In this document: piece after piece, positions 1 to 64,000 of the stretch
How the letters are laid out: each line of letters starts with the position of its first letter
Position numbering within the stretch: the first letter of the stretch is position 1
Origin: Anaerolineae bacterium
Lineage (GTDB): Bacteria > Chloroflexota > Anaerolineae > Promineifilales > Promineifilaceae
Direction of reading: 5' to 3'
DNA: 64,000 bases
Assembly (NCBI GenBank): GCA_007123775.1
Contig: SLGK01000114.1
Location: 1 to 64,000 of the forward strand
The notes under the pieces: generated by a model
Databases searched by the model: none
What the model was told of the DNA's origin: nothing
What the model saw: only the letters and a program-made list of their open reading frames with translations
Position numbers and translations under genes: made by a program

Positions 1-199
1 ATAGGTTTGGTTTTCGCCACTGAGTACGCCGAAAATTTTACCTTACAAACGAATTTCTTGTAAGAACCGGGTGAATCTTCACTTGTTCAAGAACCAAGAC
101 TATTGTATCAGAACGTGCGTTCTGTAGCAAGCTGTGTATACAATGGAATGTTTTTCTCACACTTTTGCAGCGGAAAAGGGTACATCTAGCCATATTTAA
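1..199. other. AT-rich leader without a gene
   Basis: No convincing coding region. A short inverted repeat (CTTACAA at 42-48, TTGTAAG at 58-64) is present. The composition changes abruptly near position 205, where coding sequence of a response regulator begins without its receiver start, so this block is probably unrelated DNA joined to the gene. Confidence 0.4.
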
Positions 200-703
200 T
201 GCTATTTTTTGGAATTGGTCACAACCCTGCCCCTGCTGCGCCGACGCGTCCCGGCAGCACGCATCCTGGTTTTGACCATGCACGACGAGGAGAGCTATCT
301 GCGCCAGGCGCTCAAGGCCGGGGCCAGTGGTTACGTCCTGAAAAAGGCGGCCGACGTGGAACTGATCGCCGCTATTCAAGCGGTCATGCGGGGCGAGCTA
401 TACGTCCACTCGTCGCTGACGAAGGCATTGTTGGATGATGGGTTGGCAACGGCCGTGTCTGCCAAAAGTGACACAAATGAATGGGACAGCCTCAGCGAGC
501 GGGAGCAGGAAACGCTGCGGCTGGTGGCCCTGGGTCACACCAGCAAGGAAATAGCCGACCAGATGGGCGTCAGCGCCAAAACGGTGGAAACCTACCGGGC
601 ACGGGGGATGGAGAAGTTGAACTTGCGCAGTCGGGCGGCGCTGGTGCGATTTGCCCTCGCGCAGGGGCTGATTCACTCACTGTCGAAAATGATGAACTCC
701 TGA
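200..703 (+). pseudogene. 5'-truncated NarL/LuxR-family response regulator
   Basis: The reading frame is open from just after a TAA at 197 and could only start at TTG 209. It encodes the second half of a receiver domain (conserved LVLTMHDEE and GASGYVLK motifs) followed by a complete LuxR-type helix-turn-helix (LSEREQETLRLVALGHTSKE to TVETYR). The first 45 to 50 residues of the receiver, with the acidic pair and the phospho-acceptor Asp, are missing, and the upstream DNA is AT-rich and stops the frame. Intact NarL-type regulators are about 210-230 residues; this one is at most about 165. I read it as a gene broken by a rearrangement; a phosphorylation-independent DNA-binding remnant is less likely. 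Confidence 0.75.
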
Positions 704-1507
704 TTAAAACTCGTGCCGGTTGAACCGCCAGATGGCAATGGCGATGAAGACGAGACTCCAAACGGCCGTACTGACCAGCATCGTGATGGCAAGGGGCGGC
801 AAGGGCACGCCCATCAGGGGGAGGATTACCAGTTCGCCCAATATCCAGGGGGTGAACTGTACAATCTCCACCACGGGAATCATGGAGCCACCCACCAGCG
901 AGGCAATGGCGATGCCCAGCAGCGGGGCGCGAGAGTTGAGCAAAACGCCCAGCATGATGGTCAGGGTGATATAAAAGAGGAGGTGCAAGGCCACCATGCC
1001 CTGGGCCATGAGGAAACCGTTCAGGCTAAAGGCGGCCGGATCGAACCCCCGCAAAATGAACAGGCCAAAAATGCCGGGCACGAGCAGCATGGTGACGGCC
1101 ATGCCCAGTAGATTGGGCAGCAGTTTGGCCAGCACGTAGGCCGGCCGGGAGACCGGTTTGGAAAGGACCCATTCGGCCGTGCCGTTGTTCTTCTCCTCAA
1201 TGATACTGTCTTGCAGCAGCACAATCGCCCCCAGGCTCAGGGCCAGAATGCCCAGGCCGAAAAATATCTGCCGGCCCAATTCGAGTACGTCGTCGTGGCT
1301 CATGGCCAGGCCGTCGGTGGCGGCGATGGGCGGCAGCAGGTAGAGGCCGCCCAGGAGCAGACCGTTAAGCAGCAGCGTCCACAGCACCGTCTGTACCAGC
1401 CAGCGACGGCTGGCCCACCAAAGACGATTTTCGCGTCGCAGCAGCGGGCCTAAACCGCGCCACCATTGGTTGCCGGCGCGTACCTTTAATGTCGTATCAG
1501 CGGCCAT
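704..1507 (-). CDS. ABC-2 type transporter permease
   Basis: A membrane protein of 267 residues with about six hydrophobic segments, starting with a Trp/Arg-rich cytoplasmic stretch. The region after the second segment (DSIIEEKNNGTAEWVLSKP, then R-x-x-Y-V-L-A-K) is typical of ABC-2 exporter permeases of the NosY/CcmB-like kind. The ATG at 1507 is preferred because GGAGACAGCC places a Shine-Dalgarno sequence before it. It overlaps the ATPase gene by 11 bp and is translationally coupled to it. Substrate unknown. Confidence 0.85.
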   Translation of the reverse strand: MAADTTLKVRAGNQWWRGLGPLLRRENRLWWASRRWLVQTVLWTLLLNGLLLGGLYLLPPIAATDGLAMSHDDVLELGRQIFFGLGILALSLGAIVLLQDSIIEEKNNGTAEWVLSKPVSRPAYVLAKLLPNLLGMAVTMLLVPGIFGLFILRGFDPAAFSLNGFLMAQGMVALHLLFYITLTIMLGVLLNSRAPLLGIAIASLVGGSMIPVVEIVQFTPWILGELVILPLMGVPLPPLAITMLVSTAVWSLVFIAIAIWRFNRHEF

Positions 1508-2453
1508 GGCTGTCTCCTTCAACTAACTGCATGAATATCTCTTCCAATTCGTACCGTTTACGGCCGTATTCCAGCACCCGCACATGGTCATCCTGCGCCA
1601 GCAGCCGGAACAGGTGGGCTTCAGCGGCCGCTTCGTCGCTGACCTCAATTTGCCATTGGGTAACGCCGTTTTGGTAAACCAGTTCCACCTGATCTACCCA
1701 GGGCTGGTTGTTCAGGGTGGCGTAAAGCGGCTCCGTGTTGCCTTTGAGCGTGGCCGAGAAGATGGTCTGGCCGCCACCCAGCAGGTGCTCAATTGGTCCC
1801 TGGGTGACTAAACGGCCGTGATTCAAAATGGCCACCGTGTCGCTTACCTGCTGCACGTCGTCGAGGATGTGGGTGGAGTAAAAAATGGTGGCGTATTTCC
1901 GCAGCCGTTCCATTATATTTAGCACGTCGCGCCGGCCCAGCGGATCCAGGGCAGCGGCCGGTTCGTCCAGAATCAGCAGGTCGGGATAGTTGATTTGGGC
2001 CTGGGCAATGCCCAACCGCTGCCGCTCGCCGCCAGAAAAACCCTTGATACGGCGGTCGGCTTTGTCTTGCAGGCCGACCAGGTGCAGCGTTTCCTCAATG
2101 CGTTCCTCGACCAGCTTTTGCGGGCCGGTGTAGAAGAAATCGGCCGTAAAGCGCAGCGTCTGGCGAGGGGTCATTTCCTGGTAGAAGTTGGGCTGCTGGG
2201 GCAGATAACCGACGCGGGCGCGAATGGCCAGATTGTCGTCAACAATATCATGGCCAAAAACGGAACCGCGCCCCGCCGACGGCCGTATCAAACCCAACAG
2301 CAGCCGCATCAGCGTCGTCTTGCCGGCCCCGTTTGGCCCCAAGAAGCCAAAAATGGCGTGGCGGGGGACGTGGAGGCTCAGGTTGTCAACGGCCGTAATG
2401 TTGCCGTATTGTTTGGTCAAGCCTTCTGTTTCAATGACGAAATCAGTTACCAT
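1497..2453 (-). CDS. ABC transporter ATP-binding protein
   Basis: ATPase of 318 residues. Walker A (GPNGAGKTTLMRLL), the LSGGQ-type signature (FSGGERQRLGIAQ) and Walker B (LLILDEPAAALDP) are all present, followed by a ~100-residue C-terminal extension typical of the NatA/CcmA-like group paired with ABC-2 permeases. The ATG at 2453 is chosen because GGAGCATAAC precedes it; an in-frame ATG 10 codons upstream has no clear ribosome site. Middle gene of a three-gene minus-strand operon with a membrane-anchored protein upstream and the permease downstream. Likely moves a lipid, small peptide or drug outward. Confidence 0.9.
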   Translation of the reverse strand: MVTDFVIETEGLTKQYGNITAVDNLSLHVPRHAIFGFLGPNGAGKTTLMRLLLGLIRPSAGRGSVFGHDIVDDNLAIRARVGYLPQQPNFYQEMTPRQTLRFTADFFYTGPQKLVEERIEETLHLVGLQDKADRRIKGFSGGERQRLGIAQAQINYPDLLILDEPAAALDPLGRRDVLNIMERLRKYATIFYSTHILDDVQQVSDTVAILNHGRLVTQGPIEHLLGGGQTIFSATLKGNTEPLYATLNNQPWVDQVELVYQNGVTQWQIEVSDEAAAEAHLFRLLAQDDHVRVLEYGRKRYELEEIFMQLVEGDSHGR

Positions 2454-2485
2454 GTTATGCTCCATTGGTTCACAGTCGTCCAACG

Positions 2486-3085
2486 TTATTGTGCGTAAGC
2501 GGAGACCAGCGCGCTCACAATTTCAGCAGCCATTCTTTCTGCCAGGAGTCGCTGGTAGGCCGGCTTCGAGAGCAAACCACTGCACCTGTCGCTGAGTTCA
2601 AAATCGCCATCGGCCCAGAGAACAGGCGAGCCGTCATCGGTTTCCATGATGACCGGCACAGTGCCGTACCAGGAAATATCGCCGTCAGAGGCGTAGACCA
2701 GGCTGGTAGCCAGCGTGGACTGCCCATAAACAGGTGTCCAGAAAGTCCTGTTGCTTTCGATTGTTACTAACAGGTCCAAATTGTTGTTGCCGGCATTCGT
2801 TTCCACCACCCAGTCACTATTAGTCAATAGACTACTGGTAGCTAACTCGGCCAACAGTGCCCGGCGTAGCTGTTCAACCAAAGCCCCTTCGCCAGCCACG
2901 GCCAGCGTCCTGCTTTGGGCGGTAGGTGCAGGCGCAGGTATGTCGTCACCCAGGCGATACGTTGCCAGACGATGTTCGCTGGTTGTTTGGCTGCGGGTGA
3001 TACTAAAATCTGCGAAGTTAAAGATACTGCCCAGAGCCAGCAGGCCGACGATTAGAATAATGATAGTTCTCGTTCTGTTTTGCAT
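2486..3085 (-). CDS. membrane-anchored hypothetical protein
   Basis: A protein of 199 residues that I do not recognise. An N-terminal hydrophobic segment (residues about 6-26) looks like an uncleaved anchor or signal peptide, followed by an extracytoplasmic part of about 170 residues with no obvious catalytic motif. GGGAGGT lies 6 nt before the ATG at 3085, so this start is preferred to the longer frame beginning at 3112. It lies 32 bp upstream of the ABC ATPase and is probably its first operon partner; an accessory or substrate-contact role is inference from position only. Confidence 0.7.
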   Translation of the reverse strand: MQNRTRTIIILIVGLLALGSIFNFADFSITRSQTTSEHRLATYRLGDDIPAPAPTAQSRTLAVAGEGALVEQLRRALLAELATSSLLTNSDWVVETNAGNNNLDLLVTIESNRTFWTPVYGQSTLATSLVYASDGDISWYGTVPVIMETDDGSPVLWADGDFELSDRCSGLLSKPAYQRLLAERMAAEIVSALVSAYAQ

Positions 3086-3338
3086 CTGATTACCTCCCAA
3101 TATTGAATTCATCTACAATGGGCTCAGTAGACACCTAAGAACCCTACGATCACTATCTACTCTAAAACAAAAAAGGGCTGTCCGCATCGGGCAACCGTCG
3201 AGTTTTTATCCTGGTCGGGTGGTGGGGATTGGCCCTGGTCGGTTGACCAGGTCAAAATCTGGCCGAATGGGTAATCTCAGGCGGTACGCAAACTGCTAAA
3301 CTATCGCTACCATTATCATTCAAAATCTGGAGAACCAC

Positions 3339-4250
3339 ATGAGCGTCACCTTTCGCCATTATCAACACGACACAGACTATCAGCGCATCAGCGACTTTCT
3401 GATTGCCAATCACCAGACCGGCAACCTCGATGGCAACTGGCTCGAGCCGGCCTGGGAATACATGCACTTTCACCCGGCCTTGCAGCCCGAACACCTGGCA
3501 AAAAACGGGATTTGGGAAGAAGATGGCCAGATTGTGGCCGCTGTCCATTACGAATGGACCCTCGGCGAGGCCTATTTCCAGTTTCATCCCGCTTACCGCC
3601 ACCTGCGTGCCAAGATGCTGGCTTACGCCGAGGCACATCTGCGCGGCTTTTCCCCACAGAATAACAGGCCCTACCTGTGCGCCTTCGTCAACGACAACGA
3701 CCTTCCTTTTCTGGAACTGGTGCAGGCACGCGGTTACAGAAAAGATGCCAACGCCACCCGCCCGCTCTATCGCTTCGACATCCCCGATCCCTTTCCGGCC
3801 ATTCCACTGGCGGACGGCTTTCGCCTGACCAGCCTGGCCGAGGCGTGCGACTGGGCCAAAGTCCATCAGGTCATGTGGCGCGGGTTTGGTCACGGCGACG
3901 ATGTGCCCATGACGGAAGACGAGTTTGACGACCGGCGCAAGATGTTCGACACGCCCAAAGCCCGCCGCGATCTAAAAATCGCAGTCGTTGCCCCCAATGG
4001 AGAGTTCGCCGCCTTCTGCGGCATGTTCTGCGACGAGGCGAGCCAATTCGCCTACGTCGAACCGGTCGCTACCGACCCGCGCTATCGCCGCCTGGGACTG
4101 GGGCGCGCCGCGGTGCTGGAAGGCATCCGTCGCTGCGGGCTGCTGGGTGCAACCATCGCCTACGTCGGTTCTGATCAGCCCTTTTATCAATCGTTTGGCT
4201 TTTACAAAGTCTTCAACAGCGAATGCTGGCGGCGCCGTTTTGACGATTGA
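3339..4250 (+). CDS. GNAT-family N-acetyltransferase (two-domain)
   Basis: Protein of 303 residues, long enough for two tandem GNAT folds. The C-terminal half carries the acetyl-CoA binding motif A (VEPVATDPRYRRLGLGRA) and the closing segment (FYQSFGFYKV) usual in these enzymes. The N-terminal half is a diverged repeat. It would transfer an acetyl group from acetyl-CoA to an amine of unknown identity. It is one of few plus-strand genes in this part of the window and has no operon partner. Confidence 0.85.
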   Translation: MSVTFRHYQHDTDYQRISDFLIANHQTGNLDGNWLEPAWEYMHFHPALQPEHLAKNGIWEEDGQIVAAVHYEWTLGEAYFQFHPAYRHLRAKMLAYAEAHLRGFSPQNNRPYLCAFVNDNDLPFLELVQARGYRKDANATRPLYRFDIPDPFPAIPLADGFRLTSLAEACDWAKVHQVMWRGFGHGDDVPMTEDEFDDRRKMFDTPKARRDLKIAVVAPNGEFAAFCGMFCDEASQFAYVEPVATDPRYRRLGLGRAAVLEGIRRCGLLGATIAYVGSDQPFYQSFGFYKVFNSECWRRRFDD

Positions 4251-4319
4251 CTGGCTGTTGGTGACAGGCGAGGCGGGATTGGTTTGCTATCAAGAACCAA
4301 ACGAGTCACAAAGCGGTAA

Positions 4320-5132
4320 TTAGCCAGCAGAGTTTAAACTCCCCATCAACTCTTGCCAAAGCGTTTTTGCCCGGTCATCATTCATCACAGCCACCCCTGG
4401 CGACCACAAACCGCCGTGGGGCGCAGTGGCCAGTTCTGCCGCCTGGCGATACAGCCTGAGCTTCTCAGTTATCGTTGACGCTGCCAGAAAGCGCTGAAAG
4501 GTCGCCAAAAATATCTCGTCGTGCGCCAGTAGGTAACTGACGGCCGCCTTATCCCCGGCCCAGGGCTGCTTACGAATGGCGAAATAACCAAACCAGATAT
4601 CGGTGTGACCATAGACGCCCATCCGAATCAGCGCCGCGTGCCGGTACAGATCGTCCTCTGATTTCGCCAATCGCTCGGCAACGGCCAGGTTGTAGTTAAT
4701 GGCAAACCAGGCATCGTAGCCAGCCTTATCATCAATGGCCTCTATCCATTCACCCTGCTTGAGCTTCTGTTGCAGGCGACCCAAATCGCCTTGCCGATCA
4801 AACCGGATAGCGCCCGCAGACAGCCAGCGAATGACGGGGGCCAATTCGTGATTTTGGGAGACCGGGGCTGCCAGCGCCGCTACCGCCTGCACGGCCGTTG
4901 CCGCCACAAAAATGAGATCGGTGGGGCGATTGTCAATGGTTGTAACCCCGACAAACCAGGGTCGAGGCGCGGTATTTAACAGAATGACCAGGTCATAGTC
5001 GCTGGCCGCGTTTATCGTCCCCGCGGCCAGCGAGCCAATCACAAGCACGCCGGTTACGCTCTGGTTGAGGGACAGGCGCTCCAATACTGCCGCCAGCGAC
5101 TCTTTTTTTGTTGGCGTTGGTGGTGGGGTCAT
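4320..5132 (-). CDS. nucleotidyltransferase-domain protein
   Basis: Protein of 270 residues with the polymerase-beta-like signature near residue 32: a GS followed after about ten residues by D-Y-D (GSLAAGTINAASDYDLVILL). The rest is mostly helical, as in kanamycin-nucleotidyltransferase and related stand-alone enzymes that add AMP or UMP to an antibiotic, protein or tRNA. The substrate cannot be read from the sequence. Monocistronic by spacing. Confidence 0.75.
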   Translation of the reverse strand: MTPPPTPTKKESLAAVLERLSLNQSVTGVLVIGSLAAGTINAASDYDLVILLNTAPRPWFVGVTTIDNRPTDLIFVAATAVQAVAALAAPVSQNHELAPVIRWLSAGAIRFDRQGDLGRLQQKLKQGEWIEAIDDKAGYDAWFAINYNLAVAERLAKSEDDLYRHAALIRMGVYGHTDIWFGYFAIRKQPWAGDKAAVSYLLAHDEIFLATFQRFLAASTITEKLRLYRQAAELATAPHGGLWSPGVAVMNDDRAKTLWQELMGSLNSAG

Positions 5133-5190
5133 AATCTATCTCGAAGGCATCTCTAACAAGGCCACTGCTATGGGCGTCCACAGCCCCGCC

Positions 5191-5236
5191 GGTTGAGCCT
5201 GTCGAAGCCCGGTTTCCTTCGAAAAGCTCAGCTCAG
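5191..5236. repeat. REP-like imperfect inverted repeat
   Basis: The arms GTTGAGCCTGTCGAAG and CTTCGAAAAGCTCAGC are near inverse copies, separated by about 10 bp. The core CGAAG/GCTCA resembles extragenic palindromes found in many environmental genomes (from memory). It lies between a nucleotidyltransferase gene and a DUF6157-like gene and has no transposase. Confidence 0.55.
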
Positions 5237-5303
5237 CGAATGGGGGAAATGATTGTACTACCACTGAGGATAACGGGCAGGCGAAGGATGGGCCGAGCAG
5301 CGC

Positions 5304-5714
5304 TCAAGCTCTTTTGGAACGCATTGCCTTCTTCTTGACAACCGACTCATCTGCCACCAATTGCCTGTATGCCTCTGATTCAACGCCATAAAGGGCAATT
5401 TTGCCTTCGCCATTGCTATGAACGCCCCATCCGTACCGTTTGGTCAAAGGCGAAGCGCGAAAGCAGGGTTGCCCTTTGGTGAAAAACAGCGCCCTTTGTT
5501 CGGCCAACTCATCCTGGGGAATTTGCTTTCTGGCGGCAAAGACGGCGAACAACACGTCGTCGGAACTGAATTCGTAGGGACGGCCGTGCAGCATCTCAAA
5601 CTGCAAGTTGGCTGCGGACTTCTGGCTACCCCTGACGGGCGGGATTTGGCCGGCCGTCGCCGGGCAATCCGGGGCGACTTCGATCAGGGTGTTGAAATAG
5701 TTTGTGGATGGCAT
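5304..5714 (-). CDS. DUF6157-like protein
   Basis: Protein of 136 residues. The opening STNYFNTLIEVAPDCP, the central RPYEFSSDDVLFAVFAAR and the R-x-S-P-L-T-K-R-YGWG-x-H stretch match a conserved family of unknown function that I believe is DUF6157. The ATG at 5714 follows AAGGAG at a good distance; the nine-codon extension upstream has no ribosome site. Cytosolic, no known activity. Isolated gene. Confidence 0.7.
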   Translation of the reverse strand: MPSTNYFNTLIEVAPDCPATAGQIPPVRGSQKSAANLQFEMLHGRPYEFSSDDVLFAVFAARKQIPQDELAEQRALFFTKGQPCFRASPLTKRYGWGVHSNGEGKIALYGVESEAYRQLVADESVVKKKAMRSKRA

Positions 5715-5824
5715 TGGTTTGCTCCTTGCAGGTAGCCACAATTTACACCAATTTGACTAATTCGTGTTCATTCGTGAAATTCGCGGCGTTCATTTGCCGG
5801 TGTGTGTGCCGTGTGCGTGATTCC

Positions 5825-6577
5825 TCACGGCAACGCATGTTTTGGGAACGGCCGGGCAAAGGTCACAACCGTTTCATAATCAATCTGAATCAACCCGTTC
5901 ACGGCAAAGGCAGCGAAAACTTCCCGATTGAGCGCCGCAAATGGGGCAAAGGCCGGCTCATCCGGCTCTGGCGCCTCAATCCCGGCGCGGGCTGCGCCCC
6001 AGAAGGCGGGCCAATCTTCGCTGCGCGCCTGGCGGTAACGCAGGGTTTGAAGCTGGTCGTGACCAAACAACGCTGACAGCGGCGTTTTGTGCCACCTTTT
6101 CTCAATCTTACCGGCCACGTCGTTCAAGGCAGCCAGCCCGGAAAACAGCATATCGGCGAACGCTTTGTTCACGAAGGAGTAGGCAAACAGGGCAATCCAT
6201 CCCTGCGGCTTGAGAATGCGCCGCAGTTCGGCGCACGCTTGCGGCTGGAAGCGGTGAAAGGCATTGCCGATGACGATGAGGTCAACGGCATTGTCGGCCA
6301 GGGGTATCGCCTCGGCCAATCCGGCCCGGATGTCAATGGTAGGGAAGTTGGACAAAACGGCCGTTGCCACTTGCCGCATGGCCGGCTCCGGCTCGATGAG
6401 ATAGACGGTTTCGCTCTTCTCGGCAAACAGCCTGGCCAGTTGTCCTGTGCCCGCGCCGACATCGGCCACCACCGGCGCGTCGCCAATGTGCTGCAATAGC
6501 TCATTAACCGCCTCACCGGCATAGGGCAGCCGGTATTTCTCGTACAGCCAGGCTTTATCCACGCTGATGGAAATCAT
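5825..6577 (-). CDS. class I SAM-dependent methyltransferase
   Basis: About 250 residues. The SAM-binding glycine motif I (VADVGAGTGQLA) is near residue 40, with an acidic residue ending the second strand (YLIEPE) and a post-motif (NAFHRF) as in UbiE/Methyltransf_11 enzymes. Substrate unknown. The start could be ATG 6577 or a TTG two codons upstream. The next gene (HIT protein) ends 19 bp upstream on the same strand. Confidence 0.85.
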   Translation of the reverse strand: MISISVDKAWLYEKYRLPYAGEAVNELLQHIGDAPVVADVGAGTGQLARLFAEKSETVYLIEPEPAMRQVATAVLSNFPTIDIRAGLAEAIPLADNAVDLIVIGNAFHRFQPQACAELRRILKPQGWIALFAYSFVNKAFADMLFSGLAALNDVAGKIEKRWHKTPLSALFGHDQLQTLRYRQARSEDWPAFWGAARAGIEAPEPDEPAFAPFAALNREVFAAFAVNGLIQIDYETVVTFARPFPKHALP

Positions 6578-6595
6578 GGTCAATCCGCCCCTAGC

Positions 6596-7045
6596 TTAGC
6601 GGACAAAATCGCGCACTCTCGCGGCGATCTCGTTCATGGTCATCTCGCTTACTCTTTCTTCCTCTGGGACGCCAAGATAGCTAAAGACGCCTGGGCCGCG
6701 TTTTTCCGCGGGCAGATCGGTAGTCATAGGAATTACGTGAAAATGGACATGCGGATGCTCTGGATGCTCCGCAAATTGAACCACGTAGGTCTTTTGGCAG
6801 CCGACAACCTTTTGCAGCGCCTGCGACACAACCGGTAATAGCCTGCCTAGTTCCGCCGCTTCATCCGGGGTCAATTCAGCGATGGTCGCTATATGTCTGC
6901 GTGCCACCAGGACCAGCCAGCCGCGTAAAACTGTATTGTAGCTGTGAACCAGGTCCCAATAAGGCGTTCGGTAGATGTTGTCCCACAACGGCGCCTCTCT
7001 TGAATCGCGCAAGGCTAACATCTGGCAAGTTTTGCAGTTACCCAT
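6596..7045 (-). CDS. HIT-family hydrolase
   Basis: Protein of 149 residues with the histidine-triad motif HPHVHFHVIP near residue 100; the central His acts as nucleophile on nucleoside phosphoramidates or dinucleoside polyphosphates in this superfamily. An N-terminal C-x-x-C (NCKTC) resembles the metal-binding start of some HIT proteins. AAGGAGG precedes the ATG at 7045, so the 32-residue upstream extension is not used. Confidence 0.88.
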   Translation of the reverse strand: MGNCKTCQMLALRDSREAPLWDNIYRTPYWDLVHSYNTVLRGWLVLVARRHIATIAELTPDEAAELGRLLPVVSQALQKVVGCQKTYVVQFAEHPEHPHVHFHVIPMTTDLPAEKRGPGVFSYLGVPEEERVSEMTMNEIAARVRDFVR

Positions 7046-7141
7046 AATTGAATGCCTCCTTACCGGCCCCGGTTGATCCAGCCTTGCTATCGCCCCTGGC
7101 GGCGCTACGCTACCACACCTTTCGGCAAGACAACTTAACAC

Positions 7142-7942
7142 CTACAGCAGAGCCAACAACTGCTGTTTGGAAAAGCCCGGTTGCCGGTCCAGGTCAATAA
7201 TAAATGAACCAACGTCTTCCATTACGAGCGACCAGTTCAAAGGCAATAGTTGCTCCCGCACAATCATTCGCCAATTGGCCGGCGTCAGAACGTCATCGTC
7301 CCAACCTCCCTGCAGCAAACAGTGATTCAGGTATTCCAGGTTAGGCTCAGGCCAATCAGGTTGATGCAAATACCACCACAAATCATAAATGTCGCGCCCT
7401 TTAAGATAATTGCGCTGCAAGAGAGCGCTTAGTTTTCCGGCCAGAAGCGTGGCCGGATCATGGTGTTGTAAATTTAAGGGCACATGCTTGTGCAATGGCG
7501 TCGTCATTAACCCGGCATTTGCTGGTGGATTGGTATCTACTTCGACTTTGATCGCCAGGACTTCATCCACATGCCCGGACAAGCCAAGTTCGTAAAGCAG
7601 GCCACGAAAACGCACAAAGGCTTTATGAACCACCTGTTTCTCGTTTAGCTTAACATCAACCGCATAGGCTTCGGCAGCGAAATCACGCGCGATTTGCTGC
7701 AAATAGGCGCGAAAACCATAGGCTTCCGGATGCAATTCAAGGGCAAAATCAAGGTCTTCGGAGTAACGGGGAATGTCGTAAAGAAACCGCAGACTTGTGT
7801 CGCCATGAAAGGCCAGCGTTTGCAGCGCGCCGGCGCGCTGCAAGCTTTGTAGCGCGCGTGCCTGCAGGTATTCACGCACGGTGTGGATCGCCAGAAGCCT
7901 GGTTGGCGCAGAGGCAATCAGTGTGCGCAGATAGGCTTTCAT
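7142..7942 (-). CDS. abiEii: AbiEii-type nucleotidyltransferase toxin
   Basis: Protein of 266 residues of the AbiEii/AbiGii nucleotidyltransferase family. Motifs include FHGDTSLRFLYDIPRYSEDLDFAL (GxS then DxD-type metal ligands) near residues 45-67 and the K-x-x-AL-x-x-R-x-x-x-KGRD-x-YDLWW region near 190-210. AbiE toxins block phage spread by modifying nucleic acid, tRNA in characterised relatives. The gene overlaps its antitoxin partner by 4 bp (ATGA), as usual for the bicistronic type IV module. Catalytic residues look intact. Confidence 0.9.
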   Translation of the reverse strand: MKAYLRTLIASAPTRLLAIHTVREYLQARALQSLQRAGALQTLAFHGDTSLRFLYDIPRYSEDLDFALELHPEAYGFRAYLQQIARDFAAEAYAVDVKLNEKQVVHKAFVRFRGLLYELGLSGHVDEVLAIKVEVDTNPPANAGLMTTPLHKHVPLNLQHHDPATLLAGKLSALLQRNYLKGRDIYDLWWYLHQPDWPEPNLEYLNHCLLQGGWDDDVLTPANWRMIVREQLLPLNWSLVMEDVGSFIIDLDRQPGFSKQQLLALL

Positions 7943-8616
7943 AACGGTTCGTATTCTTCTGCTTCGCGTCGGGCAATCGCCTCAATCACGCCGGCAGCGC
8001 GTTTAAGTTTGGGCTTACTAGAACGTTCCGCCAGGCGATGAAGTCGCCCAATATCAAGCAGTTCAAGATTTTGCAGCCGCAAGGATTCGATGTATTCTTT
8101 TGAGTCTCCCTGGGGGCGGAAATGGATGAGATCGAGCAGCGCTTTTTCTGGCATGGCTACATAGGCATATTCTTTATCAACCAGAAGACGGTACTCGATG
8201 CCATAGAATAAGGATGGATGAATATGACGGTAAGTAAAACGACCGAATTTGTTTTCGTACTTCCCTGGCCGCTGGGTGGTGACGCTGGTGACAACGGCCA
8301 CGTGTTCCGGGATGAGATGGTAGTAAGCCAACGCCATTTGTAGACTCACGTAAGAACCGGGCACGAGGCAGTTGGCCACGACAAAGGGGTGGGGGTTGTG
8401 GTGCGGCAGCGTATAGATGCCGCGCCGTAACTGGACAATCTTCCTGGCTCTCGTCCAATCGCTCAATTGCCGTTGGACTTGATGTGGCGTCACGTCGCCC
8501 GTCAGGAGTAACGACGTTTCAAATAGCGGTTGATCTTGGATGATCCTTTGGAACTGTTGCCAGCGCATGTGTAGATTATGACAGAAATCGTTAGTTAATG
8601 CAACGATTTTGGTCAA
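7939..8616 (-). CDS. abiEi: AbiEi-type antitoxin (transcriptional regulator)
   Basis: About 225 residues if it starts at TTG 8616, which overlaps the stop of the preceding methyltransferase gene, or about 209 from ATG 8568; neither has a strong ribosome site. An N-terminal winged helix-turn-helix (QVQRQLSDWTRARKIVQLRRGIYTL) is followed by the region typical of AbiEi (LVPGSYVSLQMALAYYHLIPE; PEKALLDLIHF). In this family the protein represses the operon and neutralises AbiEii. Direct upstream partner of the toxin gene. Confidence 0.88.
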   Translation of the reverse strand: MTKIVALTNDFCHNLHMRWQQFQRIIQDQPLFETSLLLTGDVTPHQVQRQLSDWTRARKIVQLRRGIYTLPHHNPHPFVVANCLVPGSYVSLQMALAYYHLIPEHVAVVTSVTTQRPGKYENKFGRFTYRHIHPSLFYGIEYRLLVDKEYAYVAMPEKALLDLIHFRPQGDSKEYIESLRLQNLELLDIGRLHRLAERSSKPKLKRAAGVIEAIARREAEEYEPL

Positions 8617-9425
8617 TTTTTCCGGCCTTGTTCTGCATGGTTGCGACCAACGTATAGCAGGTGATCAGCCGCGCCGCGTAGAGTGGGGTCCTGGCCTAAA
8701 CGATAATTGAGATCAACCCATAACTCCCAGGCTTCGCCTTGCAGGGCGTTGATTTTCTCTTCGTGCCCGGCGACAATGCCCTCGCAGCCAATCAGCCCCA
8801 GGGTGGTGAAGCCGGCCGCTTCCATAAACGGTATGATCTCGTCAGGATGGGCAAAGTAGGCGTTGGTGAAGCCGTGGGCCTGGTCGTGGACACCGGTTTG
8901 TAACAATTGCGCCACGTATTCCCGGTTCTCCACGATCCATTCGGGGTAGCCCTGGGCGGCATTGCGGAGGGGCTCGAACCGGGTGATAAAAGCGGCAAAG
9001 AGGATGCCGTTGGGTTTCAGGACGCGCCGCGCTTCGGCGACGGCTTGCTGGCGTTCAACGGCCGTTAGCAGATGGTAGAGCGGACCTAACAGCAAAACGC
9101 TGTCGTAAACGGCCGTCCCCAGCGGTGACAAGTCCAGCGCGTTAACCGGCAGGATTTGCGCCAGGGTGACGCCGGCGGCCTGCGCTTTCTCCGCAGCCAG
9201 CGCCAGATTCGCCTCAGACAGGTCGGTCAGGGTCACGCGGTAGCCGGCGGCCGCCAGAGCGATGGCGTAACGGCCGGGGCCGCCGCCCACGTCCAGAATA
9301 GCGGCCGGGGGCGGTGGCAGAAATTGGCGCAGCGCCCGCAGCGTAACGGCAAACTCGGTGCGATGGCGCTCCAGCCGCTCCCATTCTCTCTCGGCGTTGC
9401 GATCATAATGTGCCTGTACGCTCAT
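8613..9425 (-). CDS. class I SAM-dependent methyltransferase
   Basis: Protein of 270 residues with SAM motif I (ILDVGGGPGRYAIALAAAGY), motif II acidic residue (TLTDLS) and a motif IV-like LLLGPLYHLL. Methylates an unknown small molecule. It overlaps the isochorismatase-like gene upstream by 4 bp (ATGA), so the two are probably translated together; the AbiE pair follows immediately downstream, which may be coincidental read-through. Confidence 0.85.
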   Translation of the reverse strand: MSVQAHYDRNAEREWERLERHRTEFAVTLRALRQFLPPPPAAILDVGGGPGRYAIALAAAGYRVTLTDLSEANLALAAEKAQAAGVTLAQILPVNALDLSPLGTAVYDSVLLLGPLYHLLTAVERQQAVAEARRVLKPNGILFAAFITRFEPLRNAAQGYPEWIVENREYVAQLLQTGVHDQAHGFTNAYFAHPDEIIPFMEAAGFTTLGLIGCEGIVAGHEEKINALQGEAWELWVDLNYRLGQDPTLRGAADHLLYVGRNHAEQGRKN

Positions 9426-9913
9426 CGGGAAGATGCCTCTAGTTCCGCCAGGGTTATGCGCGGCGATAGCTCCAGGGTGAATTGGGTGTAACGGCCGTTC
9501 ATCCCGGCAATGCCCTCTGCCAAAATCGCGCTGCGAAAACCGCGCTCCTGCGCCCCGCGTGCGGTGGACAGCACGCAGAACTCGGCGACATAGCCGGAGA
9601 CGGCAACCAGGTCAACCCCGTCTGCTTGCAGCAGCGCGTCCAATTCGGTCTCCCAAAAGGCGTTGTAATGTCGCTTGGACAGGCGCGTATCGTCTGGCCG
9701 GCAGTCGAACTGCTCGTGAATGGCCCAGGCGTATGAACCGGCCGGTTTCTTGGTGGAACTGTGCTGCACAAAAACGAGCGGCCACCTGCGCTGGCGAAAG
9801 AGGGCAATGGCGGCATTGATGGTGGGTACGGCCGTCTGGAATTCAGCCAAATTGGGGTTGTCATCGCCAAAAAAATCGTTTTGTGGATCGAGGATGAGCA
9901 AGGCGGGTTTCAT
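9422..9913 (-). CDS. isochorismatase-family cysteine hydrolase
   Basis: Protein of 163 residues. The catalytic triad of the family can be placed: Asp in LILDPQNDFF near residue 9, Lys in RLSKRHYNAF near 80 and Cys in GYVAEFCVLSTARGA near 112, with the usual cis-peptide neighbourhood. Members hydrolyse amides or esters such as nicotinamide or isochorismate. The substrate is not determinable. Upstream partner of a methyltransferase with a 4-bp overlap. Confidence 0.85.
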   Translation of the reverse strand: MKPALLILDPQNDFFGDDNPNLAEFQTAVPTINAAIALFRQRRWPLVFVQHSSTKKPAGSYAWAIHEQFDCRPDDTRLSKRHYNAFWETELDALLQADGVDLVAVSGYVAEFCVLSTARGAQERGFRSAILAEGIAGMNGRYTQFTLELSPRITLAELEASSR

Positions 9914-9973
9914 GATTCATCTCCTGACAAATGGAGCGTTTCGACCAATTCCTAATGCGCTATAATCACCTGC

Positions 9974-10465
9974 ATGGATAATCGTAACCAACTTCCCCTA
10001 ACGGTCAAATGCGAAACCCTTCTTGGAGATTTCGTCACATTACCTCGCGAGCGGTTGGCTTTTCGCCCGGCTGTGTATGCGATTGTTCTTCGTGAAGATA
10101 AAGTATTGCTTCTAAACACGCGCAGCACCGGTAAATACTCTTTGCCCGGCGGCGGGGTTGATTTGGGCGAGCGTATGGAAGACGCGCTGCATCGAGAGGT
10201 GCGAGAGGAAACCGGCTTGCGGATTGCCATTGATCGTTATGCCGGCTTCAAAGAGCATTTTTTCTATTACGAGCCCTGGGATGAAGCCTATCATAGCTTT
10301 CTCTTCTTTTATCTCTGCCGCCCTCTTTCACTTGATCTGTTGGCAAATGAGGCCATAGAAGACGGCGAAGTAGAGTCGCCACAATGGATAAGCATCGCTG
10401 ATCTCCATGCCAGAGAACTACAATCTCATGGGGATTTGATTATGAATATCTTGAAGCGTGTATAG
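9974..10465 (+). CDS. Nudix hydrolase
   Basis: Protein of 163 residues with a complete Nudix box, GGGVDLGERMEDALHREV followed by REETGL, giving the pattern G-x5-E-x7-R-E-x-x-E-E-x-G. It would cleave nucleoside-diphosphate-linked compounds using Mg2+. Divergent from the minus-strand block. A hairpin follows its stop codon. Confidence 0.88.
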   Translation: MDNRNQLPLTVKCETLLGDFVTLPRERLAFRPAVYAIVLREDKVLLLNTRSTGKYSLPGGGVDLGERMEDALHREVREETGLRIAIDRYAGFKEHFFYYEPWDEAYHSFLFFYLCRPLSLDLLANEAIEDGEVESPQWISIADLHARELQSHGDLIMNILKRV

Positions 10466-10481
10466 GCGCTTACGCGCCAAC

Positions 10482-10501
10482 ATCGACAAAAAATTGTCGA
10501 T
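10482..10501 (+). terminator. possible terminator hairpin after the Nudix gene
   Basis: A perfect inverted repeat, ATCGACAA and TTGTCGAT around AAAA, sits 17 bp after the stop. It has no clean T-run downstream, so it may be a weak terminator or only an mRNA 3'-end hairpin. Confidence 0.4.
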
Positions 10502-10512
10502 AATAATTAATT

Positions 10513-10600
10513 GGTGAATTCGTGAATTTGTGAATTTGTGAATTGTTAATGACATTACCGGAGGCGCTCATTAACAATTCAGCAATTCAACAGTTCAACA
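10513..10600. repeat. GTGAATT tandem repeat with an inverted copy
   Basis: Four heptamer-like units (GTGAATT plus one base) run into GAATTGTTAATGA at 10540-10552, whose exact inverse TCATTAACAATTC lies at 10568-10580, followed by degenerate inverse units (CAATTCA, CAGTTCA). The whole is a large palindrome between two convergent genes and overlaps the 3' end of the phosphotransferase gene by a few bases. Confidence 0.7.
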
Positions 10601-11623
10601 ATAAGTTATTCTTTTTCCAGCATTGTCTGCCCTGCGAGCCGCGTCTATCGTACCATCGGGCAGAAAGTTGGAGACCAGGTAGCGCAGAGATTGCGCCCGA
10701 TCCTGGCCGCCTTCGTTGGATGAGAGCAACTGCTCACAGAACAGGGCAATGTCTTCGATGATTCGTTCGTAGCGGTAATAGGCCAGCGCCCGCGGGTTGA
10801 TCGTGACCGACCCATACCCCTGATAAAACAGCGCTTCCTCTTCTTGAGCATTATAACCCACAAATCCCTGCGCGCCGCCGATGAACATCAAATCCCGCTC
10901 CTTGGGGGTCAGCGCCGGGTCGTCCCAGTCCACGATGTAGAGGGTATCACGGCCGTCAACCAGGACGTTGCTGGCGTGGACGTCGGCGTGGCACAGGACA
11001 AGTTCCAGCGGTTCCCGCGCTAACGACTCGGCCAACTGTTCCGCCCGCCGCACCAGGTCGAGAATCTCGACGCGCCGGCTGAGCAGAAAGGCAGCCAATT
11101 CCAGGGCGACCGGGTCGTCGTAAACGTCGCTCTGGACGCGCTCTAAAAACATCCTGACCATCTCACGCCAGCGAGGCGCATACGCTTCTTGCCGGAGATG
11201 GGCTCTTATGGCCGGCGGCACGGTCAGCGTGTGTAGTTTGTTGAGCGCCGCGCCGAACGTTATCCACTGCGCCGCCGACAGCTTGACTTCACGGCCGTTA
11301 CGGCCGTTTACAAATGGGTATAAAATCGCCGTGAAGGCGTCCAGCCTTGCCCAAAGCTGCCCGGTTTTTGTTGTCAGGGGGGTGATGATTTGCTGAATTC
11401 CCTGGTCGTGGAGAAAGTGGGGGAGGGTAACGGCTGTTTCGTTAAAAGCGCCGCTTCTCAACTTTAGAAAGTAAGCGGTCTCGTTGGCGGTTTCGATGCG
11501 GTAAACGGCCGTGTTCTGGTCTGCACCCAGTGGGAGAAAGATGATCTGAACGGCCGTTATGCCATAGGCAGCCTGCAAACAGGCAGCAATCCTGGCCACG
11601 GGGATGTCCGGTTTTTCAAGCAT
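10595..11623 (-). CDS. phosphotransferase of the aminoglycoside-phosphotransferase (APH) superfamily
   Basis: Protein of 342 residues with kinase-like fold. The catalytic loop VLCHADVHASNVLV (H-x-D-x4-N) and the metal-binding YIVDWDDPAL (D-W-D) are clear. The N-terminal lobe shows the ATP-site Lys region (AYFLKLRSG). Enzymes of this group phosphorylate aminoglycosides, choline, homoserine or other hydroxylated small molecules; the substrate is not decidable here. The ATG at 11623 is preferred to one seven codons upstream. It overlaps the upstream GNAT gene by 8 bp. Confidence 0.85.
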   Translation of the reverse strand: MLEKPDIPVARIAACLQAAYGITAVQIIFLPLGADQNTAVYRIETANETAYFLKLRSGAFNETAVTLPHFLHDQGIQQIITPLTTKTGQLWARLDAFTAILYPFVNGRNGREVKLSAAQWITFGAALNKLHTLTVPPAIRAHLRQEAYAPRWREMVRMFLERVQSDVYDDPVALELAAFLLSRRVEILDLVRRAEQLAESLAREPLELVLCHADVHASNVLVDGRDTLYIVDWDDPALTPKERDLMFIGGAQGFVGYNAQEEEALFYQGYGSVTINPRALAYYRYERIIEDIALFCEQLLSSNEGGQDRAQSLRYLVSNFLPDGTIDAARRADNAGKRITYC

Positions 11624-12167
11624 GGACGGCCGCAAACTCCTCACGGGTCATGCCCAGCAGCAGCCAATCGTAATGTTTCCCTTGCGTGTAACCCATGCGC
11701 CGCAGCCGTCCCTCTTCCTGGAAGCCGAGCCGCCGGTGCAGTTCAACCGAACCGCTGTTGAAGTCATAGATATGCACGTTTACCTTCTGGTAGCGCAGTT
11801 CATCAAAAAAGTAGTGCAGGACAATCCGGATGGCTTCTGTGGCATAGCCTTTGCGCCAATACGCGCGACGAATGCCCAGCCCATATTGAAATGAGCCGTT
11901 ACGCGGGTCGCAGGTATGGGTATTGAGCGTTCCCACAAACTCGCCCTCCCGGTTTTCGATGACCCAGCGGTACTCGTCGTTTTTAGGCTGCGCCAGGGCC
12001 AGATCGGCCGTCCATTTCTTCACAGCTTCTTGGGACTGGGGAAAGGTAATGTTATCTGTGGTTTGTGCGAAGTAGGTATCCTGGCCCCATTCAAAGAAGT
12101 GGACCCAATCCTCTGCTGCAACAGCCCGTAGTGTGACCAGTTCGCCCTGCCAATAATTGTTACTCAT
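11616..12167 (-). CDS. GNAT-family N-acetyltransferase (RimJ/RimL-like)
   Basis: Protein of 183 residues that aligns in pattern with the RimJ/RimL group: N-terminal GELVTLRAVAAEDW, a central LGIRRAYWRKGYATEAIRI acetyl-CoA motif and the terminal NSGSVELHRRLGFQEEGRLR. It would acetylate an amino group of a protein N-terminus or small molecule. AAGGAG lies 9 nt before the ATG at 12167. Coupled with the phosphotransferase gene downstream. Confidence 0.87.
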   Translation of the reverse strand: MSNNYWQGELVTLRAVAAEDWVHFFEWGQDTYFAQTTDNITFPQSQEAVKKWTADLALAQPKNDEYRWVIENREGEFVGTLNTHTCDPRNGSFQYGLGIRRAYWRKGYATEAIRIVLHYFFDELRYQKVNVHIYDFNSGSVELHRRLGFQEEGRLRRMGYTQGKHYDWLLLGMTREEFAAVHA

Positions 12168-12251
12168 CCGGCATCGCTCCTTGTTGATAGCCTGCACTTG
12201 AGCAGTCAGGGATTTCTTCTCTTAGGGTAGTCATTGCGTTACTCTCCATTC

Positions 12252-12740
12252 TTACTTGAGAATGAATTGTCCGTTCTCTCGATAGGATTGCAGGTCGGCT
12301 AAAGTTTCACGGTAGAGGTCGGAAATATCAGGCAGGCTGTCTAAGGCAAAAAAACGGGCGTTGATTGTTTCATCCGTTTGTGTCTGCAAATCGCCTGACC
12401 ATTCATCAACGACAAAAACAAGGCTAAACATTTGATAGGGGTCGCCATAGGAAGCAACGAAAGAAAAGCGCTGTTCCGAGTAGATAGCAATAGGATAGGC
12501 GGAGAGAACGGTAAGTCCGGTTTCTTCCAGCACTTCCCGCTTAAGGCAGTCGAAAATAGATTCTTCCAGTTCGATGCTGCCGGCGGGCATGACCCAGGCT
12601 CCATTGTCGCTGCGGCGAACGAGCAGGATACGGCCGTTTTCATCTTGAATAATCGCTCTGGCGGCAATGGCGAAGATTTTTCGCTGGCCGATAAGCTGGC
12701 GCAATTGCCCCAGATAGGATTGATGATAATCTGTTGACAA
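12252..12740 (-). CDS. Nudix hydrolase
   Basis: Protein of 162 residues. Nudix box PAGSIELEESIFDCLKREV then LEETGL is complete. The N-terminal segment (KIFAIAARAIIQDENGRILLV) matches a decayed fragment at 16449-16490, so this gene family has been duplicated locally. Substrate unknown. Confidence 0.87.
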   Translation of the reverse strand: MSTDYHQSYLGQLRQLIGQRKIFAIAARAIIQDENGRILLVRRSDNGAWVMPAGSIELEESIFDCLKREVLEETGLTVLSAYPIAIYSEQRFSFVASYGDPYQMFSLVFVVDEWSGDLQTQTDETINARFFALDSLPDISDLYRETLADLQSYRENGQFILK

Positions 12741-12754
12741 TAGAGTTGTCCTCT

Positions 12755-12817
12755 GAAAATGTAACCCAGGTCGTTAACCTGGAAATGCAGCAGGTTGGCA
12801 ACCTGCGTTACGTTTTC
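12755..12817. repeat. miniature inverted-repeat element
   Basis: A 63-bp imperfect palindrome: the left end GAAAATGTAACCCAGGT mirrors the right end ACCTGCGTTACGTTTTC with few mismatches, with inner CAGGTT/AACCTG arms. No coding capacity. It may be a MITE or a REP-type element. Confidence 0.65.
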
Positions 12818-12875
12818 ATTCGCTAATTAGCCCATTTGCTGGTGCCTCGTGGCGTGTGTTGTCTCCTCGCGTAAA

Positions 12876-12924
12876 TGTAGGGCGATTTTCCAAATCGCCG
12901 CCCGATTTGAAAAATCGGGCTACA
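12876..12924. repeat. short palindromic element with two nested hairpins
   Basis: 49 bp bounded by TGTAG and CTACA, containing GGCGATTT/AAATCGCC and GCCCGATTT/AAATCGGGC hairpins side by side. The pattern of two hairpins inside a shared outer inverted repeat is typical of small extragenic mobile repeats. Confidence 0.65.
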
Positions 12925-12935
12925 GCGGTACGCCT

Positions 12936-13403
12936 TTACCGGCATCTGTTCTGCTGCAAAAATTGCCGAATCATGCCTGCCTTTTCCGGGCGGCCCAACT
13001 TCAGATACGCTCCATACTCGTAGGCCAACGACAGAACGGGAATTTGCAAGCCATCAATTTCAAGCCAGCGCCGGTGTTGCGCCACCTGGATGGGCGCTTC
13101 CCACGTCTGGTCGTCCAGCCGTTTGGCAACGTCGCCCATGATCTCTACCCGGACACCATCCATTTCCAGCCGGCCCAGGTAAGAGCGTATCCGCTCAGAG
13201 ACCAGGTAGCGCACAGGCTCAACAAGGTAAGCGGACAAACGGCCTTCAATCTCGAATGCGCCATCTCGATCAGTCTGAATGTCAATGTCGTTTACGGTAA
13301 TCGCCATGCCTTGCAACGACATGCCCAAACTGCCGGTGATGGCCCACGGGCTGCGGCAATCTTGCAGGGAAATGCAGATTTTGCGCAGAACGTTTTTGTG
13401 CAT
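12936..13403 (-). CDS. nucleotidyltransferase-like hypothetical protein
   Basis: 155 residues from ATG 13403 (a GTG five codons upstream is possible). The segment WAITGSLGMSLQGMAITVND followed by IDIQTD resembles the GS-x(n)-D-x-D motif of minimal nucleotidyltransferases, and the C-terminal LSLAYEYGAYLKLGRPEKA resembles uncharacterised nucleotidyltransferase-like proteins. No recognisable antitoxin-like neighbour. Activity is a family-level guess. Confidence 0.6.
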   Translation of the reverse strand: MHKNVLRKICISLQDCRSPWAITGSLGMSLQGMAITVNDIDIQTDRDGAFEIEGRLSAYLVEPVRYLVSERIRSYLGRLEMDGVRVEIMGDVAKRLDDQTWEAPIQVAQHRRWLEIDGLQIPVLSLAYEYGAYLKLGRPEKAGMIRQFLQQNRCR

Positions 13404-13439
13404 AACTTTTTGCCCCACCGAGCGGATTGAGCAGGCGTA

Positions 13440-13895
13440 TTACACAACTTGTTGCCACAGGGCAGTCACTTTGCCCTCCGGATCGATCTCTTGTTCAATG
13501 AATCCCAGTTTAGCGTACAGCCTGCGGGCAATTTCATTGTCATTCTGGTAGGAAATCAGTATCTCGTGTCCGTCTGGTTCTTGCGCAATTCGGGCAATGA
13601 TCGCGCTTATGGCGCTTTTCCCATAACCTTGACGCTGGTGGGATTTATCTATCATTACGCGGAATATTTTCCATTTATTGGCGAAAATGTCGCGTCCCCA
13701 AAGCACATAGCCGACCAACTGGTCGCGTTCATTATAAATCGCGGTTGATCTCGCGTCCGGATAAAATTGGGATTCAGCGATTGAATACAAGTTACTGGGA
13801 ACAAAGCCTTCTTGATCCAGGGCTAGTTCCAGGGCGATACAAGCTTTCCAATTGTTAGCGGTCACTGGTTCTAAACGGATTTTTGTGTTTTCCAT
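13440..13895 (-). CDS. GNAT-family N-acetyltransferase (spermidine acetyltransferase-like)
   Basis: Protein of 151 residues. Acetyl-CoA motif: RVMIDKSHQRQGYGKSAI; closing motif: NDNEIARRLYAKLGFIEQ. The N-terminal pattern IRLEPVTANNWKACIALEL with VPSNLYSIAESQF is the one seen in BltD/PaiA-like polyamine acetyltransferases, so a polyamine substrate is plausible but not shown. Confidence 0.85.
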   Translation of the reverse strand: MENTKIRLEPVTANNWKACIALELALDQEGFVPSNLYSIAESQFYPDARSTAIYNERDQLVGYVLWGRDIFANKWKIFRVMIDKSHQRQGYGKSAISAIIARIAQEPDGHEILISYQNDNEIARRLYAKLGFIEQEIDPEGKVTALWQQVV

Positions 13896-13920
13896 TTCTC
13901 ATTGTCTTGTACTCAGTTTA

Positions 13921-14610
13921 TTAAGCCCAAACTTCCAGTTCAAGCAGCCGTTGCAGCTCGCCAATGCCGCTGACCTCGTAATCGGCAATGTCGCCGCCTT
14001 TCTTGGGCTTCTGGCTCAGTAGAACCGTCTTCATACCGGCCGATTTGGCGCCGATTACGTCGTGGGTAAGGGAATCGCCCACGTAAAGGGATTTGTCTGG
14101 CTGCGCGTCCACGCGGGCCAGGGCGTGCAAAAATATCGCCGGGTCCGGTTTGTATATGCCAATTTCGCCGGCGATTATAATCGTATCAAAATAGCTGTCG
14201 AGACCGGAACTTCTGATGCGTTCCTTTTGTTCTGCCGCGTCGTAGGCGTTGGTAATCAGTCCCGTCTTTGTTTTTCGTTTAACGGCCGTCAGAAGTTCCT
14301 CAACGCCGGCAAACGGGACGCACAATTCGAGCAGTTTGCCGCGGTAGAGCGCCAGATAATCATCATGCCACGTTATCTGGTGCCTGGCAAAGCTGTTTCG
14401 CAACCTGAAGGGGTGCATCTGCAAGGGATCGATCTCATTTTGGGCGACCAGATCGTGGAACTTCATAATCTCGGCAACGGCCGTTTCCAAAAAATCCTCA
14501 AACGCAACCGCTGCCCCTGTGTGGGCATACAGCCACCGCAAGCTCCGGATATCGGCGGCGACAAAGTCAACCAGCGTGCCATCAAAATCGAACAGGATAG
14601 CCTGGAACAT
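13921..14610 (-). CDS. HAD-superfamily hydrolase
   Basis: Protein of 229 residues with all HAD motifs: FDFDGTLVDF (nucleophile Asp near residue 8), TGLITNAYD (motif II), KPDPAIF (motif III Lys) and VGDSLTHDVIGAKSAGM (motif IV). A helical cap lies between motifs I and II. The arrangement is close to YjjG-type nucleotidases and phosphoglycolate phosphatases. Monocistronic. Confidence 0.88.
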   Translation of the reverse strand: MFQAILFDFDGTLVDFVAADIRSLRWLYAHTGAAVAFEDFLETAVAEIMKFHDLVAQNEIDPLQMHPFRLRNSFARHQITWHDDYLALYRGKLLELCVPFAGVEELLTAVKRKTKTGLITNAYDAAEQKERIRSSGLDSYFDTIIIAGEIGIYKPDPAIFLHALARVDAQPDKSLYVGDSLTHDVIGAKSAGMKTVLLSQKPKKGGDIADYEVSGIGELQRLLELEVWA

Positions 14611-14732
14611 GAGGTTTATACGCGCTGGCTTAATGACGCGGCGCCTTAGCTTCCTGGCAGAACTTTGCGCCTTTGCACACGCAGCGCCGTGACTTCGCGA
14701 ATGCAGCCGGTGGCGAGGACCAAACTGCCCCG

Positions 14733-15326
14733 TTATTCTCCGAACAGAGAGCGCAATACGGGACTCTTAAACTCTGTGGCCAAACAATCCATGTAGATCA
14801 TATCCCACCGCTTCCCGTTGATCATTTTTACTTCACGCCGCCGCCCAATCACCTGAAAGCCGGCTTTTTCATAGGCGCGGACCCCTGCTTCGTTGTAGGC
14901 CACCACTTTAAGCATGACATTGTGCAGGTTTAGAATGTTGAAGGCATAATCCAACATCAACCGCGTTGCCTCCGTGCCATACCCTTTGCCCTGGCACGCT
15001 CTTTCACCAATGACTATACCAAACTCCGCTTTTTGCTCGGCGATGTCGCTCAGGTAGGTAAAGCCAATTGGACGCAAGGTGTCTTTTTCATAGATGGTGA
15101 AAAACACGAAACTTTTATCTTTGCTAAACCGGGCATAAACTTCTGCTTCTTCTTCCAGGGTGACCGGGCGCATACTTCTGGTTGTGTAGTTGACGCTAAA
15201 GTCGTTACTCCACCGATTGTACAGGGGAATCATTTCTTGTTGGAGAGGGCCTAGCGCCACACGCTCTCCGGCAAAATTGATAATGGGCTGCGCTGAGGAT
15301 TTATGTTCGCCAGGTGATGAATTCAT
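14733..15326 (-). CDS. GNAT-family N-acetyltransferase
   Basis: Protein of 197 residues of the RimJ-like type. Motif A: FGIVIGERACQGKGYGTEATRLML; C-terminal NEAGVRAYEKAGFQVIGRRREVKMING. Substrate unknown. One of several related acetyltransferases in this region; sequence differences indicate independent origin rather than recent local duplication. Confidence 0.87.
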   Translation of the reverse strand: MNSSPGEHKSSAQPIINFAGERVALGPLQQEMIPLYNRWSNDFSVNYTTRSMRPVTLEEEAEVYARFSKDKSFVFFTIYEKDTLRPIGFTYLSDIAEQKAEFGIVIGERACQGKGYGTEATRLMLDYAFNILNLHNVMLKVVAYNEAGVRAYEKAGFQVIGRRREVKMINGKRWDMIYMDCLATEFKSPVLRSLFGE

Positions 15327-15347
15327 AGTTTTTTATCTCCTCGCGCG

Positions 15348-15809
15348 CTACTCGTCCGGCAGATCGAACGTGTGCTCAATCGGTTGCGGCGCGCCGTCGA
15401 GCGTGCTCACGTCGCGCGCGATGCGCCATCTGCCCTCGCCGTCACGCACCAGTTCCGCCGCGTGCCAACCGGATACGCGCACACTCGGGCCGCCGTCACG
15501 TGGACGCACCGTCGCCACCTCCCGCAGGCGTACCCGCGCGCGGTCGCCGTCGAGTACGACCTGGGTGACAGCCCATTGCACGCGCTCTACGTAGGCCGCA
15601 TGGAAGGCGTGAAGCGCCGCGGCCAGCGCGTCCTTGCCGGCGCGCGCCGTGCCGGACATCCCCTGTTGCACGATGTCGTCGGTGACGACGGACAGCGCCA
15701 GGGCGACGTCACCGGATTCCATGGCCGCAAACCAGGCGCGGTAAGCGGCTTCGATCCCGTCCCGCGCCGCCGCGTCCTCTTCTTCTGCAATTTTCCTGGC
15801 TTCGTTCAT
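15348..15809 (-). CDS. SnoaL/DUF4440-like (NTF2-fold) protein
   Basis: Protein of 153 residues with the NTF2-like signature: a helical start (AAYRAWFAAMESGDVALALSVVTDDIVQQ), then strands ending in GWHAAELVRDGEGRWRIARDV. Such proteins are small-molecule binding or isomerase folds without a universal active site. The gene is clearly richer in GC than its neighbours and lacks the ACGGCCGT octamer, which suggests recent acquisition. The ATG at 15809 is preferred. Confidence 0.75.
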   Translation of the reverse strand: MNEARKIAEEEDAAARDGIEAAYRAWFAAMESGDVALALSVVTDDIVQQGMSGTARAGKDALAAALHAFHAAYVERVQWAVTQVVLDGDRARVRLREVATVRPRDGGPSVRVSGWHAAELVRDGEGRWRIARDVSTLDGAPQPIEHTFDLPDE

Positions 15810-16309
15810 GTGGACTCTCTGCAAATAGTACGCAGATTAACGCAGATGACGCAGATCCTTCGCCATGATAGTCGTTGGCCGGCCTCAATAATCAGCCTGT
15901 TCCAGGACCAGCCAATCGTCTCGTAAAAGGGCTGCATGTCTGGCGTAAAAAGATAAAGGCGGCCAATTCCCAACTCTTTGGCGATGCTTTCCAGTTGTTG
16001 CATTAGCTGTGACCCGATTCCCTGGCGGCGATATTCGGGCCGGACGTAGACCGATGCTATCCAGGGCGAGAGGTCCTCCCGGCCGGCCATGTCATGCTCA
16101 ACCAGGCTGGCCGAGCCAACCAGGGTTGCCTCCATAAGGGCAATCACCGTCGTGGGAATTGTGCCTCGCCCCAGGCGGGACTTCAACTTTGCCACACGTT
16201 GTGCGACCGATGCGTTCGGATTGAGGCTGGCAAATGCCTCGTGATGCCACTCGGCCAGCAATGTCAGGTGTTCAGGGTGGTCGGCCAGGAACACGAGGCG
16301 TATGTTCAT
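15806..16309 (-). CDS. GNAT-family N-acetyltransferase with altered C-terminus
   Basis: Protein of 167 residues. Motif A: ASVYVRPEYRRQGIGSQLM; closing motif: LYLFTPDMQPFYETIGW. The last 19 residues are encoded by tandem ACGCAGAT-type repeats at about 15832-15858 and do not look like conserved protein, so the natural C-terminus may have been replaced. The start overlaps the stop of a 41-codon remnant upstream (ATGA). Confidence 0.8.
   Translation of the reverse strand: MNIRLVFLADHPEHLTLLAEWHHEAFASLNPNASVAQRVAKLKSRLGRGTIPTTVIALMEATLVGSASLVEHDMAGREDLSPWIASVYVRPEYRRQGIGSQLMQQLESIAKELGIGRLYLFTPDMQPFYETIGWSWNRLIIEAGQRLSWRRICVICVNLRTICREST
15832..15858. repeat. ACGCAGAT tandem repeat
   Basis: Three near-copies of ACGCAGAT in a row within the 3' end of the GNAT gene. 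Short arrays of this kind are common extragenic repeats; here they are read as protein. Confidence 0.6.
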
Positions 16310-16431
16310 GATTTAGCTTGCTGGCTAACGCTACTGCTCGCCGGCGCCACTTCGCGCAAGCGATTCAAGGGATAAAGCACATTCCCATGCACCTGTTCGG
16401 GAACCAGGTGATAAACGAATTGTTGCGCCAT
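16306..16431 (-). pseudogene. 41-residue remnant of a YHLVP-type hypothetical protein
   Basis: A short frame starting MAQQFVYHLVPEQ and continuing GNVLYPLNRLREVAP. This N-terminus (YHLVP, then LYPLN-x-L) is, from memory, that of a conserved bacterial protein family of about 170-200 residues. Here it ends after 41 codons and overlaps the GNAT start by 4 bp (ATGA). It may still be translated, coupling translation to the acetyltransferase, but the protein is truncated. Confidence 0.55.
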
Positions 16432-16448
16432 CTGTTACTACCTTTCGT

Positions 16449-16490
16449 ATCCTGAATAATCGCTTTGGCGGCGATGGCGCAGATTTTTCA
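16449..16490 (-). pseudogene. short fragment of a Nudix hydrolase gene
   Basis: About 42 bp closely resemble 12648-12690. In reverse complement they read KICAIAAKAIIQD, against KIFAIAARAIIQD in the intact Nudix gene at 12252-12740. Nothing else of that gene is recognisable here. Confidence 0.65.
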
Positions 16491-16505
16491 CCCAACATTG
16501 CCCCG

Positions 16506-17306
16506 TTATTTCCGCGAGGGGAGGAATGGCGCTGTATTGTCGAAATGAAGACGCCCCCCCATTTCATCCCGAAAGGCAAGAGCCTGCTGGAAATGATCTG
16601 TGCAAATTCGAGGTATGCCAAACTTCGTAACGATTTCCAGTGATTCTTCATCATTTACATCCCAAGCATGGACTTCAATGCCTTGATCACGCAAAGCAGT
16701 AACTACTTCTTGGGATAATTGACTTGGATGTAAATGCACCGCTCTGGCACGAGCAAGACGGGAACGCTGCATTGCTTGATATTGAACTACATCTAACTTC
16801 ATCCAACTTTCTGAACGGGGAAGTAGCAGATCAACAGTTATTCCTGAGCACACCTTTTGCATTTCTAAGAGCAAAGCGGGTTCGTATGAAGTGATTTCAA
16901 AGGTGTTCCAATAGTCTTTGAATTGGTTCAGTACGCCGCCAATGATTTCTGGCGCTTCAGGTTCTGGCCCTTTGATTTCTATCTCAAACCCAATTTTGCC
17001 ACAGAATAGCTCTAAAATTTCCGCAAGTGTAGAAATGCGTCCCTCTTTAACCGCTGGATTGCCTCTGCAAAACACCTTCACGTTACGCAATTGTTCTAAC
17101 GTAAAATCAAAAATCGTACCTGAAGCGGACGTATTCTCTTGAAGATAGTAATAGTGATAAACAACTGGGACTTTATCGGCGGTCAACCTGACATCAAGTT
17201 CAACCGCATCTGCTCCAAGTTCTATGGCTCTCTGGAATGAAGCAATTGTGTTTTCTGGGGCTTCTATTGGAATACCCCGATGAGCGACAATCTCAAAAAG
17301 TTTCAT
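16506..17306 (-). CDS. glycerophosphodiester phosphodiesterase family protein
   Basis: Protein of 266 residues (start ATG 17306; a longer form from 17330 is possible, neither with a clear ribosome site). The opening VAHRGIPIEAPENTIASF and AVELDVRLTAD match the GDPD catalytic start (His-Arg, then Glu-x-Asp). The expected H-D after the next strand reads HYYYL instead, a variant of the second catalytic His region. The C-terminal EVHAWDVNDEESLE and ICTDHFQ fit the family. It hydrolyses deacylated phospholipids if active. Composition is more AT-rich than most neighbours. Confidence 0.82.
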   Translation of the reverse strand: MKLFEIVAHRGIPIEAPENTIASFQRAIELGADAVELDVRLTADKVPVVYHYYYLQENTSASGTIFDFTLEQLRNVKVFCRGNPAVKEGRISTLAEILELFCGKIGFEIEIKGPEPEAPEIIGGVLNQFKDYWNTFEITSYEPALLLEMQKVCSGITVDLLLPRSESWMKLDVVQYQAMQRSRLARARAVHLHPSQLSQEVVTALRDQGIEVHAWDVNDEESLEIVTKFGIPRICTDHFQQALAFRDEMGGRLHFDNTAPFLPSRK

Positions 17307-17330
17307 TTGTACATTCGATACACTGAACAA

Positions 17331-17719
17331 CTCTTATTCAGTTGATTCATTAGACAACGAATCACCGTAAGCTAACCACTCAACTCATGATGGTCCACAG
17401 CATCTTTAGCGCCAGGATCATCAATTGATTGGCAATGAACGGCCGTCCACCGCCTATCCGACCACTCTTTCTGTGCAAGTATAGGGCGTTGAATTGCCAG
17501 AGGCAACTTGAGTTAACGGCCGTCTTCAGGACATTTTTTTGGTCAGGTGAATCCTTGAAGCCGACCAGGTATCATGGCTTACAAACGACTTCTCCGAACG
17601 GCCGTTTCCAATCCGCCGTCATCAGCAAAAGCCGGAAAATCGACCGGTCAGACAACGGCCGTTTTTGCCTGTCCCAACAACTGCTAGAAAGAAGGTATAC
17701 AGCCGTTTCTCCCAGGCCA
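17331..17719. repeat. gene-free block with several ACGGCCGT octamers
   Basis: No gene is supported. It contains four ACGGCCGT palindromes and a stretch (TTACAAACGACTTCTCCGAA at about 17579-17598) resembling the core of the 124-bp repeats at 19181 and 20054, so it is probably a degenerate copy of that dispersed repeat. Confidence 0.5.
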
Positions 17720-17887
17720 CTATATCCTTATGCTTGACTCCGCTTGCAGCGAATGGGTCAGCAAATCGGTCACCAATTGATTCAGGCTTTTGCCCGAAGA
17801 CGCGGCTCTGATGGCTAGTTCGGCGTGTAGTTCAGTCGGCAGGCGGAGATTGAACTTGCCTGAATATTCTGACTTGTCCCTGATCAC
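17720..17887 (-). CDS. ribbon-helix-helix (HicB C-terminal-like) small protein
   Basis: A 55-codon frame starting at GTG, overlapping the stop of the serine-hydrolase gene as GTGA. The product contains EYSGKFNLRLPTELHAELA followed by GKSLNQLVTDLL, the ribbon-helix-helix DNA-binding tail of HicB-type antitoxins. The partner-binding domain and any hicA gene are absent, so this is either a free-standing small regulator or the remnant of an antitoxin. Confidence 0.6.
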   Translation of the reverse strand: MIRDKSEYSGKFNLRLPTELHAELAIRAASSGKSLNQLVTDLLTHSLQAESSIRI

Positions 17888-19092
17888 TCGATCTCACGGC
17901 TCAAGAACCTGAACATCGAAACCCACTGGCTTGTTCGAAGATCGCCCGTGCTCCGGCCCAATCGTACGATGATCGTCCCTCGCGTCGGATTCACGTAGAG
18001 AAATTGACCGTCCTTTCCCTGGGCCAGATAGTCTCCCTCGACTTGCGACAACAGCCACCACGAATACCCATAGCTCCAGAAGCCAGCGGCTCTGAAGTCT
18101 GCTGGCCACACGGCATCATCGACAGCTTCTAACCAGACTGAGCGTTCAATCCACTCGGCGGAGAGTATCCGCTTGCCGTCCCATTCTCCTTCGGCTAGAT
18201 ACAAACGCCCTATCTTGGCGAGGTCCCGGGCCGTCCCTGCGAGGCAGCACCACACCTTCTCCAAGCCATCGTCCCGATCCAGCGACCACACGCCGTCATG
18301 CTCCATACCCAAAGGCGACCAAAGGCGCTCCTGTGCGTAGGCGGTGATCGTCTTCGGAGCGAGAGCCCGATTCAGAATGAGCGAAAGCAGAGCCGTATCT
18401 CCCGACTTATACCGGTACTCCATTCCAGGTTCACCTTGCATCCGGAAGCCCAGCATCATTCGCTCGATGTCCGACGTGTAATTGAAGGGCACATGTAGCC
18501 CGAATGGGTTGTCGTTCTCCACGTAGCCGATTCCCGATGTCATCGTGATGAGGTGCCTGATCGTCATACGTTCAAATCCACGACCGGCAAACTCTGGAAT
18601 GAAATCGACAACCGGTTGATCGATGGAGCGGATGATCCCGTCGTCGATGGCCGCCCCGATGAGAACGGAGGTGACGGACTTTGAAACGGAAAAGTACTGG
18701 GACAGCGATGCTGCCGTGTGGCCCCCATCGTATCGCTCGAACAGGAGCGTGTCGTCCTTGACGATCAAGAAAGCAATCGTCTCGCTGGCAGAAAGCACAT
18801 CCTCCAGTCTCGCCTGCCTATCAGCTCCGAGTTCGACCACTTCAGGCACGCGCCAACCATTCGCCTGCTCTGCAAAACGATAGGGTGACTCACTGGCCGA
18901 TAGATGCCTGGCAGGATAGCGCTTGAAGTCATCGATCTTTGTGGTTCCATGCCGTAGGAGGCGTGACATCGCATCCAATGCGCCGTGAGAGCCTGCCACG
19001 CTGACCCATCTCGCAAAGACGATCACAAAGCTTAGGGCGATGACCGTCACAACGATGGCAACAAACCGTAGAATCAGTTTCCAACTAAGCAT
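17884..19092 (-). CDS. beta-lactamase-family serine hydrolase, membrane anchored
   Basis: Protein of 402 residues. An N-terminal hydrophobic segment (about residues 8-29) anchors it or directs export. The class C/penicillin-binding-like S-x-x-K motif is FSVSKSVTS near residue 135, the second motif is Y-K-S (YRYKSGDTALL) and the C-terminal part is typical of the 6-aminohexanoate-dimer-hydrolase/EstB-like group. A role in cell-wall or ester hydrolysis outside the membrane is inferred. The gene has no ACGGCCGT octamer. Confidence 0.85.
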   Translation of the reverse strand: MLSWKLILRFVAIVVTVIALSFVIVFARWVSVAGSHGALDAMSRLLRHGTTKIDDFKRYPARHLSASESPYRFAEQANGWRVPEVVELGADRQARLEDVLSASETIAFLIVKDDTLLFERYDGGHTAASLSQYFSVSKSVTSVLIGAAIDDGIIRSIDQPVVDFIPEFAGRGFERMTIRHLITMTSGIGYVENDNPFGLHVPFNYTSDIERMMLGFRMQGEPGMEYRYKSGDTALLSLILNRALAPKTITAYAQERLWSPLGMEHDGVWSLDRDDGLEKVWCCLAGTARDLAKIGRLYLAEGEWDGKRILSAEWIERSVWLEAVDDAVWPADFRAAGFWSYGYSWWLLSQVEGDYLAQGKDGQFLYVNPTRGTIIVRLGRSTGDLRTSQWVSMFRFLSREIE

Positions 19093-19180
19093 TCACATCT
19101 CTCTAATGATCGCTAATGACCTTCGACGGTGGCCGTTTTCGGAAATAACATGAGCGCAGCCCAACAGTCTGTTTAGGCCG

Positions 19181-19304
19181 CCAACGGCCGTTACCGCCAT
19201 CCTTACCACGCCTCACAAACAACCTCTCCAAACGGCCGTAACCAGCTAAACAAAAGCGCCATTTTCTGGCTGAATGAGCGCCAGGTCGCCTTGCTCAAGA
19301 TAAC
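19181..19304. repeat. 124-bp direct repeat, copy 1
   Basis: 124 bp with 5 mismatches by eye to the copy at 20054-20177 (about 96% identity). Read on the minus strand it contains the 3' end of a YdcF-like gene (LEQGDLALIQPENGAF then a stop) and starts 10 bp after the higA stop codon. Together the two copies bracket the higBA module. Confidence 0.85.
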
Positions 19305-19314
19305 TTCTGTTCAT

Positions 19315-19638
19315 TTATGCCAGAGCAGCATTGAGGCTTTCTTGAGCGAGTGGTGAAATCTCTTTGGCTACTTGCTCCTCTATTTCATCTCTTGTCTTTT
19401 CCAGATCATATAACGCTTGCAGATTCATCCACAACTCTGCCGACGTGCCCAAATAACGGCTTAACCTCAGCGCCGTATCGGCCGTAACACTTCGTTGCCC
19501 GAGGACGATCTCATTGATCTTGCGTGGGTAAACTTTCATCTCTTTCGCCAAACGATATTGACTGATACCCAGCGGTTTCAGAAAATCTTCGAGCAAAACT
19601 TCGCCTGGATGAACTGGGGGAATTCTTGTTTCTTTCAT
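19315..19638 (-). CDS. higA: HigA-type antitoxin, XRE family
   Basis: Protein of 107 residues with the HigA opening PPVHPGEVLLEDFLKPLGISQ and helix-turn-helix (YRLAKEMKVYPRKINEIVLGQRSVTADTALRLSRY). It binds the toxin and represses the operon in characterised relatives. It follows the toxin gene by 13 bp in the toxin-first order characteristic of higBA. Confidence 0.92.
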   Translation of the reverse strand: MKETRIPPVHPGEVLLEDFLKPLGISQYRLAKEMKVYPRKINEIVLGQRSVTADTALRLSRYLGTSAELWMNLQALYDLEKTRDEIEEQVAKEISPLAQESLNAALA

Positions 19639-19651
19639 AGTTCCTCTTCAC

Positions 19652-19933
19652 TCAATGATAGTCCACAATCTCGACTTCATAAGCATCACCATCTTGCCAT
19701 TTGAAACAGATTCGCCATTGATCATTTATCCGTATACTGTGCTGACCCTTTCGGTCACCAGATAGCTTTTCCAATCGATTTGATGGCGGAATCAATAAAT
19801 CCTTTAGTTCTTTGGCAGAATGTAAAAAGGCCAATCTTCGGTACGCGATTTTTTGAATGTTCTGGGGAAGTTTACGCGAAAAGTAACGCCGAAATACCTT
19901 TTCGGTTTCTTTCGATTTGAAGGACTTGATCAT
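19652..19933 (-). CDS. higB: HigB-type mRNA interferase toxin (RelE superfamily)
   Basis: Protein of 93 residues, typical for HigB. Conserved core: LIPPSNRLEKLSGDRKGQHS then IRINDQWRICFKW and the C-terminal VEIVDYH. Ribosome-dependent mRNA cleavage is the known family activity. It is first gene of the higBA operon, which lies entirely between the two copies of a 124-bp repeat. Confidence 0.92.
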   Translation of the reverse strand: MIKSFKSKETEKVFRRYFSRKLPQNIQKIAYRRLAFLHSAKELKDLLIPPSNRLEKLSGDRKGQHSIRINDQWRICFKWQDGDAYEVEIVDYH

Positions 19934-20053
19934 CCGGGGATATTAGCGCAAAGCAGTAATACCGTCAAGCGGTATGCAGTTTAGCTTAGGCTGCCAACGG
20001 CCGTCTTTGACCGCCACCACAGGGAATCCAAAACGCCGACCTGCGCTGCGCTG

Positions 20054-20177
20054 CCAACGGCCGTTTCCGCCATCCTTACCACGCCTCACAAACAACATCT
20101 CCAAACGGCCGTATCCAGCCAAACAAAAGCGCCATTTTCTGGCTGAATGAGAGCCAGGTCGCCTTGCTCAAGATAAC
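20054..20177. repeat. 124-bp direct repeat, copy 2
   Basis: Second copy of the repeat at 19181-19304, same orientation. On the minus strand this copy is the actual 3' end of the broken YdcF-like gene. The unit from here to copy 1 contains higBA only. Confidence 0.85.
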
Positions 20178-20721
20178 GAGGTATGCAGTTCCATTCTTTT
20201 AGAACGTAATGAGTAATGACGGCCAACGTCGTTAAGCCACCAGTTATCGCGCCGGATGTAGTGTAATTCATAAGTTACGGTGAAATAGCGGATGCCCGCC
20301 GGCAGAAAACGTTTAAGCGTCATGACGGCCCGGCGTGAATGATACCATTTCGCCACAGCCACCACTGATTTAATCCGCGCCAAATCCAGTTTCTCTGCCA
20401 TCACCTCGCGCGCCAAGTACACATTTTCCATCGTATTGGTTGACTGGCTCTCGAAAATAATCTTGTTATCTGGTTATCTGGAATGCCTTGCGCGAGTAAA
20501 ATCCGCAAGTGGTTCTCTGCCTCTGGTTTGCCACTTTCCCGGTTGATGCCGCCGGTCAGAATAATCTGATCAACGATCCCTTCCTGATAGAGCGAGGCCG
20601 CAATTTGGGCCGGCATATTGGACATGGAACCAAAGACGAAGGCCACATCGGCCTGTTCTGGCGTTGCTTGAATATCCAGATAACGGGTAATGCGCGTTAC
20701 TTCTTTCTGGTCACTTAACAT
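20085..20721 (-). pseudogene. YdcF/DUF218-like gene broken by two tandem duplications
   Basis: Three consecutive frames together give one DUF218 (SanA/YdcF/ElyC-like) protein: VAFVFGSM and IILTGGINRESGKPEAE in the first, TNTMENVYLAREVMAEKL and KWYHSRRAVMTLKRFLP in the second, VLKEWNCIPRYLEQGDLA in the third. The first frame break coincides with a tandem 8-bp duplication (CCAGATAA twice, near 20460-20480), the second with a tandem 7-bp duplication (TCATTAC twice, near 20207-20222). Removing one unit of each restores a continuous frame. As it stands translation from 20721 ends at 20401. The 3' end lies inside the 124-bp repeat. Confidence 0.8.
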
Positions 20722-20725
20722 CGGA

Positions 20726-20855
20726 TTCAATGTTTTCACGCCAACGGCCGTCCGCAGACACCGCGCCAATGGAGTTGTTTAGACTCCTGGTATTCGCCCA
20801 GGTTCGTAATCACTCTGCAAGTCCCATGCTCCGCCACGACCTGTGCCGCGACTTG
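20726..20855 (-). pseudogene. 3'-fragment of a HIT-family gene
   Basis: 130 bp about 91% identical (by eye) to 22092-22221, the 3' end of the intact HIT gene. It reads VAAQVVAEHGTCRVITNLGE followed by YQESKQLHWRGVCGRPLA. Two residues of the catalytic histidine triad have changed (HLHWH to QLHWR). Only the last third of the gene is present, directly abutting the upstream membrane-protein gene. Confidence 0.8.
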
Positions 20856-20859
20856 CAGG

Positions 20860-21279
20860 TTAAAAAATTGCAGCGCCGACAAAGGCGGCGATGAATACCA
20901 GAATCAAAACACCCAAAACTGTGGCGTAGTTTTCAGGTTCAACTTGTCCCTTTTGGCCCATTTTGCGGATAAGCGGGAATAATCGCCAGTAAAAGGAAGC
21001 CGTTGTCAACGCCAGCGCCAGCAGACTCAACCGCTGCTGCTCAACATCACCATACAAGACAATAATTGCCAACAACGACAAGAAGATCAACTTGGCCCCG
21101 GCAACCCAGTTCACCAAGTATTTGACAAACTCGTGAATTTCCGGGTATTGCTGCGACTGCTCCCAGGCCTTGAAAACGCCAACGGCATTGGCATACTTTG
21201 ATCCGGGTGCGAAATAAAGGGCTAGAACATTCGACAACTCAAGCAAAATGAATGTGATGATAACAATTTGGATAAGCAT
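20860..21279 (-). CDS. small multi-spanning membrane protein, unknown
   Basis: Protein of 139 residues with four predicted hydrophobic segments (about residues 2-22, 57-78, 84-103, 118-139) and a short polar loop after the first. I do not recognise the family. No signal for transport or catalysis. It is followed at once by the HIT gene fragment. Confidence 0.6.
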   Translation of the reverse strand: MLIQIVIITFILLELSNVLALYFAPGSKYANAVGVFKAWEQSQQYPEIHEFVKYLVNWVAGAKLIFLSLLAIIVLYGDVEQQRLSLLALALTTASFYWRLFPLIRKMGQKGQVEPENYATVLGVLILVFIAAFVGAAIF

Positions 21280-21299
21280 AGCACCTTTTTAGTTTCGGG

Positions 21300-21394
21300 G
21301 TAACTACTCAGGTGCAAGGCACTGGCCACAGGAGTTGCGATTGACTAAAACCGTTCGGCCAGTGCCTCGCACCACTCTGGGGCTTAGTAGTTAC
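21300..21394. repeat. 95-bp inverted-repeat element with GTAACTACT ends
   Basis: Left end GTAACTACT and right end AGTAGTTAC are inverted copies; inside them GGTGC-AAGGCACTGGCC is mirrored by GGCCAGTGCCTCGCACC. No coding capacity. The structure is that of a miniature inverted-repeat transposable element. It sits between the membrane protein and the SDR-like gene. Confidence 0.75.
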
Positions 21395-21404
21395 AATGAA
21401 ACAC

Positions 21405-22025
21405 TCAATTGGTAATCGTGACCGTTTTGTGAATCAATGCGCCCTCAGCCAGTTCATTCAAAATCAAGTCGGCTACATCGGCGCGAGGGATTTTAGAAGT
21501 TTTGGCGCGGATGTTTTCGCCCACGCTGTAGACGCCCGTACCCGGCGTATCCATCAGCCCGCTAGGGCGGACAATCGTCCAATCCAGGCTGCTGGCTTTA
21601 ACGGCCGTTTCCTGCGCCTCATGATCGGTACGGGAATGTCGCAGCAAGGTGGCAAAAAACAGTTTGTTGAAGAGCGACAGGGTGTGCCAACTTTCACCAA
21701 TACCCATGGCCGAGACAACGATCAGGCGGTTAACGGCTGCCTGTTTCATGCCGTTTATGATGTTGACTGTGCCGTCCCTACGGATTGTTGTTTTCCGCAA
21801 ATCTCGCGCGCCCAGAGCGCAGACTACAGCATCTTGCCCCTGTAGGCAGCGGGCGACGGCAGCCTTGTCATAAATATCTCCGGTTATGATGGTGAGGCCG
21901 TCCCCGCTGTCCGCCAGCGGCGCTGGATTACGCACAAATGCAGTGACGGCGTGTCCGCGTTCAACTGCCTGCCTGACCAGTTCCAGGCCGGTTGCGCCCG
22001 TTGCGCCAAATATCGCTAATTTCAT
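21405..22025 (-). CDS. NAD(P)-binding atypical short-chain dehydrogenase
   Basis: Protein of 206 residues. The start MKLAIFGATGATGLELVRQA carries the G-x-x-G-x-x-G dinucleotide-binding loop of the extended/atypical SDR (NAD(P)H-binding, BLVRB/YwnB-like) group, with the usual VVCALGARD and WTIVRPSGLMD segments. It lacks a clear Y-x-x-x-K active site, as is common in this subgroup, which includes flavin reductases and redox sensors. Confidence 0.85.
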   Translation of the reverse strand: MKLAIFGATGATGLELVRQAVERGHAVTAFVRNPAPLADSGDGLTIITGDIYDKAAVARCLQGQDAVVCALGARDLRKTTIRRDGTVNIINGMKQAAVNRLIVVSAMGIGESWHTLSLFNKLFFATLLRHSRTDHEAQETAVKASSLDWTIVRPSGLMDTPGTGVYSVGENIRAKTSKIPRADVADLILNELAEGALIHKTVTITN

Positions 22026-22101
22026 GCTTTTTTCCTTGTGTATTCAACTAGGCCGTTATTGCCAGACCAGATGGCAGCGGCCGCTCTCAATTTCAATGCT
22101 T

Positions 22102-22428
22102 TCACGCCAACGGCCGTCCACAGACAACGTGCCAATGGAGGTGTTTAGACTCCTGGTACTCGCCCAGGTTCGTTATCACTCTGCAAGCCCCATGCTCTTC
22201 CACGACCTGCGCCGCGACTTGTTTAATGACTGCCATCAGTTCAAGCAAAAGGTCATTATCCGCTTCGCCGAGGGTGAGCAGTGAACTGACGTGGCGTTTG
22301 GGGATAACCACGACATGCACCGGGTAAAAAGGGCGCGTGTGGTGGAACGCCAGGACATTAGCCGTCTCGACCACTTTGTCAACGGCCGTGCGCCCGCTCA
22401 ATACTTCATCACAATAAAAGTCACTCAT
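22102..22428 (-). CDS. HIT-family protein
   Basis: Protein of 108 residues, the length of PKCI/Hint-type HIT proteins. The opening region has TANVLAFHHTRPFYPVHVVV; the histidine triad is ESKHLHWHVVCGRPL near the C-terminus. It hydrolyses nucleoside phosphoramidates in characterised homologues. A 130-bp 3' copy of this gene is found at 20726-20855. Confidence 0.88.
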   Translation of the reverse strand: MSDFYCDEVLSGRTAVDKVVETANVLAFHHTRPFYPVHVVVIPKRHVSSLLTLGEADNDLLLELMAVIKQVAAQVVEEHGACRVITNLGEYQESKHLHWHVVCGRPLA

Positions 22429-22465
22429 CTTTTCCTCCGGCCAAACGCTTTTGCCTGACGGGGCG

Positions 22466-22660
22466 CTAGCCGCCGCTTACCGCTGATTCAGTAAGCTCTA
22501 GCAAATGTTTCGCGCTGTCCATACGAACCGTGACCCCGATAGGTAATGGCACCATCGTCTGCCGATGGCCGAAATCAACCTCGGCCAGAATCGGGTAGGT
22601 ATACCCACTTAACACGTCCAACCCCGCTTCTTTTGGCGTAGGGTGTTCAATCTCGTCAAA
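22466..22660 (-). pseudogene. C-terminal fragment of an S66 (LD-carboxypeptidase) gene
   Basis: About 64 codons reading YPILAEVDFGHRQTMVPLPI followed by GVTVRMD. This matches the C-terminal part of peptidase S66 enzymes, including the catalytic His in DFGH. The N-terminal two thirds are gone; the frame is joined directly to an ABC-ATPase fragment. Confidence 0.7.
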
Positions 22661-22748
22661 CTAACACTTGGATTTCTTTTTTCATCTTTTTGAAGATGCC
22701 TGTCGTTGTGGCGTAGACGCGGGATAAATTGTGGATTTGTATGCTCAT
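22656..22748 (-). pseudogene. N-terminal fragment of an ABC-transporter ATPase gene
   Basis: A 30-residue frame beginning MSIQIHNLSRVYATTTGIFK and continuing KKMKKEIQVLV, the usual first strand region of an ABC ATPase, cut off before Walker A. Fused out of frame to the S66 remnant. Confidence 0.5.
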
Positions 22749-22795
22749 AACGAATCTCTGCTTGAGGTTGTGGCTGAATGGGAAACGGCCGTTGG

Positions 22796-22880
22796 TTATA
22801 GACCCTTGTCTAATGGTGGCTGTGTGCCGTCAATATCCGTAAATCCATACTCGCGGGCCAACGGCCGTAAGGGATGCCAT
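22796..22880 (-). pseudogene. short C-terminal gene fragment (SDR-like)
   Basis: About 27 codons reading HPLRPLAREYGFTDIDGTQP before a stop. The pattern resembles the C-terminus of some short-chain dehydrogenases; this assignment is from memory and weak. Together with the two neighbouring fragments it fills an otherwise gene-free 465-bp interval. Confidence 0.35.
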
Positions 22881-22893
22881 CATTGATTCTCAC

Positions 22894-23826
22894 TCAGCCC
22901 ACCAACGTTCGCAGGCGCGCCGCGGTTGCCGCCAGGGCAGACCAATCTCCCCGGTAGGCATTGTAGGCCAGATGGTCCAGGCCAATATGCAGATAACAGG
23001 CCATGAGCCGCGCTTCTTTGTCTGCGGGCGCATAGCCCACTGCACGCCAGCGCCGCTCAAGTTCCGAGCGCAAGTATGCCACATTTAGCGCCGGATGCCA
23101 CGGCGCCCAAAACTCGAACCAGGCCAGGTCATACAGGTGATCGCCGTACAGGGAGCAGCCCCAATCAAAAATTCCGGAAATTGTCCCTTCGTGGACCAGG
23201 GCATTGCCGTTGATCAAATCGCCGTGTACCAGGCAGCGGGGGACTGAATTGACGGCCAGACTCTTGAGCAAAGCAAAGCCCTGCGTAAACATCGCCTCAG
23301 CCTGGGGCGACGCCGCCAGCCGTTCGCGCCAGCCATGAGTGCGTTGCGTTGGCGCGTCATCGCCAACCGTTAACAAGTGGTCGGGCCAACTGGCGTGCGG
23401 CGCCTTACCTTCCTCTCCCCAACCGCCAAACCCCACTGTAGCGGATAGATCGGTCAGGCGCATCGCTTCCAGCGCCGCCGCGACGGCCGGAACCAATGCC
23501 CACCACTGCGCCGCCGACACGCTCTCCAGCGGAACGCCATAGGCGCGGGTCGAGATGGCATAGTAGCCATCCAGGGCCGCGCCAATCTCCAGGAGTTCAG
23601 GAATGGGCAAATCCGGGCTGGCGTACCGGTGAGCGAGTTGATCCTTCTCAAAGTCGCTGACGTACTTGCCAAAGCGAATCACCAGATCGCGCTCTTCGTA
23701 CACAAAGCCAAAACATTGCGACCAGGCCCCCGCTCCCAAGAGCGCAACCTCTGCGGGCTCTATACCCAGGTGACGGGTAAGAAATGCCCGCGCCTGTTTA
23801 ATATCAACAGCCTGTTCTTGTGACAT
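22894..23826 (-). CDS. APH-superfamily phosphotransferase (hygromycin B 4-O-kinase-like)
   Basis: Protein of 310 residues. Catalytic loop CLVHGDLINGNALVHEG (H-x-D-x4-N) and GIFDWGCSLYGD (D-W) are intact; the N-terminal GAGAWSQCFGFVYEERDLVIRF fits the ATP-binding lobe. Overall pattern resembles hygromycin 4-O-kinase and related enzymes, but antibiotic resistance is not implied. GGAAAG precedes the ATG at 23826. Confidence 0.83.
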   Translation of the reverse strand: MSQEQAVDIKQARAFLTRHLGIEPAEVALLGAGAWSQCFGFVYEERDLVIRFGKYVSDFEKDQLAHRYASPDLPIPELLEIGAALDGYYAISTRAYGVPLESVSAAQWWALVPAVAAALEAMRLTDLSATVGFGGWGEEGKAPHASWPDHLLTVGDDAPTQRTHGWRERLAASPQAEAMFTQGFALLKSLAVNSVPRCLVHGDLINGNALVHEGTISGIFDWGCSLYGDHLYDLAWFEFWAPWHPALNVAYLRSELERRWRAVGYAPADKEARLMACYLHIGLDHLAYNAYRGDWSALAATAARLRTLVG

Positions 23827-23913
23827 GCTTACTTTCCAACCAGCCAGTTCATACGCCTCAACGGGCTTCTCTCTTTGGCGGCACAACGGCCGTAACCAAA
23901 GTTCACAGGCCAA

Positions 23914-24066
23914 TTACGCAACCCGGACGCCGACCCGTTCCAACAAGGCGCGGCACAATTCAGCCCGGTACTTGATCGGCGGCTGCTCCGGGCTATGCGA
24001 GTCAGACCCGGCGCTGATCAATAGGCCATGCCGCCGGGCATGCGCCTCATACAGCCGCTCATACCC
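23914..24066 (-). pseudogene. C-terminal fragment of a PHP-domain phosphoesterase gene
   Basis: About 50 codons reading RRHGLLISAGSDSHSPEQPP then IKYRAELCRALLERVGVRV. The GSDSH segment is the C-terminal metal-binding D-x-H of PHP phosphoesterases. The remaining four fifths of the gene are missing and an in-frame stop precedes the fragment. Confidence 0.7.
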
Positions 24067-24091
24067 TCACTAATCTTGGAGAAAGTCCACC

Positions 24092-24925
24092 CTACGGCAT
24101 ATAAGCAATCCCGTGTTTGATTTGCTCTATCCATTCGAGAAGTGGATGGCGTTTCTCCAAATATGTATCAGACCATTGCCTGGCCAATTGATCGAACTGG
24201 ACAGCAGTGTGCTCGATGATGCCTAAAATGCCGGCAGCAGAGTAGTCCGAAACATCTCGTTGCAACCTCTCGACGATAGCATTCCCCATACTACCGTCTC
24301 GATGGATATTTGTTCCTTTCGCTCTATCTCGCAGCATCATACCCAGAACGCAGCAATCTCGGATCAAATCCAGCGTGAGATGTAGCGCGATCAGGTGATC
24401 GTTGCGGATGACTTTATAGCTGGCCACCATTGATTTGAACCAGAAGTGATTAACCAGTTCATCAAATTCGGCCTGTGACGGCCGCATCAGCTTCGGTGTT
24501 GGCCAAGTTTGGGAAAGAATGTCCGAGATTTGGTCTGAGCGTGAGAAGAGCAAACGAACACCTGGATAGAAGGGAATACGAGGCCACTTGTTCAGTTGCT
24601 CCAAGTTGGATTGGGAGGTGATGACAAAGTCGAGCCGCCTAAAGTCGAGAAAGCAGGCTCGTGTTGTGCCAAAAAATTCGTTCTCGGATTGTTCACAAGC
24701 GAATAGCGTGCCCAAACCATCTAGCCATTCGCTGGCAGGAAAGTAGCGCGAGAATGCCTCATCTGTGGCCACCAACAAGCAGTCCAGGTCGCTCCAAAGG
24801 TCAAACTGGTCGTCAGATTTCAGAGCTGAGCCGAAAAGAGCCAATGCCAATACATCATTGCTTTCCATCAGCAAGGTCTTCACTTCTTCAGCGGTCTCTG
24901 TTTGCCAGGCACCCAATCGAATCAT
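24092..24925 (-). CDS. aminoglycoside-adenylyltransferase-like nucleotidyltransferase
   Basis: Protein of 277 residues. The nucleotidyltransferase motif is ALALFGSALKSDDQFDLWSD followed by LDCLLV (G-S, then D-x-D) near residues 30-52. The helical C-terminal half is like that of AadE/streptomycin 6-adenylyltransferases. Substrate unknown. Single gene, moderately AT-rich. Confidence 0.75.
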   Translation of the reverse strand: MIRLGAWQTETAEEVKTLLMESNDVLALALFGSALKSDDQFDLWSDLDCLLVATDEAFSRYFPASEWLDGLGTLFACEQSENEFFGTTRACFLDFRRLDFVITSQSNLEQLNKWPRIPFYPGVRLLFSRSDQISDILSQTWPTPKLMRPSQAEFDELVNHFWFKSMVASYKVIRNDHLIALHLTLDLIRDCCVLGMMLRDRAKGTNIHRDGSMGNAIVERLQRDVSDYSAAGILGIIEHTAVQFDQLARQWSDTYLEKRHPLLEWIEQIKHGIAYMP

Positions 24926-24970
24926 AATCGACTCACAATTCTCTAGCCGTTGACTTCATGCCGCCTAACG

Positions 24971-25047
24971 GTCTGTTTAGGTCGTCAACAGCCGTTTCTA
25001 ATCCTGTACAGTGTAGCCCAACTTTCGTAACCTTGTCGCCTACGGCC
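24971..25047. repeat. dispersed repeat, copy A
   Basis: Shares the order GTTTAGG...CAACAGCCGTTTCTAATCC...CAGTGTAGCCCAACTTTCGTAACCTTG with 26673-26753 (roughly 80% by eye). Carries ACGGCCGT-like cores. No coding capacity. Confidence 0.6.
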
Positions 25048-25077
25048 GTTTACCGCAGCGGCTTGCCGCCGGCTCAA

Positions 25078-25446
25078 CTAGCGAAATGCTCTGCTGGAAA
25101 CAGAGACCGAGTTCTTGTCTGGGTCTTTCGTGTTGGCAAACTTATACCCATTGGCCACATGCACCGGCCCAAATTCCAGACCGTTCCGCGCTGCTTCCGC
25201 GATAAAGCCGCGCACGTCTGGCACGTCAAACGAGAGTTTCACCCCGGCCTGTCCCAGTTTAACCGACTTTGCCGCCTGATGAATCAATATACTCGCGCCG
25301 CCATTGCACGGAACGAGTTCGATCAGGCCTTCGTTGACTTCACCCGTCGTTTCAAACCCGAAATGGCGGGCATAAAACGCGGCGGTTTTCTTCATGTCTC
25401 GCGCATAGATGATGATCGCGCCCAAAGAAGGGGTCATATTTTCCAT
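25078..25446 (-). CDS. VOC-family (glyoxalase/dioxygenase fold) protein
   Basis: Protein of 122 residues with the single VOC module: LGAIIIYARDMKKTAAFYAR then HFGFE, and a second half ending FGPVHVANGYKFANTKDPDK. This is the usual layout of small glyoxalase-like proteins that bind a metal and act on, or sequester, small electrophiles or antibiotics. Start either ATG 25446 or three codons later. Confidence 0.85.
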   Translation of the reverse strand: MENMTPSLGAIIIYARDMKKTAAFYARHFGFETTGEVNEGLIELVPCNGGASILIHQAAKSVKLGQAGVKLSFDVPDVRGFIAEAARNGLEFGPVHVANGYKFANTKDPDKNSVSVSSRAFR

Positions 25447-25584
25447 TTCTCCTTCCGGCCGTCTGCGAGGAACGCGCCGATTCTAAGGAAGTAAACAGAC
25501 CAAGGCCAGTGGTGAATGGATTTATGAAGAAACCCTTCAGGCGTCACTCCGCGAAACGATTTTCCCAGCCATTGGCCCGCGAAG

Positions 25585-26559
25585 CTACAACGGCAGTTCC
25601 GTCCCAATGCCCATCGCTTTGGCGCGCTGATACACCTTGATGGCGGTGGCCATGTCGTCGAGGGCCAGGCCCAGGTTGATGGCCATGGTGCGTTCATTGT
25701 CAGATTCACGCCCTGGTTTCAGCCCGGCCGCTATTTCGCCCAGATCGGCGTAGGCTTCTGGCGTTGCGCGGAAGTAGCCCGCCTGGCGATAGTAACCCAA
25801 CTGGGCCAGGTCGTCAGTAGCCAGCTTATCCGCTTCGCGCAGGGCGGCGCCCTGCCAGGCCGAATCAAAGTCCACCAGCGAAGCAAACGCGCCGGGGGCC
25901 AGCCAGCCCGCCTCAATTTCTGGCGTGGGGTTCAGCAAAATAGGCCCGCTGGTAACCACCATATCCAGCCCTTTTACCGCCGCCGCTAAGCTCTTTACCG
26001 GCTCTACCTCGATCTGAAACTGCTCACTCATCTCGCGGGCGTAGCGGGCGGCAATTTCCGGGTAGAGGTCAAACGCCTTGACTTTTTGGATGTCGAAGAG
26101 GCAGGCCAACGCCTCCAGGTTACTGCGCCCCTGCACGCCGCAGGCGACAATGCCCACGGTGGCGCTCTCCGGCCGGGCCAGATATTTGGCGGCAACGGCC
26201 GTGGCCGCGCCCGTGCGTTGCGCCGTAATCCAGGTGCAGTCCATCACCGCCAGCGGTATGCCCGTATCGGGATCGTTGAGGATGAGCAGGCCGGTAATGT
26301 AGGGCAAGCCCTTGGCCTGGTTGGCGGGATAGCCGGAGACCCACTTGACGCCGGCCGATTCGAGGCTGGGAATGTAGGCGGGCATGGCGTGAATAAAGGC
26401 GTCCGGGCGGGTATGGATACCGGGCTTGGGAGGCATCTCCACCCTGCCATGCCCCTTTTCCACAAACATAGCCTCCAGCGCCTGGATGATCTCCAGCATG
26501 GAGAGCTGGGTGGCTTCCACCTCTTGCCGGGATAGGTATAGGATTGATCCGAGAGTCAT
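25585..26559 (-). CDS. ornithine cyclodeaminase/mu-crystallin family protein
   Basis: Protein of 324 residues. The family pattern is clear: an N-terminal YLSRQEVEATQLSMLEIIQA, substrate-side KWVSGYPANQAKGLP, ITAQRTGAATAVAAKYLARP and the NAD-binding VGIVACGVQGRSNLEAL. Members are NAD-dependent ornithine cyclodeaminases, alanine dehydrogenases or imine reductases. Strong ribosome site (GGAGGAAAAAA) before the ATG. Apparently a single-gene unit, followed by the VOC gene on the same strand. Confidence 0.88.
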   Translation of the reverse strand: MTLGSILYLSRQEVEATQLSMLEIIQALEAMFVEKGHGRVEMPPKPGIHTRPDAFIHAMPAYIPSLESAGVKWVSGYPANQAKGLPYITGLLILNDPDTGIPLAVMDCTWITAQRTGAATAVAAKYLARPESATVGIVACGVQGRSNLEALACLFDIQKVKAFDLYPEIAARYAREMSEQFQIEVEPVKSLAAAVKGLDMVVTSGPILLNPTPEIEAGWLAPGAFASLVDFDSAWQGAALREADKLATDDLAQLGYYRQAGYFRATPEAYADLGEIAAGLKPGRESDNERTMAINLGLALDDMATAIKVYQRAKAMGIGTELPL

Positions 26560-26672
26560 TTTTTTCCTCCTCTGCTATGAGACTCGCAACCGCCTGTTTG
26601 CCTTGCCTGCGGCATTGGCAACAGCGGTTACACATCTAGCCTTGAAACTGGGTCTGGCCGTAATCGTAACAC

Positions 26673-26753
26673 TTTGTTTGGGCTGCCAACGGCCGTTTCT
26701 CAGCCTCATCTAGCACAGTGTAACCCAACATTCGTTACCTTGCCGAATACGGC
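26673..26753. repeat. dispersed repeat, copy B
   Basis: Second copy of the repeat at 24971-25047, containing an intact ACGGCCGT and the segment CAGTGTAACCCAACATTCG. The first module (TTTGGGCTGCCAACGGCCGT) also recurs next to the 124-bp repeats near 19170 and 19990. Confidence 0.6.
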
Positions 26754-26808
26754 ACGGCAGCGAGCCGATCTATGTGGATCGCTCCGGCTGCTCGCGGAGT
26801 CAGGCACT

Positions 26809-27639
26809 TTAGGCAACCCGTGGCGGCCCTTGCCGAATGCAGTCGAGTACCGTCTCTGGCGATGCATCCCACAATTCTTTGATCCACCAGGTAACACCGG
26901 CCTCCAACCAGGGCAGCAAGCTGTCTTCTGGTTGAGCAGGATTCAATTCGGCCGTGTTGCTGCCAATTACAATATCGAAGGGGGTCGTTAAGGTGCGATG
27001 GGCTTCGACGTAGGCTTTCATTTCACCGATGTCTTGTGGGGTAACTGCTTCGGGTTTTCCATCGGCGCCCCATTTCTCCGCAAAGAGGCCGTCACACTTG
27101 AGAATTCGCGCCATTGATTGCCGGCGCGGCCATATCAGCGGTGCCCAAAGGGGGATGCGCGGTTGTTGAACGGGTTGCGGTGGGTAATATTGCTGGTCGA
27201 GCAAGGTCAGTTTCACCTGATAATGTTTGCCGTCATAGTCAAAGGGCTGGCGCTGATACATTTGGCTCAAAATATCAATGGTTTCATCCAGCATCTCCGC
27301 CCGCGCCCTGGGTACGGTTACTTCATCAGGAAAGCCATGCCAGCCCATCCACGTCGCACCTGTGCCCAGGCCTAAAATTAAACGGCCGTTTGACAACTGA
27401 TCGAGCGCGAGCGACAGGCTGGCAATTTTCCACGGACGGGTGAGCGGGACTGGGATCAGCATCGTACCCAGGCGTATCCGGCTGGTGGTCATCGCCGCCG
27501 CTGCCAGCCCAATCAGCGGATCTTCGCACCAGATCGCATCGCCCAAGAAGCAGCCATCCCACCCCATCTCTTCGGCCAGGGGCGCTGCTTCGGCAACCAG
27601 TCTGGTACTGTTATAGGGTAAAGCCAAACCAAATTTCAT
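26809..27639 (-). CDS. LLM-class flavin-dependent oxidoreductase
   Basis: Protein of 276 residues with the luciferase-like (beta/alpha)8 pattern: MKFGLALPYNSTRLVAEAAP, RIRLGTMLIPVPLTRPWKIA, LDQLSNGRLILGLGTGA. The cofactor may be FMN or F420; the family contains both. It is somewhat shorter than usual (about 300). Substrate unknown. Confidence 0.85.
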   Translation of the reverse strand: MKFGLALPYNSTRLVAEAAPLAEEMGWDGCFLGDAIWCEDPLIGLAAAAMTTSRIRLGTMLIPVPLTRPWKIASLSLALDQLSNGRLILGLGTGATWMGWHGFPDEVTVPRARAEMLDETIDILSQMYQRQPFDYDGKHYQVKLTLLDQQYYPPQPVQQPRIPLWAPLIWPRRQSMARILKCDGLFAEKWGADGKPEAVTPQDIGEMKAYVEAHRTLTTPFDIVIGSNTAELNPAQPEDSLLPWLEAGVTWWIKELWDASPETVLDCIRQGPPRVA

Positions 27640-27679
27640 AGCTGCGTTACTCTCGTTGTGATAGCGCCCTATGGCTGGG

Positions 27680-28801
27680 TTAGCCGGACGGTTTTAGCCG
27701 TTGGCTGTCGCTACTTAGCCAATACTCCTCTCCCCACAGCCTTAGCCAGCGTAGAATCAGATCCTCTCGCGTGTAAAGGTACTGGCTATCTTTTCGCCCG
27801 TATGTTTGAGCCAATTGGGCCACAGGCAGATGGAAATTGCCATACAAGCCGGGGGCTTCATCGTTTTCAAAGCAGCGCATGATTGCCTCCACACCGTCCA
27901 CGCGCAGATTGCCCAGTTTCCACCAGGGCATTGGTTCACCCAGGTTGGAAAACACGTCCAGTTCTGGGGTGACCATGAAAGCCAACGTGTCGGGGTGTGT
28001 GGCAAAAGGCTCGTTCTCCCCCGATAATTCGGTTAGCCACTCTTTCTCTGCTTTGCCCAAACACTCTTCAAGGGTTGACGCACCATGACATTGCTTGGTC
28101 TTTTCCGCCAGGTAGCCGGGGATGACGGATAAGACACCAGCGGTAGGGCGCAGATGCTCAATGTGGAACGCCTCGCCATCAGGAGCAATAGGGTGAACAA
28201 AAACCTCGAACTCATGCCCTAATTCGCGCACGCGCTGGTCCAGGGCCAGGGCATGGATGAGGGCCACAAATTCCTCCAATTCAGGCATCACACGCTCGGT
28301 CAAAAACAACTGCCACCGGGGTCTTATGCCTGCTTCCAAAAGCCGTTCGGTCGCTCGCAGACTGTCATGGAAAGAACCGCGCCGGCGGGTAAAGTAATCG
28401 GTGTTTTCTTGCAGGCCAAAAAAGCTGATTTGACATACGTCTGAACCGACGTCACGCGCCCACCGGGCATAACCTTGATCACGGGCCAATCGCCAAATGC
28501 TGAGAAGGTCAAACCGAACAGCAGTCCCCTCATCGCTCAATTCCTGTTCAAGTTCCCACAACTGACGGTAATTTGGCGCATAATCTGGCTCCCGATACCA
28601 GGTCATTACAATCAGTGGCTGGGCAAACGGCTCATTCTCTCCCGGGCGGATCCAGTCACGGAATTGTGCTGCCACCCAGCGCAACGTAGCTTCGGGGATA
28701 CGTCTGTTGGGCGGATTACCCAACCAACAATGCCGGCAGCGGTTGGGACAACCGGCCATGTCCAGCGTGACGGCAATCTTGCGTGACTTGAAACTCGGCA
28801 T
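27680..28801 (-). CDS. radical SAM protein
   Basis: Protein of 373 residues (start uncertain; an ATG eight codons upstream is possible). The cluster motif C-x3-C-x2-C is CPNRCRHCWLGN near residue 17-24, very close to the N-terminus. No second Cys-rich SPASM block is obvious. The context (LLM oxidoreductase 40 bp downstream) gives no clear pathway. A C-terminal extension of about 150 residues follows the barrel; function unknown. Confidence 0.82.
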   Translation of the reverse strand: MPSFKSRKIAVTLDMAGCPNRCRHCWLGNPPNRRIPEATLRWVAAQFRDWIRPGENEPFAQPLIVMTWYREPDYAPNYRQLWELEQELSDEGTAVRFDLLSIWRLARDQGYARWARDVGSDVCQISFFGLQENTDYFTRRRGSFHDSLRATERLLEAGIRPRWQLFLTERVMPELEEFVALIHALALDQRVRELGHEFEVFVHPIAPDGEAFHIEHLRPTAGVLSVIPGYLAEKTKQCHGASTLEECLGKAEKEWLTELSGENEPFATHPDTLAFMVTPELDVFSNLGEPMPWWKLGNLRVDGVEAIMRCFENDEAPGLYGNFHLPVAQLAQTYGRKDSQYLYTREDLILRWLRLWGEEYWLSSDSQRLKPSG

Positions 28802-28944
28802 GTTATTGTTGGACGGCCGTTTCACTTGAATCTAGCCAGGTCAATGACGGTAATTACCGGCCGTTCCACTATACCGTTAAAAGCATTCTCGACAATTGTC
28901 AGCAGTTTGTCAAGAGTCCGTTATGGATCTGTGCCCAATCTCTG

Positions 28945-28974
28945 TTGACAAGCGGTGGGCGTTTTTGCTACTAT
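28945..28974 (+). promoter_or_regulatory. sigma-70-type promoter of the T-box/aspS unit
   Basis: TTGACA at 28945-28950 and TACTAT at 28969-28974 are 18 bp apart, a near-consensus housekeeping promoter. Transcription would start near 28981 and run through the T-box leader into the tRNA synthetase gene. Confidence 0.75.
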
Positions 28975-28980
28975 GGTCTC

Positions 28981-29272
28981 CAACAATTTGATCATCACAA
29001 AGGCAATGAAGGGGACATGCTGTTGGGTCACCTGAACGACTTAGAGAGCTGTGTCATGTCATAGGCTGCAAACACGGCCGTTTAGCCCCCAGAGTGACAC
29101 CCCAGAGCTGGCCGGTGAACTACTAGTAGCCGGTTTCCGGGCGCGCCCGTTATTGCGCATAGGGTGGTATCCATAAATCACCCGCAAGAGGCCCCTGTGT
29201 TGGGGCAAATGGTGGTGGCACCACGAAGGCATAATTGGCCCTCGTCCTCCAAAGGACGGGGGCTTTTTTGTA
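28981..29272 (+). promoter_or_regulatory. T-box leader with transcription terminator
   Basis: A structured leader ahead of an aminoacyl-tRNA synthetase gene. It has an AGAGAGC motif (near 29041) whose GCTGTGT pairs with ACACGGC across a loop containing GGCTGCAA, as in T-box Stem I. Next are hairpins at about 29161-29183 and 29191-29206, the T-box sequence TGGCACCACG at 29216-29225 and a terminator. The base after TGG is C, which pairs with a G discriminator base, as in tRNA-Asp and tRNA-Asn. Uncharged tRNA would favour antitermination. I could not assign the specifier codon with confidence. Confidence 0.8.
29238..29269 (+). terminator. T-box regulated intrinsic terminator
   Basis: Stem GCCCTCGTCCT / AGGACGGGGGC with loop CCAA (one G-U pair), followed by six T residues at 29264-29269. 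It lies 22 bp before the synthetase start and partly overlaps the region needed for the antiterminator. Confidence 0.85.
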
Positions 29273-29291
29273 TTAAGGAGGAGAAGCTGTT

Positions 29292-30593
29292 ATGAAACGT
29301 ATTCGTACCACAGAAGTAGCTCACCACGTAGGACAACGGGTTTACCTGCAAGGGTGGCTGCAGAATGTGCGCCGTCTGGGGGGTGTTAATTTTGTCCTGC
29401 TGCGTGATGGGTGGGGCACAATCCAGGCCGTAACAGAAGCGGCCGTTGATCTGGAGCCGCTGGCCGGGGTAGGCCTGGAGAGCGTCATTGGCTTGACGGG
29501 TGTGGTGGTGGCCACTACCCAAACGGCTGCTGGCCTGGAATTGCACCAGCCCCAGATAGAGGTGATTACGCCCGTAACGGCCGAACTCCCGCTTACTCTG
29601 CACAAACCGACCTTAGTTGCCACCCTACCCGTTCTGTTGGACCAGGCCGTGTTGGCCAATCGCCACCCGATACGCCGGGCTATTTTTCGCCTGGCCGCGG
29701 CCGCTATGGCCGGTTTTCGCCAAGCGCTGCAAGCGCGCCACTTCACTGAGATACAGTCGCCCAAGCTGGTGGCCTCGGCCACAGAAGGGGGCGCCAACGT
29801 GTTTCGTCTCGATTATTTTGGCGGCGAGGCATTTCTGGCCCAAAGCCCCCAATTTTACAAGCAGATCATGGTGAGCGTGTTTGAACGTGTTTATGAGGTG
29901 GGGCCGGTTTTTCGGGCCGAACCCCACGATACATCGCGCCACATCAACGAATACGTCAGCCTGGACGTAGAATTGGGTTTCATTGAAGATCATTTTACGG
30001 TCATGGAACTGGTGCAGGTGCTGCTGGCGGCCATAATGAAGCAGATGGCCCAAACGGCCGTGACTGACCTCCACCTGCTCGACGTCACACTGCCGGTCGT
30101 ACCCCAACCCATTCCCCACATCCACTTCCGCGAGGCCAAGGAACTGGTCTGGCAGCAGCATGGGTTAGATGGCCGGGCCGAACCAGACCTGTCGCCCCAA
30201 GAGGAGCGCTGGCTGGGTGAATGGGCTAAAGCTGAGCATGGCAGTGATTTTCTGTTTGTGACCGGCTACCCCATGACCAAACGCCCCTTTTACACCCATC
30301 CCGATCCGGCCGATCCCATTTACTCCAACTCTTTCGACCTGCTTTTTCGCGGATTAGAGTTAATTACCGGTGGGCAGCGGCTCCACCGCTACCAGGATTA
30401 CCAGGCGGCCCTGACCCAGGCCGGTTTGCCGGAGGCAGCTTTTAGCCACTACCTGGATGCCTTTCGCTACGGCATGCCGCCACACGGTGGTTTTGCCATT
30501 GGCCTGGAACGGCTGCTCATGCAGTTGTTGGGTGTATCCAACTTACGCCTAACCACGCTGTTCCCCCGCGACCAAACGCGCCTGGCGCCCTGA
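29292..30593 (+). CDS. aspS: aspartate--tRNA ligase, archaeal/non-discriminating type (class II)
   Basis: Protein of 433 residues. N-terminal OB-fold anticodon-binding domain (GQRVYLQGWLQNVRRLGG), then class II catalytic core: motif 2 FRAEPHDTSRHINEY, motif 3 GFAIGLERLLMQLLG, and the Asp-binding region (THPDPADPIYSNSFDLL, TGGQRLHRY). Its length and motif 2 are those of the archaeal-type AspRS/AsnRS group; bacterial AspRS is near 590 residues. It may charge both tRNA-Asp and tRNA-Asn. AAGGAGG precedes the ATG, and the gene is controlled by the T-box just upstream. Confidence 0.87.
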   Translation: MKRIRTTEVAHHVGQRVYLQGWLQNVRRLGGVNFVLLRDGWGTIQAVTEAAVDLEPLAGVGLESVIGLTGVVVATTQTAAGLELHQPQIEVITPVTAELPLTLHKPTLVATLPVLLDQAVLANRHPIRRAIFRLAAAAMAGFRQALQARHFTEIQSPKLVASATEGGANVFRLDYFGGEAFLAQSPQFYKQIMVSVFERVYEVGPVFRAEPHDTSRHINEYVSLDVELGFIEDHFTVMELVQVLLAAIMKQMAQTAVTDLHLLDVTLPVVPQPIPHIHFREAKELVWQQHGLDGRAEPDLSPQEERWLGEWAKAEHGSDFLFVTGYPMTKRPFYTHPDPADPIYSNSFDLLFRGLELITGGQRLHRYQDYQAALTQAGLPEAAFSHYLDAFRYGMPPHGGFAIGLERLLMQLLGVSNLRLTTLFPRDQTRLAP

Positions 30594-30743
30594 TTTTCTT
30601 GGGATTGAACCGCTGCCTAAACTATCTTAGGCAGCATACTCGTCATAAATGGAAATGACGGATGACCGAGGATGGAACATGTAGAATGCCCTTCCGTTTC
30701 TTCGACACGCGCAGTGCAAGCTTTCGGTCCTTTGTCCTCCGTC

Positions 30744-31367
30744 CTATTCACGAGTGAGCGCCTCACGGCCGTACCATAGATAGGCGACCAGGAACATGGC
30801 GCGTTGCAGCAGGCCAATGATGTCTGGTTGGGTGGCCATGAGGAGGGGCAGGAAGGTGGCAGCGGCCACGGCCGTTACGTCCAGCAGCCGCCCCATTTTA
30901 TCACCTTTCTCACGCTGCAAGAAACGGACCACCACGCCAAAGGCAAAGGCAAAGCCCAGCACCGTGGCCGTCAAGGAGTGGAGAAAATTCTCCACGGGGT
31001 CAAAGGGAACGCCGGCCAGCCAGGGTGAGTGGGAGAAAGCGGCCGTGCCCACCATGCAGACGCCAAAAGCGAGGTGAAACCAAACGGCCGCGCGGGCCCA
31101 AACGGCCGTTTTGAAAGAAGCCAACCAGATAACGGTCAGGCCAAACAAGATAAACCCCAGGCGGGCCAGCCAGGCCCCCTCCAGCGCCTGCGCCGCCGAT
31201 TCGCTGGTGGTGTGGGTTAACCAGGAGTAGCCGGGCGGCATGAGCAGCGGCGCGGCCAGCAGCGCCACCGCCGAGAGCAGCAACAGACCGGAAATGCCCC
31301 ATTTTGTCACCACCGGATGGCCTGTTTCAGCGGACGCAAGAAGCGTTGTCATCAAAGACGTTCTCAT
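30744..31367 (-). CDS. DUF998-like membrane protein
   Basis: Protein of 207 residues with six hydrophobic segments, regularly spaced, and the DUF998-like features ALEGAWLARLGFILFGL and FDPVENFLHSLTATVLGFAF. Function unknown in the family. It stands alone, convergent with aspS. Confidence 0.75.
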   Translation of the reverse strand: MRTSLMTTLLASAETGHPVVTKWGISGLLLLSAVALLAAPLLMPPGYSWLTHTTSESAAQALEGAWLARLGFILFGLTVIWLASFKTAVWARAAVWFHLAFGVCMVGTAAFSHSPWLAGVPFDPVENFLHSLTATVLGFAFAFGVVVRFLQREKGDKMGRLLDVTAVAAATFLPLLMATQPDIIGLLQRAMFLVAYLWYGREALTRE

Positions 31368-31409
31368 AGTTGCCCAGACCTATTTACTGTGGTTTGCCAT
31401 CAGGTGTGG

Positions 31410-32138
31410 CTAAAATCCTTGCCAACCTGGCTGTTCATATTCCCAGAACAACATCTCGGCCCCCTTTACAAAGCCCAAGGAATGAGCCAGGGCATACGAA
31501 GCGGCATTCGTTAGCCTGTCTGGGATGAAAACCGGGAGTTGCTCCTGGGCCAATATTTCAGTGACGGCCGTGGCTACAACGGCCGTACCCATACCTTTAC
31601 GCCGGTAGGCCGATCCTACGCCCACGGCAATTTCACGTAGTATACCCTTTTTCTTGATGCCGGCATGGGCCACAATTTGTTCTGCCTGGTTACGGACAAC
31701 AAAAACCGGGCCATCAAACGCCTTCAGGATCGCCTCGCCCGCTATGCCGGGCCTCAGTTTTTCAACCGGATATGGTCGCATATGGGCTGATCTAAAAACA
31801 GGCGGTAGTTCTTGTGCGGGAAAGTAAAGAATCTCTCGTTGCTGCCACCCTTCGGCGTTGATGAGCTGGCGTGCCTTGCCCGCCATTGCCGGACTGAGCA
31901 GGCTTTCGTTTTTAAGGGACTCGACGAGCGTTTGGGCCACGGCCGTGTACCGTGGCGCTACCGAACAGATGACGGCCGGCCCCATAGAAAGCAACCAGAG
32001 GGTTATGACCCAATTAGCCCATTCGGGCAGCTCGCGTTTACCGGTTTCGACGAACGTCAGGCCAGGCGATTCAAATGCGGCCACGGGCGCATCCAGCAGG
32101 TGGGCATAACCCTGCTTCAATTTCTGGATAGGTTCCAT
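31410..32138 (-). CDS. GNAT-family acetyltransferase with N-terminal extension
   Basis: Protein of 242 residues (ATG 32138; an ATG six codons upstream is possible). Only the C-terminal third is recognisable as GNAT: IAVGVGSAYRRKGMGTAVV followed by NAASYALAHSLGFVKG. The first 130 residues are a helical domain I do not recognise. Substrate unknown. It overlaps or abuts the 69-codon gene upstream. Confidence 0.75.
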   Translation of the reverse strand: MEPIQKLKQGYAHLLDAPVAAFESPGLTFVETGKRELPEWANWVITLWLLSMGPAVICSVAPRYTAVAQTLVESLKNESLLSPAMAGKARQLINAEGWQQREILYFPAQELPPVFRSAHMRPYPVEKLRPGIAGEAILKAFDGPVFVVRNQAEQIVAHAGIKKKGILREIAVGVGSAYRRKGMGTAVVATAVTEILAQEQLPVFIPDRLTNAASYALAHSLGFVKGAEMLFWEYEQPGWQGF

Positions 32139-32143
32139 CTTGC

Positions 32144-32353
32144 TTACAAGCGCCACTCAAAACGGCTAAGCCCCAGCGCCTTATACCTCAATCTTGATCG
32201 GCAACAAGTGCCTGTGTCGAGGTCATAGATGAAGAACTGTTCATCTTTGACAATGGCTACCGGGAACAGTTTTTCCAGGAAGGGGTGAATGTCCCGGATG
32301 GTTTGCTGTACGGTAAAGATTTGTTGAAGCTGCGGTATGTACTTTGTCGTCAT
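32144..32353 (-). CDS. small hypothetical protein
   Basis: 69 residues, starting TTKYIPQLQQIFTVQQTIRD. No known motif; a cytosolic alpha/beta protein by composition. AGGA precedes the ATG at about 8 nt. The codon pattern looks coding and it precedes the GNAT gene closely, possibly in one transcript. I cannot assign a function. Confidence 0.45.
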   Translation of the reverse strand: MTTKYIPQLQQIFTVQQTIRDIHPFLEKLFPVAIVKDEQFFIYDLDTGTCCRSRLRYKALGLSRFEWRL

Positions 32354-32374
32354 ATATGTAATCCTGCGACAAGA

Positions 32375-33202
32375 TCAGTTTGCGGGCCGCAACCGGCCGG
32401 CCAACACCGGCGGTATTTGCCAGAGGCTCGACCAGCTTAACGGCCGTTGCGGATCAGCGTCTTCCGGTGCAAAAGCTGGCTCCTCCAGGGCGTCCAAAAC
32501 CAGGCCAGCAGCAAAGGCTTCACCGAGAAGTTGGTATAACGGGCGGTGATAATAAACGTGCGGTGTTGGTTCACCAACCGCGCCACCCGCTTTGACCGGC
32601 GGTATAGATAGGTAGGCGCTGATCTTCACGGCCGTGGTCGTCACCAACTGTCCACCCTGATCGGCCATCTCGGCCACAAACACGTGGTTGGCGTTAAAGG
32701 CCGGGTGAGTAGTGGCAAAGACGAAACGGCCGTTCTCGACCAACAAACGACGAGCGGCACGATAAAGGGGGGCGATGACGGGCATATCCATCAGGGCCAT
32801 CGTGCAGACGACGGCCGCAAATTGCCCCTCTCCCAGGGCCGCCAGCGCCTCTTCATCGGTCGCATCCACCACGCTATACTGGATCGGTTCGCCGGCTGGC
32901 TGGCCCCGCTGCTGCGCTTTTTCGATCAAGGCCGGGCTAAAGTCAACGGCCGTGACCCGCCCGCCCAACGCCGCCAGCCGTCGGGCCATGACCCCATTGC
33001 CGCAGGCGATATCCAACACGCGCTCGCCCGGCCGCAACTCAAGCAGCCGCTCCACGGCCGGGGCAACCAGGCGGCGATGGAACCGGTTGCCTTCGTCGCC
33101 GTGTAGCGCGTCCCAGAAAGCTGCCTTTTGCTCCCACAATTCCCGCCCTTCTTCCTTCTGCCTTCTTACTTCTGCCTTTGTGTAAAAGTTTGATCCGTTC
33201 AT
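32375..33202 (-). CDS. class I SAM-dependent methyltransferase
   Basis: Protein of 275 residues. SAM motif I (RVLDIACGNGVMARRLAALG) is near residue 62 and motif II (TAVDFSPAL) follows; the post-motif (FVFATTHPAFNANH) is of the Methyltransf_11/25 type. An N-terminal charged helix (KAEVRRQKEEGRELWEQKA) precedes the fold. Substrate unknown. Confidence 0.86.
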   Translation of the reverse strand: MNGSNFYTKAEVRRQKEEGRELWEQKAAFWDALHGDEGNRFHRRLVAPAVERLLELRPGERVLDIACGNGVMARRLAALGGRVTAVDFSPALIEKAQQRGQPAGEPIQYSVVDATDEEALAALGEGQFAAVVCTMALMDMPVIAPLYRAARRLLVENGRFVFATTHPAFNANHVFVAEMADQGGQLVTTTAVKISAYLSIPPVKAGGAVGEPTPHVYYHRPLYQLLGEAFAAGLVLDALEEPAFAPEDADPQRPLSWSSLWQIPPVLAGRLRPAN

Positions 33203-33217
33203 CTTGTGAATCCCCGT

Positions 33218-33919
33218 TCACCCAGCCAACAATGGTATGGCGTTAAACAGGATGTGAATGAAAACGGGCAGGTAAAGGGATTTGGTGCGCTCGTACAGGT
33301 AGCTCATGGCCACGCCAAAGATGAAGGCGAAAAGGACCCAGGCGATGGCCGCTATCCAGGGATAATCGGGCCACAGCAGGGTTAACTGGACGGCGTGGCG
33401 CACGGCAAAAAAAACGGCCGATACCAGCATGGCCACCCGAAAACCGCGCAACGGCCGTAAGGCTCCCTGCACATACCCCCGGTAAAACAACTCCTCGCCC
33501 ACGCCCGCCCACAGAAAAATGAAGAGCAGGTAGGCGCTCTGGATGGCGGCCGGCGAGCTGTTGAGGCGGGTCGCGGCCGCTTCCCACATTGCCGGCAGGG
33601 CCGCGCCAATGTCATAAAAGGCATTGCCCAGCACGTCGCCAAACAGGAGCGGCACCAGCCCCACAAAAATGATGGCCCCGACCAGTTGGAACAAAACGGC
33701 GGCTGCAATCCCGGCCGGCCAATGCCACCATTTCACGGCCCGGATAGCGCCAAAGCGGTAGCTGCCCAGCCAGAGCGGGAGAGCCAGGGCCAGCAGGGCG
33801 TAAACAACGTAAAACGGTGCCCAGGGCAGCAGGCTGTTTTCCAATAAGGCGATCAGGGTGAGGCTAACGGCCGTAATCCACACCCCCCTTTCCGACAAAA
33901 ACCACTCTTTCCACAGCAT
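33218..33919 (-). CDS. CPBP-family intramembrane metalloprotease
   Basis: Protein of 233 residues with about six hydrophobic segments. The catalytic EExxxR motif is GEELFYRGYVQG and the second motif is FIHILFNAI (H-x-x-x-N), both within membrane segments, as in Abi/CAAX-type proteases of the Rce1 superfamily. These act on prenylated or membrane proteins, or in bacteriocin immunity and processing in Firmicutes; no bacteriocin gene is adjacent here. AGGAGGG precedes the ATG at 33919. Confidence 0.85.
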   Translation of the reverse strand: MLWKEWFLSERGVWITAVSLTLIALLENSLLPWAPFYVVYALLALALPLWLGSYRFGAIRAVKWWHWPAGIAAAVLFQLVGAIIFVGLVPLLFGDVLGNAFYDIGAALPAMWEAAATRLNSSPAAIQSAYLLFIFLWAGVGEELFYRGYVQGALRPLRGFRVAMLVSAVFFAVRHAVQLTLLWPDYPWIAAIAWVLFAFIFGVAMSYLYERTKSLYLPVFIHILFNAIPLLAG

Positions 33920-33941
33920 GATTACCCTCCTACAGGTCAAA

Positions 33942-34742
33942 CTACACCGTCAAATGTTTGACGTAGACAATTTCCGGGTCGCCCGGATCCAGGTTGTAGA
34001 TGATGCCTGAACGCTCATAGCCCAGCTTCTCCAGCACGTGCTGCATGTGGCCGTTGGACTCGTTGGTGGAGGTGAAAAATGTGTCTGAGCGGGATTGGGT
34101 TTCCATGAAGCGGATGAGCTGTGGCCCCAGGCCCTGGCCCCGCTGCTCAGCGGCAACGTAGACCATCTCCAGGAAGGAACGGCCGAAAAACTCATGCCCC
34201 ATCACGCCATAACCACACACTCGCCCGGCCGGCACCATGACCCAGGCGCGTCCCTCCCTCACCGACCGGGTAATAAAGGCGCGGCGTTCGGCGTCGGAGC
34301 GGGCAATGTGGTCTAATTGGTAAAGAGAGGGTAGGTCAACGGCCGTTGCCGGGCGAATGGGCATTGGGTCCGGCGACGCTTCTTTTTCCTCCTGATACAC
34401 CTTGTCATTTACCGACGGGGCGCGAATCATCAGCGTCTCTACCGGCGGCCGGACTTCCACAATGGCGTGATACTGCTCGGCCGGAAAGCAACAAAATTCA
34501 CGCGGGCCAATGGTGAAGCGACGGCCGTCTACCTCAACCACCAGGCTGCCGCGCAGAACGATAAAACATTCGTCGCTGTGCAGATGTTTATGCGGTCGTT
34601 CGCCGTCGCCGACCCAGCTCTCGCCGGTGTGGTTGTACCAGATTTGCAGTTGGCTTGATGGGAAACCAACCTCATTCGGTGGCGTATGGCCGGCGAGCAA
34701 AGTGGAGTATGGCGGCAGTTGGCGGTGGTGAAATTGGGTCAT
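33942..34742 (-). CDS. cupin-GNAT fusion protein
   Basis: Protein of 266 residues in two parts. Residues about 1-115 form a cupin (PHKHLHSDECFIVLRGSLVV with the HxH...E ligand pattern, and a later H in PAEQYHAIVE). Residues about 126-266 form a GNAT domain (MVYVAAEQRGQGLGPQLIRF, then QHVLEKLGYERSG). The fusion suggests a metal- or ligand-binding cupin presenting the substrate to the acetyltransferase. It overlaps the isochorismatase-like gene upstream by 4 bp (ATGA). Confidence 0.82.
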   Translation of the reverse strand: MTQFHHRQLPPYSTLLAGHTPPNEVGFPSSQLQIWYNHTGESWVGDGERPHKHLHSDECFIVLRGSLVVEVDGRRFTIGPREFCCFPAEQYHAIVEVRPPVETLMIRAPSVNDKVYQEEKEASPDPMPIRPATAVDLPSLYQLDHIARSDAERRAFITRSVREGRAWVMVPAGRVCGYGVMGHEFFGRSFLEMVYVAAEQRGQGLGPQLIRFMETQSRSDTFFTSTNESNGHMQHVLEKLGYERSGIIYNLDPGDPEIVYVKHLTV

Positions 34743-35407
34743 GCCTGTGCTTCCTTTGCCAGGCGCAAGCCATCAACAAACGATTGGGCGCTGGCCACGG
34801 TGCCGAAAATACCATTTTCAACTTTGACCGACTCGATGGCCCAGCGGTGCAAACCATCATTGACTGCGCCGCAGCCATCGGCCAGGAGTAAACACTCGTA
34901 ACCCAGATCAACGGCCGTGCGCAGCGTCGAATGTACACAAACATCAATCGTATTGCCACACAAGGCCAGGTGGGTAATTGGCTTGTGCCGTAAAACGCGG
35001 TCCAGTTCGCCGGAGATGAAGGCACTGCACGTTGACTTTTCAATGATGGTCTCACCTGCCTGGGGCAGCAGTTCCGGCACAATTTGCCAGCCGGGTTCAC
35101 CGGGAGCGGCCGTTTTCGGGCCGGGCGAATGGCTCGCTTCAACACGGCCGTGACGAGTATACAGCACGTGCAGGCCGTGGACGCGGGCAGCCGCCAATAC
35201 CTGCCGGATAGGCCGGATCGGCGCTCGCAGTCGTTTGGTATCATAACCGGCCTGCGCGATGTAATAGCCGGGCGAGCAATAATCATGCTGCATGTCCACC
35301 ACCAGAACAGCGCAGGCTGCGGCCGGCGTCCGGCCATTATGCGGCCAGGGGTGGGGATCGCCCTGAACCTGGAAATACATCTCATTCTTATCGTATGAAT
35401 GGCCCAT
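34739..35407 (-). CDS. isochorismatase-family cysteine hydrolase
   Basis: Protein of 222 residues. Catalytic triad positions: Asp in VLVVDMQHDY, Lys in TIIEKSTCSAF, Cys in LCGNTIDVCVHSTLRTA. The ATG at 35407 is preceded by GGAG at good spacing; the longer frame from 35494 is not needed. Coupled with the cupin-GNAT gene. Members deaminate or hydrolyse amides such as nicotinamide, carbamoylsarcosine or ureidoacrylate. Confidence 0.85.
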   Translation of the reverse strand: MGHSYDKNEMYFQVQGDPHPWPHNGRTPAAACAVLVVDMQHDYCSPGYYIAQAGYDTKRLRAPIRPIRQVLAAARVHGLHVLYTRHGRVEASHSPGPKTAAPGEPGWQIVPELLPQAGETIIEKSTCSAFISGELDRVLRHKPITHLALCGNTIDVCVHSTLRTAVDLGYECLLLADGCGAVNDGLHRWAIESVKVENGIFGTVASAQSFVDGLRLAKEAQA

Positions 35408-35417
35408 CGTCACGCTC

Positions 35418-35855
35418 CTATATATCCTGAATACGTTCGGTATGCGGTTCGATAACATCCATGTTTGCAATTTCCGCTCGATCAAAATAGCCATAGGCGG
35501 TCGTCTCGTTGCTGAGTTGCAGTTCTCCCCCTACCTGCACTACCTCAAAGTTGAGGGAAACGAGATGGTAACGATTGCCGTCGGCATATTCAAGAAGCCG
35601 GTGCGGACTGCTGTATACGCCTAAAAGGCGCACCACTTGAACACGCAGACCGGTTTCTTCCCACATCTCCCGTATGCAAGTTTCGGCCACGCTTTCACCG
35701 GCCTCAACCTGGCCGCCGGGCAAACACCAGCGCTGGTTATCGGCGCGGCGGGTGAGCAAAACTTTGGCCCCCTGCTCATCAAACAAAGTGGCCGAACAGC
35801 CCAATAAGAGCCGTCCGTTACGGCCGATGCGGTCGCCTTCATAGTAGCGTGCCAA
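35418..35855 (-). CDS. Nudix hydrolase
   Basis: Protein of 145 residues, TTG start preceded by GGAGGG. Nudix box LPGGQVEAGESVAETCIREM followed by WEETGL is complete. Ends 10 bp before the isochorismatase start, so likely cotranscribed with it and the cupin-GNAT gene. Confidence 0.86.
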   Translation of the reverse strand: MARYYEGDRIGRNGRLLLGCSATLFDEQGAKVLLTRRADNQRWCLPGGQVEAGESVAETCIREMWEETGLRVQVVRLLGVYSSPHRLLEYADGNRYHLVSLNFEVVQVGGELQLSNETTAYGYFDRAEIANMDVIEPHTERIQDI

Positions 35856-35859
35856 TTTA

Positions 35860-35921
35860 GTACCCTCCGTAAAGCGGGCATCCCTGCCCGCTGCGTGCCC
35901 GGACAGGGATGTCCAGGGTAC
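35860..35921. repeat. 62-bp inverted-repeat element with GTACCCT ends
   Basis: GTACCCT at 35860-35866 is exactly mirrored by AGGGTAC at 35915-35921, with inner inverted CCCTG/CAGGG segments. It lies just upstream of a Nudix gene. No coding capacity. Confidence 0.6.
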
Positions 35922-36110
35922 GATTCTATTAGCGGGCCAATCCTACCGCATAAACCGGTGTTTGACGATAGGCGTCACTTCGTTTATGAAAAGAAGCGGA
36001 TGAAAAACCTGGCAAACGGCTGTTGCCATACGGCCGTTCCCCATCTATACTTTCTTTACCTTGCTTATTGACAGGCAGACACAGCTGTTTCTGCTACGGC
36101 CGTTTTTCCA

Positions 36111-36203
36111 TAATCAGTAGATCGAAGTGGAGCGCGGACAGCCCTGTCCGCCACTTGCGGGCAAAGCTGCCCTCGCTCCGAAGTTGTTTCGATCTACTGA
36201 TAA
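36111..36203. mobile_element. MITE, TCAGTAGATCGAA family, copy 1
   Basis: An 87-bp element (36114-36200) with perfect 13-bp terminal inverted repeats TCAGTAGATCGAA, flanked on both sides by the trinucleotide TAA, which is a plausible 3-bp target-site duplication. The interior contains smaller palindromes and no reading frame. A second copy with the same ends lies at 46667-46730. Confidence 0.85.
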
Positions 36204-36264
36204 TCCACCATGCAACCTGGAATAATCGTGAAAGACCAAACTTTTATGCACGAGGAGAACTGAA

Positions 36265-36635
36265 TTGAAGCCAACTTACCCGTTCCTGACCCCATCCCAA
36301 CGCACCTGGCTCATCGCCCTGATTGTCCTCTGGGCCATTTTTCTCTTCGGCGGCTTCCTTTTTGGCTCACCCAATCAAAGTTACAGGCATCGTATGCCCT
36401 CCTGCTGGCGGGCACGGCCGGTTTGGGGTCGGCGCTGGCCTGGCAAGACCGGCGTTTCGTACTGCTGGCGTTGGGAGGGGCGTTATTTTTGCTGAGCGAC
36501 TTGATTCTTGCCGGAGATATGTTTGGCGACCTTTTCTTTCCCCTGATTGGAGACGTTGTCTGGCTGACCTATGGGCCGGGGCAGATGCTCATCGTTTATT
36601 CGATAGGGGCAGCCTGGCAAAAAGCGACGTCTTAG
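36265..36635 (+). pseudogene. YhhN-like membrane protein gene, frameshifted and shortened
   Basis: The first frame gives QRTWLIALIVLWAIFLFGGF; it then passes into unlikely protein. A second frame continues naturally with YALLLAGTAGLGSALAWQDR and LGGALFLLSDLILAGDMFGD, ending near VVWLTYGPGQMLIVYSIG, the typical C-terminus of YhhN (lysoplasmalogenase-like) proteins. The break is near 36370-36385. Even joined, about 123 residues remain against roughly 210 in the family, so an internal deletion has occurred too. Confidence 0.65.
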
Positions 36636-36728
36636 CCATCTCGACTACAAGAGGCTGCCTGCTGGTGGGTTGTGTCAGCGCTGTGCAAAATGACACGGTC
36701 GGGCTTTTGACCGCCTACTTACGGCAGG

Positions 36729-37697
36729 CTAGAGCAGGAGTGCTGCCAAAGGGAAGAAGACAGAAACGAGCAGTGCCCGCAGCATACCGGTGTCGTAGGG
36801 CCAGGTAGAGATTTGCCGTAGCCGTTGTTCATAGGCCAGTACGGCCGCTACCGTCGTACTGAGCTTATCAACCTTTTCACCGCTGTCCAACCGGTCAAGT
36901 AACTGTTGGGACAGTTCGGGGATATGGCGGCGTACTTTGACTAACTCAGCTTTTCTAGCGGCAGCAATCAGGCGGTGGGTGGGGTACATATTGAAAAAGA
37001 AGATAGCGATTGGCATCAACAAAAGAGGTACATAGAACAGCCAGAAATCAAGCCGCTGGCCAAATGTCCGATCGACGGTCACAAAGAGCAGGCTGACAGC
37101 AATACCCCCTACAAAAGCCAGAGCCAGCAGCAGGCTCTGACGACCGACGACGATAAGTGGGCTAAGGTCAAACAGATTGACACGGAGCGGCTGCTTGAGC
37201 AAAACGGCCGTAAAATCCACGCTCAGCATTGACACATAGATAATCCAGGCCAACAACCCCCCGATAACGGCCGTTGACACCAATGAGTATATCCCCAGCC
37301 AACTCCAGCTAAAGTCTGCATTGACAAGAACTATCAGGCTGCCCACCACCAGGCCCACCCCTACGCTGGCCCACTCGTACAGCGGTTTATTGGTTGTACT
37401 GTCTCGAAGCAGCTTCGCCAGTTGACGCTGATCTAATGTTGTCAGAGGGGACAGAGCCTTCACGACTTCCGCCTCTGTCTGGTTCAGTCTAGGCGCGACC
37501 AACAAAACAAAGAGTATAATTGATGGCGCACGAAAAATAGCGCGCCATACACCATCGCTAAACAAGTCTGGTAATCCGTATACCAAATAGCCAACCAGAA
37601 AAGCCACGCCATATAGAAGCAAGCCAACAGCGGCTATAGTGGTCGTGGGCCATGAACGGCCCAACCATTTGTCAAACTCTGTTTGTGGTAGATTCAT
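36729..37697 (-). CDS. multi-spanning membrane protein, unknown
   Basis: 322 residues from ATG 37697 (a longer frame opens at 37835 but its extension is low-complexity and basic). Seven hydrophobic segments by eye, around residues 20-41, 53-70, 111-129, 136-160, 185-210, 220-245 and 305-322, with a cytosolic stretch rich in charged residues between the last two. Not recognised. It is separated from the lanthipeptide export operon by about 500 bp on the same strand. Confidence 0.6.
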   Translation of the reverse strand: MNLPQTEFDKWLGRSWPTTTIAAVGLLLYGVAFLVGYLVYGLPDLFSDGVWRAIFRAPSIILFVLLVAPRLNQTEAEVVKALSPLTTLDQRQLAKLLRDSTTNKPLYEWASVGVGLVVGSLIVLVNADFSWSWLGIYSLVSTAVIGGLLAWIIYVSMLSVDFTAVLLKQPLRVNLFDLSPLIVVGRQSLLLALAFVGGIAVSLLFVTVDRTFGQRLDFWLFYVPLLLMPIAIFFFNMYPTHRLIAAARKAELVKVRRHIPELSQQLLDRLDSGEKVDKLSTTVAAVLAYEQRLRQISTWPYDTGMLRALLVSVFFPLAALLL

Positions 37698-38206
37698 CTC
37701 TTTATGTAACCTGGCCGTCCTGCCTCTTGCCTCGCCACCTGTCGGTAATGCACCAGCAGTGCCTACTCCGACGCTGGCACGGCCTTCTTTACCGCCAGAC
37801 AGTCCTGGAAGATCCCGATTTCGGTCTGGTTGCATGGAAAATGTCGCAATTGGGGGCGTTGGCCCTTACCCCTCTAGCGATTTCCACGCCACCAGTGGCC
37901 ACCAGCAGCCCACGAAAGGCGGCGACACGCTTTCGGCAAAAGTAGGCAACCGGCGTAGCTAACGTTTTATAGCTGAAGAAGAAGGAGCCGGCAAGCTTGG
38001 CCGCGGCCAGGTCGCTACAGGTAGGGTTTTGGCTGGTCACGGCCGTCAGTCGGTTGGGCAGAGATGAGTTGCCCGCCACCGAGAGGATGAGAGTACGCCG
38101 TTGTCCTGCTGGCCAGGTAGGCCCGGCGCTGAATGAGGTTATCTGAAACTTCAGCCCCTTTATCTACCAGCGGCACGTACCGGACATAAGCATGATAGAC
38201 AACGGG
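37698..38206. other. intergenic region without a supported gene
   Basis: An open stretch on the minus strand starts just after the ECF-S/HAMP gene and reads YVRYVPLVDKGAEVSDNLIQ before running out, but I recognise no family and no complete gene. The stretch near 38000 (LAAAKLAGSFFFSYKTLATP) is similarly orphaned. One ACGGCCGT at 38039. It may be a decayed gene at the end of the lanthipeptide operon. Confidence 0.35.
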
Positions 38207-39331
38207 CTAAGCTTTGACACTAATTCGCAGTTGCTCCACCTTGCTTTCAAGCTGTTGGAAATAGTCAGTTTCTACAATACTGGCCACTTCATTAGCCGTT
38301 TTGCTTTTATCAATCTTAATGTGCAACTGTCGAATCTGACGCTTCATGTTTTCTTGGCGCAGGCGCGTTTCCTGTGCCATTTGCCCAAATATACGGCAAA
38401 GATGGCTAATCTCATCATTGCCTGGTGTTTGTTTCAAATCTCGAATGTGGTCGGTTGACAAGCGATCCGCTTCCATTAGTTGGGCCGCATCACTCAGGTT
38501 AACAATGACACCAGACAACCGCTGCGCGATCATACTGGCATTTACCACCACGAATAACATAGTCAGAATGATAGTAAATAGCAGTTTGAACAGGATTTCA
38601 CCTTGCTCGCTGCTGCCCCCGGCCATATCTGGCTGAACCAGAAATAAACCGAGCAAAATAATGGGCAGTGCGGTTGCACTCAGGAGCAAGAACAGCAGGC
38701 GCCGCATAAATGGGGAGCGAAAGGCTTTGAAGGCGTTGATGTCAAAGTTTTGAAAATTATAGAGCAGCACCGGCAGCAGAAAAACGATGTTATATACGTT
38801 GCTCCAAACGGCTGGTATAAAATATTGGCTAAATACAAAGCTGGCATCGAGGACACCAAGCGTGACTGTCAACCAGGACGCTGTTCCCATACCAATGACG
38901 ATGGCAATAATGGCAATAGCGATAGCGACAAGATAATCCTTGACGACATTGAACTGAGGTACAAACCGTCTGGCAAAACCAGGAATCATGCCCATAAGCC
39001 CATTGCCAATTTGCCACGGCAAGAAGGTGCCCATCGCAAAATCTACAAAAGCGTTTCCAGTCAAGGTGGCTACCGGAAAGGAGACAACCCCTGACATTAA
39101 GTCGCCCAGTATGTTCCCCCCCATGCCAGTCAGAAAGCCGATGGCCGGGCCAAAGGCAAAACCGAAGAAAATCGGAACGACCACGCCCGGACGAATATTG
39201 ACATCACCGGCTGCCGCCAGCGGGAATATGGTTGTTAACCAGTTCAGCGAGGCGTAAAGAAGGATACCAACAACTGGTATAATCAAATTCTTGCCGATAG
39301 TAAATGTGCCTGATTGTGAATTCTGCGCCAT
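38207..39331 (-). CDS. ECF-S-like membrane domain fused to HAMP-like coiled coil
   Basis: Protein of 374 residues. Residues about 15-200 have the hydrophobic pattern of ECF-transporter S components (GDVNIRPGVVVPIFFGFAFG, then PAIGFLTGMGGNILGDLMSG). Residues about 210-235 and 247-270 are further membrane segments, followed by a HAMP-like linker (about 267-322) and a coiled coil ending IVETDYFQQLESKVEQLR. There is no output domain such as a kinase or cyclase. It is the last gene of the export operon, 20 bp after the ABC2 gene, with a strong ribosome site. A ligand-sensing or export-accessory role is inference. Confidence 0.65.
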   Translation of the reverse strand: MAQNSQSGTFTIGKNLIIPVVGILLYASLNWLTTIFPLAAAGDVNIRPGVVVPIFFGFAFGPAIGFLTGMGGNILGDLMSGVVSFPVATLTGNAFVDFAMGTFLPWQIGNGLMGMIPGFARRFVPQFNVVKDYLVAIAIAIIAIVIGMGTASWLTVTLGVLDASFVFSQYFIPAVWSNVYNIVFLLPVLLYNFQNFDINAFKAFRSPFMRRLLFLLLSATALPIILLGLFLVQPDMAGGSSEQGEILFKLLFTIILTMLFVVVNASMIAQRLSGVIVNLSDAAQLMEADRLSTDHIRDLKQTPGNDEISHLCRIFGQMAQETRLRQENMKRQIRQLHIKIDKSKTANEVASIVETDYFQQLESKVEQLRISVKA

Positions 39332-39351
39332 CTTTCCTTCCTCCGATAACC

Positions 39352-42339
39352 TTATGCCATTTGTCGTTTTGCCAGGTCAGCAAACAAACCCTCTTCGTTT
39401 ATGAGTTCGTCATAGGTGCCTTGTTGGACAATACGGCCGTTTTCCAACACAAAAATCTTGTCAGCCCCTTTGATCGTACTCAGCCGGTGGGCAATAACAA
39501 CCCGCGTTGCTTGCAAATCCTCCAGGCTTTGGCTGACAATGGCCTGGGTATGATTATCCAGAGCGCTGGTAGCCTCATCGAAAAAGAGGATGCGGGGCCG
39601 GTTAACGATGGCGCGGGCAATCAGTAAACGCTGGCGCTGGCCACCGGACAGGGTGCCGCCGCCATTACTCAGCATTGTGTGCATCCCCATGGGCATCTTT
39701 TTGAGGTCATCGGCCATGCCTGCCATCTCAGCCGCACGCCAGGCGTCGTCTACAGTCAAGGGCAGCGAACCAACGATGTTGGTAAAGATGTCACCGGCCA
39801 TTATCTTGCCATTTTGCAAGACTACGCCTAACTGCCGCCGCACCTCACGTATATCAAGGCTGTCCAGGTCGCGCCCGTCGTAATAGATGCTGCCAGATAA
39901 CGGCCGTTCAAAGCCCAACAGCAGGCGGAACAAGGTGGATTTACCGGAACCCGAAGCCCCAACCAGTGCTACATAATCACCGGGGTTAATCTCCAGCGAC
40001 ACATCTCTCAGAATAATAGGGCCGTCTTCGGTGTACCGGAAAGAAAGGTTGGCTACTTCGATCCCGCCTACCAGTTCACCCGGATGCTCTTTGAGTTCAT
40101 TTATCTCTGGTGTGGCCTGCAAAATGGGGCGTGCCCGTTCATACATGGGAATAATGTTGAGAAAGGTCAAAAAGGCCCCACTTAAGGTCAAAACAGCCAT
40201 CGTAAATTGGATAAAAGCCGTGTTAAACGCCAGAAATTGACCAATCGTCAACGCTTCTCTGCCCGACAGAATGACCACAGTAAAAATAACCATCGTCATA
40301 ATGACCTGATAACCGGCATTGAAAGCCTGCAAGTTATTGGAGACATCACGCGCCTGGTAACTAACCTGCTTGGCCTGGCTAAATTCGGCCGCCCAGGTGG
40401 CAAAGGCACGTCCCTCAGCCGCGGCCGCCCGAAACTTGGAGATACCTTCAATGGCTTGCAAGACAATCCCCGATATTTTGCCTTGCAAGTGGACCAACTG
40501 CCGGTAAAAGGCCATCTGACGCTGGCCGGCGTAAATCATGGCGGCCACGGATACGACAACCAATCCCGTCGCGGTCCACGCCAGGCCACTGTGATAGTAG
40601 AAAAGAAGGAAGAAGCTGAAAATCGAGAAGATGCCGGCCAACAGTGCACTCATAACCGTCCCGGAAAGAATCTGTTGAATACGGCGAATACCCATGATGC
40701 GATTTCCCAAATCACCAGAGGTATAGTCACGGAAAAATGAAACCGGCAGGCTCAGCACCCGCTGCCACACGGCCGCTTCCAGGTCAGCCCCCATCCGTTC
40801 TTGCAAGCGTAGCAAAGCCAAGTTTTGGACCACCTGGAAAAGACCCATAGCCACCACGATAGCCATTAGAAAGAAACCAATTTGAAGAAGCTGTAGGCGT
40901 TCTGCCTGGGGAATAACCTGGTCAAAAATAATACCGGTAGCGATAGGAATGAGCATACCCAAGATACCACCAGCTACACCAGCCAACAAAACTAGACGCA
41001 GGTCGCTGGTATCCCCGGCCATCCCAAATTTGAGCAGTTCCCAGGCACCAATAGGCTTGTTGGGCAAGGCGCGGTAAAACATGTGGGCAAAGGGTCTGAG
41101 GGTCTCTGCCGTTTCTGCGGTGACTTTTTGGTAATGACGTTTGCCGGGATCGTATAGTTGGTATCCTTTTTTGTAAGGAATCAACACGACCGGCTGCTCT
41201 GTTTCTTCCCAAAATCCGAGCAGGGGGCCATTGTCTTGCCGCCACCATTCTCCCTTCAGAACCACCTGCCGCGTTTGAAAATGAGAGGCCCGTGCAATAT
41301 CAGACAGGGCAAGTGTCTCGTCTTGTTGCGCTTGTTTAGACGGCGCAGCTATCTCAATCCCCAACTGTTGGCCTATGATGCGACAGGCCTGCAACAGCAA
41401 GTTATCATCACTGCTCTCAGGTGTAATGGGCGTGGCCGGTGATAGGAAAGGGCCTGCCAGGCGTGTAAGCGCTTCGCTGACGATTGATTGATCGGATTCC
41501 TGTTTGCTTCGCAGCCGTTCTATATCTTGTTGGCGCGTTTGCTCTAGCCACTGGGCAATGTGTTGCAGCATGTGGCGATGGAAATCGGCCAGATCAGGCC
41601 AGGGTATTGCCTGGGTCAAAAAGGTTGGGGTGTCGATGAGATCAAGCTGACTGTTTTCGGCCGTTTGAATCCAGGCCCGTTCAGAAATCGGCCAGCGCAT
41701 ATTGCCGTTTAAGAGGGGCAACTGGTTGTTGCTGCCCATAAAACGGGAATGGCCTTGTTGGTGTTTGACCCACAGCACACCACGCCGGGCGCAAACAGTG
41801 CTGGCCGCTTCGATAGCAATAGCAGAGCCAGCATTTAGGCGGCGGCAATCTTTGGGTGGTAAGCTGTCTAGCAGGCAGGTTGAGAGCTGATGCACCCAGT
41901 TGTCGATCAACGTTGTTACCGGCTGCCGAAAATCATTATCCTGAGACAAATAGTATAGGCGCTCGGTTGACAGGCGCAGCAGTCTGGTTTGTTTGCCACC
42001 AACCAGCAACAACCCTACGTTATGCTGTTCAGAAAGCAGGTCCATGCCAAAAATAGCTTGACCAGCCTCGACGCGAAACAAATGGGTTCTGGCCCCAACT
42101 GCCTGACCCTCGTGCAAAGTGACGGCAAAAAGATCGGCCCAGCCGGTATAAACAACCCAGCAGTCAGCCGGATTATCCAGCAGGATAGGGTTGTTGCCGC
42201 CGCTTTCCACCATTTGTGCTTCTTTATAGCGCAGGTGGAGGAGGAACAGTTCCTCTACGGGCATTCCATCTGGTTGTTCATCATCGGGCATAGCTTGGAT
42301 GCCTGATTGGTCCGTTTGGCTTACTCGTTGCGTTTTCAT
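39352..42339 (-). CDS. NHLM-type ABC transporter, fused permease/ATPase without C39 peptidase
   Basis: Protein of 995 residues. An N-terminal region of ~350 residues includes a cNMP/cupin-like sensor fold, as in the second ABC subunit of NHLM bacteriocin systems. Six membrane segments follow, then the ATPase with Walker A (ALVGASGSGKSTLFRLLLGF), signature LSGGQRQRLLIARAI and Walker B ILFFDEATSALD. There is no peptidase domain. It overlaps ABC1 by 4 bp (ATGA); the two probably form a heterodimer that exports the matured lanthipeptide. Confidence 0.88.
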   Translation of the reverse strand: MKTQRVSQTDQSGIQAMPDDEQPDGMPVEELFLLHLRYKEAQMVESGGNNPILLDNPADCWVVYTGWADLFAVTLHEGQAVGARTHLFRVEAGQAIFGMDLLSEQHNVGLLLVGGKQTRLLRLSTERLYYLSQDNDFRQPVTTLIDNWVHQLSTCLLDSLPPKDCRRLNAGSAIAIEAASTVCARRGVLWVKHQQGHSRFMGSNNQLPLLNGNMRWPISERAWIQTAENSQLDLIDTPTFLTQAIPWPDLADFHRHMLQHIAQWLEQTRQQDIERLRSKQESDQSIVSEALTRLAGPFLSPATPITPESSDDNLLLQACRIIGQQLGIEIAAPSKQAQQDETLALSDIARASHFQTRQVVLKGEWWRQDNGPLLGFWEETEQPVVLIPYKKGYQLYDPGKRHYQKVTAETAETLRPFAHMFYRALPNKPIGAWELLKFGMAGDTSDLRLVLLAGVAGGILGMLIPIATGIIFDQVIPQAERLQLLQIGFFLMAIVVAMGLFQVVQNLALLRLQERMGADLEAAVWQRVLSLPVSFFRDYTSGDLGNRIMGIRRIQQILSGTVMSALLAGIFSIFSFFLLFYYHSGLAWTATGLVVVSVAAMIYAGQRQMAFYRQLVHLQGKISGIVLQAIEGISKFRAAAAEGRAFATWAAEFSQAKQVSYQARDVSNNLQAFNAGYQVIMTMVIFTVVILSGREALTIGQFLAFNTAFIQFTMAVLTLSGAFLTFLNIIPMYERARPILQATPEINELKEHPGELVGGIEVANLSFRYTEDGPIILRDVSLEINPGDYVALVGASGSGKSTLFRLLLGFERPLSGSIYYDGRDLDSLDIREVRRQLGVVLQNGKIMAGDIFTNIVGSLPLTVDDAWRAAEMAGMADDLKKMPMGMHTMLSNGGGTLSGGQRQRLLIARAIVNRPRILFFDEATSALDNHTQAIVSQSLEDLQATRVVIAHRLSTIKGADKIFVLENGRIVQQGTYDELINEEGLFADLAKRQMA

Positions 42340-44603
42340 ACGTACAGCTTCTCCAAAATTGAATCAAGCAGTCGTTCTGATTCCGGTGTTTCTGCCTTGA
42401 TCAGGCGCGTGTATTCACCACCGCGCCGCCATAGTTCCTCATGCGTACCTCGTTCGACGACCTGGCCATTGTTGAGGACTATGATTTCATCACAATCACG
42501 AATGGTGCTTAAGCGATGGGCTACAATCAGGCAGGTGCAGCCACGGCGGCGCAGATTACCGTCGATAATCTTTTCCGTAATGGGATCCAGGGCGCTGGTG
42601 GCCTCGTCGAGTATTAAAATAGAAGGATGGCTAACCAGGGCGCGGGCGATTTCCAGCCGCTGCCGCTGCCCACCGCTAAAGTTGCGTCCTTCTTCTTCGA
42701 TCAGATGGTCATAACCGGCGGCCTGGGCAGTTATTTCATTATGGATATGGGCATCTTTGGCCGCCCGGATGATGGCTTCTTCCGGTATTTGCTTGTCCCA
42801 CATGGTGAGGTTGTCGCGGACCGAACCTTCAAACAGAAATAGTTCCTGGTCAACAATCCGCAGCGAGTGGCTAATGATGGCCCGAGGGAACTCCTCTCGC
42901 TCTCGGCCGTCAAACAATATCTGACCCTCCCAGGGCAGGTATAGACCAGCCACCAGGCGGGCAATGGTAGATTTACCGCTGCCGCTGCCGCCAACCAGGG
43001 CTACGCGCATACCTGGTTCTAACCTCAGGTTAAAATCCTGAATCAGCGGAGGAGACAGGCGGCTGTAGCCAAAGGTCAGGTTGCGTATTTCGATGCTGCC
43101 TATCAGTTTTTGCAGGGGTTGGGAGGTGTCAATAGTGGCGTCGGCTAGATGGACTCGCGGGTCTGGCTCATAATTGGCTACGTCATTGAGGCGACGTACA
43201 ATGCCGTCTATTTCTTGGAGCTGTGTACCCAGGCCAACAACCTGATTGACCGGGGCTAAAAAGCTGGCCATCAAGGTTTGAAAGGCAACCAGAATACCGG
43301 CCGTCATTTGGCCTTCTAAAATGAGAAATGCGCCGACAACCAGGATGACAACGGTGGTTACTTGTGTGAGCAAGAAAGGAACGACGTTGACCATCTGTGT
43401 GGTAGCGCCCAATTCCTGGTTGGCGTTGAATACTTTGGCTTGATACCCGGCCCAGGTAGCAAAGGAATCGGCTTCACGACCGGTTGATTTGACGGTTTCG
43501 ATTTGGGTCAGGCTGTTAAATGTGGTTGAAGAGAGCTTGCCCTGTTCCTGAACCAAACGCTGATTGACATCTTTGCGTCGGCGGGCTACGGTGCGGAGGG
43601 CGACAAAGTTGAGGGCAGCCATTACAATGCCAATTACCGTGAGCGTCACGCTGTATTGGAACATCAGGATGGCGTAAAAACCTATCAAAATAACGTTGAG
43701 TAGGGTGGTAGCCAGGTCGCCCGAAAGCAGTTCGGCTACGCGGTCATTTTGTTCGATACGGGAGCTGATGTCGCCGGCGCCACGCTGGCTAAAAAATTCA
43801 ATCGGCAGGCGCAAAATATGCCAGGTAAGCTGGCTGGCTTTGGTTAGGGCCAGGCGTGTTTCTAACCGCAGTAGGTAGCGCTGCTGCATCCAGGTCAGGG
43901 CGGAACGCAAAACGGCCGTTAACACCATCCCTATCAGCAAGGGGATCATCCATTCCTGGCGGCCGGCACCCAGATAATAATCGACAAAGACTTGTGAGAA
44001 TGCGGGGATGAGCAGGCCGGGAATGACCAGCACCAGGCTGATCAATACGACAAAGGTTAAGGCTGTTTCTAAACCGGATAGCTGCGGCAACAAAGCGGAT
44101 AGCAGGCTGGGCTTCTTGCCCTGGGGCTGAAAATTTTCCCCTTTACTAAAGGTTAAGACCACGCCGGTAAAGGCTTCATCAAATTCTTGGGCGGAGACGG
44201 TGCGTGGACCGCTGGCGGGGTCATTCAGGTAGACGGTATCTTTGTAAAAGCCTTCCAGCACAACAAAATGATTGAAGTTCCAATGAATAATAGCCGGTAA
44301 GGGCATATCGCGTAATCCGGCTGGCTCTTGTCGGTAGCCTTTGGCTACCAGACCATATTTGCGGGCAGCTTTGAGCATATTACTGGCTTTGCTGCCGTCT
44401 CGATTGACACCGCACGCTGTTCGCAGCTCTTCCAGCGGGATGTAGCTGCCGTGATAGCCCAAGATGCTGCCTAAGGCGGCAGCGCCACATTCCACCATTT
44501 CCATTTGTATAACGGTGGGTGTCTTGGCGCGATGCTGGCCTAACATGCGCTTTTTTACTTCCGGCCACATCTCGGTTACTCTCTTGCTCCAGCTTTTACT
44601 CAT
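42336..44603 (-). CDS. NHLM-type peptidase-containing ABC transporter (LanT-like)
   Basis: Protein of 755 residues. The C39 peptidase domain (about residues 28-150) shows the catalytic Cys in IQMEMVECGAAALGSILGYH, the His in IIHWNFNHFVVLEG and the following Asp in NDPASG. Membrane domain about 160-460, then ATPase with Walker A ALVGGSGSGKSTIARLVAGL, signature FSGGQRQRLEIARAL and Walker B ILILDEATSALD. The peptidase would cut the leader after the Gly-Gly of the precursor and export the core. GAGGTGATCTT precedes the ATG. Confidence 0.92.
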   Translation of the reverse strand: MSKSWSKRVTEMWPEVKKRMLGQHRAKTPTVIQMEMVECGAAALGSILGYHGSYIPLEELRTACGVNRDGSKASNMLKAARKYGLVAKGYRQEPAGLRDMPLPAIIHWNFNHFVVLEGFYKDTVYLNDPASGPRTVSAQEFDEAFTGVVLTFSKGENFQPQGKKPSLLSALLPQLSGLETALTFVVLISLVLVIPGLLIPAFSQVFVDYYLGAGRQEWMIPLLIGMVLTAVLRSALTWMQQRYLLRLETRLALTKASQLTWHILRLPIEFFSQRGAGDISSRIEQNDRVAELLSGDLATTLLNVILIGFYAILMFQYSVTLTVIGIVMAALNFVALRTVARRRKDVNQRLVQEQGKLSSTTFNSLTQIETVKSTGREADSFATWAGYQAKVFNANQELGATTQMVNVVPFLLTQVTTVVILVVGAFLILEGQMTAGILVAFQTLMASFLAPVNQVVGLGTQLQEIDGIVRRLNDVANYEPDPRVHLADATIDTSQPLQKLIGSIEIRNLTFGYSRLSPPLIQDFNLRLEPGMRVALVGGSGSGKSTIARLVAGLYLPWEGQILFDGREREEFPRAIISHSLRIVDQELFLFEGSVRDNLTMWDKQIPEEAIIRAAKDAHIHNEITAQAAGYDHLIEEEGRNFSGGQRQRLEIARALVSHPSILILDEATSALDPITEKIIDGNLRRRGCTCLIVAHRLSTIRDCDEIIVLNNGQVVERGTHEELWRRGGEYTRLIKAETPESERLLDSILEKLYV

Positions 44604-44631
44604 AAGATCACCTCGGAATGGTTATGGAATA

Positions 44632-45420
44632 TTAACGAACGGGTAGTACCAGTTCGACCGGACGCTGTGTACCCATTTGAACGGTAGCAGAGGCAATCGT
44701 GCCAATGAGACCAGGGGGCAGTTGGTCGGCAGCGGTCTCTGTTTCCAGGAAGACACGCACCTCAATGGGTTGCTCTGCTTGAAGCAGGGTATGGCCCAAA
44801 GCGTGGCTCCCCAGCAAGTTGTTGATTTGCTGGGTGGAAACAGGGAATTCGCTAATCGTAGCAATGGTGCCTGACAGTGGGCCGATATTGGCCGCCGAGA
44901 CAGGCTCGACGACGACGGGCATGCCGGCTTCGAGCTGACGGGCCTGGTCTGGCGAGAGGTAGAGGACGGCTTCTAAGCGCACGTCTGGCCCCACAAATTG
45001 GAGATTAGCCAGTGAATCCCCTGCCTGAACCATTTGACCAACAGCAGCGCTTAGGCTCAGAATACGGCCGTCGTACAAACTGCGTACCGGGACAGGTGTA
45101 TCCTGACCGAGGGGCAATATTTCAGCAATGGTCTGATTTTTTGTGACGGTCTGGCCGGGTTCTACATGCCAGGCATATAGTTGACCGTTGTCTACGCCGA
45201 TGATGTTTTTGATGCCGCCGGTGGTGATGAGGGCGGCCGGGGCTGTCTGTTGTAATGGTATGTACCCAAAGATGCCCCAGTAAACGGCCGTAGCCACCAA
45301 TATTGTCAGGCCCAGAAAGGCCAGCCAGCTTCGAGGGCTGGTGACACGCATCAATAAATCAAGCTGCTCCGGGGATGAGAGCCGGTCAAGAGCTACTTTA
45401 CGAAAAATGGCAGAATTCAT
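44632..45420 (-). CDS. HlyD-like membrane fusion protein (NHLM type)
   Basis: Protein of 262 residues, short for an HlyD protein and typical of the NHLM bacteriocin set. One membrane segment (about residues 35-52), then a lipoyl-like beta domain (VDNGQLYAWHVEPGQTVTKN, GRILSLSAAVGQMVQAGD) and a beta-barrel C-terminal half, with no long coiled coil. It would link the C39 ABC exporter to the envelope. AAAGGAGG before the ATG; 28 bp upstream of the ABC1 gene. Confidence 0.88.
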   Translation of the reverse strand: MNSAIFRKVALDRLSSPEQLDLLMRVTSPRSWLAFLGLTILVATAVYWGIFGYIPLQQTAPAALITTGGIKNIIGVDNGQLYAWHVEPGQTVTKNQTIAEILPLGQDTPVPVRSLYDGRILSLSAAVGQMVQAGDSLANLQFVGPDVRLEAVLYLSPDQARQLEAGMPVVVEPVSAANIGPLSGTIATISEFPVSTQQINNLLGSHALGHTLLQAEQPIEVRVFLETETAADQLPPGLIGTIASATVQMGTQRPVELVLPVR

Positions 45421-45438
45421 ACTTTCCTCCTTTTACCA

Positions 45439-46620
45439 TCAAGCGAAAGATGGGACTGTGGGTTCGGTTTCATTGGTTGAGGCAGAAACGGCCGTTGGCT
45501 GGCTGTCCAAAATAACTTCTTGCCAAACACACACTTTCTCTGCTAACAGGGCAGGTCCTTTCGTGGCAGCCAGTTGGTCTAACCCAATACTGGCCAGCCC
45601 GCACAAAACAGCGGCTTGCAAAGACTCATCCCGCTCCTGGCCGGGCAACGTGTGGTCAAATCGCTCCAGATTATGAGCTGCCCTGACCACGACTTGCTTT
45701 ACTTCGGTAAAGACCGGTTCCTGCCGCCAGGCTGGTTCTAGGTAGTTTTCCAGGCGGGCACCGGGCCGGTAATGGGGATAATTTTCCAGACCCATAAATC
45801 GGAGAAACCAATCGGCCCGGTAACGGCCGTTGGCGGCCACAATACCGGCATAATCAGCCAGCAGTTCATCATGCACATGCTGGCGAATGACGCCAAAAAC
45901 CCGTTTGGTGAAGTAGTGGGCGCATTCGTGTTCCAGCCGTATTTGTAGAGAGAGCGAGAGCCATTCATCCTCTGCCAGCCCCAACGCACCGGCCGCCACA
46001 TTACTGTACGGTCCCCGGCTCAAAATAATAAAACGGTCCTGATAGAGATGCTTTTGGGGAATCAGCTCCCGAAATGCCTGGGGCCAGTCTGCCGGGGTGC
46101 GCTGGGGATCGGCTGCCAGCCATTCCCGGCGATAGGTACGGATGCGGTCCCAATTGTTGTAACCGGCGACCATGCAGGCCCCCATAGAGTCGGGAATAGG
46201 CACCGGTTCGTTGCGTTTGGTCAGGGCCTGTACCAGCGCACAAAAATCGGCCCGTGTAGCCGGGATGAGAACGGGGATGGTCCCGGCTAAGCTTTGGTGA
46301 ATTCGTAATTCAAGGTCTTCCGGCTGCTCCAGAATCAATCCGCTGGCTTCGGGCCAATTGGATACATCTACCCCTTGTTTAGTGGCGGCGCGGTAAACGG
46401 CCGTTTGGCTTATGCCTTGCCGAATAGGAAATTGTAACTGCACCAGTCGTTCACATAAAAAGTCCCAAGCATTTTCATTCACACCCTGGTTTAGATATTG
46501 TTGCCACATGGAGATATCTACCTCTTTTGGCAAAAAGGCTACCCTAGCATACCTGCTCCAAACTGAGATTAACTTTTCATCAAGTGGTATATATAGGGAA
46601 ACCCTATCTTTATGATCCAT
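45439..46620 (-). CDS. unknown protein with HECAH zinc-protease-like motif
   Basis: Protein of 393 residues, first gene of the export operon, with AGAGGAATC before the ATG. The segment LEHECAHYFTKRVFG near residue 230 contains H-E-x-x-H, and HDELLADYAGIVAANGRY lies about 15 residues later, where a third zinc ligand (Glu or Asp) could sit as in gluzincins. There are no transmembrane segments or export signal, so it is probably cytosolic. I do not recognise a characterised family (possibly DUF7005-like, from memory). A role in processing or tailoring the lanthipeptide, or as an immunity factor, is a guess from position. Confidence 0.65.
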   Translation of the reverse strand: MDHKDRVSLYIPLDEKLISVWSRYARVAFLPKEVDISMWQQYLNQGVNENAWDFLCERLVQLQFPIRQGISQTAVYRAATKQGVDVSNWPEASGLILEQPEDLELRIHQSLAGTIPVLIPATRADFCALVQALTKRNEPVPIPDSMGACMVAGYNNWDRIRTYRREWLAADPQRTPADWPQAFRELIPQKHLYQDRFIILSRGPYSNVAAGALGLAEDEWLSLSLQIRLEHECAHYFTKRVFGVIRQHVHDELLADYAGIVAANGRYRADWFLRFMGLENYPHYRPGARLENYLEPAWRQEPVFTEVKQVVVRAAHNLERFDHTLPGQERDESLQAAVLCGLASIGLDQLAATKGPALLAEKVCVWQEVILDSQPTAVSASTNETEPTVPSFA

Positions 46621-47027
46621 GATTCCTCTGCCTAGGCATTATGAAGAATGATTACGCTATTTAGTATCAGTAGATCGAAACCCGAACCGAGCTTACCCAG
46701 GAAAGCTCACTGGTCATTTCGATCTACTGAGTATAGAGAATCGATTACCTTATCTATATTCTTCTGAAAGCCCATCATTTTCAATGATGTAATAGACACG
46801 AATTGATCAGGTCAATAGACTAGTTTTATTAGGCTGTAAGTCACGGTGATATGGATGAGAGTAATATAATCCAATATGTTATACGTTTGTTACAACACAT
46901 GATTTATTGCACAGGCAAAATATTGCTCACACCTCATGTAAATCACGCATGTACCAATTATAATCTAATCAGTCATTGCAATAGGGTAGTGACATAATCC
47001 ACTTTTATCATAATAAAGGAGAGTAAA
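46621..47027. promoter_or_regulatory. divergent promoter region of export operon and precursor gene
   Basis: Intergenic space between the minus-strand export operon and the plus-strand precursor gene. It contains a MITE, a lone AAGTCAC half-site at 46838-46844 and AT-rich stretches, including TATAAT-like boxes near 46960. I could not place a confident -35/-10 pair. A GGAGAG ribosome site precedes the precursor ATG. Confidence 0.5.
46664..46733. mobile_element. MITE, TCAGTAGATCGAA family, copy 2
   Basis: A 64-bp element (46667-46730) with the same ends as copy 1 (TCAGTAGATCGAAA / TTTCGATCTACTGA), flanked by GTA on both sides, again a 3-bp duplication. The interior is unrelated in sequence to copy 1 and has no frame. 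It is inserted between the two divergent lanthipeptide units. Confidence 0.85.
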
Positions 47028-47369
47028 ATGTCTACACATGTTGGTGATCGCTTTGTGGCGCAAGAGCAAGTTTATATCAAAGCTGCAACTGATGAGAGTT
47101 TCCGCAACGCACTTTTTGAGGATGCCCATCAAGCCCTCGCTGCCGAAGGGATTAATATTCCTGCTGATACTGAAGTTGAGCTTGTTTCAGAGAATCCAAG
47201 CAATGGCATCAAGTTTATTGTCCCAGAACTACTCGTTTCAGAAATTGAACTAACAGACGAAGAGTTAGAAGTCGTTGCCGGTGGTGCTGCTTCACCAGAT
47301 TGTACCGTACTCAGTTGTTGGACCTGGTCCTGCATCATTAACTCAAGTCGAGCGCAACTTCAAGAGTAG
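47028..47369 (+). CDS. NHLP-family lanthipeptide precursor peptide
   Basis: Peptide of 113 residues. Residues 1-86 form a nitrile-hydratase-like leader (YIKAATDESFRNALFEDAHQ, then IKFIVPELLVSEIELTDEEL) ending VVAGG. The 27-residue core begins AASPDCTVLSCWTWSC and has three Cys (92, 97, 102), five Ser and two Thr, two Trp and a polar tail SSRAQLQE. Up to three (methyl)lanthionine rings are possible. Rare bias toward AT, strong ribosome site. Cleavage after Gly86 by the C39 exporter at 42336-44603 is expected. Followed by a terminator. Confidence 0.9.
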   Translation: MSTHVGDRFVAQEQVYIKAATDESFRNALFEDAHQALAAEGINIPADTEVELVSENPSNGIKFIVPELLVSEIELTDEELEVVAGGAASPDCTVLSCWTWSCIINSSRAQLQE

Positions 47370-47409
47370 CGATTCTAGTCAAAATGTAAATAGTGCAATG
47401 CTTAATAAG

Positions 47410-47437
47410 ATGAGCCATCGAGAGATGGCTCATTTTA
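47410..47437 (+). terminator. hairpin after the precursor gene
   Basis: Stem ATGAGCCATC / GATGGCTCAT with a GAGA loop, then TTTT. It would end or attenuate transcription after the precursor, giving more precursor mRNA than downstream message. Confidence 0.8.
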
Positions 47438-47480
47438 GTTCTTTTGTTTAGCTGTTCAGCTTTGCTTTAAAGGAGAATAC

Positions 47481-48500
47481 ATGTCAATCCATACACCTGA
47501 ATCTAACGGGATTTTTCGTCATATACTGTACAGTTATCGAATTGGCCGTAAGAAGACCGCCATGAAAATGACTGTTGAAGACGGTGATAGGGAAAAACAG
47601 GCTATGAAGTGGCTTATTTCGCAGACTTCTGTTTCCCAATCACAAATGGATGCACTTACTCATATATCGCGATGGCGTGCGATTGGGTTAAGGCGTGCCC
47701 ATCAGTCTGATATAGAGGGTGCTGAGAAAGTTATGCATGTCGCTAGAAGTAAACTAGACCTAGTTGGCTTACCTCAGCTTGCTTATCTTTTTGGAAATAC
47801 TTTCCAGCTTGCAGCGGAAGCTTATATAGATTACCGGTTACATGAATACGAAGAGGCCAACAAGAAGATGCAATGGTCATTAGAAATCAATAACCAGTTA
47901 GTTAAACTGGGATGTACGCCTCTTGAGCCGCGGCGGGTACATTTATGCCGTAACAAAGTGCGCGTTGATGCCTTTGCACAGCGTTATGATGCCGCCATGT
48001 CATTGGCTGCTAAAGAACTTAGTTATCTAATGGGAAACTATGTCAACGGAAATTTCAAGGCCGACTTAAATCGACAACTCTTGAATGAGATGACCCGTGA
48101 AGAACGTTGGGCCTTATGTTACCAGCTCTTTAAAGAGGTAGCTTTGATTCTTACCAAAGTTGATGATGCAACCGGCTCAAAATTGCTAACTATTCTCATT
48201 TCTGAATTTGGCAGTCTGGACAAACTGGAAGATGAGCAGTTTGTGTTTGAACCCGCGCTTAAGTGGCTAAGACTCAAACAAACCTATTATTTTGACTCAA
48301 GAGATCGTTACCTGGAAGCGGCAGCAGACTTTATCAAAGAAGGGGAAGGCGAATGGCCTGTGTTATGGCAAGCTGTACGATTTGATATGTACAATTCTTG
48401 TCAGTCACTTGATCATCCTGAAGCTTATGAATTGCAGCAGATAATTCGAAGAGACGTGATGAATTCGACCGATTTACCTAAACCGCTTCAACCAGCATGA
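47481..48500 (+). CDS. helical hypothetical protein in the lanthipeptide locus
   Basis: Protein of 339 residues with no recognised motif, largely alpha-helical, with repeats of a TPR-like spacing (ISRWRAIGLRRAHQSDIEGA, YRLHEYEEANKKMQWSLEIN, ALCYQLFKEVALILTKVDDA). It lacks membrane segments. It follows the precursor terminator by 43 bp and converges on lanM. It could be a leader-binding, regulatory or immunity partner; nothing in the sequence decides it. Confidence 0.6.
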   Translation: MSIHTPESNGIFRHILYSYRIGRKKTAMKMTVEDGDREKQAMKWLISQTSVSQSQMDALTHISRWRAIGLRRAHQSDIEGAEKVMHVARSKLDLVGLPQLAYLFGNTFQLAAEAYIDYRLHEYEEANKKMQWSLEINNQLVKLGCTPLEPRRVHLCRNKVRVDAFAQRYDAAMSLAAKELSYLMGNYVNGNFKADLNRQLLNEMTREERWALCYQLFKEVALILTKVDDATGSKLLTILISEFGSLDKLEDEQFVFEPALKWLRLKQTYYFDSRDRYLEAAADFIKEGEGEWPVLWQAVRFDMYNSCQSLDHPEAYELQQIIRRDVMNSTDLPKPLQPA

Positions 48501-48530
48501 AATACACTCACTTCCCATTAAGATCAAGAA

Positions 48531-48555
48531 AAGCACCTTCACAAGGTGCTTTTTT
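48531..48555. terminator. bidirectional terminator between the helical protein and lanM
   Basis: Stem AAGCACCTT / AAGGTGCTT with a CAC loop, followed by TTTTTT on the plus strand and by TTTTCTTG on the minus strand. It would end transcription from both convergent genes. Confidence 0.8.
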
Positions 48556-48580
48556 GAACCTCTTGCAAAAAAACACAGGA

Positions 48581-51500
48581 TTATTGGATAGCCAAAATAT
48601 CTGGTAGGGTTGGATCAGCAAGATAAAGAAGACTATAACCAATTCCCGCGAGACCTTGGAACATACCTAGACAGTAGGTCAGCGGGAATTTTGAGGATAC
48701 TGTATAATGGCCACGAGAATATTTGCGCTTAATAACTAATTGTAACCGGTTACGAAGTTGGGCTTGTAATTCAGAGTCTTTGATAGTGCGGGCTAATGAC
48801 TGCAGTATGAAGAGACGCCCGAGATTTCCGCAACATAAATGATCGACACCCCTAATTGGTTGTGACAGTGTAAAATCTACTGCGCGTTGAATGTCACTGC
48901 GAACCAAATCTGAATCCAGGACTGCTAATCCGGCTGCCCGGCCAATTGCAATGCCGGGGGCACCATTACACCAACTGCTGTTACTAACGTAGTTGATTTC
49001 ATTCGGGTTTCTGAGATCGGGCCAATTGCCGTATTCGGTAGAAAACGTTGCGTGTTCATAGGCAATGCCTTCTTTAGCCGCTTCCAGATACCGATTATCC
49101 CGCGTCACGGCATAAAGTCTCACCAAAGCAAGTATAATTCCCGCAGCGCCATGCGACAAACCGGTACCCAGTTGCCCGGCTACGGTTGGCCAGGCGCGAA
49201 GACCATCATAGGGTGATGGTTGCCTCGTTGCCAGTAAATGCTCGCCACAATGTCGAGCAAGTGACAGTACGCGGTTACTATTGTTCAGATTATGCAGAGA
49301 TAAAAGGGCTAGAGCTGTTCCAGCCACACCACGTAGTAAATCAATATGAGTATCTTGATATATATATTCAGGTGAAATCAGGTCTGCAAACTTCTCAGCG
49401 GAATCGAGCAAGTCTTTATGTGCAGATAAGCGGGCCAATGTAGCAAACGAATAGACCAGACTGCTGGCTCCACGAGAAGTGCCCAGTTCTTCTGCACGAT
49501 AAAACTTACTCAATTGACGTTTATTCTTTGCATCAAGTTCATTAAGCCGCTGGGTGATCCCCTTAATAACTTTGTTGGTGACAAGTTCTTCAATTTCTGA
49601 ATTGCCTGTTACTTTCGCATACGCCATCAGAAATACGGCAACCCCAGATAAACCTTCATAGAAACCATGTTTCAGGGGACCTAGTTGATAACGTCCTATT
49701 TCGTCAAAATACTGCATGCCGTACCAATTCAAGTAAGAATTGCTATCAGTTTTAGCGAGCTGAAGAATGAAATCGGCAATCTGTTTGGCTTCACCTAACA
49801 ATAGTTGCTTCGAAATATCTACAGATGATTTTGTATCAAAATCTAAGGAAGAATCTGTAGCATACTCATCAGACAGACCGTGGAAGTCCATCCTGTTTTG
49901 AGATGACAGTGCCGTTTTGACAATATCAAGCTGCTGTGCCAAATCATCTGCTCCGAGTCTGTGCAAACGCTGCAAAACGTTGTCTAGACTAGGAGAGGCA
50001 AAATAATTATCTATCGTATCTCCCGTACTGGTGTATAAGACAGTATCAATAGGACGGGAGGCAAAAAATGGTATGTCGCCTTGCAACATGTCATGCACTT
50101 CTGCACGCTGTATCAACCACTCGGCCGGCTGTTCTTTTAGTGACATAAAGGCTATTGCTGTACGATCTAGCTCCAGGCTGGTTGCAATGCCATGTTGCAA
50201 GAACTGAGGATGAACTGTTCGTTGCAACAGTTTGCCATAAACGTCTGTATTGCGAAAGAGAAATCTCGTTGGATATGCTGCCAATCTTGCTAGAAGTTCC
50301 GTCTGAATTAATTGCTGTCTATTGTCAACCAGAAAGTGATACATCTGCTCAAACCCCCAACAGATTTCGGCGACATATTTTGATGACGGCTGTATTTCAT
50401 CGTGTAACTGAACAACATTGGTTCCCAGTGTTGTCTCTTTCTCCAAAATTGTTCGCTTCATTGTATCCTGGTTAATATTTTTCCATCCCGGCATTTTTGT
50501 TTTGCCCGTTTTCATTAAACCAAGCCCGCTTAGATCATTTTTTGTGTCTAAGTTTTGGCTAGGAAGTAATCCTGTTGTGATTACCGTATCAAAGGAAAGG
50601 TTATGAAATTCAGACAAACCATTTTTACCCATTTCTTTTGGAAGGGGGGCCATCAATGTCTCTAAATCAAAAAGAACAGGGTATTCGCCATGGACAATCA
50701 CATTCTCATGATGACCATCGCTACCCCCTAGAACGTACCAAAGGCATAACAAAGTGCCAGCTCGTTGATAATACTGTTTTACATCTCCGATTGTTCCACA
50801 GGGCTTTTGCTCAATAAATTCCACCCAGCCATATTCCGTTCGGGCAATCACTTGCCACTTTTTGAAGTCAAGGGGAAATCCTTGTTCTTCAATCCAATCA
50901 ACAATTGCAAAATAGGCTGCATCTATTGCAATAGGTTTTGGTTTGTAAACAACTCGTGTTTGATCATCAATTGTTAAAATATGAACCGTACGACCGCGAT
51001 TGTGTGGATCAGATAACTCCAGCCTGAAGTCAGTTACACAGTGACAACCACCAAACTTCTTGGTTATATCGTCCCAATCTATTTCAAGTCTTTGTAAAAA
51101 TTCCGCATAGCTTTCTTGCCATATCTCAATGCTTTGCCCCCAAAATTTGGCCAGCACCGGGTAGTTTAGAAAGATTTGATGCAAACCATCATCTAGTAAA
51201 TAGTCAATAAATGATTGGTAGATAGCATCTCCGTTTTGCTCTGGCAGCTTTGCATCTTTAGCTTGTATGCGAAATTGATCAAATATGGCGAAAAACACAA
51301 ATTCGCTTAAACTTCCCAGTTTCTTCGATAGGCTGTAAGCTAATTTTGCCTGTGCCTTGTCGCTCAACCGTGACCAGATGAAATCGACTTTATCAGACAA
51401 TTCGCGCATTGCTCGATTGACAATGGGATAGAATATATGTTGAAAAGGAACTGGGTCATTTCCTAATTCGATCATCAGATAATCATCGATTAACGGTTTA

Positions 51501-51814
51501 CACTCTAGGCTAAGCTCTGTTAAGTAGTTGTCTAAAATTGACATCCACCTGCATTCGTTTACCGGTCCATTCCATACCATATCGCCAAGAAGTTGCCTGG
51601 CCTCATCTTCTGTAAAATTGTCCCAAGCTAATCGCTTGTGTAGTGCGTCCTGGTTATGGGTACCCAAGGCCTTGCGCCATTGAGATAAGATCTGTTCAAT
51701 CTTTTCAGATGATTGTGACGATATGGGCTGGTACCTACTATCTGTTGCCCGTTCAATGAATGTTGCTGACTGACCAATAATTAGAGCTTGTTCTTGTTGG
51801 TTAAAAAATGACAT
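48581..51814 (-). CDS. lanM: class II lanthionine synthetase (LanM, ProcM-like)
   Basis: Protein of 1077 residues from ATG 51814 (a TTG 14 codons upstream also fits). The dehydratase half carries the LanM kinase-like core GGSDGHHENVI near residue 364 and VLFDLETLM beyond it. The C-terminal cyclase half has LanC-type zinc ligands: WCNGAPG (Cys about 949) and HLCCGNLG (Cys about 994 and 995). The third ligand is Cys rather than His, as in the substrate-tolerant ProcM group. It dehydrates Ser/Thr and adds Cys thiols to form lanthionines in the precursor at 47028-47369. The gene has no ACGGCCGT octamer and is AT-rich relative to flanking DNA. Confidence 0.93.
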   Translation of the reverse strand: MSFFNQQEQALIIGQSATFIERATDSRYQPISSQSSEKIEQILSQWRKALGTHNQDALHKRLAWDNFTEDEARQLLGDMVWNGPVNECRWMSILDNYLTELSLECKPLIDDYLMIELGNDPVPFQHIFYPIVNRAMRELSDKVDFIWSRLSDKAQAKLAYSLSKKLGSLSEFVFFAIFDQFRIQAKDAKLPEQNGDAIYQSFIDYLLDDGLHQIFLNYPVLAKFWGQSIEIWQESYAEFLQRLEIDWDDITKKFGGCHCVTDFRLELSDPHNRGRTVHILTIDDQTRVVYKPKPIAIDAAYFAIVDWIEEQGFPLDFKKWQVIARTEYGWVEFIEQKPCGTIGDVKQYYQRAGTLLCLWYVLGGSDGHHENVIVHGEYPVLFDLETLMAPLPKEMGKNGLSEFHNLSFDTVITTGLLPSQNLDTKNDLSGLGLMKTGKTKMPGWKNINQDTMKRTILEKETTLGTNVVQLHDEIQPSSKYVAEICWGFEQMYHFLVDNRQQLIQTELLARLAAYPTRFLFRNTDVYGKLLQRTVHPQFLQHGIATSLELDRTAIAFMSLKEQPAEWLIQRAEVHDMLQGDIPFFASRPIDTVLYTSTGDTIDNYFASPSLDNVLQRLHRLGADDLAQQLDIVKTALSSQNRMDFHGLSDEYATDSSLDFDTKSSVDISKQLLLGEAKQIADFILQLAKTDSNSYLNWYGMQYFDEIGRYQLGPLKHGFYEGLSGVAVFLMAYAKVTGNSEIEELVTNKVIKGITQRLNELDAKNKRQLSKFYRAEELGTSRGASSLVYSFATLARLSAHKDLLDSAEKFADLISPEYIYQDTHIDLLRGVAGTALALLSLHNLNNSNRVLSLARHCGEHLLATRQPSPYDGLRAWPTVAGQLGTGLSHGAAGIILALVRLYAVTRDNRYLEAAKEGIAYEHATFSTEYGNWPDLRNPNEINYVSNSSWCNGAPGIAIGRAAGLAVLDSDLVRSDIQRAVDFTLSQPIRGVDHLCCGNLGRLFILQSLARTIKDSELQAQLRNRLQLVIKRKYSRGHYTVSSKFPLTYCLGMFQGLAGIGYSLLYLADPTLPDILAIQ

Positions 51815-51877
51815 GGTTAACTGGCTGTTCCTTTTCGTGATGAAGCAACTCCTCAATCAAGCGGGGTGAAAGCCATT

Positions 51878-51911
51878 AGCATTCTCAGATACGTACGTAT
51901 CCAAGAATGCT
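51878..51911. promoter_or_regulatory. 34-bp near-perfect palindrome upstream of lanM
   Basis: AGCATTCT / AGAATGCT arms and a GATACGTACGTATC centre, with only the CA steps at positions 9-10 not mirrored. It is 64 bp upstream of the lanM ATG and after the MinD-like gene. No T-run follows on the lanM side, so it is more likely a protein-binding operator than a terminator. Confidence 0.6.
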
Positions 51912-51955
51912 GACCTCTACAAACACAGGAAATGGATGAACATGGATGCTATCGA

Positions 51956-52723
51956 TCAGGCCGACATCAATTCTGGGGTTTCCAGCAGTCGTTGAGTTAG
52001 GACATATACACCCTCTGTAAATGGATGACCAGGATGGTTAATGGAGAATAGTGATGCACTCCCGTTTTCAGCAATGTCGATTGATAGGGGTAGCAGAGCG
52101 GCTGCGTCACACTGATAGGCCTCTTCTACCTGTTCTCTTACCGCTTCAAAATCGTATTCTGGCGGGACCTTGTTGACTACCAGAGTAATTTCAGGCACGC
52201 GCAGGCGGCGGGCCACGTCCACGGTGACGCTGGTACCCTGGAAGTCCTGCTGGTCGGGGCGCAGGATGATGACTAGGCTGTCGGAAATGGCAATGGAGAG
52301 CAGCGTTTCTTCGTTGAGGCCGGGATGGGTATCGATAAGCAGGTAATCGAGTGATAGGGCAGCAATCAAGTCACGGAAAGCGCCGTGCATATCGCTGGCA
52401 TCATATTTTTCGCGCAGAATGCGAGCGATGTCGTTAGGGTCTAAACTGGAAGGGACCAGGTAAACTTCGCCACCTTGCTCGGCCTCGTATACCTTATGAG
52501 CAGCATCTTCAATGGTGCAGTTGCCCCAGAGAAAGTCGTTGAGGGTATGGGTGATCGTTGTATCGGTCAACCCAAAAATCACATGTATGCCAGGCGATTG
52601 GATGTCGGTGTCAAAAACACCCACTCGATAGCCTTCCTGCGCCAGGAGCGCGGCCAGGTTAGCGGTCACGTTGGATTTGCCAGTGCCGCCACGAAAAGAG
52701 TGTGTTGAAATTATTTTGGTCAT
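51956..52723 (-). CDS. MinD/ParA-type P-loop ATPase
   Basis: Protein of 255 residues. The deviant Walker A is FRGGTGKSN, with Arg where the signature Lys usually stands, followed by VFDTDIQSPGIHVIFGL and LDYLLIDTHPGLNE (Walker B-type). C-terminal CpaE/BcsQ-like features (VVNKVPPEYD). GGAGG precedes the ATG at 52723. It follows the wHTH/cNMP protein by 14 bp and precedes lanM, so it is probably part of the same transcription unit. Its role in the locus is unknown; spatial or signalling control of secretion is possible. Confidence 0.8.
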   Translation of the reverse strand: MTKIISTHSFRGGTGKSNVTANLAALLAQEGYRVGVFDTDIQSPGIHVIFGLTDTTITHTLNDFLWGNCTIEDAAHKVYEAEQGGEVYLVPSSLDPNDIARILREKYDASDMHGAFRDLIAALSLDYLLIDTHPGLNEETLLSIAISDSLVIILRPDQQDFQGTSVTVDVARRLRVPEITLVVNKVPPEYDFEAVREQVEEAYQCDAAALLPLSIDIAENGSASLFSINHPGHPFTEGVYVLTQRLLETPELMSA

Positions 52724-52737
52724 GGGATGCCTCCATC

Positions 52738-54423
52738 TCAAACTAGAATAAGTTGATTGTCTACGCTTACGGCAACGGCTTCTTGCTTCATATCCCGCTT
52801 CAAGTCCGTCGCAAAATGAATAACGTCATCGAGGTGCGTATCGAGCGCCTTTTTAGAAACGAAGGTACGCACGATTGTTACTTGCTCTGTTACCAGGCCA
52901 CTGTCTTCGCTGCGCCAGGCACCCTCTGCATCACTGCTGGTGGCCCCGCCAAACAGGTTGCCTAGAAATGAAAGGGTGGCTTTTACCTGCTGGCTGTTAT
53001 CAACTTCCTGGTCTACATCAACTGTTGAGGGTACGAATAGGGCCACCGCATGGTTGAGCGAGAGCCGCCGGTACACTTCGTGTAATGCTTCTGATAGCGG
53101 GTTGTCCAAGTCCGCTTTTACCAGCGGTTTGTTTTGGGCGGCGCTGGTGGTCAGCGCCTCTTTATCATCTGGTAGGGCAAGATGAAACCGGGGATCGATG
53201 TTGGCAGCTTGTTGGCTGGTAGCGTTGAGTGCTAATACACGCTTTTGGCCAGGGAAAGAGTAAGGCTGTAGTTTTGACCACCTCTGTAAACCTTCGTCAG
53301 CCCCATTTTCATCTTTCGTGAGTGTAAGCAAGGTCTGGGCCTGTCCGCGCAGGCGCAGCGTTAGTTCACTTTGGGTTTCGCTGCCGCTATCGCAGATAAT
53401 GTATTCATATTGCGCCTGCAGGTCACTCAAAAGCATGTCGAGTTGGACCTGGGGCGCATAACTGCTTGGGTCTATTTTGGTGAGCCGATCCGGGCCGTCG
53501 CTGTAAACGGTGATAGTCGCCAGCCCTACTTTTTTGTGGGACACGGCCGTTACGTCACCCAAATCTTGTAAAGCAGAGGCTTGTTCTGTAGCCCAGAACA
53601 GTGTTTTTCCACCCTGTTCTGAATCACTTTGCTGCTGAGCCAGCCAGGCCAAATTAAGGGCAAATGTTGTCACGCCAGCTTGAGAGTGTACACCTTCTAC
53701 CACCCACAGCTTGCTCTGCTGTTGTAAGTGAGCCTGCTGACAAATGGTCAACTGCTGGCTCAAGTAATGGGACAACGCGTGGCCAAGCTGGCTATACTCC
53801 TGGGCAAAGGCAAAGAAGTCTGAGGCGGGCCAGGTGAGTAGGGTGGTGGGGGTAGCGGCCGTATACGTCGTCATAATTGGTGTTTGACTCAAGCTCTCAG
53901 CCAAACCGACCCAGCTCCCACGATGCAAATAGCCACTCCTCTGTTTCGTGTACCTGCTTTTTAGCCGCGCCTGTGCCAATAACCCCTGCTTCACCAGCCA
54001 AACATGCTCCGTCTTTTGCCCTTGCCAAACCATTACTTCATCGGGCAACAACGTGTGTTCTTGACCCAACTCCAACAGTTTCTCCCTTTCGGCTAGTGGC
54101 AATACTGAGGTAACAGGCACTTCAGCCAAAAACGCATTGGGTGTTTGCTCCAATAAATTGACAATTTTAGCCGGCATGTTGCGAACGGTACGCTGCTTGA
54201 ACTGGAATCGCGTCGAAAAAACACGTTGACCATTTAGCAACTGTTCAACAACACGCCCCTGACCTAACAAATTGTTAACTGTTTTCTCTACAGCAGCCGT
54301 TGCCAGATTCAATTTGGCAGACAGGTCGAAAACAGTCAATTTGGGATGCCGGGTCAGGCAGCGCAAAATCGTCTGTTCATCAGACGACATAGATAGCAGG
54401 TCAATGGGAGAAAGAGCGGACAT
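52738..54423 (-). CDS. wHTH - cNMP-binding-like - degenerate P-loop ATPase protein
   Basis: Protein of 561 residues with three parts: an N-terminal winged helix (about residues 1-75), a cyclic-nucleotide-binding-like beta-roll (about 95-225, including HTLLPDEVMVWQGQKTEHVW), and a MinD-like ATPase region (from about 240). The P-loop reads GVHSQAGVTTFALNLAWLAQ: the Lys that contacts phosphate is absent, so ATP hydrolysis is doubtful. The first 75 residues resemble the 89-residue protein encoded just upstream. A regulator that senses a ligand and pairs with the adjacent active ATPase is a reasonable guess. Confidence 0.7.
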   Translation of the reverse strand: MSALSPIDLLSMSSDEQTILRCLTRHPKLTVFDLSAKLNLATAAVEKTVNNLLGQGRVVEQLLNGQRVFSTRFQFKQRTVRNMPAKIVNLLEQTPNAFLAEVPVTSVLPLAEREKLLELGQEHTLLPDEVMVWQGQKTEHVWLVKQGLLAQARLKSRYTKQRSGYLHRGSWVGLAESLSQTPIMTTYTAATPTTLLTWPASDFFAFAQEYSQLGHALSHYLSQQLTICQQAHLQQQSKLWVVEGVHSQAGVTTFALNLAWLAQQQSDSEQGGKTLFWATEQASALQDLGDVTAVSHKKVGLATITVYSDGPDRLTKIDPSSYAPQVQLDMLLSDLQAQYEYIICDSGSETQSELTLRLRGQAQTLLTLTKDENGADEGLQRWSKLQPYSFPGQKRVLALNATSQQAANIDPRFHLALPDDKEALTTSAAQNKPLVKADLDNPLSEALHEVYRRLSLNHAVALFVPSTVDVDQEVDNSQQVKATLSFLGNLFGGATSSDAEGAWRSEDSGLVTEQVTIVRTFVSKKALDTHLDDVIHFATDLKRDMKQEAVAVSVDNQLILV

Positions 54424-54424
54424 C

Positions 54425-54694
54425 TTAATTGAAAAGTGTATCTAGCAAGCCAACACTGCTGCGTTTAGGTTTAGGCTTGCCCTGCATTTGAACTTGATAT
54501 TTTCTATCGCTATCTATATTTAACCGTGATTCTTTAACCATCTTGTAGACTACACCTTCCAGCTCATCTACCGGAATTCTGGTCAAGCCGGCAATTTCTT
54601 GCAAAGTCAGCTGGGGTTTTCGTATCAAACACCGAATAACATCTTGCTCCGTATTTGTAACAGTTAATAAATCCAGTGGAGACAACATAGCCAT
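54425..54694 (-). CDS. small winged-helix protein
   Basis: Protein of 89 residues: LSPLDLLTVTNTEQDVIRCL then KPQLTLQEIAGLTRIPVDEL. The pattern parallels the first 75 residues of the 561-residue neighbour (LSPIDLLSMSSDEQTILRCL), so the two are paralogues or the small one is a split-off copy. The ATG at 54694 has GGAG at about 10 nt. The gene is immediately upstream of the large one and starts the operon. Confidence 0.7.
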   Translation of the reverse strand: MAMLSPLDLLTVTNTEQDVIRCLIRKPQLTLQEIAGLTRIPVDELEGVVYKMVKESRLNIDSDRKYQVQMQGKPKPKRSSVGLLDTLFN

Positions 54695-54859
54695 AACGTG
54701 CTTCTCCTTCACTTATAATTGAGCTCCGTTAATTAACATTCTCGTGCAAGTACTACAATACTAATTATCGGCAAACGTAACAAAGATTACCTGATATAAT
54801 AATCATCTTTCGGTTGTGATTCTTTATACAAGAGTGGTGTGACTTTGACCCTATGCTCG
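54695..54859. promoter_or_regulatory. promoter region of the wHTH/ATPase operon
   Basis: 165 bp between the second regulator and the small wHTH gene, rich in AT. On the minus strand it contains AAGTCAC followed after nine bases by GTATAAA, a one-sided match to the inverted repeat seen upstream of comX. No certain -10/-35 boxes. Confidence 0.4.
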
Positions 54860-55567
54860 TTAACGATAGACAATCCGGTTGATTCTGGCCCAAGCCGCTG
54901 CCTCTGCTCTAGATCGGATCCAGGGGATTTTGCGATACGTGTTGTGAATATGGGATTGAACGGTATTGGGAGCTATTTGTAGCTGCCGGGCAATTTCCTC
55001 GTCTGTCAAACCTTTAGCTAACAACTTAATCACATTTAATTCCGTCGGGCTCAAATCTTGATATAGTTCAGGGATATAGCGAAGCAGTGTATTTTGAACT
55101 TGCTGATTCAATACCGTTTGCCCAGCAACCACGGCCCGAATACCATCTAGGACAGTAGCTAGCAGGTCACTTTTTAGAAGATACCCCCTAACGCCAGCAG
55201 CCAACATACTCCAAATATACTGCTTGTCCTGATAACTGCTAAAAACGAGAATCTGGGGATGCCCGTTGATTGATTCCTGCTGTCTTAACAGATTTAGCTG
55301 GCGGGCCACCTGAATACCCCCCAACCGCGACAGGTTAATGTCGAGTACAATTACCTGTGGAGATAAGGTTTGAGCCAACCGCATGGCTTCTTGGCCGTCA
55401 CCTGTTTCTCCGAGGACAACAATATCTTGCTGCCTTTCGATTTCCTGCCGCAAACCTTCGCGGATTATCTGGTGCGCGTCAGCAAGCAAGACACCAATTG
55501 TGTTGACGGTATGAAAACGCGGATCATGGCCTAAACCTGAACGTGCCGGCAGCAAGGATTCAATCAT
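54860..55567 (-). CDS. NarL/LuxR-family response regulator (second ComA-like protein)
   Basis: 235 residues from ATG 55567; a TTG at 55633 lies within the inverted repeat and is an unlikely start. The receiver holds IGVLLADAHQIIREGL, phospho-acceptor Asp in VIVLDINLSR, T/S at VFSSYQ and Lys in GYLLKSD; the HTH has LSPTELNVIKLLAKGLTDEE and TVQSHIHNTYRK. It follows RR1 by 163 bp. Probably a DNA-binding output of the ComP-like kinase. Confidence 0.85.
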   Translation of the reverse strand: MIESLLPARSGLGHDPRFHTVNTIGVLLADAHQIIREGLRQEIERQQDIVVLGETGDGQEAMRLAQTLSPQVIVLDINLSRLGGIQVARQLNLLRQQESINGHPQILVFSSYQDKQYIWSMLAAGVRGYLLKSDLLATVLDGIRAVVAGQTVLNQQVQNTLLRYIPELYQDLSPTELNVIKLLAKGLTDEEIARQLQIAPNTVQSHIHNTYRKIPWIRSRAEAAAWARINRIVYR

Positions 55568-55631
55568 ACCGGCTATTGTCCCCACTTTTTTCAGGAAGTG
55601 TTGAAGAGACCAACCTATTTTGATTGTGACC

Positions 55632-55654
55632 AAGTCACTAGTCGATTGTGACTT
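55632..55654. promoter_or_regulatory. AAGTCAY-N9-RTGACTT inverted repeat upstream of the second regulator
   Basis: AAGTCAC at 55632-55638 and GTGACTT at 55648-55654 separated by nine bases. It is 65-87 bp upstream of the likely start at 55567. An identical arrangement with AAGTCAT/ATGACTT and the same 9-bp spacer lies upstream of comX. Candidate binding site of a NarL-type regulator. Confidence 0.65.
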
Positions 55655-55730
55655 TGAGCTTACTTTCTTCTGGCGCGACTGGATTGAAGATTGTTTAAAG
55701 CCTGTTCATTGGTTTCGTCTAGCTTTTGGG

Positions 55731-56429
55731 TTATTCAATTTCAACAATCCGATTCTCCCAGGCCCAGGCTACTGCCTCAGAACGTGTGCGAACATTTGGC
55801 AGCTTTTTATATATGTTCATGACATGGTTTTTGACCGTACCGACGGCGATTATCAAAGCCTCAGCGATTTCGTCGTTGGTGTAACCTTTGGCCATCAAAC
55901 GCAGCACTTCTAACTCTCGCTCGCTCAGACTATGTTTCGGTTCGTCGCGGCGGGTCAAGAGCAACTTTTGCACCGGCAGGCTCAAGGCTGGTTCTCCTTT
56001 CGCCACCTGCCGGATTCCGACGACAATGCGGTCTGCTGATTCATCTTTCAATAAGTAACCTTTCGCGCCGGCCGCAAACAGACTATAGACATATTCAGGC
56101 TCACAATATGCGCTGAGAATCAAGATATGCGGTGGCCAGGGAGCTGAGGTATCAGTCCGATCATTTGCATCAACCGTCATGTGGGTAATCTTTTCGGCCA
56201 CATCGGTCCCTTGTAGCCCTGGCATATTGATGTCCAGAAGGAGAACATCCGGACGTAGCGACTGGACTATTTGCAATGCTTGTTCTCCGTCTGTAGCTTC
56301 CCCAATCACCTCTATATCGGCGTGCCGTTCCAGCGCACTGCGAATGCCGGAACGCACAACATGATGGTCATCGGCCAAAATTATACGGATTCTTCTGGCG
56401 TCTGTTTTGGATGCTTCATCTACGGTCAT
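55731..56429 (-). CDS. comA: NarL/LuxR-family response regulator (ComA-like)
   Basis: Protein of 232 residues. Receiver: RIILADDHHVVRSGIRSALE with acidic pair DD, phospho-acceptor in VLLLDINMPG, Lys in GYLLKDE. C-terminal HTH: LSERELEVLRLMAKGYTNDE and VKNHVMNIYKKL. Located 24 bp after the histidine-kinase gene, with GGAGGACAATT before the ATG, so co-expressed. By position and domains it corresponds to ComA. The symbol denotes this analogy only. Confidence 0.87.
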   Translation of the reverse strand: MTVDEASKTDARRIRIILADDHHVVRSGIRSALERHADIEVIGEATDGEQALQIVQSLRPDVLLLDINMPGLQGTDVAEKITHMTVDANDRTDTSAPWPPHILILSAYCEPEYVYSLFAAGAKGYLLKDESADRIVVGIRQVAKGEPALSLPVQKLLLTRRDEPKHSLSERELEVLRLMAKGYTNDEIAEALIIAVGTVKNHVMNIYKKLPNVRTRSEAVAWAWENRIVEIE

Positions 56430-56453
56430 AATTGTCCTCCAAAATGATGTGGT

Positions 56454-58847
56454 TTAAACAGGAATAGAAACTTCCAGTCGAGTGCCAAGAGCCGGAGCAG
56501 AGACTATATCAAATGTACCCTGTAACAGTTCAACCCTTTCCCGCATCCCTACCAATCCAAAATGATCGTTGTTCATCAGCCTACCTAAACGCTGTGGAAC
56601 CTCAAAGCCTGTCCCGTTGTCGCCAATAGTCAGCCTGACCCGTTCTGGTTGAATAGTCAGGTCAATATCAATTTGGGTAGCAGATGCGTGTTTGCGAATG
56701 TTGGATAATGCTTCGCCCGTGCAGCGGAAAAGACAAAGGGCAGTATCCTCATCAATGGGCAGCTTGCGATCTCCCTCTATGTTCAGATTCACGCCAATGC
56801 TGTGGTCCATTTCAAAGCGATTTACCAAAGAGCGAATAGCAGGTATCAACCCCAGGTCTAGAGCCGCCGGCCGCAAATCCTGGCATAAGTGGCGAGTTGT
56901 TTCAATGAGCGCACCGATTTCGCTTTCTAAGTCTAGTCTTTGCTGCCCATTGTCAGTAGAGGCTGTCTGATAATGCACAGCAGTCGCCTCAATCTGGGCT
57001 GTATGGTACTTCAAACCAACCAGTTGTTGAATGATCTGGTCGTGCAGCTCACGGGCAATACGTTTTCTTTCTTCCTCCCGTGTTCTGAAAATTTCCTTTT
57101 GGTATTGCTCGTTTTCATTAACTTTTTCTTCCAATTCGCCAATAAGCTGGGCATTCTGGAAGATAACGCTGGCTTGACGAGACACAACGTCCAGAATTTC
57201 CAAGTCTTCGGCGTTAAATAAATCACCACCATATTTTGGACCTAGGAGCAGGAGGCCAAGCGATTGTTTTAGCCCTTGTATTGGTATCCACAAGCGAACT
57301 GAATCGCTTTCAATCAGTTGTGCTTCTTCGTCAGTTAAATCCCAATCAGCTGCTTTGTGCCGAATTTGCTGGTTATTTACTGGCTGGGTTTGTTGTTTCA
57401 AGAAACGGATGATACTTGGCAATCCGTCTGAGTACAGCGTGTCGAGCAACAAAGGATTTTCGGTGTTTTCAGACGCATAGATACTGGTGGGTGTATCGAT
57501 GTCTTCTTGCCACAGTAAATAGACCCAGTTGACGCGCATCGTTTTTTGTACGCTCATGGTCAACGTTTGGGCAATGGTTTCAATACCTGTGGTTGATTCT
57601 AGTGTATGTGTTACTTGGCTGACAACTGTGGGGTAGTCATACCATCCACCATACATCAGGTAATCAACCAGGTTTTGTAAGCGACGGTAAAGTGGATTGT
57701 AAACGACAACAAGTGTCATGACCATTAGCAAGTTTACAAGCGGGTTAGTCAGTACATTGTCATCTGACAAGGATTGAAGCAGATAGGAAATGGCAAAATA
57801 TAAGACGCAAAGAGTACCAATTACGTAAACGGCCGTTGCACTGCGGCTGATATAACGCTCCAATCGGATAAACTGATAGCGTCTGATGGCATAGCCGTAA
57901 CCTAAAGGCAACACAATCAAAAACAGCAAGGAAAATGGTATGGGCAGCAACGCCTCGCCAAATAGAATAGCGGGAAAAATTGACAATGTTAGCAAAGGCA
58001 CACCGGCCACGAAACCACACAGTGCAACCATACCAACCTGCCGTTTGGTAACGGGCGAGTAACTGTTACGATACGCTCTGACCAATAACCAAAGTACCAG
58101 AATAAGGCCAACTAACAACCACAGGTTTAGGGTGAGGGCATATGTCGTTGCTAAGATGCCAGAGGGTGTTGACTCAAGGGCCAAAACCAATCTCAAAGTA
58201 ACACCCAACAACGTGATGCCATAGACACCAATAATCGGCTTGCTTGTTTGCCAGAGAGTCTGGGCTACCGGAAAGATCAGGTGAAAATGAATCGCCAATC
58301 CTATGGCCCACCAGGTAGCAATGTGAGAAAAGTGGCCGGCCCAGGCCTGACTCGTTACAGCCCCTAAGGCAAGGCTTGCTCCCAATGCCTGGCACCACAA
58401 GAAGAAGAGAATATTTTGCTTGGTAAACGTCGGCGACAGCAAAATGACGGCCAGGCCAACCAGCCAAAACGCTAGGGCAACAAAATTGAGCGAGAGACGA
58501 ACGATTAAGATAAAAGGTGGCGCTGGTTCTGTATAGAGCGTTTCAATGATAAGTCGCTCACCAGCACGCTCTACCTCAAGTTGTAAGATATCTCCATGCT
58601 GCCACTGGTAATAGGGAAAACTGCTGTCAGCTAAGAGAACACCGTCAATACGAAGGACCTGATCGTCAACCAGCAGGTCTGAGTTCTGATGGGCATAATA
58701 GACCACGCCATTGTCTGCCCATAAGGCACCGAGGTCTGGTTGGATAATTACTTGCCAGGCCGACCAAATTATGACAAACAGCGACACGGCCGTTACAAAC
58801 GCAAGGCAAATTTGAGCTGCAATTGTCTTTTGGTAGGTTCTGAACAT
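56454..58847 (-). CDS. comP: ComP-like sensor histidine kinase (PDZ-like, multi-TM, GAF, HisKA_3)
   Basis: Protein of 797 residues. One membrane segment (about 10-30), an extracytoplasmic PDZ-like segment (LLVDDQVLRIDGVLL near 60 and QHGDILQLEV near 83), then about eight membrane segments to residue ~360, a GAF-like region (~410-560) and the HisKA_3 kinase: H box RIARELHDQIIQQL with phospho-His near 602, N box EALSNIRKHA near 713, DNGTGF near 743 and GLVGMRER near 764. This PDZ-like plus multi-TM layout is that of Bacillus ComP, the ComX receptor. It lies between comQ-like and comA-like genes. Confidence 0.85.
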   Translation of the reverse strand: MFRTYQKTIAAQICLAFVTAVSLFVIIWSAWQVIIQPDLGALWADNGVVYYAHQNSDLLVDDQVLRIDGVLLADSSFPYYQWQHGDILQLEVERAGERLIIETLYTEPAPPFILIVRLSLNFVALAFWLVGLAVILLSPTFTKQNILFFLWCQALGASLALGAVTSQAWAGHFSHIATWWAIGLAIHFHLIFPVAQTLWQTSKPIIGVYGITLLGVTLRLVLALESTPSGILATTYALTLNLWLLVGLILVLWLLVRAYRNSYSPVTKRQVGMVALCGFVAGVPLLTLSIFPAILFGEALLPIPFSLLFLIVLPLGYGYAIRRYQFIRLERYISRSATAVYVIGTLCVLYFAISYLLQSLSDDNVLTNPLVNLLMVMTLVVVYNPLYRRLQNLVDYLMYGGWYDYPTVVSQVTHTLESTTGIETIAQTLTMSVQKTMRVNWVYLLWQEDIDTPTSIYASENTENPLLLDTLYSDGLPSIIRFLKQQTQPVNNQQIRHKAADWDLTDEEAQLIESDSVRLWIPIQGLKQSLGLLLLGPKYGGDLFNAEDLEILDVVSRQASVIFQNAQLIGELEEKVNENEQYQKEIFRTREEERKRIARELHDQIIQQLVGLKYHTAQIEATAVHYQTASTDNGQQRLDLESEIGALIETTRHLCQDLRPAALDLGLIPAIRSLVNRFEMDHSIGVNLNIEGDRKLPIDEDTALCLFRCTGEALSNIRKHASATQIDIDLTIQPERVRLTIGDNGTGFEVPQRLGRLMNNDHFGLVGMRERVELLQGTFDIVSAPALGTRLEVSIPV

Positions 58848-58871
58848 TGCCCCGATATTTGTTGGGTAACA

Positions 58872-59804
58872 CTAACCTGCCCTTGGTACAGATTGTGGTG
58901 CGATATGGTCCAATATACGCTGCAACTGAGCTTTGATGTCTGGTGCGAGCTGCATTGTTTGCACAAGCTGGTATGCTTCCTGCCGGATAAGTGACATTTG
59001 GGTCACTAAGTAAACTACAGCACCACTACCAATAATCAGCCGATGGGCCAACTCTGCCTTTTCTGATTCAGAAACGGCCGTATCAAGCAACGCCAGTAAA
59101 GCTTCTTTTTGGGCCTGTGGCAGCACGGTTACTGCATAACCAACAGGTAAACTATGCTTTGCAGCAGCAAATAAATCCTCTTTTGAAGCCAAATCAACTA
59201 GATCATCATGAATTTGGTCCAACAAACCCAGTTTGTGACCAAATTGACGATATAAGTTTAACTCCTGATGGTCAGCACAGGCAACATAGCCACCAGCCCA
59301 ACAAACCAAGCCTAGACTGGTACCAGATTTTGTCTCAGCGATTTGCCAACTTTTCTCCAGCGAGGGTGACGATAGGGACAGGTCTTCATGTTGACCAGCA
59401 CAAGTCTGTAACAAGCCAACATGAAAGCCTTCACGAATTGCTTGAGCCGATTCCACAGCTACCCCGCTTGCTTCTAGCTGACTGAGCAAGTAGCCGGCTG
59501 TGAAGATAAGCCCCGTGGACACGTTTAAGTCCACGGGCATGGTTCCCGTTTCGGCGTTGCCATCCTCAATATCGTCGAGTATGCGGGCCGCGTGCCTTAG
59601 CAAATGCCACGCTGACACAATTGGCATAACCTGTTGGCGACTACCGCCATTTGCCTCACATAGCAGTATTGGTAGTGCCGACAGTTTATGTCCAGCTTCG
59701 TTATTTGGTTGGGTCAGTTTGCAACTTCGTCTTAGGGCATCTGCGTAAGCTTGATTGATATGAGGATTAGACCATAGTGGGTCGACCAGTGAAGGTTCAA
59801 TCAT
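58872..59804 (-). CDS. comQ: ComQ-like isoprenyl transferase (polyprenyl-synthetase fold)
   Basis: Protein of 310 residues in the trans-prenyl-diphosphate-synthase fold. The first Asp-rich motif is DDIED at residues 77-81 and the second is DQIHDD at 196-201, both able to bind Mg-diphosphate. It is adjacent to the ComX-like peptide gene (18 bp downstream). ComQ attaches farnesyl or geranyl to a conserved Trp of ComX; here W70 of the neighbour. A role only in lipid biosynthesis is the alternative, but its position between a small peptide and a kinase argues for ComQ. Confidence 0.78.
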   Translation of the reverse strand: MIEPSLVDPLWSNPHINQAYADALRRSCKLTQPNNEAGHKLSALPILLCEANGGSRQQVMPIVSAWHLLRHAARILDDIEDGNAETGTMPVDLNVSTGLIFTAGYLLSQLEASGVAVESAQAIREGFHVGLLQTCAGQHEDLSLSSPSLEKSWQIAETKSGTSLGLVCWAGGYVACADHQELNLYRQFGHKLGLLDQIHDDLVDLASKEDLFAAAKHSLPVGYAVTVLPQAQKEALLALLDTAVSESEKAELAHRLIIGSGAVVYLVTQMSLIRQEAYQLVQTMQLAPDIKAQLQRILDHIAPQSVPRAG

Positions 59805-59822
59805 GTAACCATTCTACTCAGC

Positions 59823-60041
59823 TTACGGAACCCACTGCTGATCCGGTGACGGGTGGGGGAAGTAATCCTTTGCAAGCAGATCAAAGATGGTTTCTCCGTC
59901 TTGGATGAGGGCCAATATTGCTTGAACTTCTGCTGGGGCAATATTGAATCGGTCAATAATTACTTGTCCATTTTGGACGATCTCAGCCAGCAAAACAGGG
60001 TTGGAGACAATCTGATACACAACTTCATGCAAAGTATTCAT
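59823..60041 (-). CDS. comX: ComX-like pheromone precursor
   Basis: Peptide of 72 residues. Helical N-terminal half (LHEVVYQIVSNPVLLAEIVQ), then RFNIAPAEVQAI, then KDYFPHPSPDQQWVP. The spacing of NP-x-x-L, the F-x-x-x-x-x-E-x-x-x-I pattern and a C-terminal Trp three residues from the end follow B. subtilis ComX (tail RQWGD). Strong ribosome site GGAGGAAAAAA. It heads the operon comX-comQ-comP-comA1. ComX similarity is by eye; a general small-RiPP precursor of the same fold is the alternative. Confidence 0.72.
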   Translation of the reverse strand: MNTLHEVVYQIVSNPVLLAEIVQNGQVIIDRFNIAPAEVQAILALIQDGETIFDLLAKDYFPHPSPDQQWVP

Positions 60042-60536
60042 TTTTTCCTCCGATTACGAATGTATGGACCTAAACTACATTCTACCCCGTCTGTGATTTC
60101 TTTCCTAGAAATAAAGTCATTTTCTGACTATGACTTTCGCCTTATTGGAGAAAGTTGCTCCAGCACCTGCTATCTTTAACGAAGATTTCCAGCAACCCGT
60201 ATCGTCTGGCACGTGCGGTAGCTGCATTTCGTACCGTTTGAAGCTGACGTTACCGGCCGTTGGCACCACAATTACCCCCGTACCGGTCAGCTTGCCAAGA
60301 TGCAGCTTGTCCCCAATGTGCAAAACCGGGACTGGGTCACGCCGCAGTGAAACCGCTGCCCGCCGCGAGTTGACCGGGATCAGAAACATCGCCTGGCATT
60401 TAGGCGCAACGGCCGCGGCCAGGTCGCTGGTGACGCTTTACACAAAGAGCCTGGCCAGGGCAAATACGACGACTTTTTCGCTAGTTGCAGCAGAGCGCGG
60501 CCTGTTGCTGATTGTCTGAGCTGACCCAAGCAAACG
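60042..60536. other. intergenic region upstream of comX
   Basis: 495 bp. Apart from the inverted repeat, a minus-strand stretch of about 90 codons (60117-60389) is open and reads LRRDPVPVLHIGDKLHLGKL, but I recognise no family and do not call a gene. The segment before it (VTSDLAAA) also occurs near 38010. It may be debris from a larger gene. No promoter boxes confidently seen. Confidence 0.35.
60113..60137. promoter_or_regulatory. AAGTCAY-N9-RTGACTT inverted repeat upstream of comX
   Basis: AAAGTCAT and ATGACTTT arms separated by nine bases. It is about 72-96 bp upstream of the comX ATG. The same arms and spacing are found upstream of the second regulator. Candidate autoregulatory site. Confidence 0.65.
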
Positions 60537-61289
60537 TCAAAGCAACGGCCGTCCCCCATCCACAGGCACGATATTACCCGTCATCAAGGTCAGGGCGGTG
60601 GCAATAGCCCACACCGTTTCGGCAACATCTTCCGGCGTGGCCAGCCGCCCCAGCGGCGTCAGGTCAACCTGCTGCTGCAGGTAAGCCGGGTCCATCCGTT
60701 TGGCGTATTCACCCAGAACCCAACCCGGCGCCACCGACACCACCCGAATCTCAGGCGCCAGGGCCCGCGCCAGCGAGCGGGTCATGGAATCAATAGCCGC
60801 TTTGGAGGCGCAGTAGGCCACGTTACTACCCACGCCAGTTGTCCCGGCAATTGAGGAGATGTTAATGACCGTTCCCCCAGCGCCCGCCCGCAGCAGCCCT
60901 TTGAACGCCCGCACGCAGGCAAAGGAACCGCGCCAGTTGGTTTGAAAAATGCGGTCAATCCAGTCGTCGGTCAACCCATCCAGATCATCATGGGCTACTG
61001 GCGTGGTAATGCCGGCATTGTTAACCAACAAATCTACTCCACCATACTGTTCAGCCAGTTGTTCTGCCAGCATTTTCAAAGAAGCGCTGTCAGTGATCGA
61101 AGCGGCTGCCGCCAGATGATTTTCACCCGGCAGGTTGTCCACCAGCGCCTGCGCCCGCGCTTTCTCCAGCTCAAGCACTACCACCTGCGCTCCGGCACTG
61201 GCCAGCCGGCGGCAGATGGCCGAGCCAATACCCCCGGCCCCGCCGGTGACAAGCGCGACTTTTCCCTGCATTGAGTTATCTTGATTCAT
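60537..61289 (-). CDS. short-chain dehydrogenase/reductase (classical SDR)
   Basis: Protein of 250 residues. Cofactor loop VALVTGGAGGIGSAICRRLA (T-G-x3-G-x-G), NNAG at VDLLVNNAG, active site Ser in VINISSIAG and Y-x-x-x-K in VAYCASKAAIDSM. A sugar-, polyol- or hydroxyacid dehydrogenase. Start ATG 61289 or six codons later. Last gene of the four-gene cluster; the histidinol-dehydrogenase-like gene ends 81 bp upstream. Confidence 0.9.
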   Translation of the reverse strand: MNQDNSMQGKVALVTGGAGGIGSAICRRLASAGAQVVVLELEKARAQALVDNLPGENHLAAAASITDSASLKMLAEQLAEQYGGVDLLVNNAGITTPVAHDDLDGLTDDWIDRIFQTNWRGSFACVRAFKGLLRAGAGGTVINISSIAGTTGVGSNVAYCASKAAIDSMTRSLARALAPEIRVVSVAPGWVLGEYAKRMDPAYLQQQVDLTPLGRLATPEDVAETVWAIATALTLMTGNIVPVDGGRPLL

Positions 61290-61370
61290 GTACACCCACC
61301 AGGCGAGCGCAGAGATTGGCCGGGCGGACCTGGCCAATCTCCACGCTCCCAAACAGCGAAAAAAGAAAAA

Positions 61371-62669
61371 CTAATCAGCCGCGACCAGTTCGGGCTGCCC
61401 GTAACGCTCAACGCGCAGATCGGCCTGAGCTTTGTGCGCCCAGAAGCGTTCAATGGCGCACAGCCGGGAGCAGTATTCGCCAATCAGCACGCTGGCTTCA
61501 TCAGTAAGCACGTGTTGGTAAGTGACCGTCTTGATGTATTTGCCGACCCAAAGACCGCCAGTGTAGCGCCCTGCCTTTTTCGTGGGCAAGGTGTGATTGG
61601 TGCCGATCACTTTGTCGCCATAAGCAACGTTGGTGCGCGGGCCAATGAAGAGCGAGCCGTAGTTGGTCATGTTTTTGAGGAAGTAATCGTCGTCGGCCGT
61701 CATGATTTGCACATGCTCGCTGGCCACTTTGTCGGCTTCAACGCACGCTTCTTCCAGACTGTCCACCAGGATAATCTGGCCGTAGTCGCGCCAGGCCACG
61801 CCCGCCAGATGGGCTGTAGGCAGTGTTTCCAACTGCCGGGCGATCTCGGCTTCCGTTTCGCGGGCCAACTTTTCGCTGGTGGTAATGAGAACGGCCGGCG
61901 AGGTGGGGCCATGCTCGGCCTGACCCAGCAAGTCGGTGGCCACCATTTCGGCGTCTACCGTTTCATCAGCCACAACGAGGACCTCCGTGGGACCGGCCAG
62001 CAGGTCAATGCCTACCTTACCAAATAGTTGGCGCTTGGCCTCGGCCACGTAGGCGTTGCCAGGGCCGACCAGCATGTCAACCGGTTCCATCGTTTCCGTG
62101 CCCAAAGCCATGCGGGCAATGGCCTGAACGCCGCCGATGATGTGGATTTCGTCGGCGCCAGCAAAGTGCATGGCGGTAATGGTTTCAGCCGGTAACTCCC
62201 CTTTGATGGGCGGGGTACAGGCAATGACGCGCTTGACACCGGCAACTTTGGCCGTCAGTACGCTCATGTGAGCCGAGGCCACCATCGGATATTCGCCGCC
62301 GGGCACGTAACAACCAACGCTGTTGACCGGGATATTTTTGTGGCCCAAAATGACGCCGGGCAGCGTTTCGACCTCCACATCTTGCAGCGCCGCCTTTTGA
62401 ATTTCGGCAAAGTTACGAATCTGGTCCTGGGCGAACTTGAGATCTTCTATGGTTTGGGGGTCCACGGTGGCGACGACCGCTTCAATTTGTTCTGGCGTCA
62501 TTTTGAAGTCTGGTGGGTTCCAGTTATCAAATTTGACGGACAATTCGCGCACGGCAACGTCACCCCGCAGGCGAATATCTTCAAGAATGCCGGCAACAAC
62601 CTGTTGCACTTTAACGTCGGCAGCGTGGGCGTCGGCGTCACTAATCCCATGTTTTAATATTTTAGCCAT
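61371..62669 (-). CDS. histidinol-dehydrogenase-family dehydrogenase
   Basis: Protein of 432 residues with the family's conserved sections: [59 protein letters not shown], and the Zn/NAD region QAEHG then THTLPT-like [12 protein letters not shown]. No his operon genes are near, so a catabolic paralogue is more likely than HisD; the group includes the sulfopropanediol dehydrogenase HpsN. AAAGGAG lies in the end of the upstream aldolase gene. Confidence 0.85.
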
Positions 62670-62672
62670 CAT

Positions 62673-63437
62673 TTACTCCTTTATTGTTTTGACAATTGTT
62701 TGAGCGGCCGTACTCAGCAGCCGCGTATCGGTGGAAATGGTAATAAATTGATAGCCCAGTTGGGCCATAGTCTGGCCGGTGGCGGCGTCAGGAACCCAAA
62801 TGCCGGCGATACGGCCGTGTTCCCGCGTTGTTTGGCCGATGTGGACCAATGCCTGGGCCAATGTTGGTTCGCGCATGTCCATGCCGGTCTGGCCCGTCAG
62901 CGACAGCCCCAGATCGCCCGGCCCGACAAAAACGCCGTCCAGCCCCGGGGTATTCAGGATGTCGTCCAGGTTATCCAGCGCCGGCTGCGTTTCGATCATG
63001 GCCAGGGTAACAATAGTTTCGTTCGCATATCGGGCATAGTCGGCCCCAGCGTAGACGCTGGCGCGGGTTGGTCCCAGGCTGCGATAACCCAGCGGCGGGT
63101 AGCGACAGGCGCCGACAAAGGCTTCCGCCTCGGCGCGGCTGTTGATCATAGGGCAGATGATGCCGTAAGCGCCGGCATCCAGCAGGCGCATAATCTGCGC
63201 CGGGTCGTTCCAGGTAGAGCGGGCCAGGGGCACGGTGTCGGTAGTGGCGATAGCCTGGAACATCGTGACCGCAGCCTGGTAATCGGCCAGCCCGTGCTGC
63301 AAATCAACCGTCAGGCTGTCCCAGCCGGCGTGGGCCATGATTTCGGCCGACCAGGAAGAGGGGATGTGCAGCCAGCCGTTAACGGCCGTTTTTCCTGCTG
63401 CCCAGATTTCACGTAAGGTGTTCGCACGCATGATCAT
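62673..63437 (-). CDS. HpcH/HpaI-family aldolase
   Basis: Protein of 254 residues. Conserved core: DSLTVDLQHGLADYQAAVTM with catalytic region GIICPMINSRAEAEAFVGAC and the metal/substrate motif YPPLGYRSLGPTRA, then VALAMIETQPALDN-like and VFVGPGDLGLSL. Class II pyruvate- or glyoxylate-type aldol cleavage of hydroxy-keto acids is the family reaction. It touches the dehydrogenase gene downstream (no gap) and is 11 bp after the SnoaL-like gene. Confidence 0.88.
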   Translation of the reverse strand: MIMRANTLREIWAAGKTAVNGWLHIPSSWSAEIMAHAGWDSLTVDLQHGLADYQAAVTMFQAIATTDTVPLARSTWNDPAQIMRLLDAGAYGIICPMINSRAEAEAFVGACRYPPLGYRSLGPTRASVYAGADYARYANETIVTLAMIETQPALDNLDDILNTPGLDGVFVGPGDLGLSLTGQTGMDMREPTLAQALVHIGQTTREHGRIAGIWVPDAATGQTMAQLGYQFITISTDTRLLSTAAQTIVKTIKE

Positions 63438-63448
63438 TTTTCCTTATC

Positions 63449-64000
63449 TCAGGCCTTGCTGCCCACCAGCCAGTGGCCAATACTGGCCGATTTGCTGTGC
63501 TGGCTGCGCATCCGACCAAAAACATCTACCCCCATCTGGAGCAACAGGTGGGGAATATCAAACGGGACCCAATTTTCGACAATGGTGTTTTCATCACAGC
63601 GATAAAAATCCATCACGCGCATGGCCACCCGCCTGCCCGTAGCCGGCACACCGAGAAAATCGTGGCCCAGATGCGTGGCTTGCAGGTAAGCCCAGCCGCC
63701 GGTAACGGCGTAACGGCCGTCGCCGATACGGATAAAGTGTCCCACGTCACTACCGCCCCGATCCGGAAAAGCCACCAGAAACGGAATCTGGTGGTAGTCC
63801 TCAAACCCCTTTAAGCCCCGTGTGGTGCCAATGCCGGCCGGACCGTACCACATGAAATGGGGATGCCAATGCCTTACCATCTCCATTTCATCCAGCACTG
63901 CACGGGTCGGCGGCCGGCCGCTATATTGCCCCAGGGCGGCGTGCATGTTGAGAACGCGCTCAATAGATTGCTGCGACACGGCATTATCCTGCGGCTGCAA
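63449..64000 (-). CDS. SnoaL-like (NTF2-fold) protein, 5' end outside the window
   Basis: 183 codons are visible and the frame is open to the window edge, so the true start is probably beyond it. Features: FMWYGPAGIGTTRGLKGFED, GGWAYLQATHLGHDFLGVPA, MRVMDFYRCDENTIVENWVP, as in polyketide-cyclase/ester-cyclase-like SnoaL proteins found in catabolic clusters. Probably first of the visible genes of the aldolase/dehydrogenase operon. Confidence 0.75.
   Translation of the reverse strand: MQPQDNAVSQQSIERVLNMHAALGQYSGRPPTRAVLDEMEMVRHWHPHFMWYGPAGIGTTRGLKGFEDYHQIPFLVAFPDRGGSDVGHFIRIGDGRYAVTGGWAYLQATHLGHDFLGVPATGRRVAMRVMDFYRCDENTIVENWVPFDIPHLLLQMGVDVFGRMRSQHSKSASIGHWLVGSKA

Follow-up and report, generated by a model that had tools for sequence, protein, structure and literature searches.

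We analyzed a window of 64,000 nt, meaning the whole stretch of DNA under study, which comprises positions 1-64,000 of the forward strand of contig SLGK01000114.1 from an Anaerolineae bacterium (Chloroflexota; GCA_007123775.1); all coordinates refer to this window. Four ORFs, all on the minus strand, were found in the order X-Q-P-A. The original prediction had described these as a 72-aa peptide with a Trp near its C-terminus, a protein with a prenyl synthase fold, a kinase and a NarL-type regulator, arranged beside lanM, and each was recovered at the position listed here together with the neighboring features:

60114..60136, no strand: palindrome upstream of X, AAGTCAT-N9-ATGACTT, exact match, 72 bp upstream of X; predicted operator
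59823..60041, minus: X, putative 72-aa signal precursor with the C-terminus QQWVP; ribosome site GGAGG just before the ATG
58872..59804, minus: Q, trans-IDS-like protein (ComQ/PalQ type) of 310 aa with a polyprenyl synthase fold, presumed Trp-prenyltransferase
56454..58847, minus: P, ComP-like sensor histidine kinase of 797 aa (TM1, PDZ-like, multi-TM, GAF-like, HisKA_3, HATPase)
55731..56429, minus: A, NarL/ComA-type response regulator (Response_reg 6e-22, GerE 6e-18)
55632..55654, no strand: palindrome before RR2, AAGTCAC-N9-GTGACTT, exact match; predicted operator
54860..55567, minus: RR2, second NarL-type regulator by domain matches, conserved in L031, L032, L033 and L038
54838..54847, minus: half-site CAAAGTCACA upstream of the wHTH/cNMP operon
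54425..54694, minus: wHTH95, small winged-helix protein (weak HTH matches), part of a conserved block
52738..54423, minus: 561-aa protein with wHTH and cNMP-binding-type domain (domain match), part of the same block
51956..52741, minus: MinD/ParA-like ATPase (domain match), part of the same block
48581..51856, minus: LanM, class II lanthipeptide synthetase (TIGR03897, 789 bits)
47028..47369, plus: LanA precursor with NHLP leader (leader_NHLP TIGR03793, 2e-16, above cut-off), AGG cleavage site and Cys/Ser/Thr-rich core
44632..45420, minus: NHLM-type HlyD secretion protein (TIGR03794, above cut-off)
42336..44603, minus: NHLM ABC1 exporter with C39 peptidase (TIGR03796, 1095 bits)
39352..42339, minus: NHLM ABC2 exporter (TIGR03797, 959 bits)

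Four genes separate LanM from A. RR2 probably starts at the ATG at 55567; the longest ORF, from a TTG at 55633, would touch the palindrome. The original prediction did not mention the second NarL regulator or an operator palindrome, nor did it cover the LanA precursor and the export genes of NHLM type.

X carries Trp at position -3 (Trp70), and the Trp near the C-terminus was the sole invariant alignment column among ten X peptides; ComX precursors, too, are short and have a conserved Trp near the C-terminal end. The window X, however, gave no match to PF05952 (ComX) in Pfam and is not a ComX in this strict sense, so the comQXPA component list that had been proposed would hold for the likeness of the parts but not for this family assignment. 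Two of the ten X family members matched PF05952 weakly (best E 0.058), and a genome-wide PF05952 search was uninformative because no control genome gave a signal. Alignment of the X profile with ComX (hhalign) yielded a modest similarity, with a probability of 48% and E 1.8e-4, collinear over 41 columns, and the best pairwise shuffle p was 0.007 (with Anoxybacillus ComX). The NHLP-clan leader model NF038399 matched three of the ten peptides (best 3.5e-8), the window X not being among them. Given weak ComX matches in two members and NHLP-clan leader matches in three, the X peptides appear to stand between ComX and the leaders of NHLP type, a situation also seen in PalPXQ; the peptide would thus not be only an unrelated RiPP leader, although part of the family does match the NHLP clan. 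A Tex_N match of the window X (0.034) was dismissed as chance. Neither a processing protease nor an exporter was identified for X, and X was not found in Herpetosiphon pHAU01. Relatives carried X homologues ahead of their Q genes (41 and 33 bits), and an ORF with a C-terminal Trp lay upstream in 20 of 26 Q loci compared to 2 of 30 housekeeping synthases; some Q loci (L036, L052 and L103) had no recognizable Trp peptide.

Q matched the Pfam family polyprenyl_synt (1.5e-12), and both predicted Asp-rich motifs were present, the FARM as DDIED at residues 77-81 and the SARM as DDLVD at 200-204. The same match and motif pair would suit an ordinary isoprenyl diphosphate or terpene synthase with the small ORF and the kinase as incidental neighbors, a reading that we consider highly improbable: the IPP-site motifs, GKxxRP and the RR after the FARM, were kept in housekeeping synthases but lost in every compared Q and ComQ, and the genome already contains two separate housekeeping synthases (222 and 214 bits, vs. 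47 for Q). Clustering with the housekeeping synthases, which had been named in advance as the outcome that would refute the assignment, was rejected by the AU test (p 4e-11); the final Q tree omits the long-branch rows Herpetosiphon, pBM700 and L104-L106. The enrichment of Trp ORFs upstream of Q and the fusion of Q to a PDZ-TM-kinase in genome G053 also argue against an ordinary synthase. The trans-IDS fold, the retained FARM (the donor Asp-rich motif), the lost IPP site and the separation from housekeeping enzymes indicate that Q is probably of the ComQ type. ComQ lacks the SARM, whereas the window Q has one and may on this account resemble PalQ more closely in type. A grouping of ComQ with the L100-L102 clade (support 92/84) was too weak to use.

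P matched HisKA_3 (1.6e-9) and HATPase_c (1.2e-9), and its structure model contained TM1, a beta domain of PDZ-like form and additional membrane helices, which agreed with the predicted PDZ-like and multi-TM sensor. The sensor profile aligned end to end with Anoxybacillus ComP (80 bits), and P was the only sensor of its kind in its genome. The homologous multi-TM sensor joined to HisKA_3 and HATPase domains suggests that P is a ComP-type kinase. A has receiver and GerE domains and is conserved after P in relatives; judged by domains and gene position, it would correspond to ComA, the NarL-type regulator encoded after ComP.

The phylum-wide survey was performed with the kinase sensor profile in place of a Q profile because the results of the latter were dominated by housekeeping synthases. 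Q adjoined a P-type sensor in at least 22 of the 98 relatives searched. Nearly all sensor matches above 200 bits had Q alongside, while matches below about 190 bits, some of them generic PDZ-TM kinases lacking Q (L122, L126-L128 and L130), were excluded from the count. The X-Q-P-A order, whose absence from related genomes had been named in advance as a refuting outcome, recurred in other Chloroflexota, with deep sequence divergence, and metagenome-assembled genomes were among the sources of the full loci. The X homologues upstream of Q, the recurring order and the skewed distribution of Trp ORFs indicate that the set is more than a chance assembly. The RR2-wHTH-cNMP-MinD block accompanied X-Q-P-A in the window and three relatives. 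Three relatives had contigs long enough to show the lanthipeptide region, and in each of them, as in the window, LanM-LanA-NHLM genes lay next to X-Q-P-A. X-Q-P-A was present without the lanthipeptide block at L034, L035 and L041.

The perfect palindrome AAGTCAY-N9-RTGACTT occurred as two exact copies in the 5.6-Mb genome, both within this locus, and was found upstream of X in four relatives, exact in three of them (L031, L032 and L033). A one-mismatch copy on contig C318, without a convincing downstream gene, was discarded as chance. The half-site was present in 14 of 19 X, RR2, wHTH and LanA promoters compared to a shuffled mean of 0.5, having been defined on the same regions as were counted. 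Half-sites lay upstream of LanA in L032 and L033; the full half-site was not present at the window LanA. The occurrence of the half-site at the X, RR2, wHTH and LanA promoters of relatives ties the circuit to the lanthipeptide operon.

The data support the comQXPA-like interpretation of the original prediction, and none of the three refuting outcomes that it had named was observed. It is likely that the locus encodes an autoinducing circuit of the comQXPA kind, in which a prenylated-Trp peptide serves quorum sensing and turns on the class II lanthipeptide cluster. We infer that X is made as a 72-aa precursor whose leader docks on Q, and that Trp70 receives from Q a prenyl group with a probable length of C10-C20. 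The prenylated C-terminal part would be trimmed, would then leave the cell and, at sufficient density, would bind the outer PDZ-like/multi-TM sensor of P. P would phosphorylate A, and A (or RR2) would bind the palindrome, raising X-Q-P-A itself as positive feedback as well as the RR2, wHTH and LanA transcription units, so that the lanthipeptide is proposed to be made at high density.

A real prenyl-peptide sensor with a different natural output, the LanM cluster being a chance neighbor or otherwise regulated, overlaps with this explanation except for the last step. We regard it as unlikely, since the window and three relatives have both the conserved block and the LanM/LanA/NHLM genes together with X-Q-P-A and half-sites precede LanA in L032 and L033, against which stand the several X-Q-P-A loci without LanM nearby and the lack of a full half-site at the window LanA. 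Less probable still, and distinctly doubtful in our judgment, is that Q lipidates X to form a membrane-active prenylated RiPP effector, with P and A only monitoring or regulating its production or immunity, a reading that might also hold for PalX-PalQ-PalP. The NHLP-clan leader features common to X, RiPPs and PalX (PMC10853753) and the position inside a lanthipeptide cluster fit an effector, but X-Q-P-A stays together where the lanthipeptide block is missing (the three loci above), the entire sensor of P is homologous to that of the pheromone receptor ComP, the predicted operator would make the circuit self-inducing, and Q is joined to a sensor kinase in G053.

The quorum-sensing circuit proposed here resembles comQXPA of Bacillus and related Bacillota (ComQ IPR033965) in its short precursor with a near-C-terminal Trp, its trans-IDS-like enzyme with a lost IPP site, its PDZ-like multi-TM HisKA_3 kinase with a NarL-type regulator, and its bacteriocin neighbors, which are frequent there (skfA in Anoxybacillus; lanthipeptide clusters, PMC12715929). 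The order, however, is Q-X-P-A there and X-Q-P-A in the Chloroflexota loci read; ComX has about 55 aa, whereas the Chloroflexota X peptides have 66-79 aa, an NHLP-like N-terminal part and scores below the ComX model; and many Chloroflexota Q members keep the SARM and form a separate clade. PalP-PalX-PalQ of Paenibacillus alvei (PMC10853753) likewise combines a kinase, an NHLP-leader precursor with a C-terminal Trp and, compared by description, a Trp-prenyltransferase keeping the SARM Asp residues. PalX differs in ending with Trp, and PalQ does not accept a precursor extended at the C-terminus (PMC13290415), whereas the Chloroflexota X usually has 1-8 residues after Trp; no response regulator is listed for the Pal cluster (PMC10853753).

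A 2014 census by Dogsa found ComX circuits in Firmicutes and none outside (PMC4008528). In the literature searched, signaling of the comQXPA kind was described only from Firmicutes, and the Chloroflexota set would be an extension. The novelty first claimed stands in this respect, but not for the lanthipeptide neighborhood, as ComX lies beside lanthipeptide clusters in Bacillota (PMC12715929) and X-Q-P-A beside a lantibiotic on pBM700.

We know of no peptide pheromone described for Chloroflexota. If the circuit operates as proposed, lipidated-peptide quorum sensing would extend to this phylum, with a matching predicted operator and a candidate output cluster, and control of lanthipeptide production in uncultured bacteria would become directly testable in laboratory hosts. 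For biocatalysis, the loci also provide dozens of new candidate pairs of Trp-prenyltransferase and peptide, and they suggest that ComX and the RiPP leaders of NHLP type are linked. More tentatively, and with somewhat less than even confidence, prenyl-Trp peptide signaling may be a large, old family centered on Chloroflexota, in which ComX, PalX and NHLP-leader RiPPs share a single precursor superfamily and Bacillus comQXPA represents one of the branches; its X-Q module would be coupled to NarL regulators in some cases and to hybrid kinases, an HD-GYP protein (c-di-GMP) or a prenyltransferase-kinase fusion in others.

The Priestia megaterium plasmid locus pBM700/p5_CACC119 has the X-Q-P-A order, a precursor ending in EWV and a gallidermin-type lantibiotic alongside, but a very divergent Q, a sensor without a detected PDZ domain and a lantibiotic of class I. 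No literature report on this locus was found, and its genes carry no annotation beyond hypothetical protein and polyprenyl synthetase. Ord1 (PDB 9v4g; PMC13290415), a farnesyltransferase that acts on free tryptophan and for which no pheromone or kinase is reported, gave one of the best fold matches for Q, with a TM of about 0.77, and shares with Q a Q-x-x-D segment at the SARM.

All four components of the predicted comQXPA-like circuit were found as minus-strand ORFs where the original prediction had placed them, arranged X-Q-P-A. X, the 72-aa candidate signal precursor, was preceded by a strong ribosome site (GGAGG) and ended in QQWVP. Domain searches yielded a polyprenyl_synt match for Q (the presumed Trp-prenyltransferase), HisKA_3 and HATPase_c for P (the sensor kinase), and a receiver plus GerE domain for A (the NarL-type regulator). 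Downstream of A, the genes ran from another NarL-type regulator (RR2) through a small winged-helix protein, a wHTH/cNMP protein of 561 aa and a MinD-like ATPase to LanM, followed by an NHLP-leader LanA precursor and a full NHLM export set. The source genome was 5.6 Mb and 96% complete. The small wHTH, wHTH-cNMP and MinD-like genes (window 51956-54712) formed a block kept alongside X-Q-P-A and LanM, which in relatives also contained a Cache/HAMP protein.

To determine conservation, 98 relatives were searched with Q and the gene surroundings were inspected. The X-Q-P-A order recurred in related Chloroflexota (G040, G044, G024, G031, G010 and G005), with variants elsewhere, including G012, in which the regulator lay downstream of P on the opposite strand; the Q proteins of relatives were about 25-48% identical to that of the window. 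The RR2-wHTH-cNMP-(Cache/HAMP protein)-MinD block also followed X-Q-P-A in G040, G044, G024 and G010, and LanM, LanA and the NHLM exporter adjoined it in all three of these four genomes with sufficient contig. The unit was present without this block in G031, G076, G012 and G005, indicating that X-Q-P-A is a module of its own. Possible further RiPP precursors were seen nearby: a pair of similar proteins of 125-144 aa, both ending ELDWSPL, near Q-P-A of G076 (L036:1957-2334 and 3421-3855), and a 137-aa protein with a Cys-rich C-terminal stretch, CDYCCCCTPCTCCT, near X-Q-P-A of G031 (L034:3587-4000).

Trp70 was the sole invariant column in an alignment of 10 X peptides. A scripted search for 50-100-aa ORFs with a ribosome site and a Trp within the last ten residues found one upstream of Q in 20/26 loci (19/25 distinct loci, as L054 and L114 are apparently one) versus 2/30 housekeeping prenyl-synthase genes. 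ComX (PF05952) was the Pfam family matched by the most X members, but weakly (2/10, best 0.058), and the Os1348 NHLP-clan model matched 3/10 (best 3.5e-8). Profile-profile comparison of X with six ComX sequences gave 41 collinear columns (E 1.8e-4, 48% probability); one of the six was what we take to be B. subtilis 168 ComX, which agrees with annotated ComX. On these comparisons, we would place the X family between two known leaders, ComX and NHLP-clan. Paenibacillus PalX, too, combines an NHLP leader with a C-terminal Trp (PMC10853753). X has no double-glycine site, and the NHLM C39 exporter is therefore no obvious processor of it. L053, L054/L114 (two ORFs in tandem) and L120 had upstream peptides of a second type, characterized by a GFG motif and by ends like QGLWDRK or LWTPPGPV.

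The model of Q showed a confident trans-prenyl-synthase fold (pLDDT 88), with 6kd7 and Ord1 as best Foldseek matches. In chain-elongating synthases, IPP is bound by a GKxxRP motif and an RR motif following the first Asp-rich motif. Both were present in 9/9 housekeeping synthases compared (one with RH for RR) and missing from all Q and all ComQ compared, which retained the first Asp-rich motif. Housekeeping synthases occupied one side of a branch with support of 100/99, and placing the window Q among them was rejected (AU p 4e-11). Both ComQ and the Q proteins of Chloroflexota fell outside that clade, without a resolved order between the two. The window Q retains the second Asp-rich motif (DDLVD), as does PalQ (PMC10853753), whereas ComQ lacks it. 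In L100, L101 and L102 (G430, G335, G349), peptides ending FWL/GWL/GWF preceded Q and a hybrid kinase of ~1080 aa (HisKA, HATPase, receiver); these Q proteins grouped weakly with ComQ. In L099:8266-11751 (G356), a peptide ending WWWS and Q were followed not by a kinase but by a GAF and HD-GYP sensor protein, through which a prenyl peptide might act on c-di-GMP turnover.

The assignment of P as a ComP-type sensor held. A Chloroflexota sensor profile matched Anoxybacillus ComP, identified as such by its location in an annotated comX locus, across the whole sensor including the PDZ-like part (80 bits). The model (pLDDT 68) contained TM1, a five-strand domain that Foldseek related to PDZ domains at probability 1.0 (E about 0.05-0.1), and additional membrane helices. 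The sensor was unique in its own genome save one short PDZ-like piece. Among the 98 relatives, at least 22 genomes carried the Q and P-type sensor pair, and nearly all sensor matches above 200 bits had Q adjoining (exception, G085). A functional tie between the two is indicated by a 1067-aa fusion in G053 (L105:13178-16381), comprising a Q domain and then a PDZ-TM-GAF-HisKA_3-HATPase kinase. The first Asp-rich motif of this fusion was degenerate (DAVQD), and a separate Q lay upstream.

A perfect palindrome, AAGTCAT-N9-ATGACTT, was located upstream of X in the window and in L031, L032 and L033, and with two mismatches in L038. The window held another:

55632-55654, second perfect operator copy, just before RR2

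The two window copies were the only exact ones in the whole genome (about 0.08 expected), with a search pattern read off this locus itself; that choice has no bearing on the presence of the palindrome before X in independent relatives. The half-site AAAGTCAY occurred in 14/19 upstream regions belonging to X, RR2, wHTH and LanA in five clusters (shuffles: mean 0.5, maximum 4), a figure that overstates significance because the half-site was chosen from those same regions. Most simply, the operator would be a binding site for A or RR2, so that X-Q-P-A would be under positive feedback and the lanthipeptide units would be controlled as well. In the circuit we propose, Q would prenylate Trp70 of X, which would be trimmed and exported by other factors; P would sense the lipidated C-terminus, possibly in its PDZ-like domain, as PDZ domains bind C-termini; and A would then activate.

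The original prediction regarded such a circuit in Chloroflexota, beside lanM, as new. In the open-licence PMC literature the phylum is new: a 2014 census found comQXPA in Firmicutes only (PMC4008528), the Chloroflexi entry of a 2022 survey is an HK-RR pair only, by annotation (PMC8895600), and Chloroflexota go unmentioned in a 2026 review of peptide prenylation (PMC13290415). The lanthipeptide neighbourhood has precedents, since ComX near lanthipeptide clusters was already reported in 22 Bacillota genomes (PMC12715929), and Priestia megaterium pBM700 shares both the X-Q-P-A order and a lantibiotic neighbour, there of the gallidermin type. The finding thus extends a known type of system to a new phylum and adds new features to it. 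On Priestia megaterium plasmids (L065:4119-7958 and L063), the X-Q-P-A operon by the gallidermin-type genes had been overlooked, its X, ending EWV, being annotated hypothetical. A cultured Chloroflexota strain, Herpetosiphon aurantiacus DSM 785, carries a related module on plasmid pHAU01 (L059, Haur_5072 to Haur_5069): a LuxR regulator, a Q-like protein annotated hypothetical, a histidine kinase and a CPBP-type 'abortive infection' protein; the locus yielded no Trp peptide. The comQ and comX of a 'Stenotrophomonas rhizophila' plasmid (L060, CP065518) were nearly identical to Lysinibacillus ones, and the entry could be a Bacillota plasmid under the wrong name.

Follow-up and report, generated by a model that had tools for sequence, protein, structure and literature searches.

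A set of four adjacent genes on the minus strand of a 64,000-nucleotide stretch of Anaerolineae DNA (hereafter the window) probably constitutes, to judge from sequence and by analogy, an operon for a tryptophan-prenylated peptide pheromone working in the manner of the ComQXPA and PalXQP systems. The genes, here called X, Q, P and A, would encode the precursor peptide, its modifying enzyme, a sensor kinase and a response regulator. Open to direct observation are the genes and their order, the motifs, the fold similarity, the conservation of the tryptophan, the co-divergence of enzyme and sensor, and the synteny.

A 2014 census reports comQXPA from Firmicutes alone (PMC4008528), and a KEGG-based study notes only a kinase-regulator pair for the Chloroflexi (PMC8895600). 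The trans-IDS-like tryptophan prenyltransferases listed in a 2026 review are ComQ, ChrPC and PalQ, and a search of its main text yielded no mention of Chloroflexi (PMC13290415). A literature search that took in few subscription papers, with preprints outside its scope, found no published report of a ComX/ComQ system in Chloroflexi, Chloroflexota or Dehalogenimonas, and the PDB code 9v4g gave chance matches only. The nearest characterised relative is PalX-PalQ-PalP (PMC10853753).

The precursor gene X

X (59823..60041, minus strand) encodes a 72-residue candidate pheromone precursor, which starts with MNTLHEVV, ends with DQQWVP and has, as judged by its family, a putative NHLP-clan-type leader. 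On the same strand, a GGAGG Shine-Dalgarno sequence (60047..60051) lies 5 nt ahead of the ATG, and the codon of Trp70, the proposed prenylation site as read from the sequence, occupies 59832..59834. Translation of exactly this interval on the minus strand confirmed the first-pass annotation, which had described a peptide ending QQWVP with a tryptophan third from the C-terminus; the plus-strand translation contains stops. The tryptophan falls within about ten residues of the C-terminus, as in ComX. The ORF is more than a chance one, because relatives of its leader adjoin the gene of the same enzyme in many genomes. Scans for promoters and terminators gave site counts not above those in shuffled sequence, and the window X alone had no match at E <= 1 to the ComX family of Pfam (PF05952) or to NF038399, TIGR03793 and TIGR04509, none to PF14407, and nothing significant in PHROG.

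The enzyme Q

Q (58872..59804, minus strand; 310 residues) contains a polyprenyl synthetase domain of the isoprenoid-synthase fold (PF00348, E 1.5e-12). Alignment places its first Asp-rich motif (FARM), DDIED, at 59562..59576 and the second, DDLVD, preceded by a conserved Gln, at 59193..59207, both on the minus strand. The AlphaFold model (pLDDT 89.2) has Ord1 as its first fold match in the PDB (TM 0.78, about 20% identity), and Ord1 also comes first in sequence searches, both by phmmer (3.4e-6) and with a six-row profile (2.9e-17). The genome's other polyprenyl synthase (C220), a housekeeping enzyme, served as control: its best matches are GGPP synthases and their polyprenyl synthetase relatives (3nf2 at 3.7e-54), and Ord1 ranks far lower. 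The likeness of Q to Ord1 (PDB 9v4g-9v4j) extends to the Gln before the second Asp motif; at this low identity, the two differ in that Ord1 farnesylates free tryptophan, according to the review (PMC13290415), whereas a tryptophan within a peptide is proposed for Q.

Furthermore, none of the 23 Q rows of the joint alignment has the IPP-site motif GKRxR or RRxR (one row has a gap in place of the former), and the two Firmicutes ComQ lack them as well. Ten of eleven control rows keep both RRxR and GKxxR (one as GKLLR), the eleventh, L201, itself appearing Q-like; the genome's own polyprenyl synthase, unlike Q, keeps GKRxR and RRxR. The window Q shares with ComQ a trans-IDS fold in which the first Asp motif is kept and the IPP site lost. 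It departs from it at the second Asp site, where Bacillus ComQ has a pseudo-motif (PMC5331326) with only the second Asp kept, and where the window Q retains DDxxD as DDLVD. From sequence and model, we infer that Q is a putative peptide-tryptophan prenyltransferase of the ComQ/PalQ/Ord1 kind.

A specific orthology with Bacillus ComQ was also considered and is unsupported by pairwise score, as Anoxybacillus ComQ matches the housekeeping synthase of the window's genome (50 bits) better than the window Q (24.8 bits). In a tree of Q, the housekeeping copies separate from the rest (100/99), and the Firmicutes ComQ sit on long branches, their place uncertain.

The kinase P and the regulators

P (56454..58847, minus strand) is a 797-residue ComP-type sensor histidine kinase, whose succession of a TM segment, a PDZ-like domain, a TM bundle and GAF-like, HisKA_3 and HATPase_c domains was assigned from domains, TM count and a structural model. 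Ten hydrophobic segments are present, namely an N-terminal one and, beyond the PDZ-like domain, about nine more. P has the ComP architecture of a PDZ and multi-TM sensor joined to HisKA_3 and HATPase_c, the PDZ part being taken from the model (pLDDT 77, pTM 0.52), where residues 41-104 form a beta domain that follows the first helix and precedes the membrane bundle. The Pfam PDZ model matches relatives of P (5e-9 in L083) and, more weakly, Anoxybacillus ComP (2.4e-4), but not the window P.

A profile of the sensor half of P finds Anoxybacillus ComP at E 4.7e-28 in a set of 576 ORFs; since that set held few unrelated kinases, a search of the window's whole genome is the better control, and there the window P scores 540.7 bits and the next match 31.7. 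In the same genome, a search with the single sequence of the Anoxybacillus ComP sensor gave no match.

A (55731..56429, minus strand) combines a receiver and a LuxR-type HTH domain (PF00072, PF00196), as ComA does, and A2 (54860..55633, minus strand), a second LuxR-type response regulator recognized by its domains, adjoins A in close relatives. Q, X, P and A stand adjacent on one strand, as in ComQXPA, in a different order. The likeness to the Bacillus system covers all four genes, namely a polyprenyl-synthase-like enzyme, a short Trp-ended precursor with a very variable core in both systems, a PDZ and multi-TM HisKA_3 kinase and a LuxR-type regulator. The differences are that the order, Q-X-P-A in ComQXPA, is X-Q-P-A or A-X-Q-P in the Chloroflexota sets, that the X leader there mostly matches NHLP-clan models and not PF05952, that Q mostly keeps the second Asp motif, and that some X have tandem cores.

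Related loci in the Anaerolineae

Related X were collected as small ORFs beside Q in related genomes, after which a profile of the leader region found more. The 44 distinct Anaerolineae Q-type loci (L045, a duplicate of L090, was left out) include 31 with P and 25 with an X match beside Q, and X is present in 23 of the 31 that bear P. The ORF at 2860-5232 of L089 is not a P and was excluded from the locus counts, the Q-P distance test and the sensor profile. The P-bearing loci lacking an X match are L100, L086, L088, L189, L085, L090, L195 and L199 (8/31); L100 and L088 have, by eye, a Trp-containing ORF at the place of X, and L090 begins at a contig end.

Tryptophan is the sole residue besides the start Met that is invariant in all 19 rows of the X alignment (A4); it occurs after residue 50 in 25 of 25 peptides tested and makes up 6.5% of tail against 0.5% of leader residues, counts that overstate the case because part of the profile seeds had been selected with a Trp filter. 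The last Trp of single-core relatives lies 2-19 residues from the end. Between the precursors of G136, G098 and G063, from two families, 47-51 of 62 leader residues are common and 5-7 of the last 10, with WG always kept. Four precursors carry tandem Trp cores, from three to six or more (L093 6846-7184, L089 1517-1945, L094 5488-6042 and L095 5653-6369): G170 has GPWGWQF three times, G288 has four cores, G188 five of GPWDWQF and G241, interrupted by an N gap, at least six of PFPGWQG. TRF confirmed DNA repeats of 48-54 bp in three of the four, and the portions of the literature covered describe no multi-core form for ComX.

Over the 19 loci with both Q and P aligned, Mantel correlation of distances gave r 0.885 for Q against the P sensor, 0.658 for Q against the P kinase and 0.748 for the sensor against its own kinase. 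Such co-divergence of Q and sensor is to be expected where enzyme and receptor have a peptide in common; shared ancestry also contributes.

Two further arrangements were observed. G072 has five Q-type genes (L086-L088, L189, L190), and a P, whether whole, split or cut, adjoins four of these. The plasmid pHAU01 of Herpetosiphon aurantiacus (L210 3870-8922, Haur_5072 to Haur_5069) bears a regulator, a Q-like gene, an 802-residue kinase and an Rce1/CPBP-type protease; no Trp-ended X was found on it, though A, Q and P are present, the 64-residue ORF before Q being devoid of Trp.

Loci found through the sensor

A search of the phylum with A5 was dominated by housekeeping synthases, so the P sensor profile was used for this purpose. 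It matched in 21 of 400 genomes of the phylum, from which 15 loci were fetched, seven with Q and eight without. Five of the seven have an X match (20-36 bits), obtained with no Trp filter, which lies on the 5' side of Q at a gap of at most 31 nt or with an overlap of about 9 nt. The Trp is next to last in all five (GWF, FWL, GWL, GWF and GWF), four of these loci belonging to one genus. The remaining Q-bearing loci are L247, which begins at a contig end, and L249, where the X profile had no match.

The five X-Q loci (L243-L246 and L248) belong to another class, with genomes of 1.6-2.1 Mb and a long ComP-like kinase. The P of the two loci scanned for it joins a sensor of the same kind to a hybrid kinase part (PAS, HisKA, HATPase, receiver), and the four Q examined have QxxND as their second Asp motif, like Anoxybacillus ComQ. 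Separately, the ComP-type sensor kinases of L250-L257 have no Q in their vicinity; this type of sensor is therefore also used without a prenyl-peptide signal.

Leader type and relation to ComX

Among 19 members of the X family, 12 match NF038399 of the NHLP clan (best 3.8e-12), 9 TIGR04509 and 4 TIGR03793, all at E <= 1, and 10 match PF14407. PF05952 is matched by three of the 19 (best E 0.05); its model is weak, ComX of B. subtilis 168 scoring 19.5 bits against a cut-off of 25 bits. The X profile, run over 271 ORFs of five plasmid and control loci, had Anoxybacillus comX as its best match, at only 11.6 bits (E 0.004), and hhalign of the X family against one ComX gave nothing significant. On these last two results, ComX and X may share an ancestor.

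The first-pass annotation had argued from sequence for a ComX-like peptide. The spacings it pointed out, NP-x-x-L and F-x5-E-x3-I, are present in the window X and in none of three ComX compared (B. subtilis 168; B. velezensis, L207; Anoxybacillus, L208), the looser P-x-x-L and F-x5-E each occurring in two of the same three. Its view that 72 residues exceed the length of Bacillus ComX does not hold, as Dogsa et al. give 52-73 residues for B. subtilis precursors (PMC4008528). The comparison with PF05952 that it proposed gave no match for the window X at E <= 1, and hhalign against ComX was not significant; with these results and three of 19 relatives at E of 0.05 or above, membership of X in PF05952 by sequence was rejected. 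The functional idea, of a short Trp-modified signal that is made with a ComQ-like enzyme and new for Chloroflexota, fared better: the enzyme next door, the ComP-type kinase, the regulator and the comparisons between genomes support it well. X would be ComX-like in its working, because the context supports this, and not of the ComX family by sequence, since PF05952 and hhalign do not; membership in that family goes beyond the present sequence support.

Stand-alone NHLP-clan peptides with Trp at or near the end (KSKMW, KRRLWRG and KGLWSIGTG) occur in L176, L179 and L188 without Q.

The downstream lanthipeptide cluster

Downstream of A2, all on the minus strand, lie genes for a 95-residue winged-helix-like (HTH) protein (54425..54712), syntenic in G001, G005, G028 and G021, an HTH protein with a cyclic-nucleotide-binding-type domain (52738..54423) and a MinD/ParA-type ATPase (51956..52741), the latter two assigned by domains and likewise syntenic. 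The first two (52738-54712) have a similar N-terminal HTH, fused in one to the cNMP-binding-type domain, and together with the adjacent ATPase are kept with the system in close relatives. A class II lanthipeptide cluster follows (39352-51856), comprising the LanM synthetase (48581..51856, minus strand; TIGR03897, 788.6 bits, and synteny), whose operon is the proposed target of the signal, an NHLP-leader precursor on the opposite strand (47028..47369, plus strand; TIGR03793 2.1e-16, above cut-off), whose tail holds CTVLSCWTWSC, and a DUF7005 protein, an HlyD-type adaptor and two NHLM ABC exporters (39352..46620, minus strand), assigned by domains and synteny.

The order A2-HTH-cNMP-ParA-LanM-DUF7005-HlyD-ABC is identical in the window, G001 and G005, where identity to the window is 27-29% for LanM, 78-80% for ParA and 72-75% for A. 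G028 shows the HTH, cNMP and ParA genes and, on the other side, a LanM; in G007, cNMP and ParA lie at the margin of its stretch; none of this gene order was found in the stretches of G051 and G025 searched. Since the window, G001 and G005 share the cluster order along with the system, and the searched stretches of G051 and G025 do not have it, the signal probably controls a bacteriocin (lanthipeptide) operon in these close relatives and different genes in other lineages.

Proposed mechanism and alternatives

In the pheromone operon proposed, X would be a RiPP-type precursor whose helical leader recruits Q, and Q would attach a prenyl group to the Trp near its C-terminus, by analogy a C10-C15 group at indole C3 with closure to a pyrroloindoline. 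The core would then be cut out and exported, and in its mature form would bind the PDZ-plus-membrane sensor of P, which would phosphorylate A. Finally A, with A2, may activate the LanM/NHLM lanthipeptide operon that lies downstream, and probably its own as well. Prenylation, cleavage, export, sensing and target genes are in this scheme what we infer.

In judging this reading probable, we counted in its favour the gene order and common strand, the occurrence of X beside Q in 25 of 44 loci, the tail Trp, the sensor-found loci, the Ord1 match, the loss of the IPP motifs, the sensor-profile match to Anoxybacillus ComP, the co-divergence, the sensor that accompanies X and Q in another class even where the kinase part is a hybrid, and the synteny. 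On the other side were counted the lack of a family match for the window X, the Trp-filtered seeds, the 8 of 31 loci without X, the 8 of 15 sensor loci without Q, the results of the Anoxybacillus ComQ and ComP queries, the DDxxD kept in Q and the Trp-ended NHLP-clan peptides without Q.

The alternative that survives best, itself rather unlikely, is that of X as a PalX-like product, a lipidated bacteriocin or a lipopeptide, which P and A would sense for immunity or autoregulation and not for cell density. The PalX-PalQ-PalP set of Paenibacillus alvei resembles the Chloroflexota sets in its NHLP-type leader, a Trp at or near the C-terminus, a trans-IDS-like Trp prenyltransferase and a histidine kinase (PMC10853753); moreover, most X leaders match the NHLP clan and multi-core precursors raise output. 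The resemblance has its limits: PalQ, by its published description, needs a C-terminal Trp (PMC10853753), against 2-19 residues from the end in single-core X of Chloroflexota, and the Chloroflexota set includes a response regulator. A signal is the better fit to cores that are small and variable, to a sensor of complete ComP type and to a place before a separate lanthipeptide operon, and the interval from X to A showed no gene dedicated to immunity.

Very improbable is a role of Q in the LanM cluster, in which it would prenylate the Trp of a lanthipeptide core, X being incidental or a helper. Such a role would suit the close linkage and the Trp residues of the NHLP precursor at 47028-47369, but the stretches searched in G051 and G025 have X-Q-P and no LanM, X accompanies Q at many loci, and Q co-diverges with the P sensor. 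Least probable of all, a reading of Q as an ordinary prenyl diphosphate synthase and of X as a small protein that stays unmodified, with a coincidental likeness to ComQXPA, would agree with the PF00348 match and the intact DDxxD at both sites but not with the lost IPP-site motifs, Ord1 as closest relative, the separate housekeeping copy in the genome and the conserved Trp.

Significance

A wider proposal, made tentatively and on slightly less than even terms, is that Trp-prenylated peptide pheromones are a phylum-wide form of signalling in the Chloroflexota, built on NHLP-clan RiPP leaders, multi-core in some genera and with hybrid kinases in another class, and that Bacillus ComX arose within this RiPP lineage as a branch with a shortened precursor. 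If so, ComQXPA and PalXQP would be joined in one family. The system proposed for the window would in itself be the first known case of signalling by Trp-prenylated peptides beyond the Firmicutes, in a filamentous, largely uncultured phylum whose cell-cell signalling is hardly known. The system offers dozens of natural enzyme-substrate pairs for peptide lipidation, including multi-core precursors, as well as a route to learning the origin of ComX, and its conserved lanthipeptide neighbour hints at what the signal may control, which is testable by heterologous expression.
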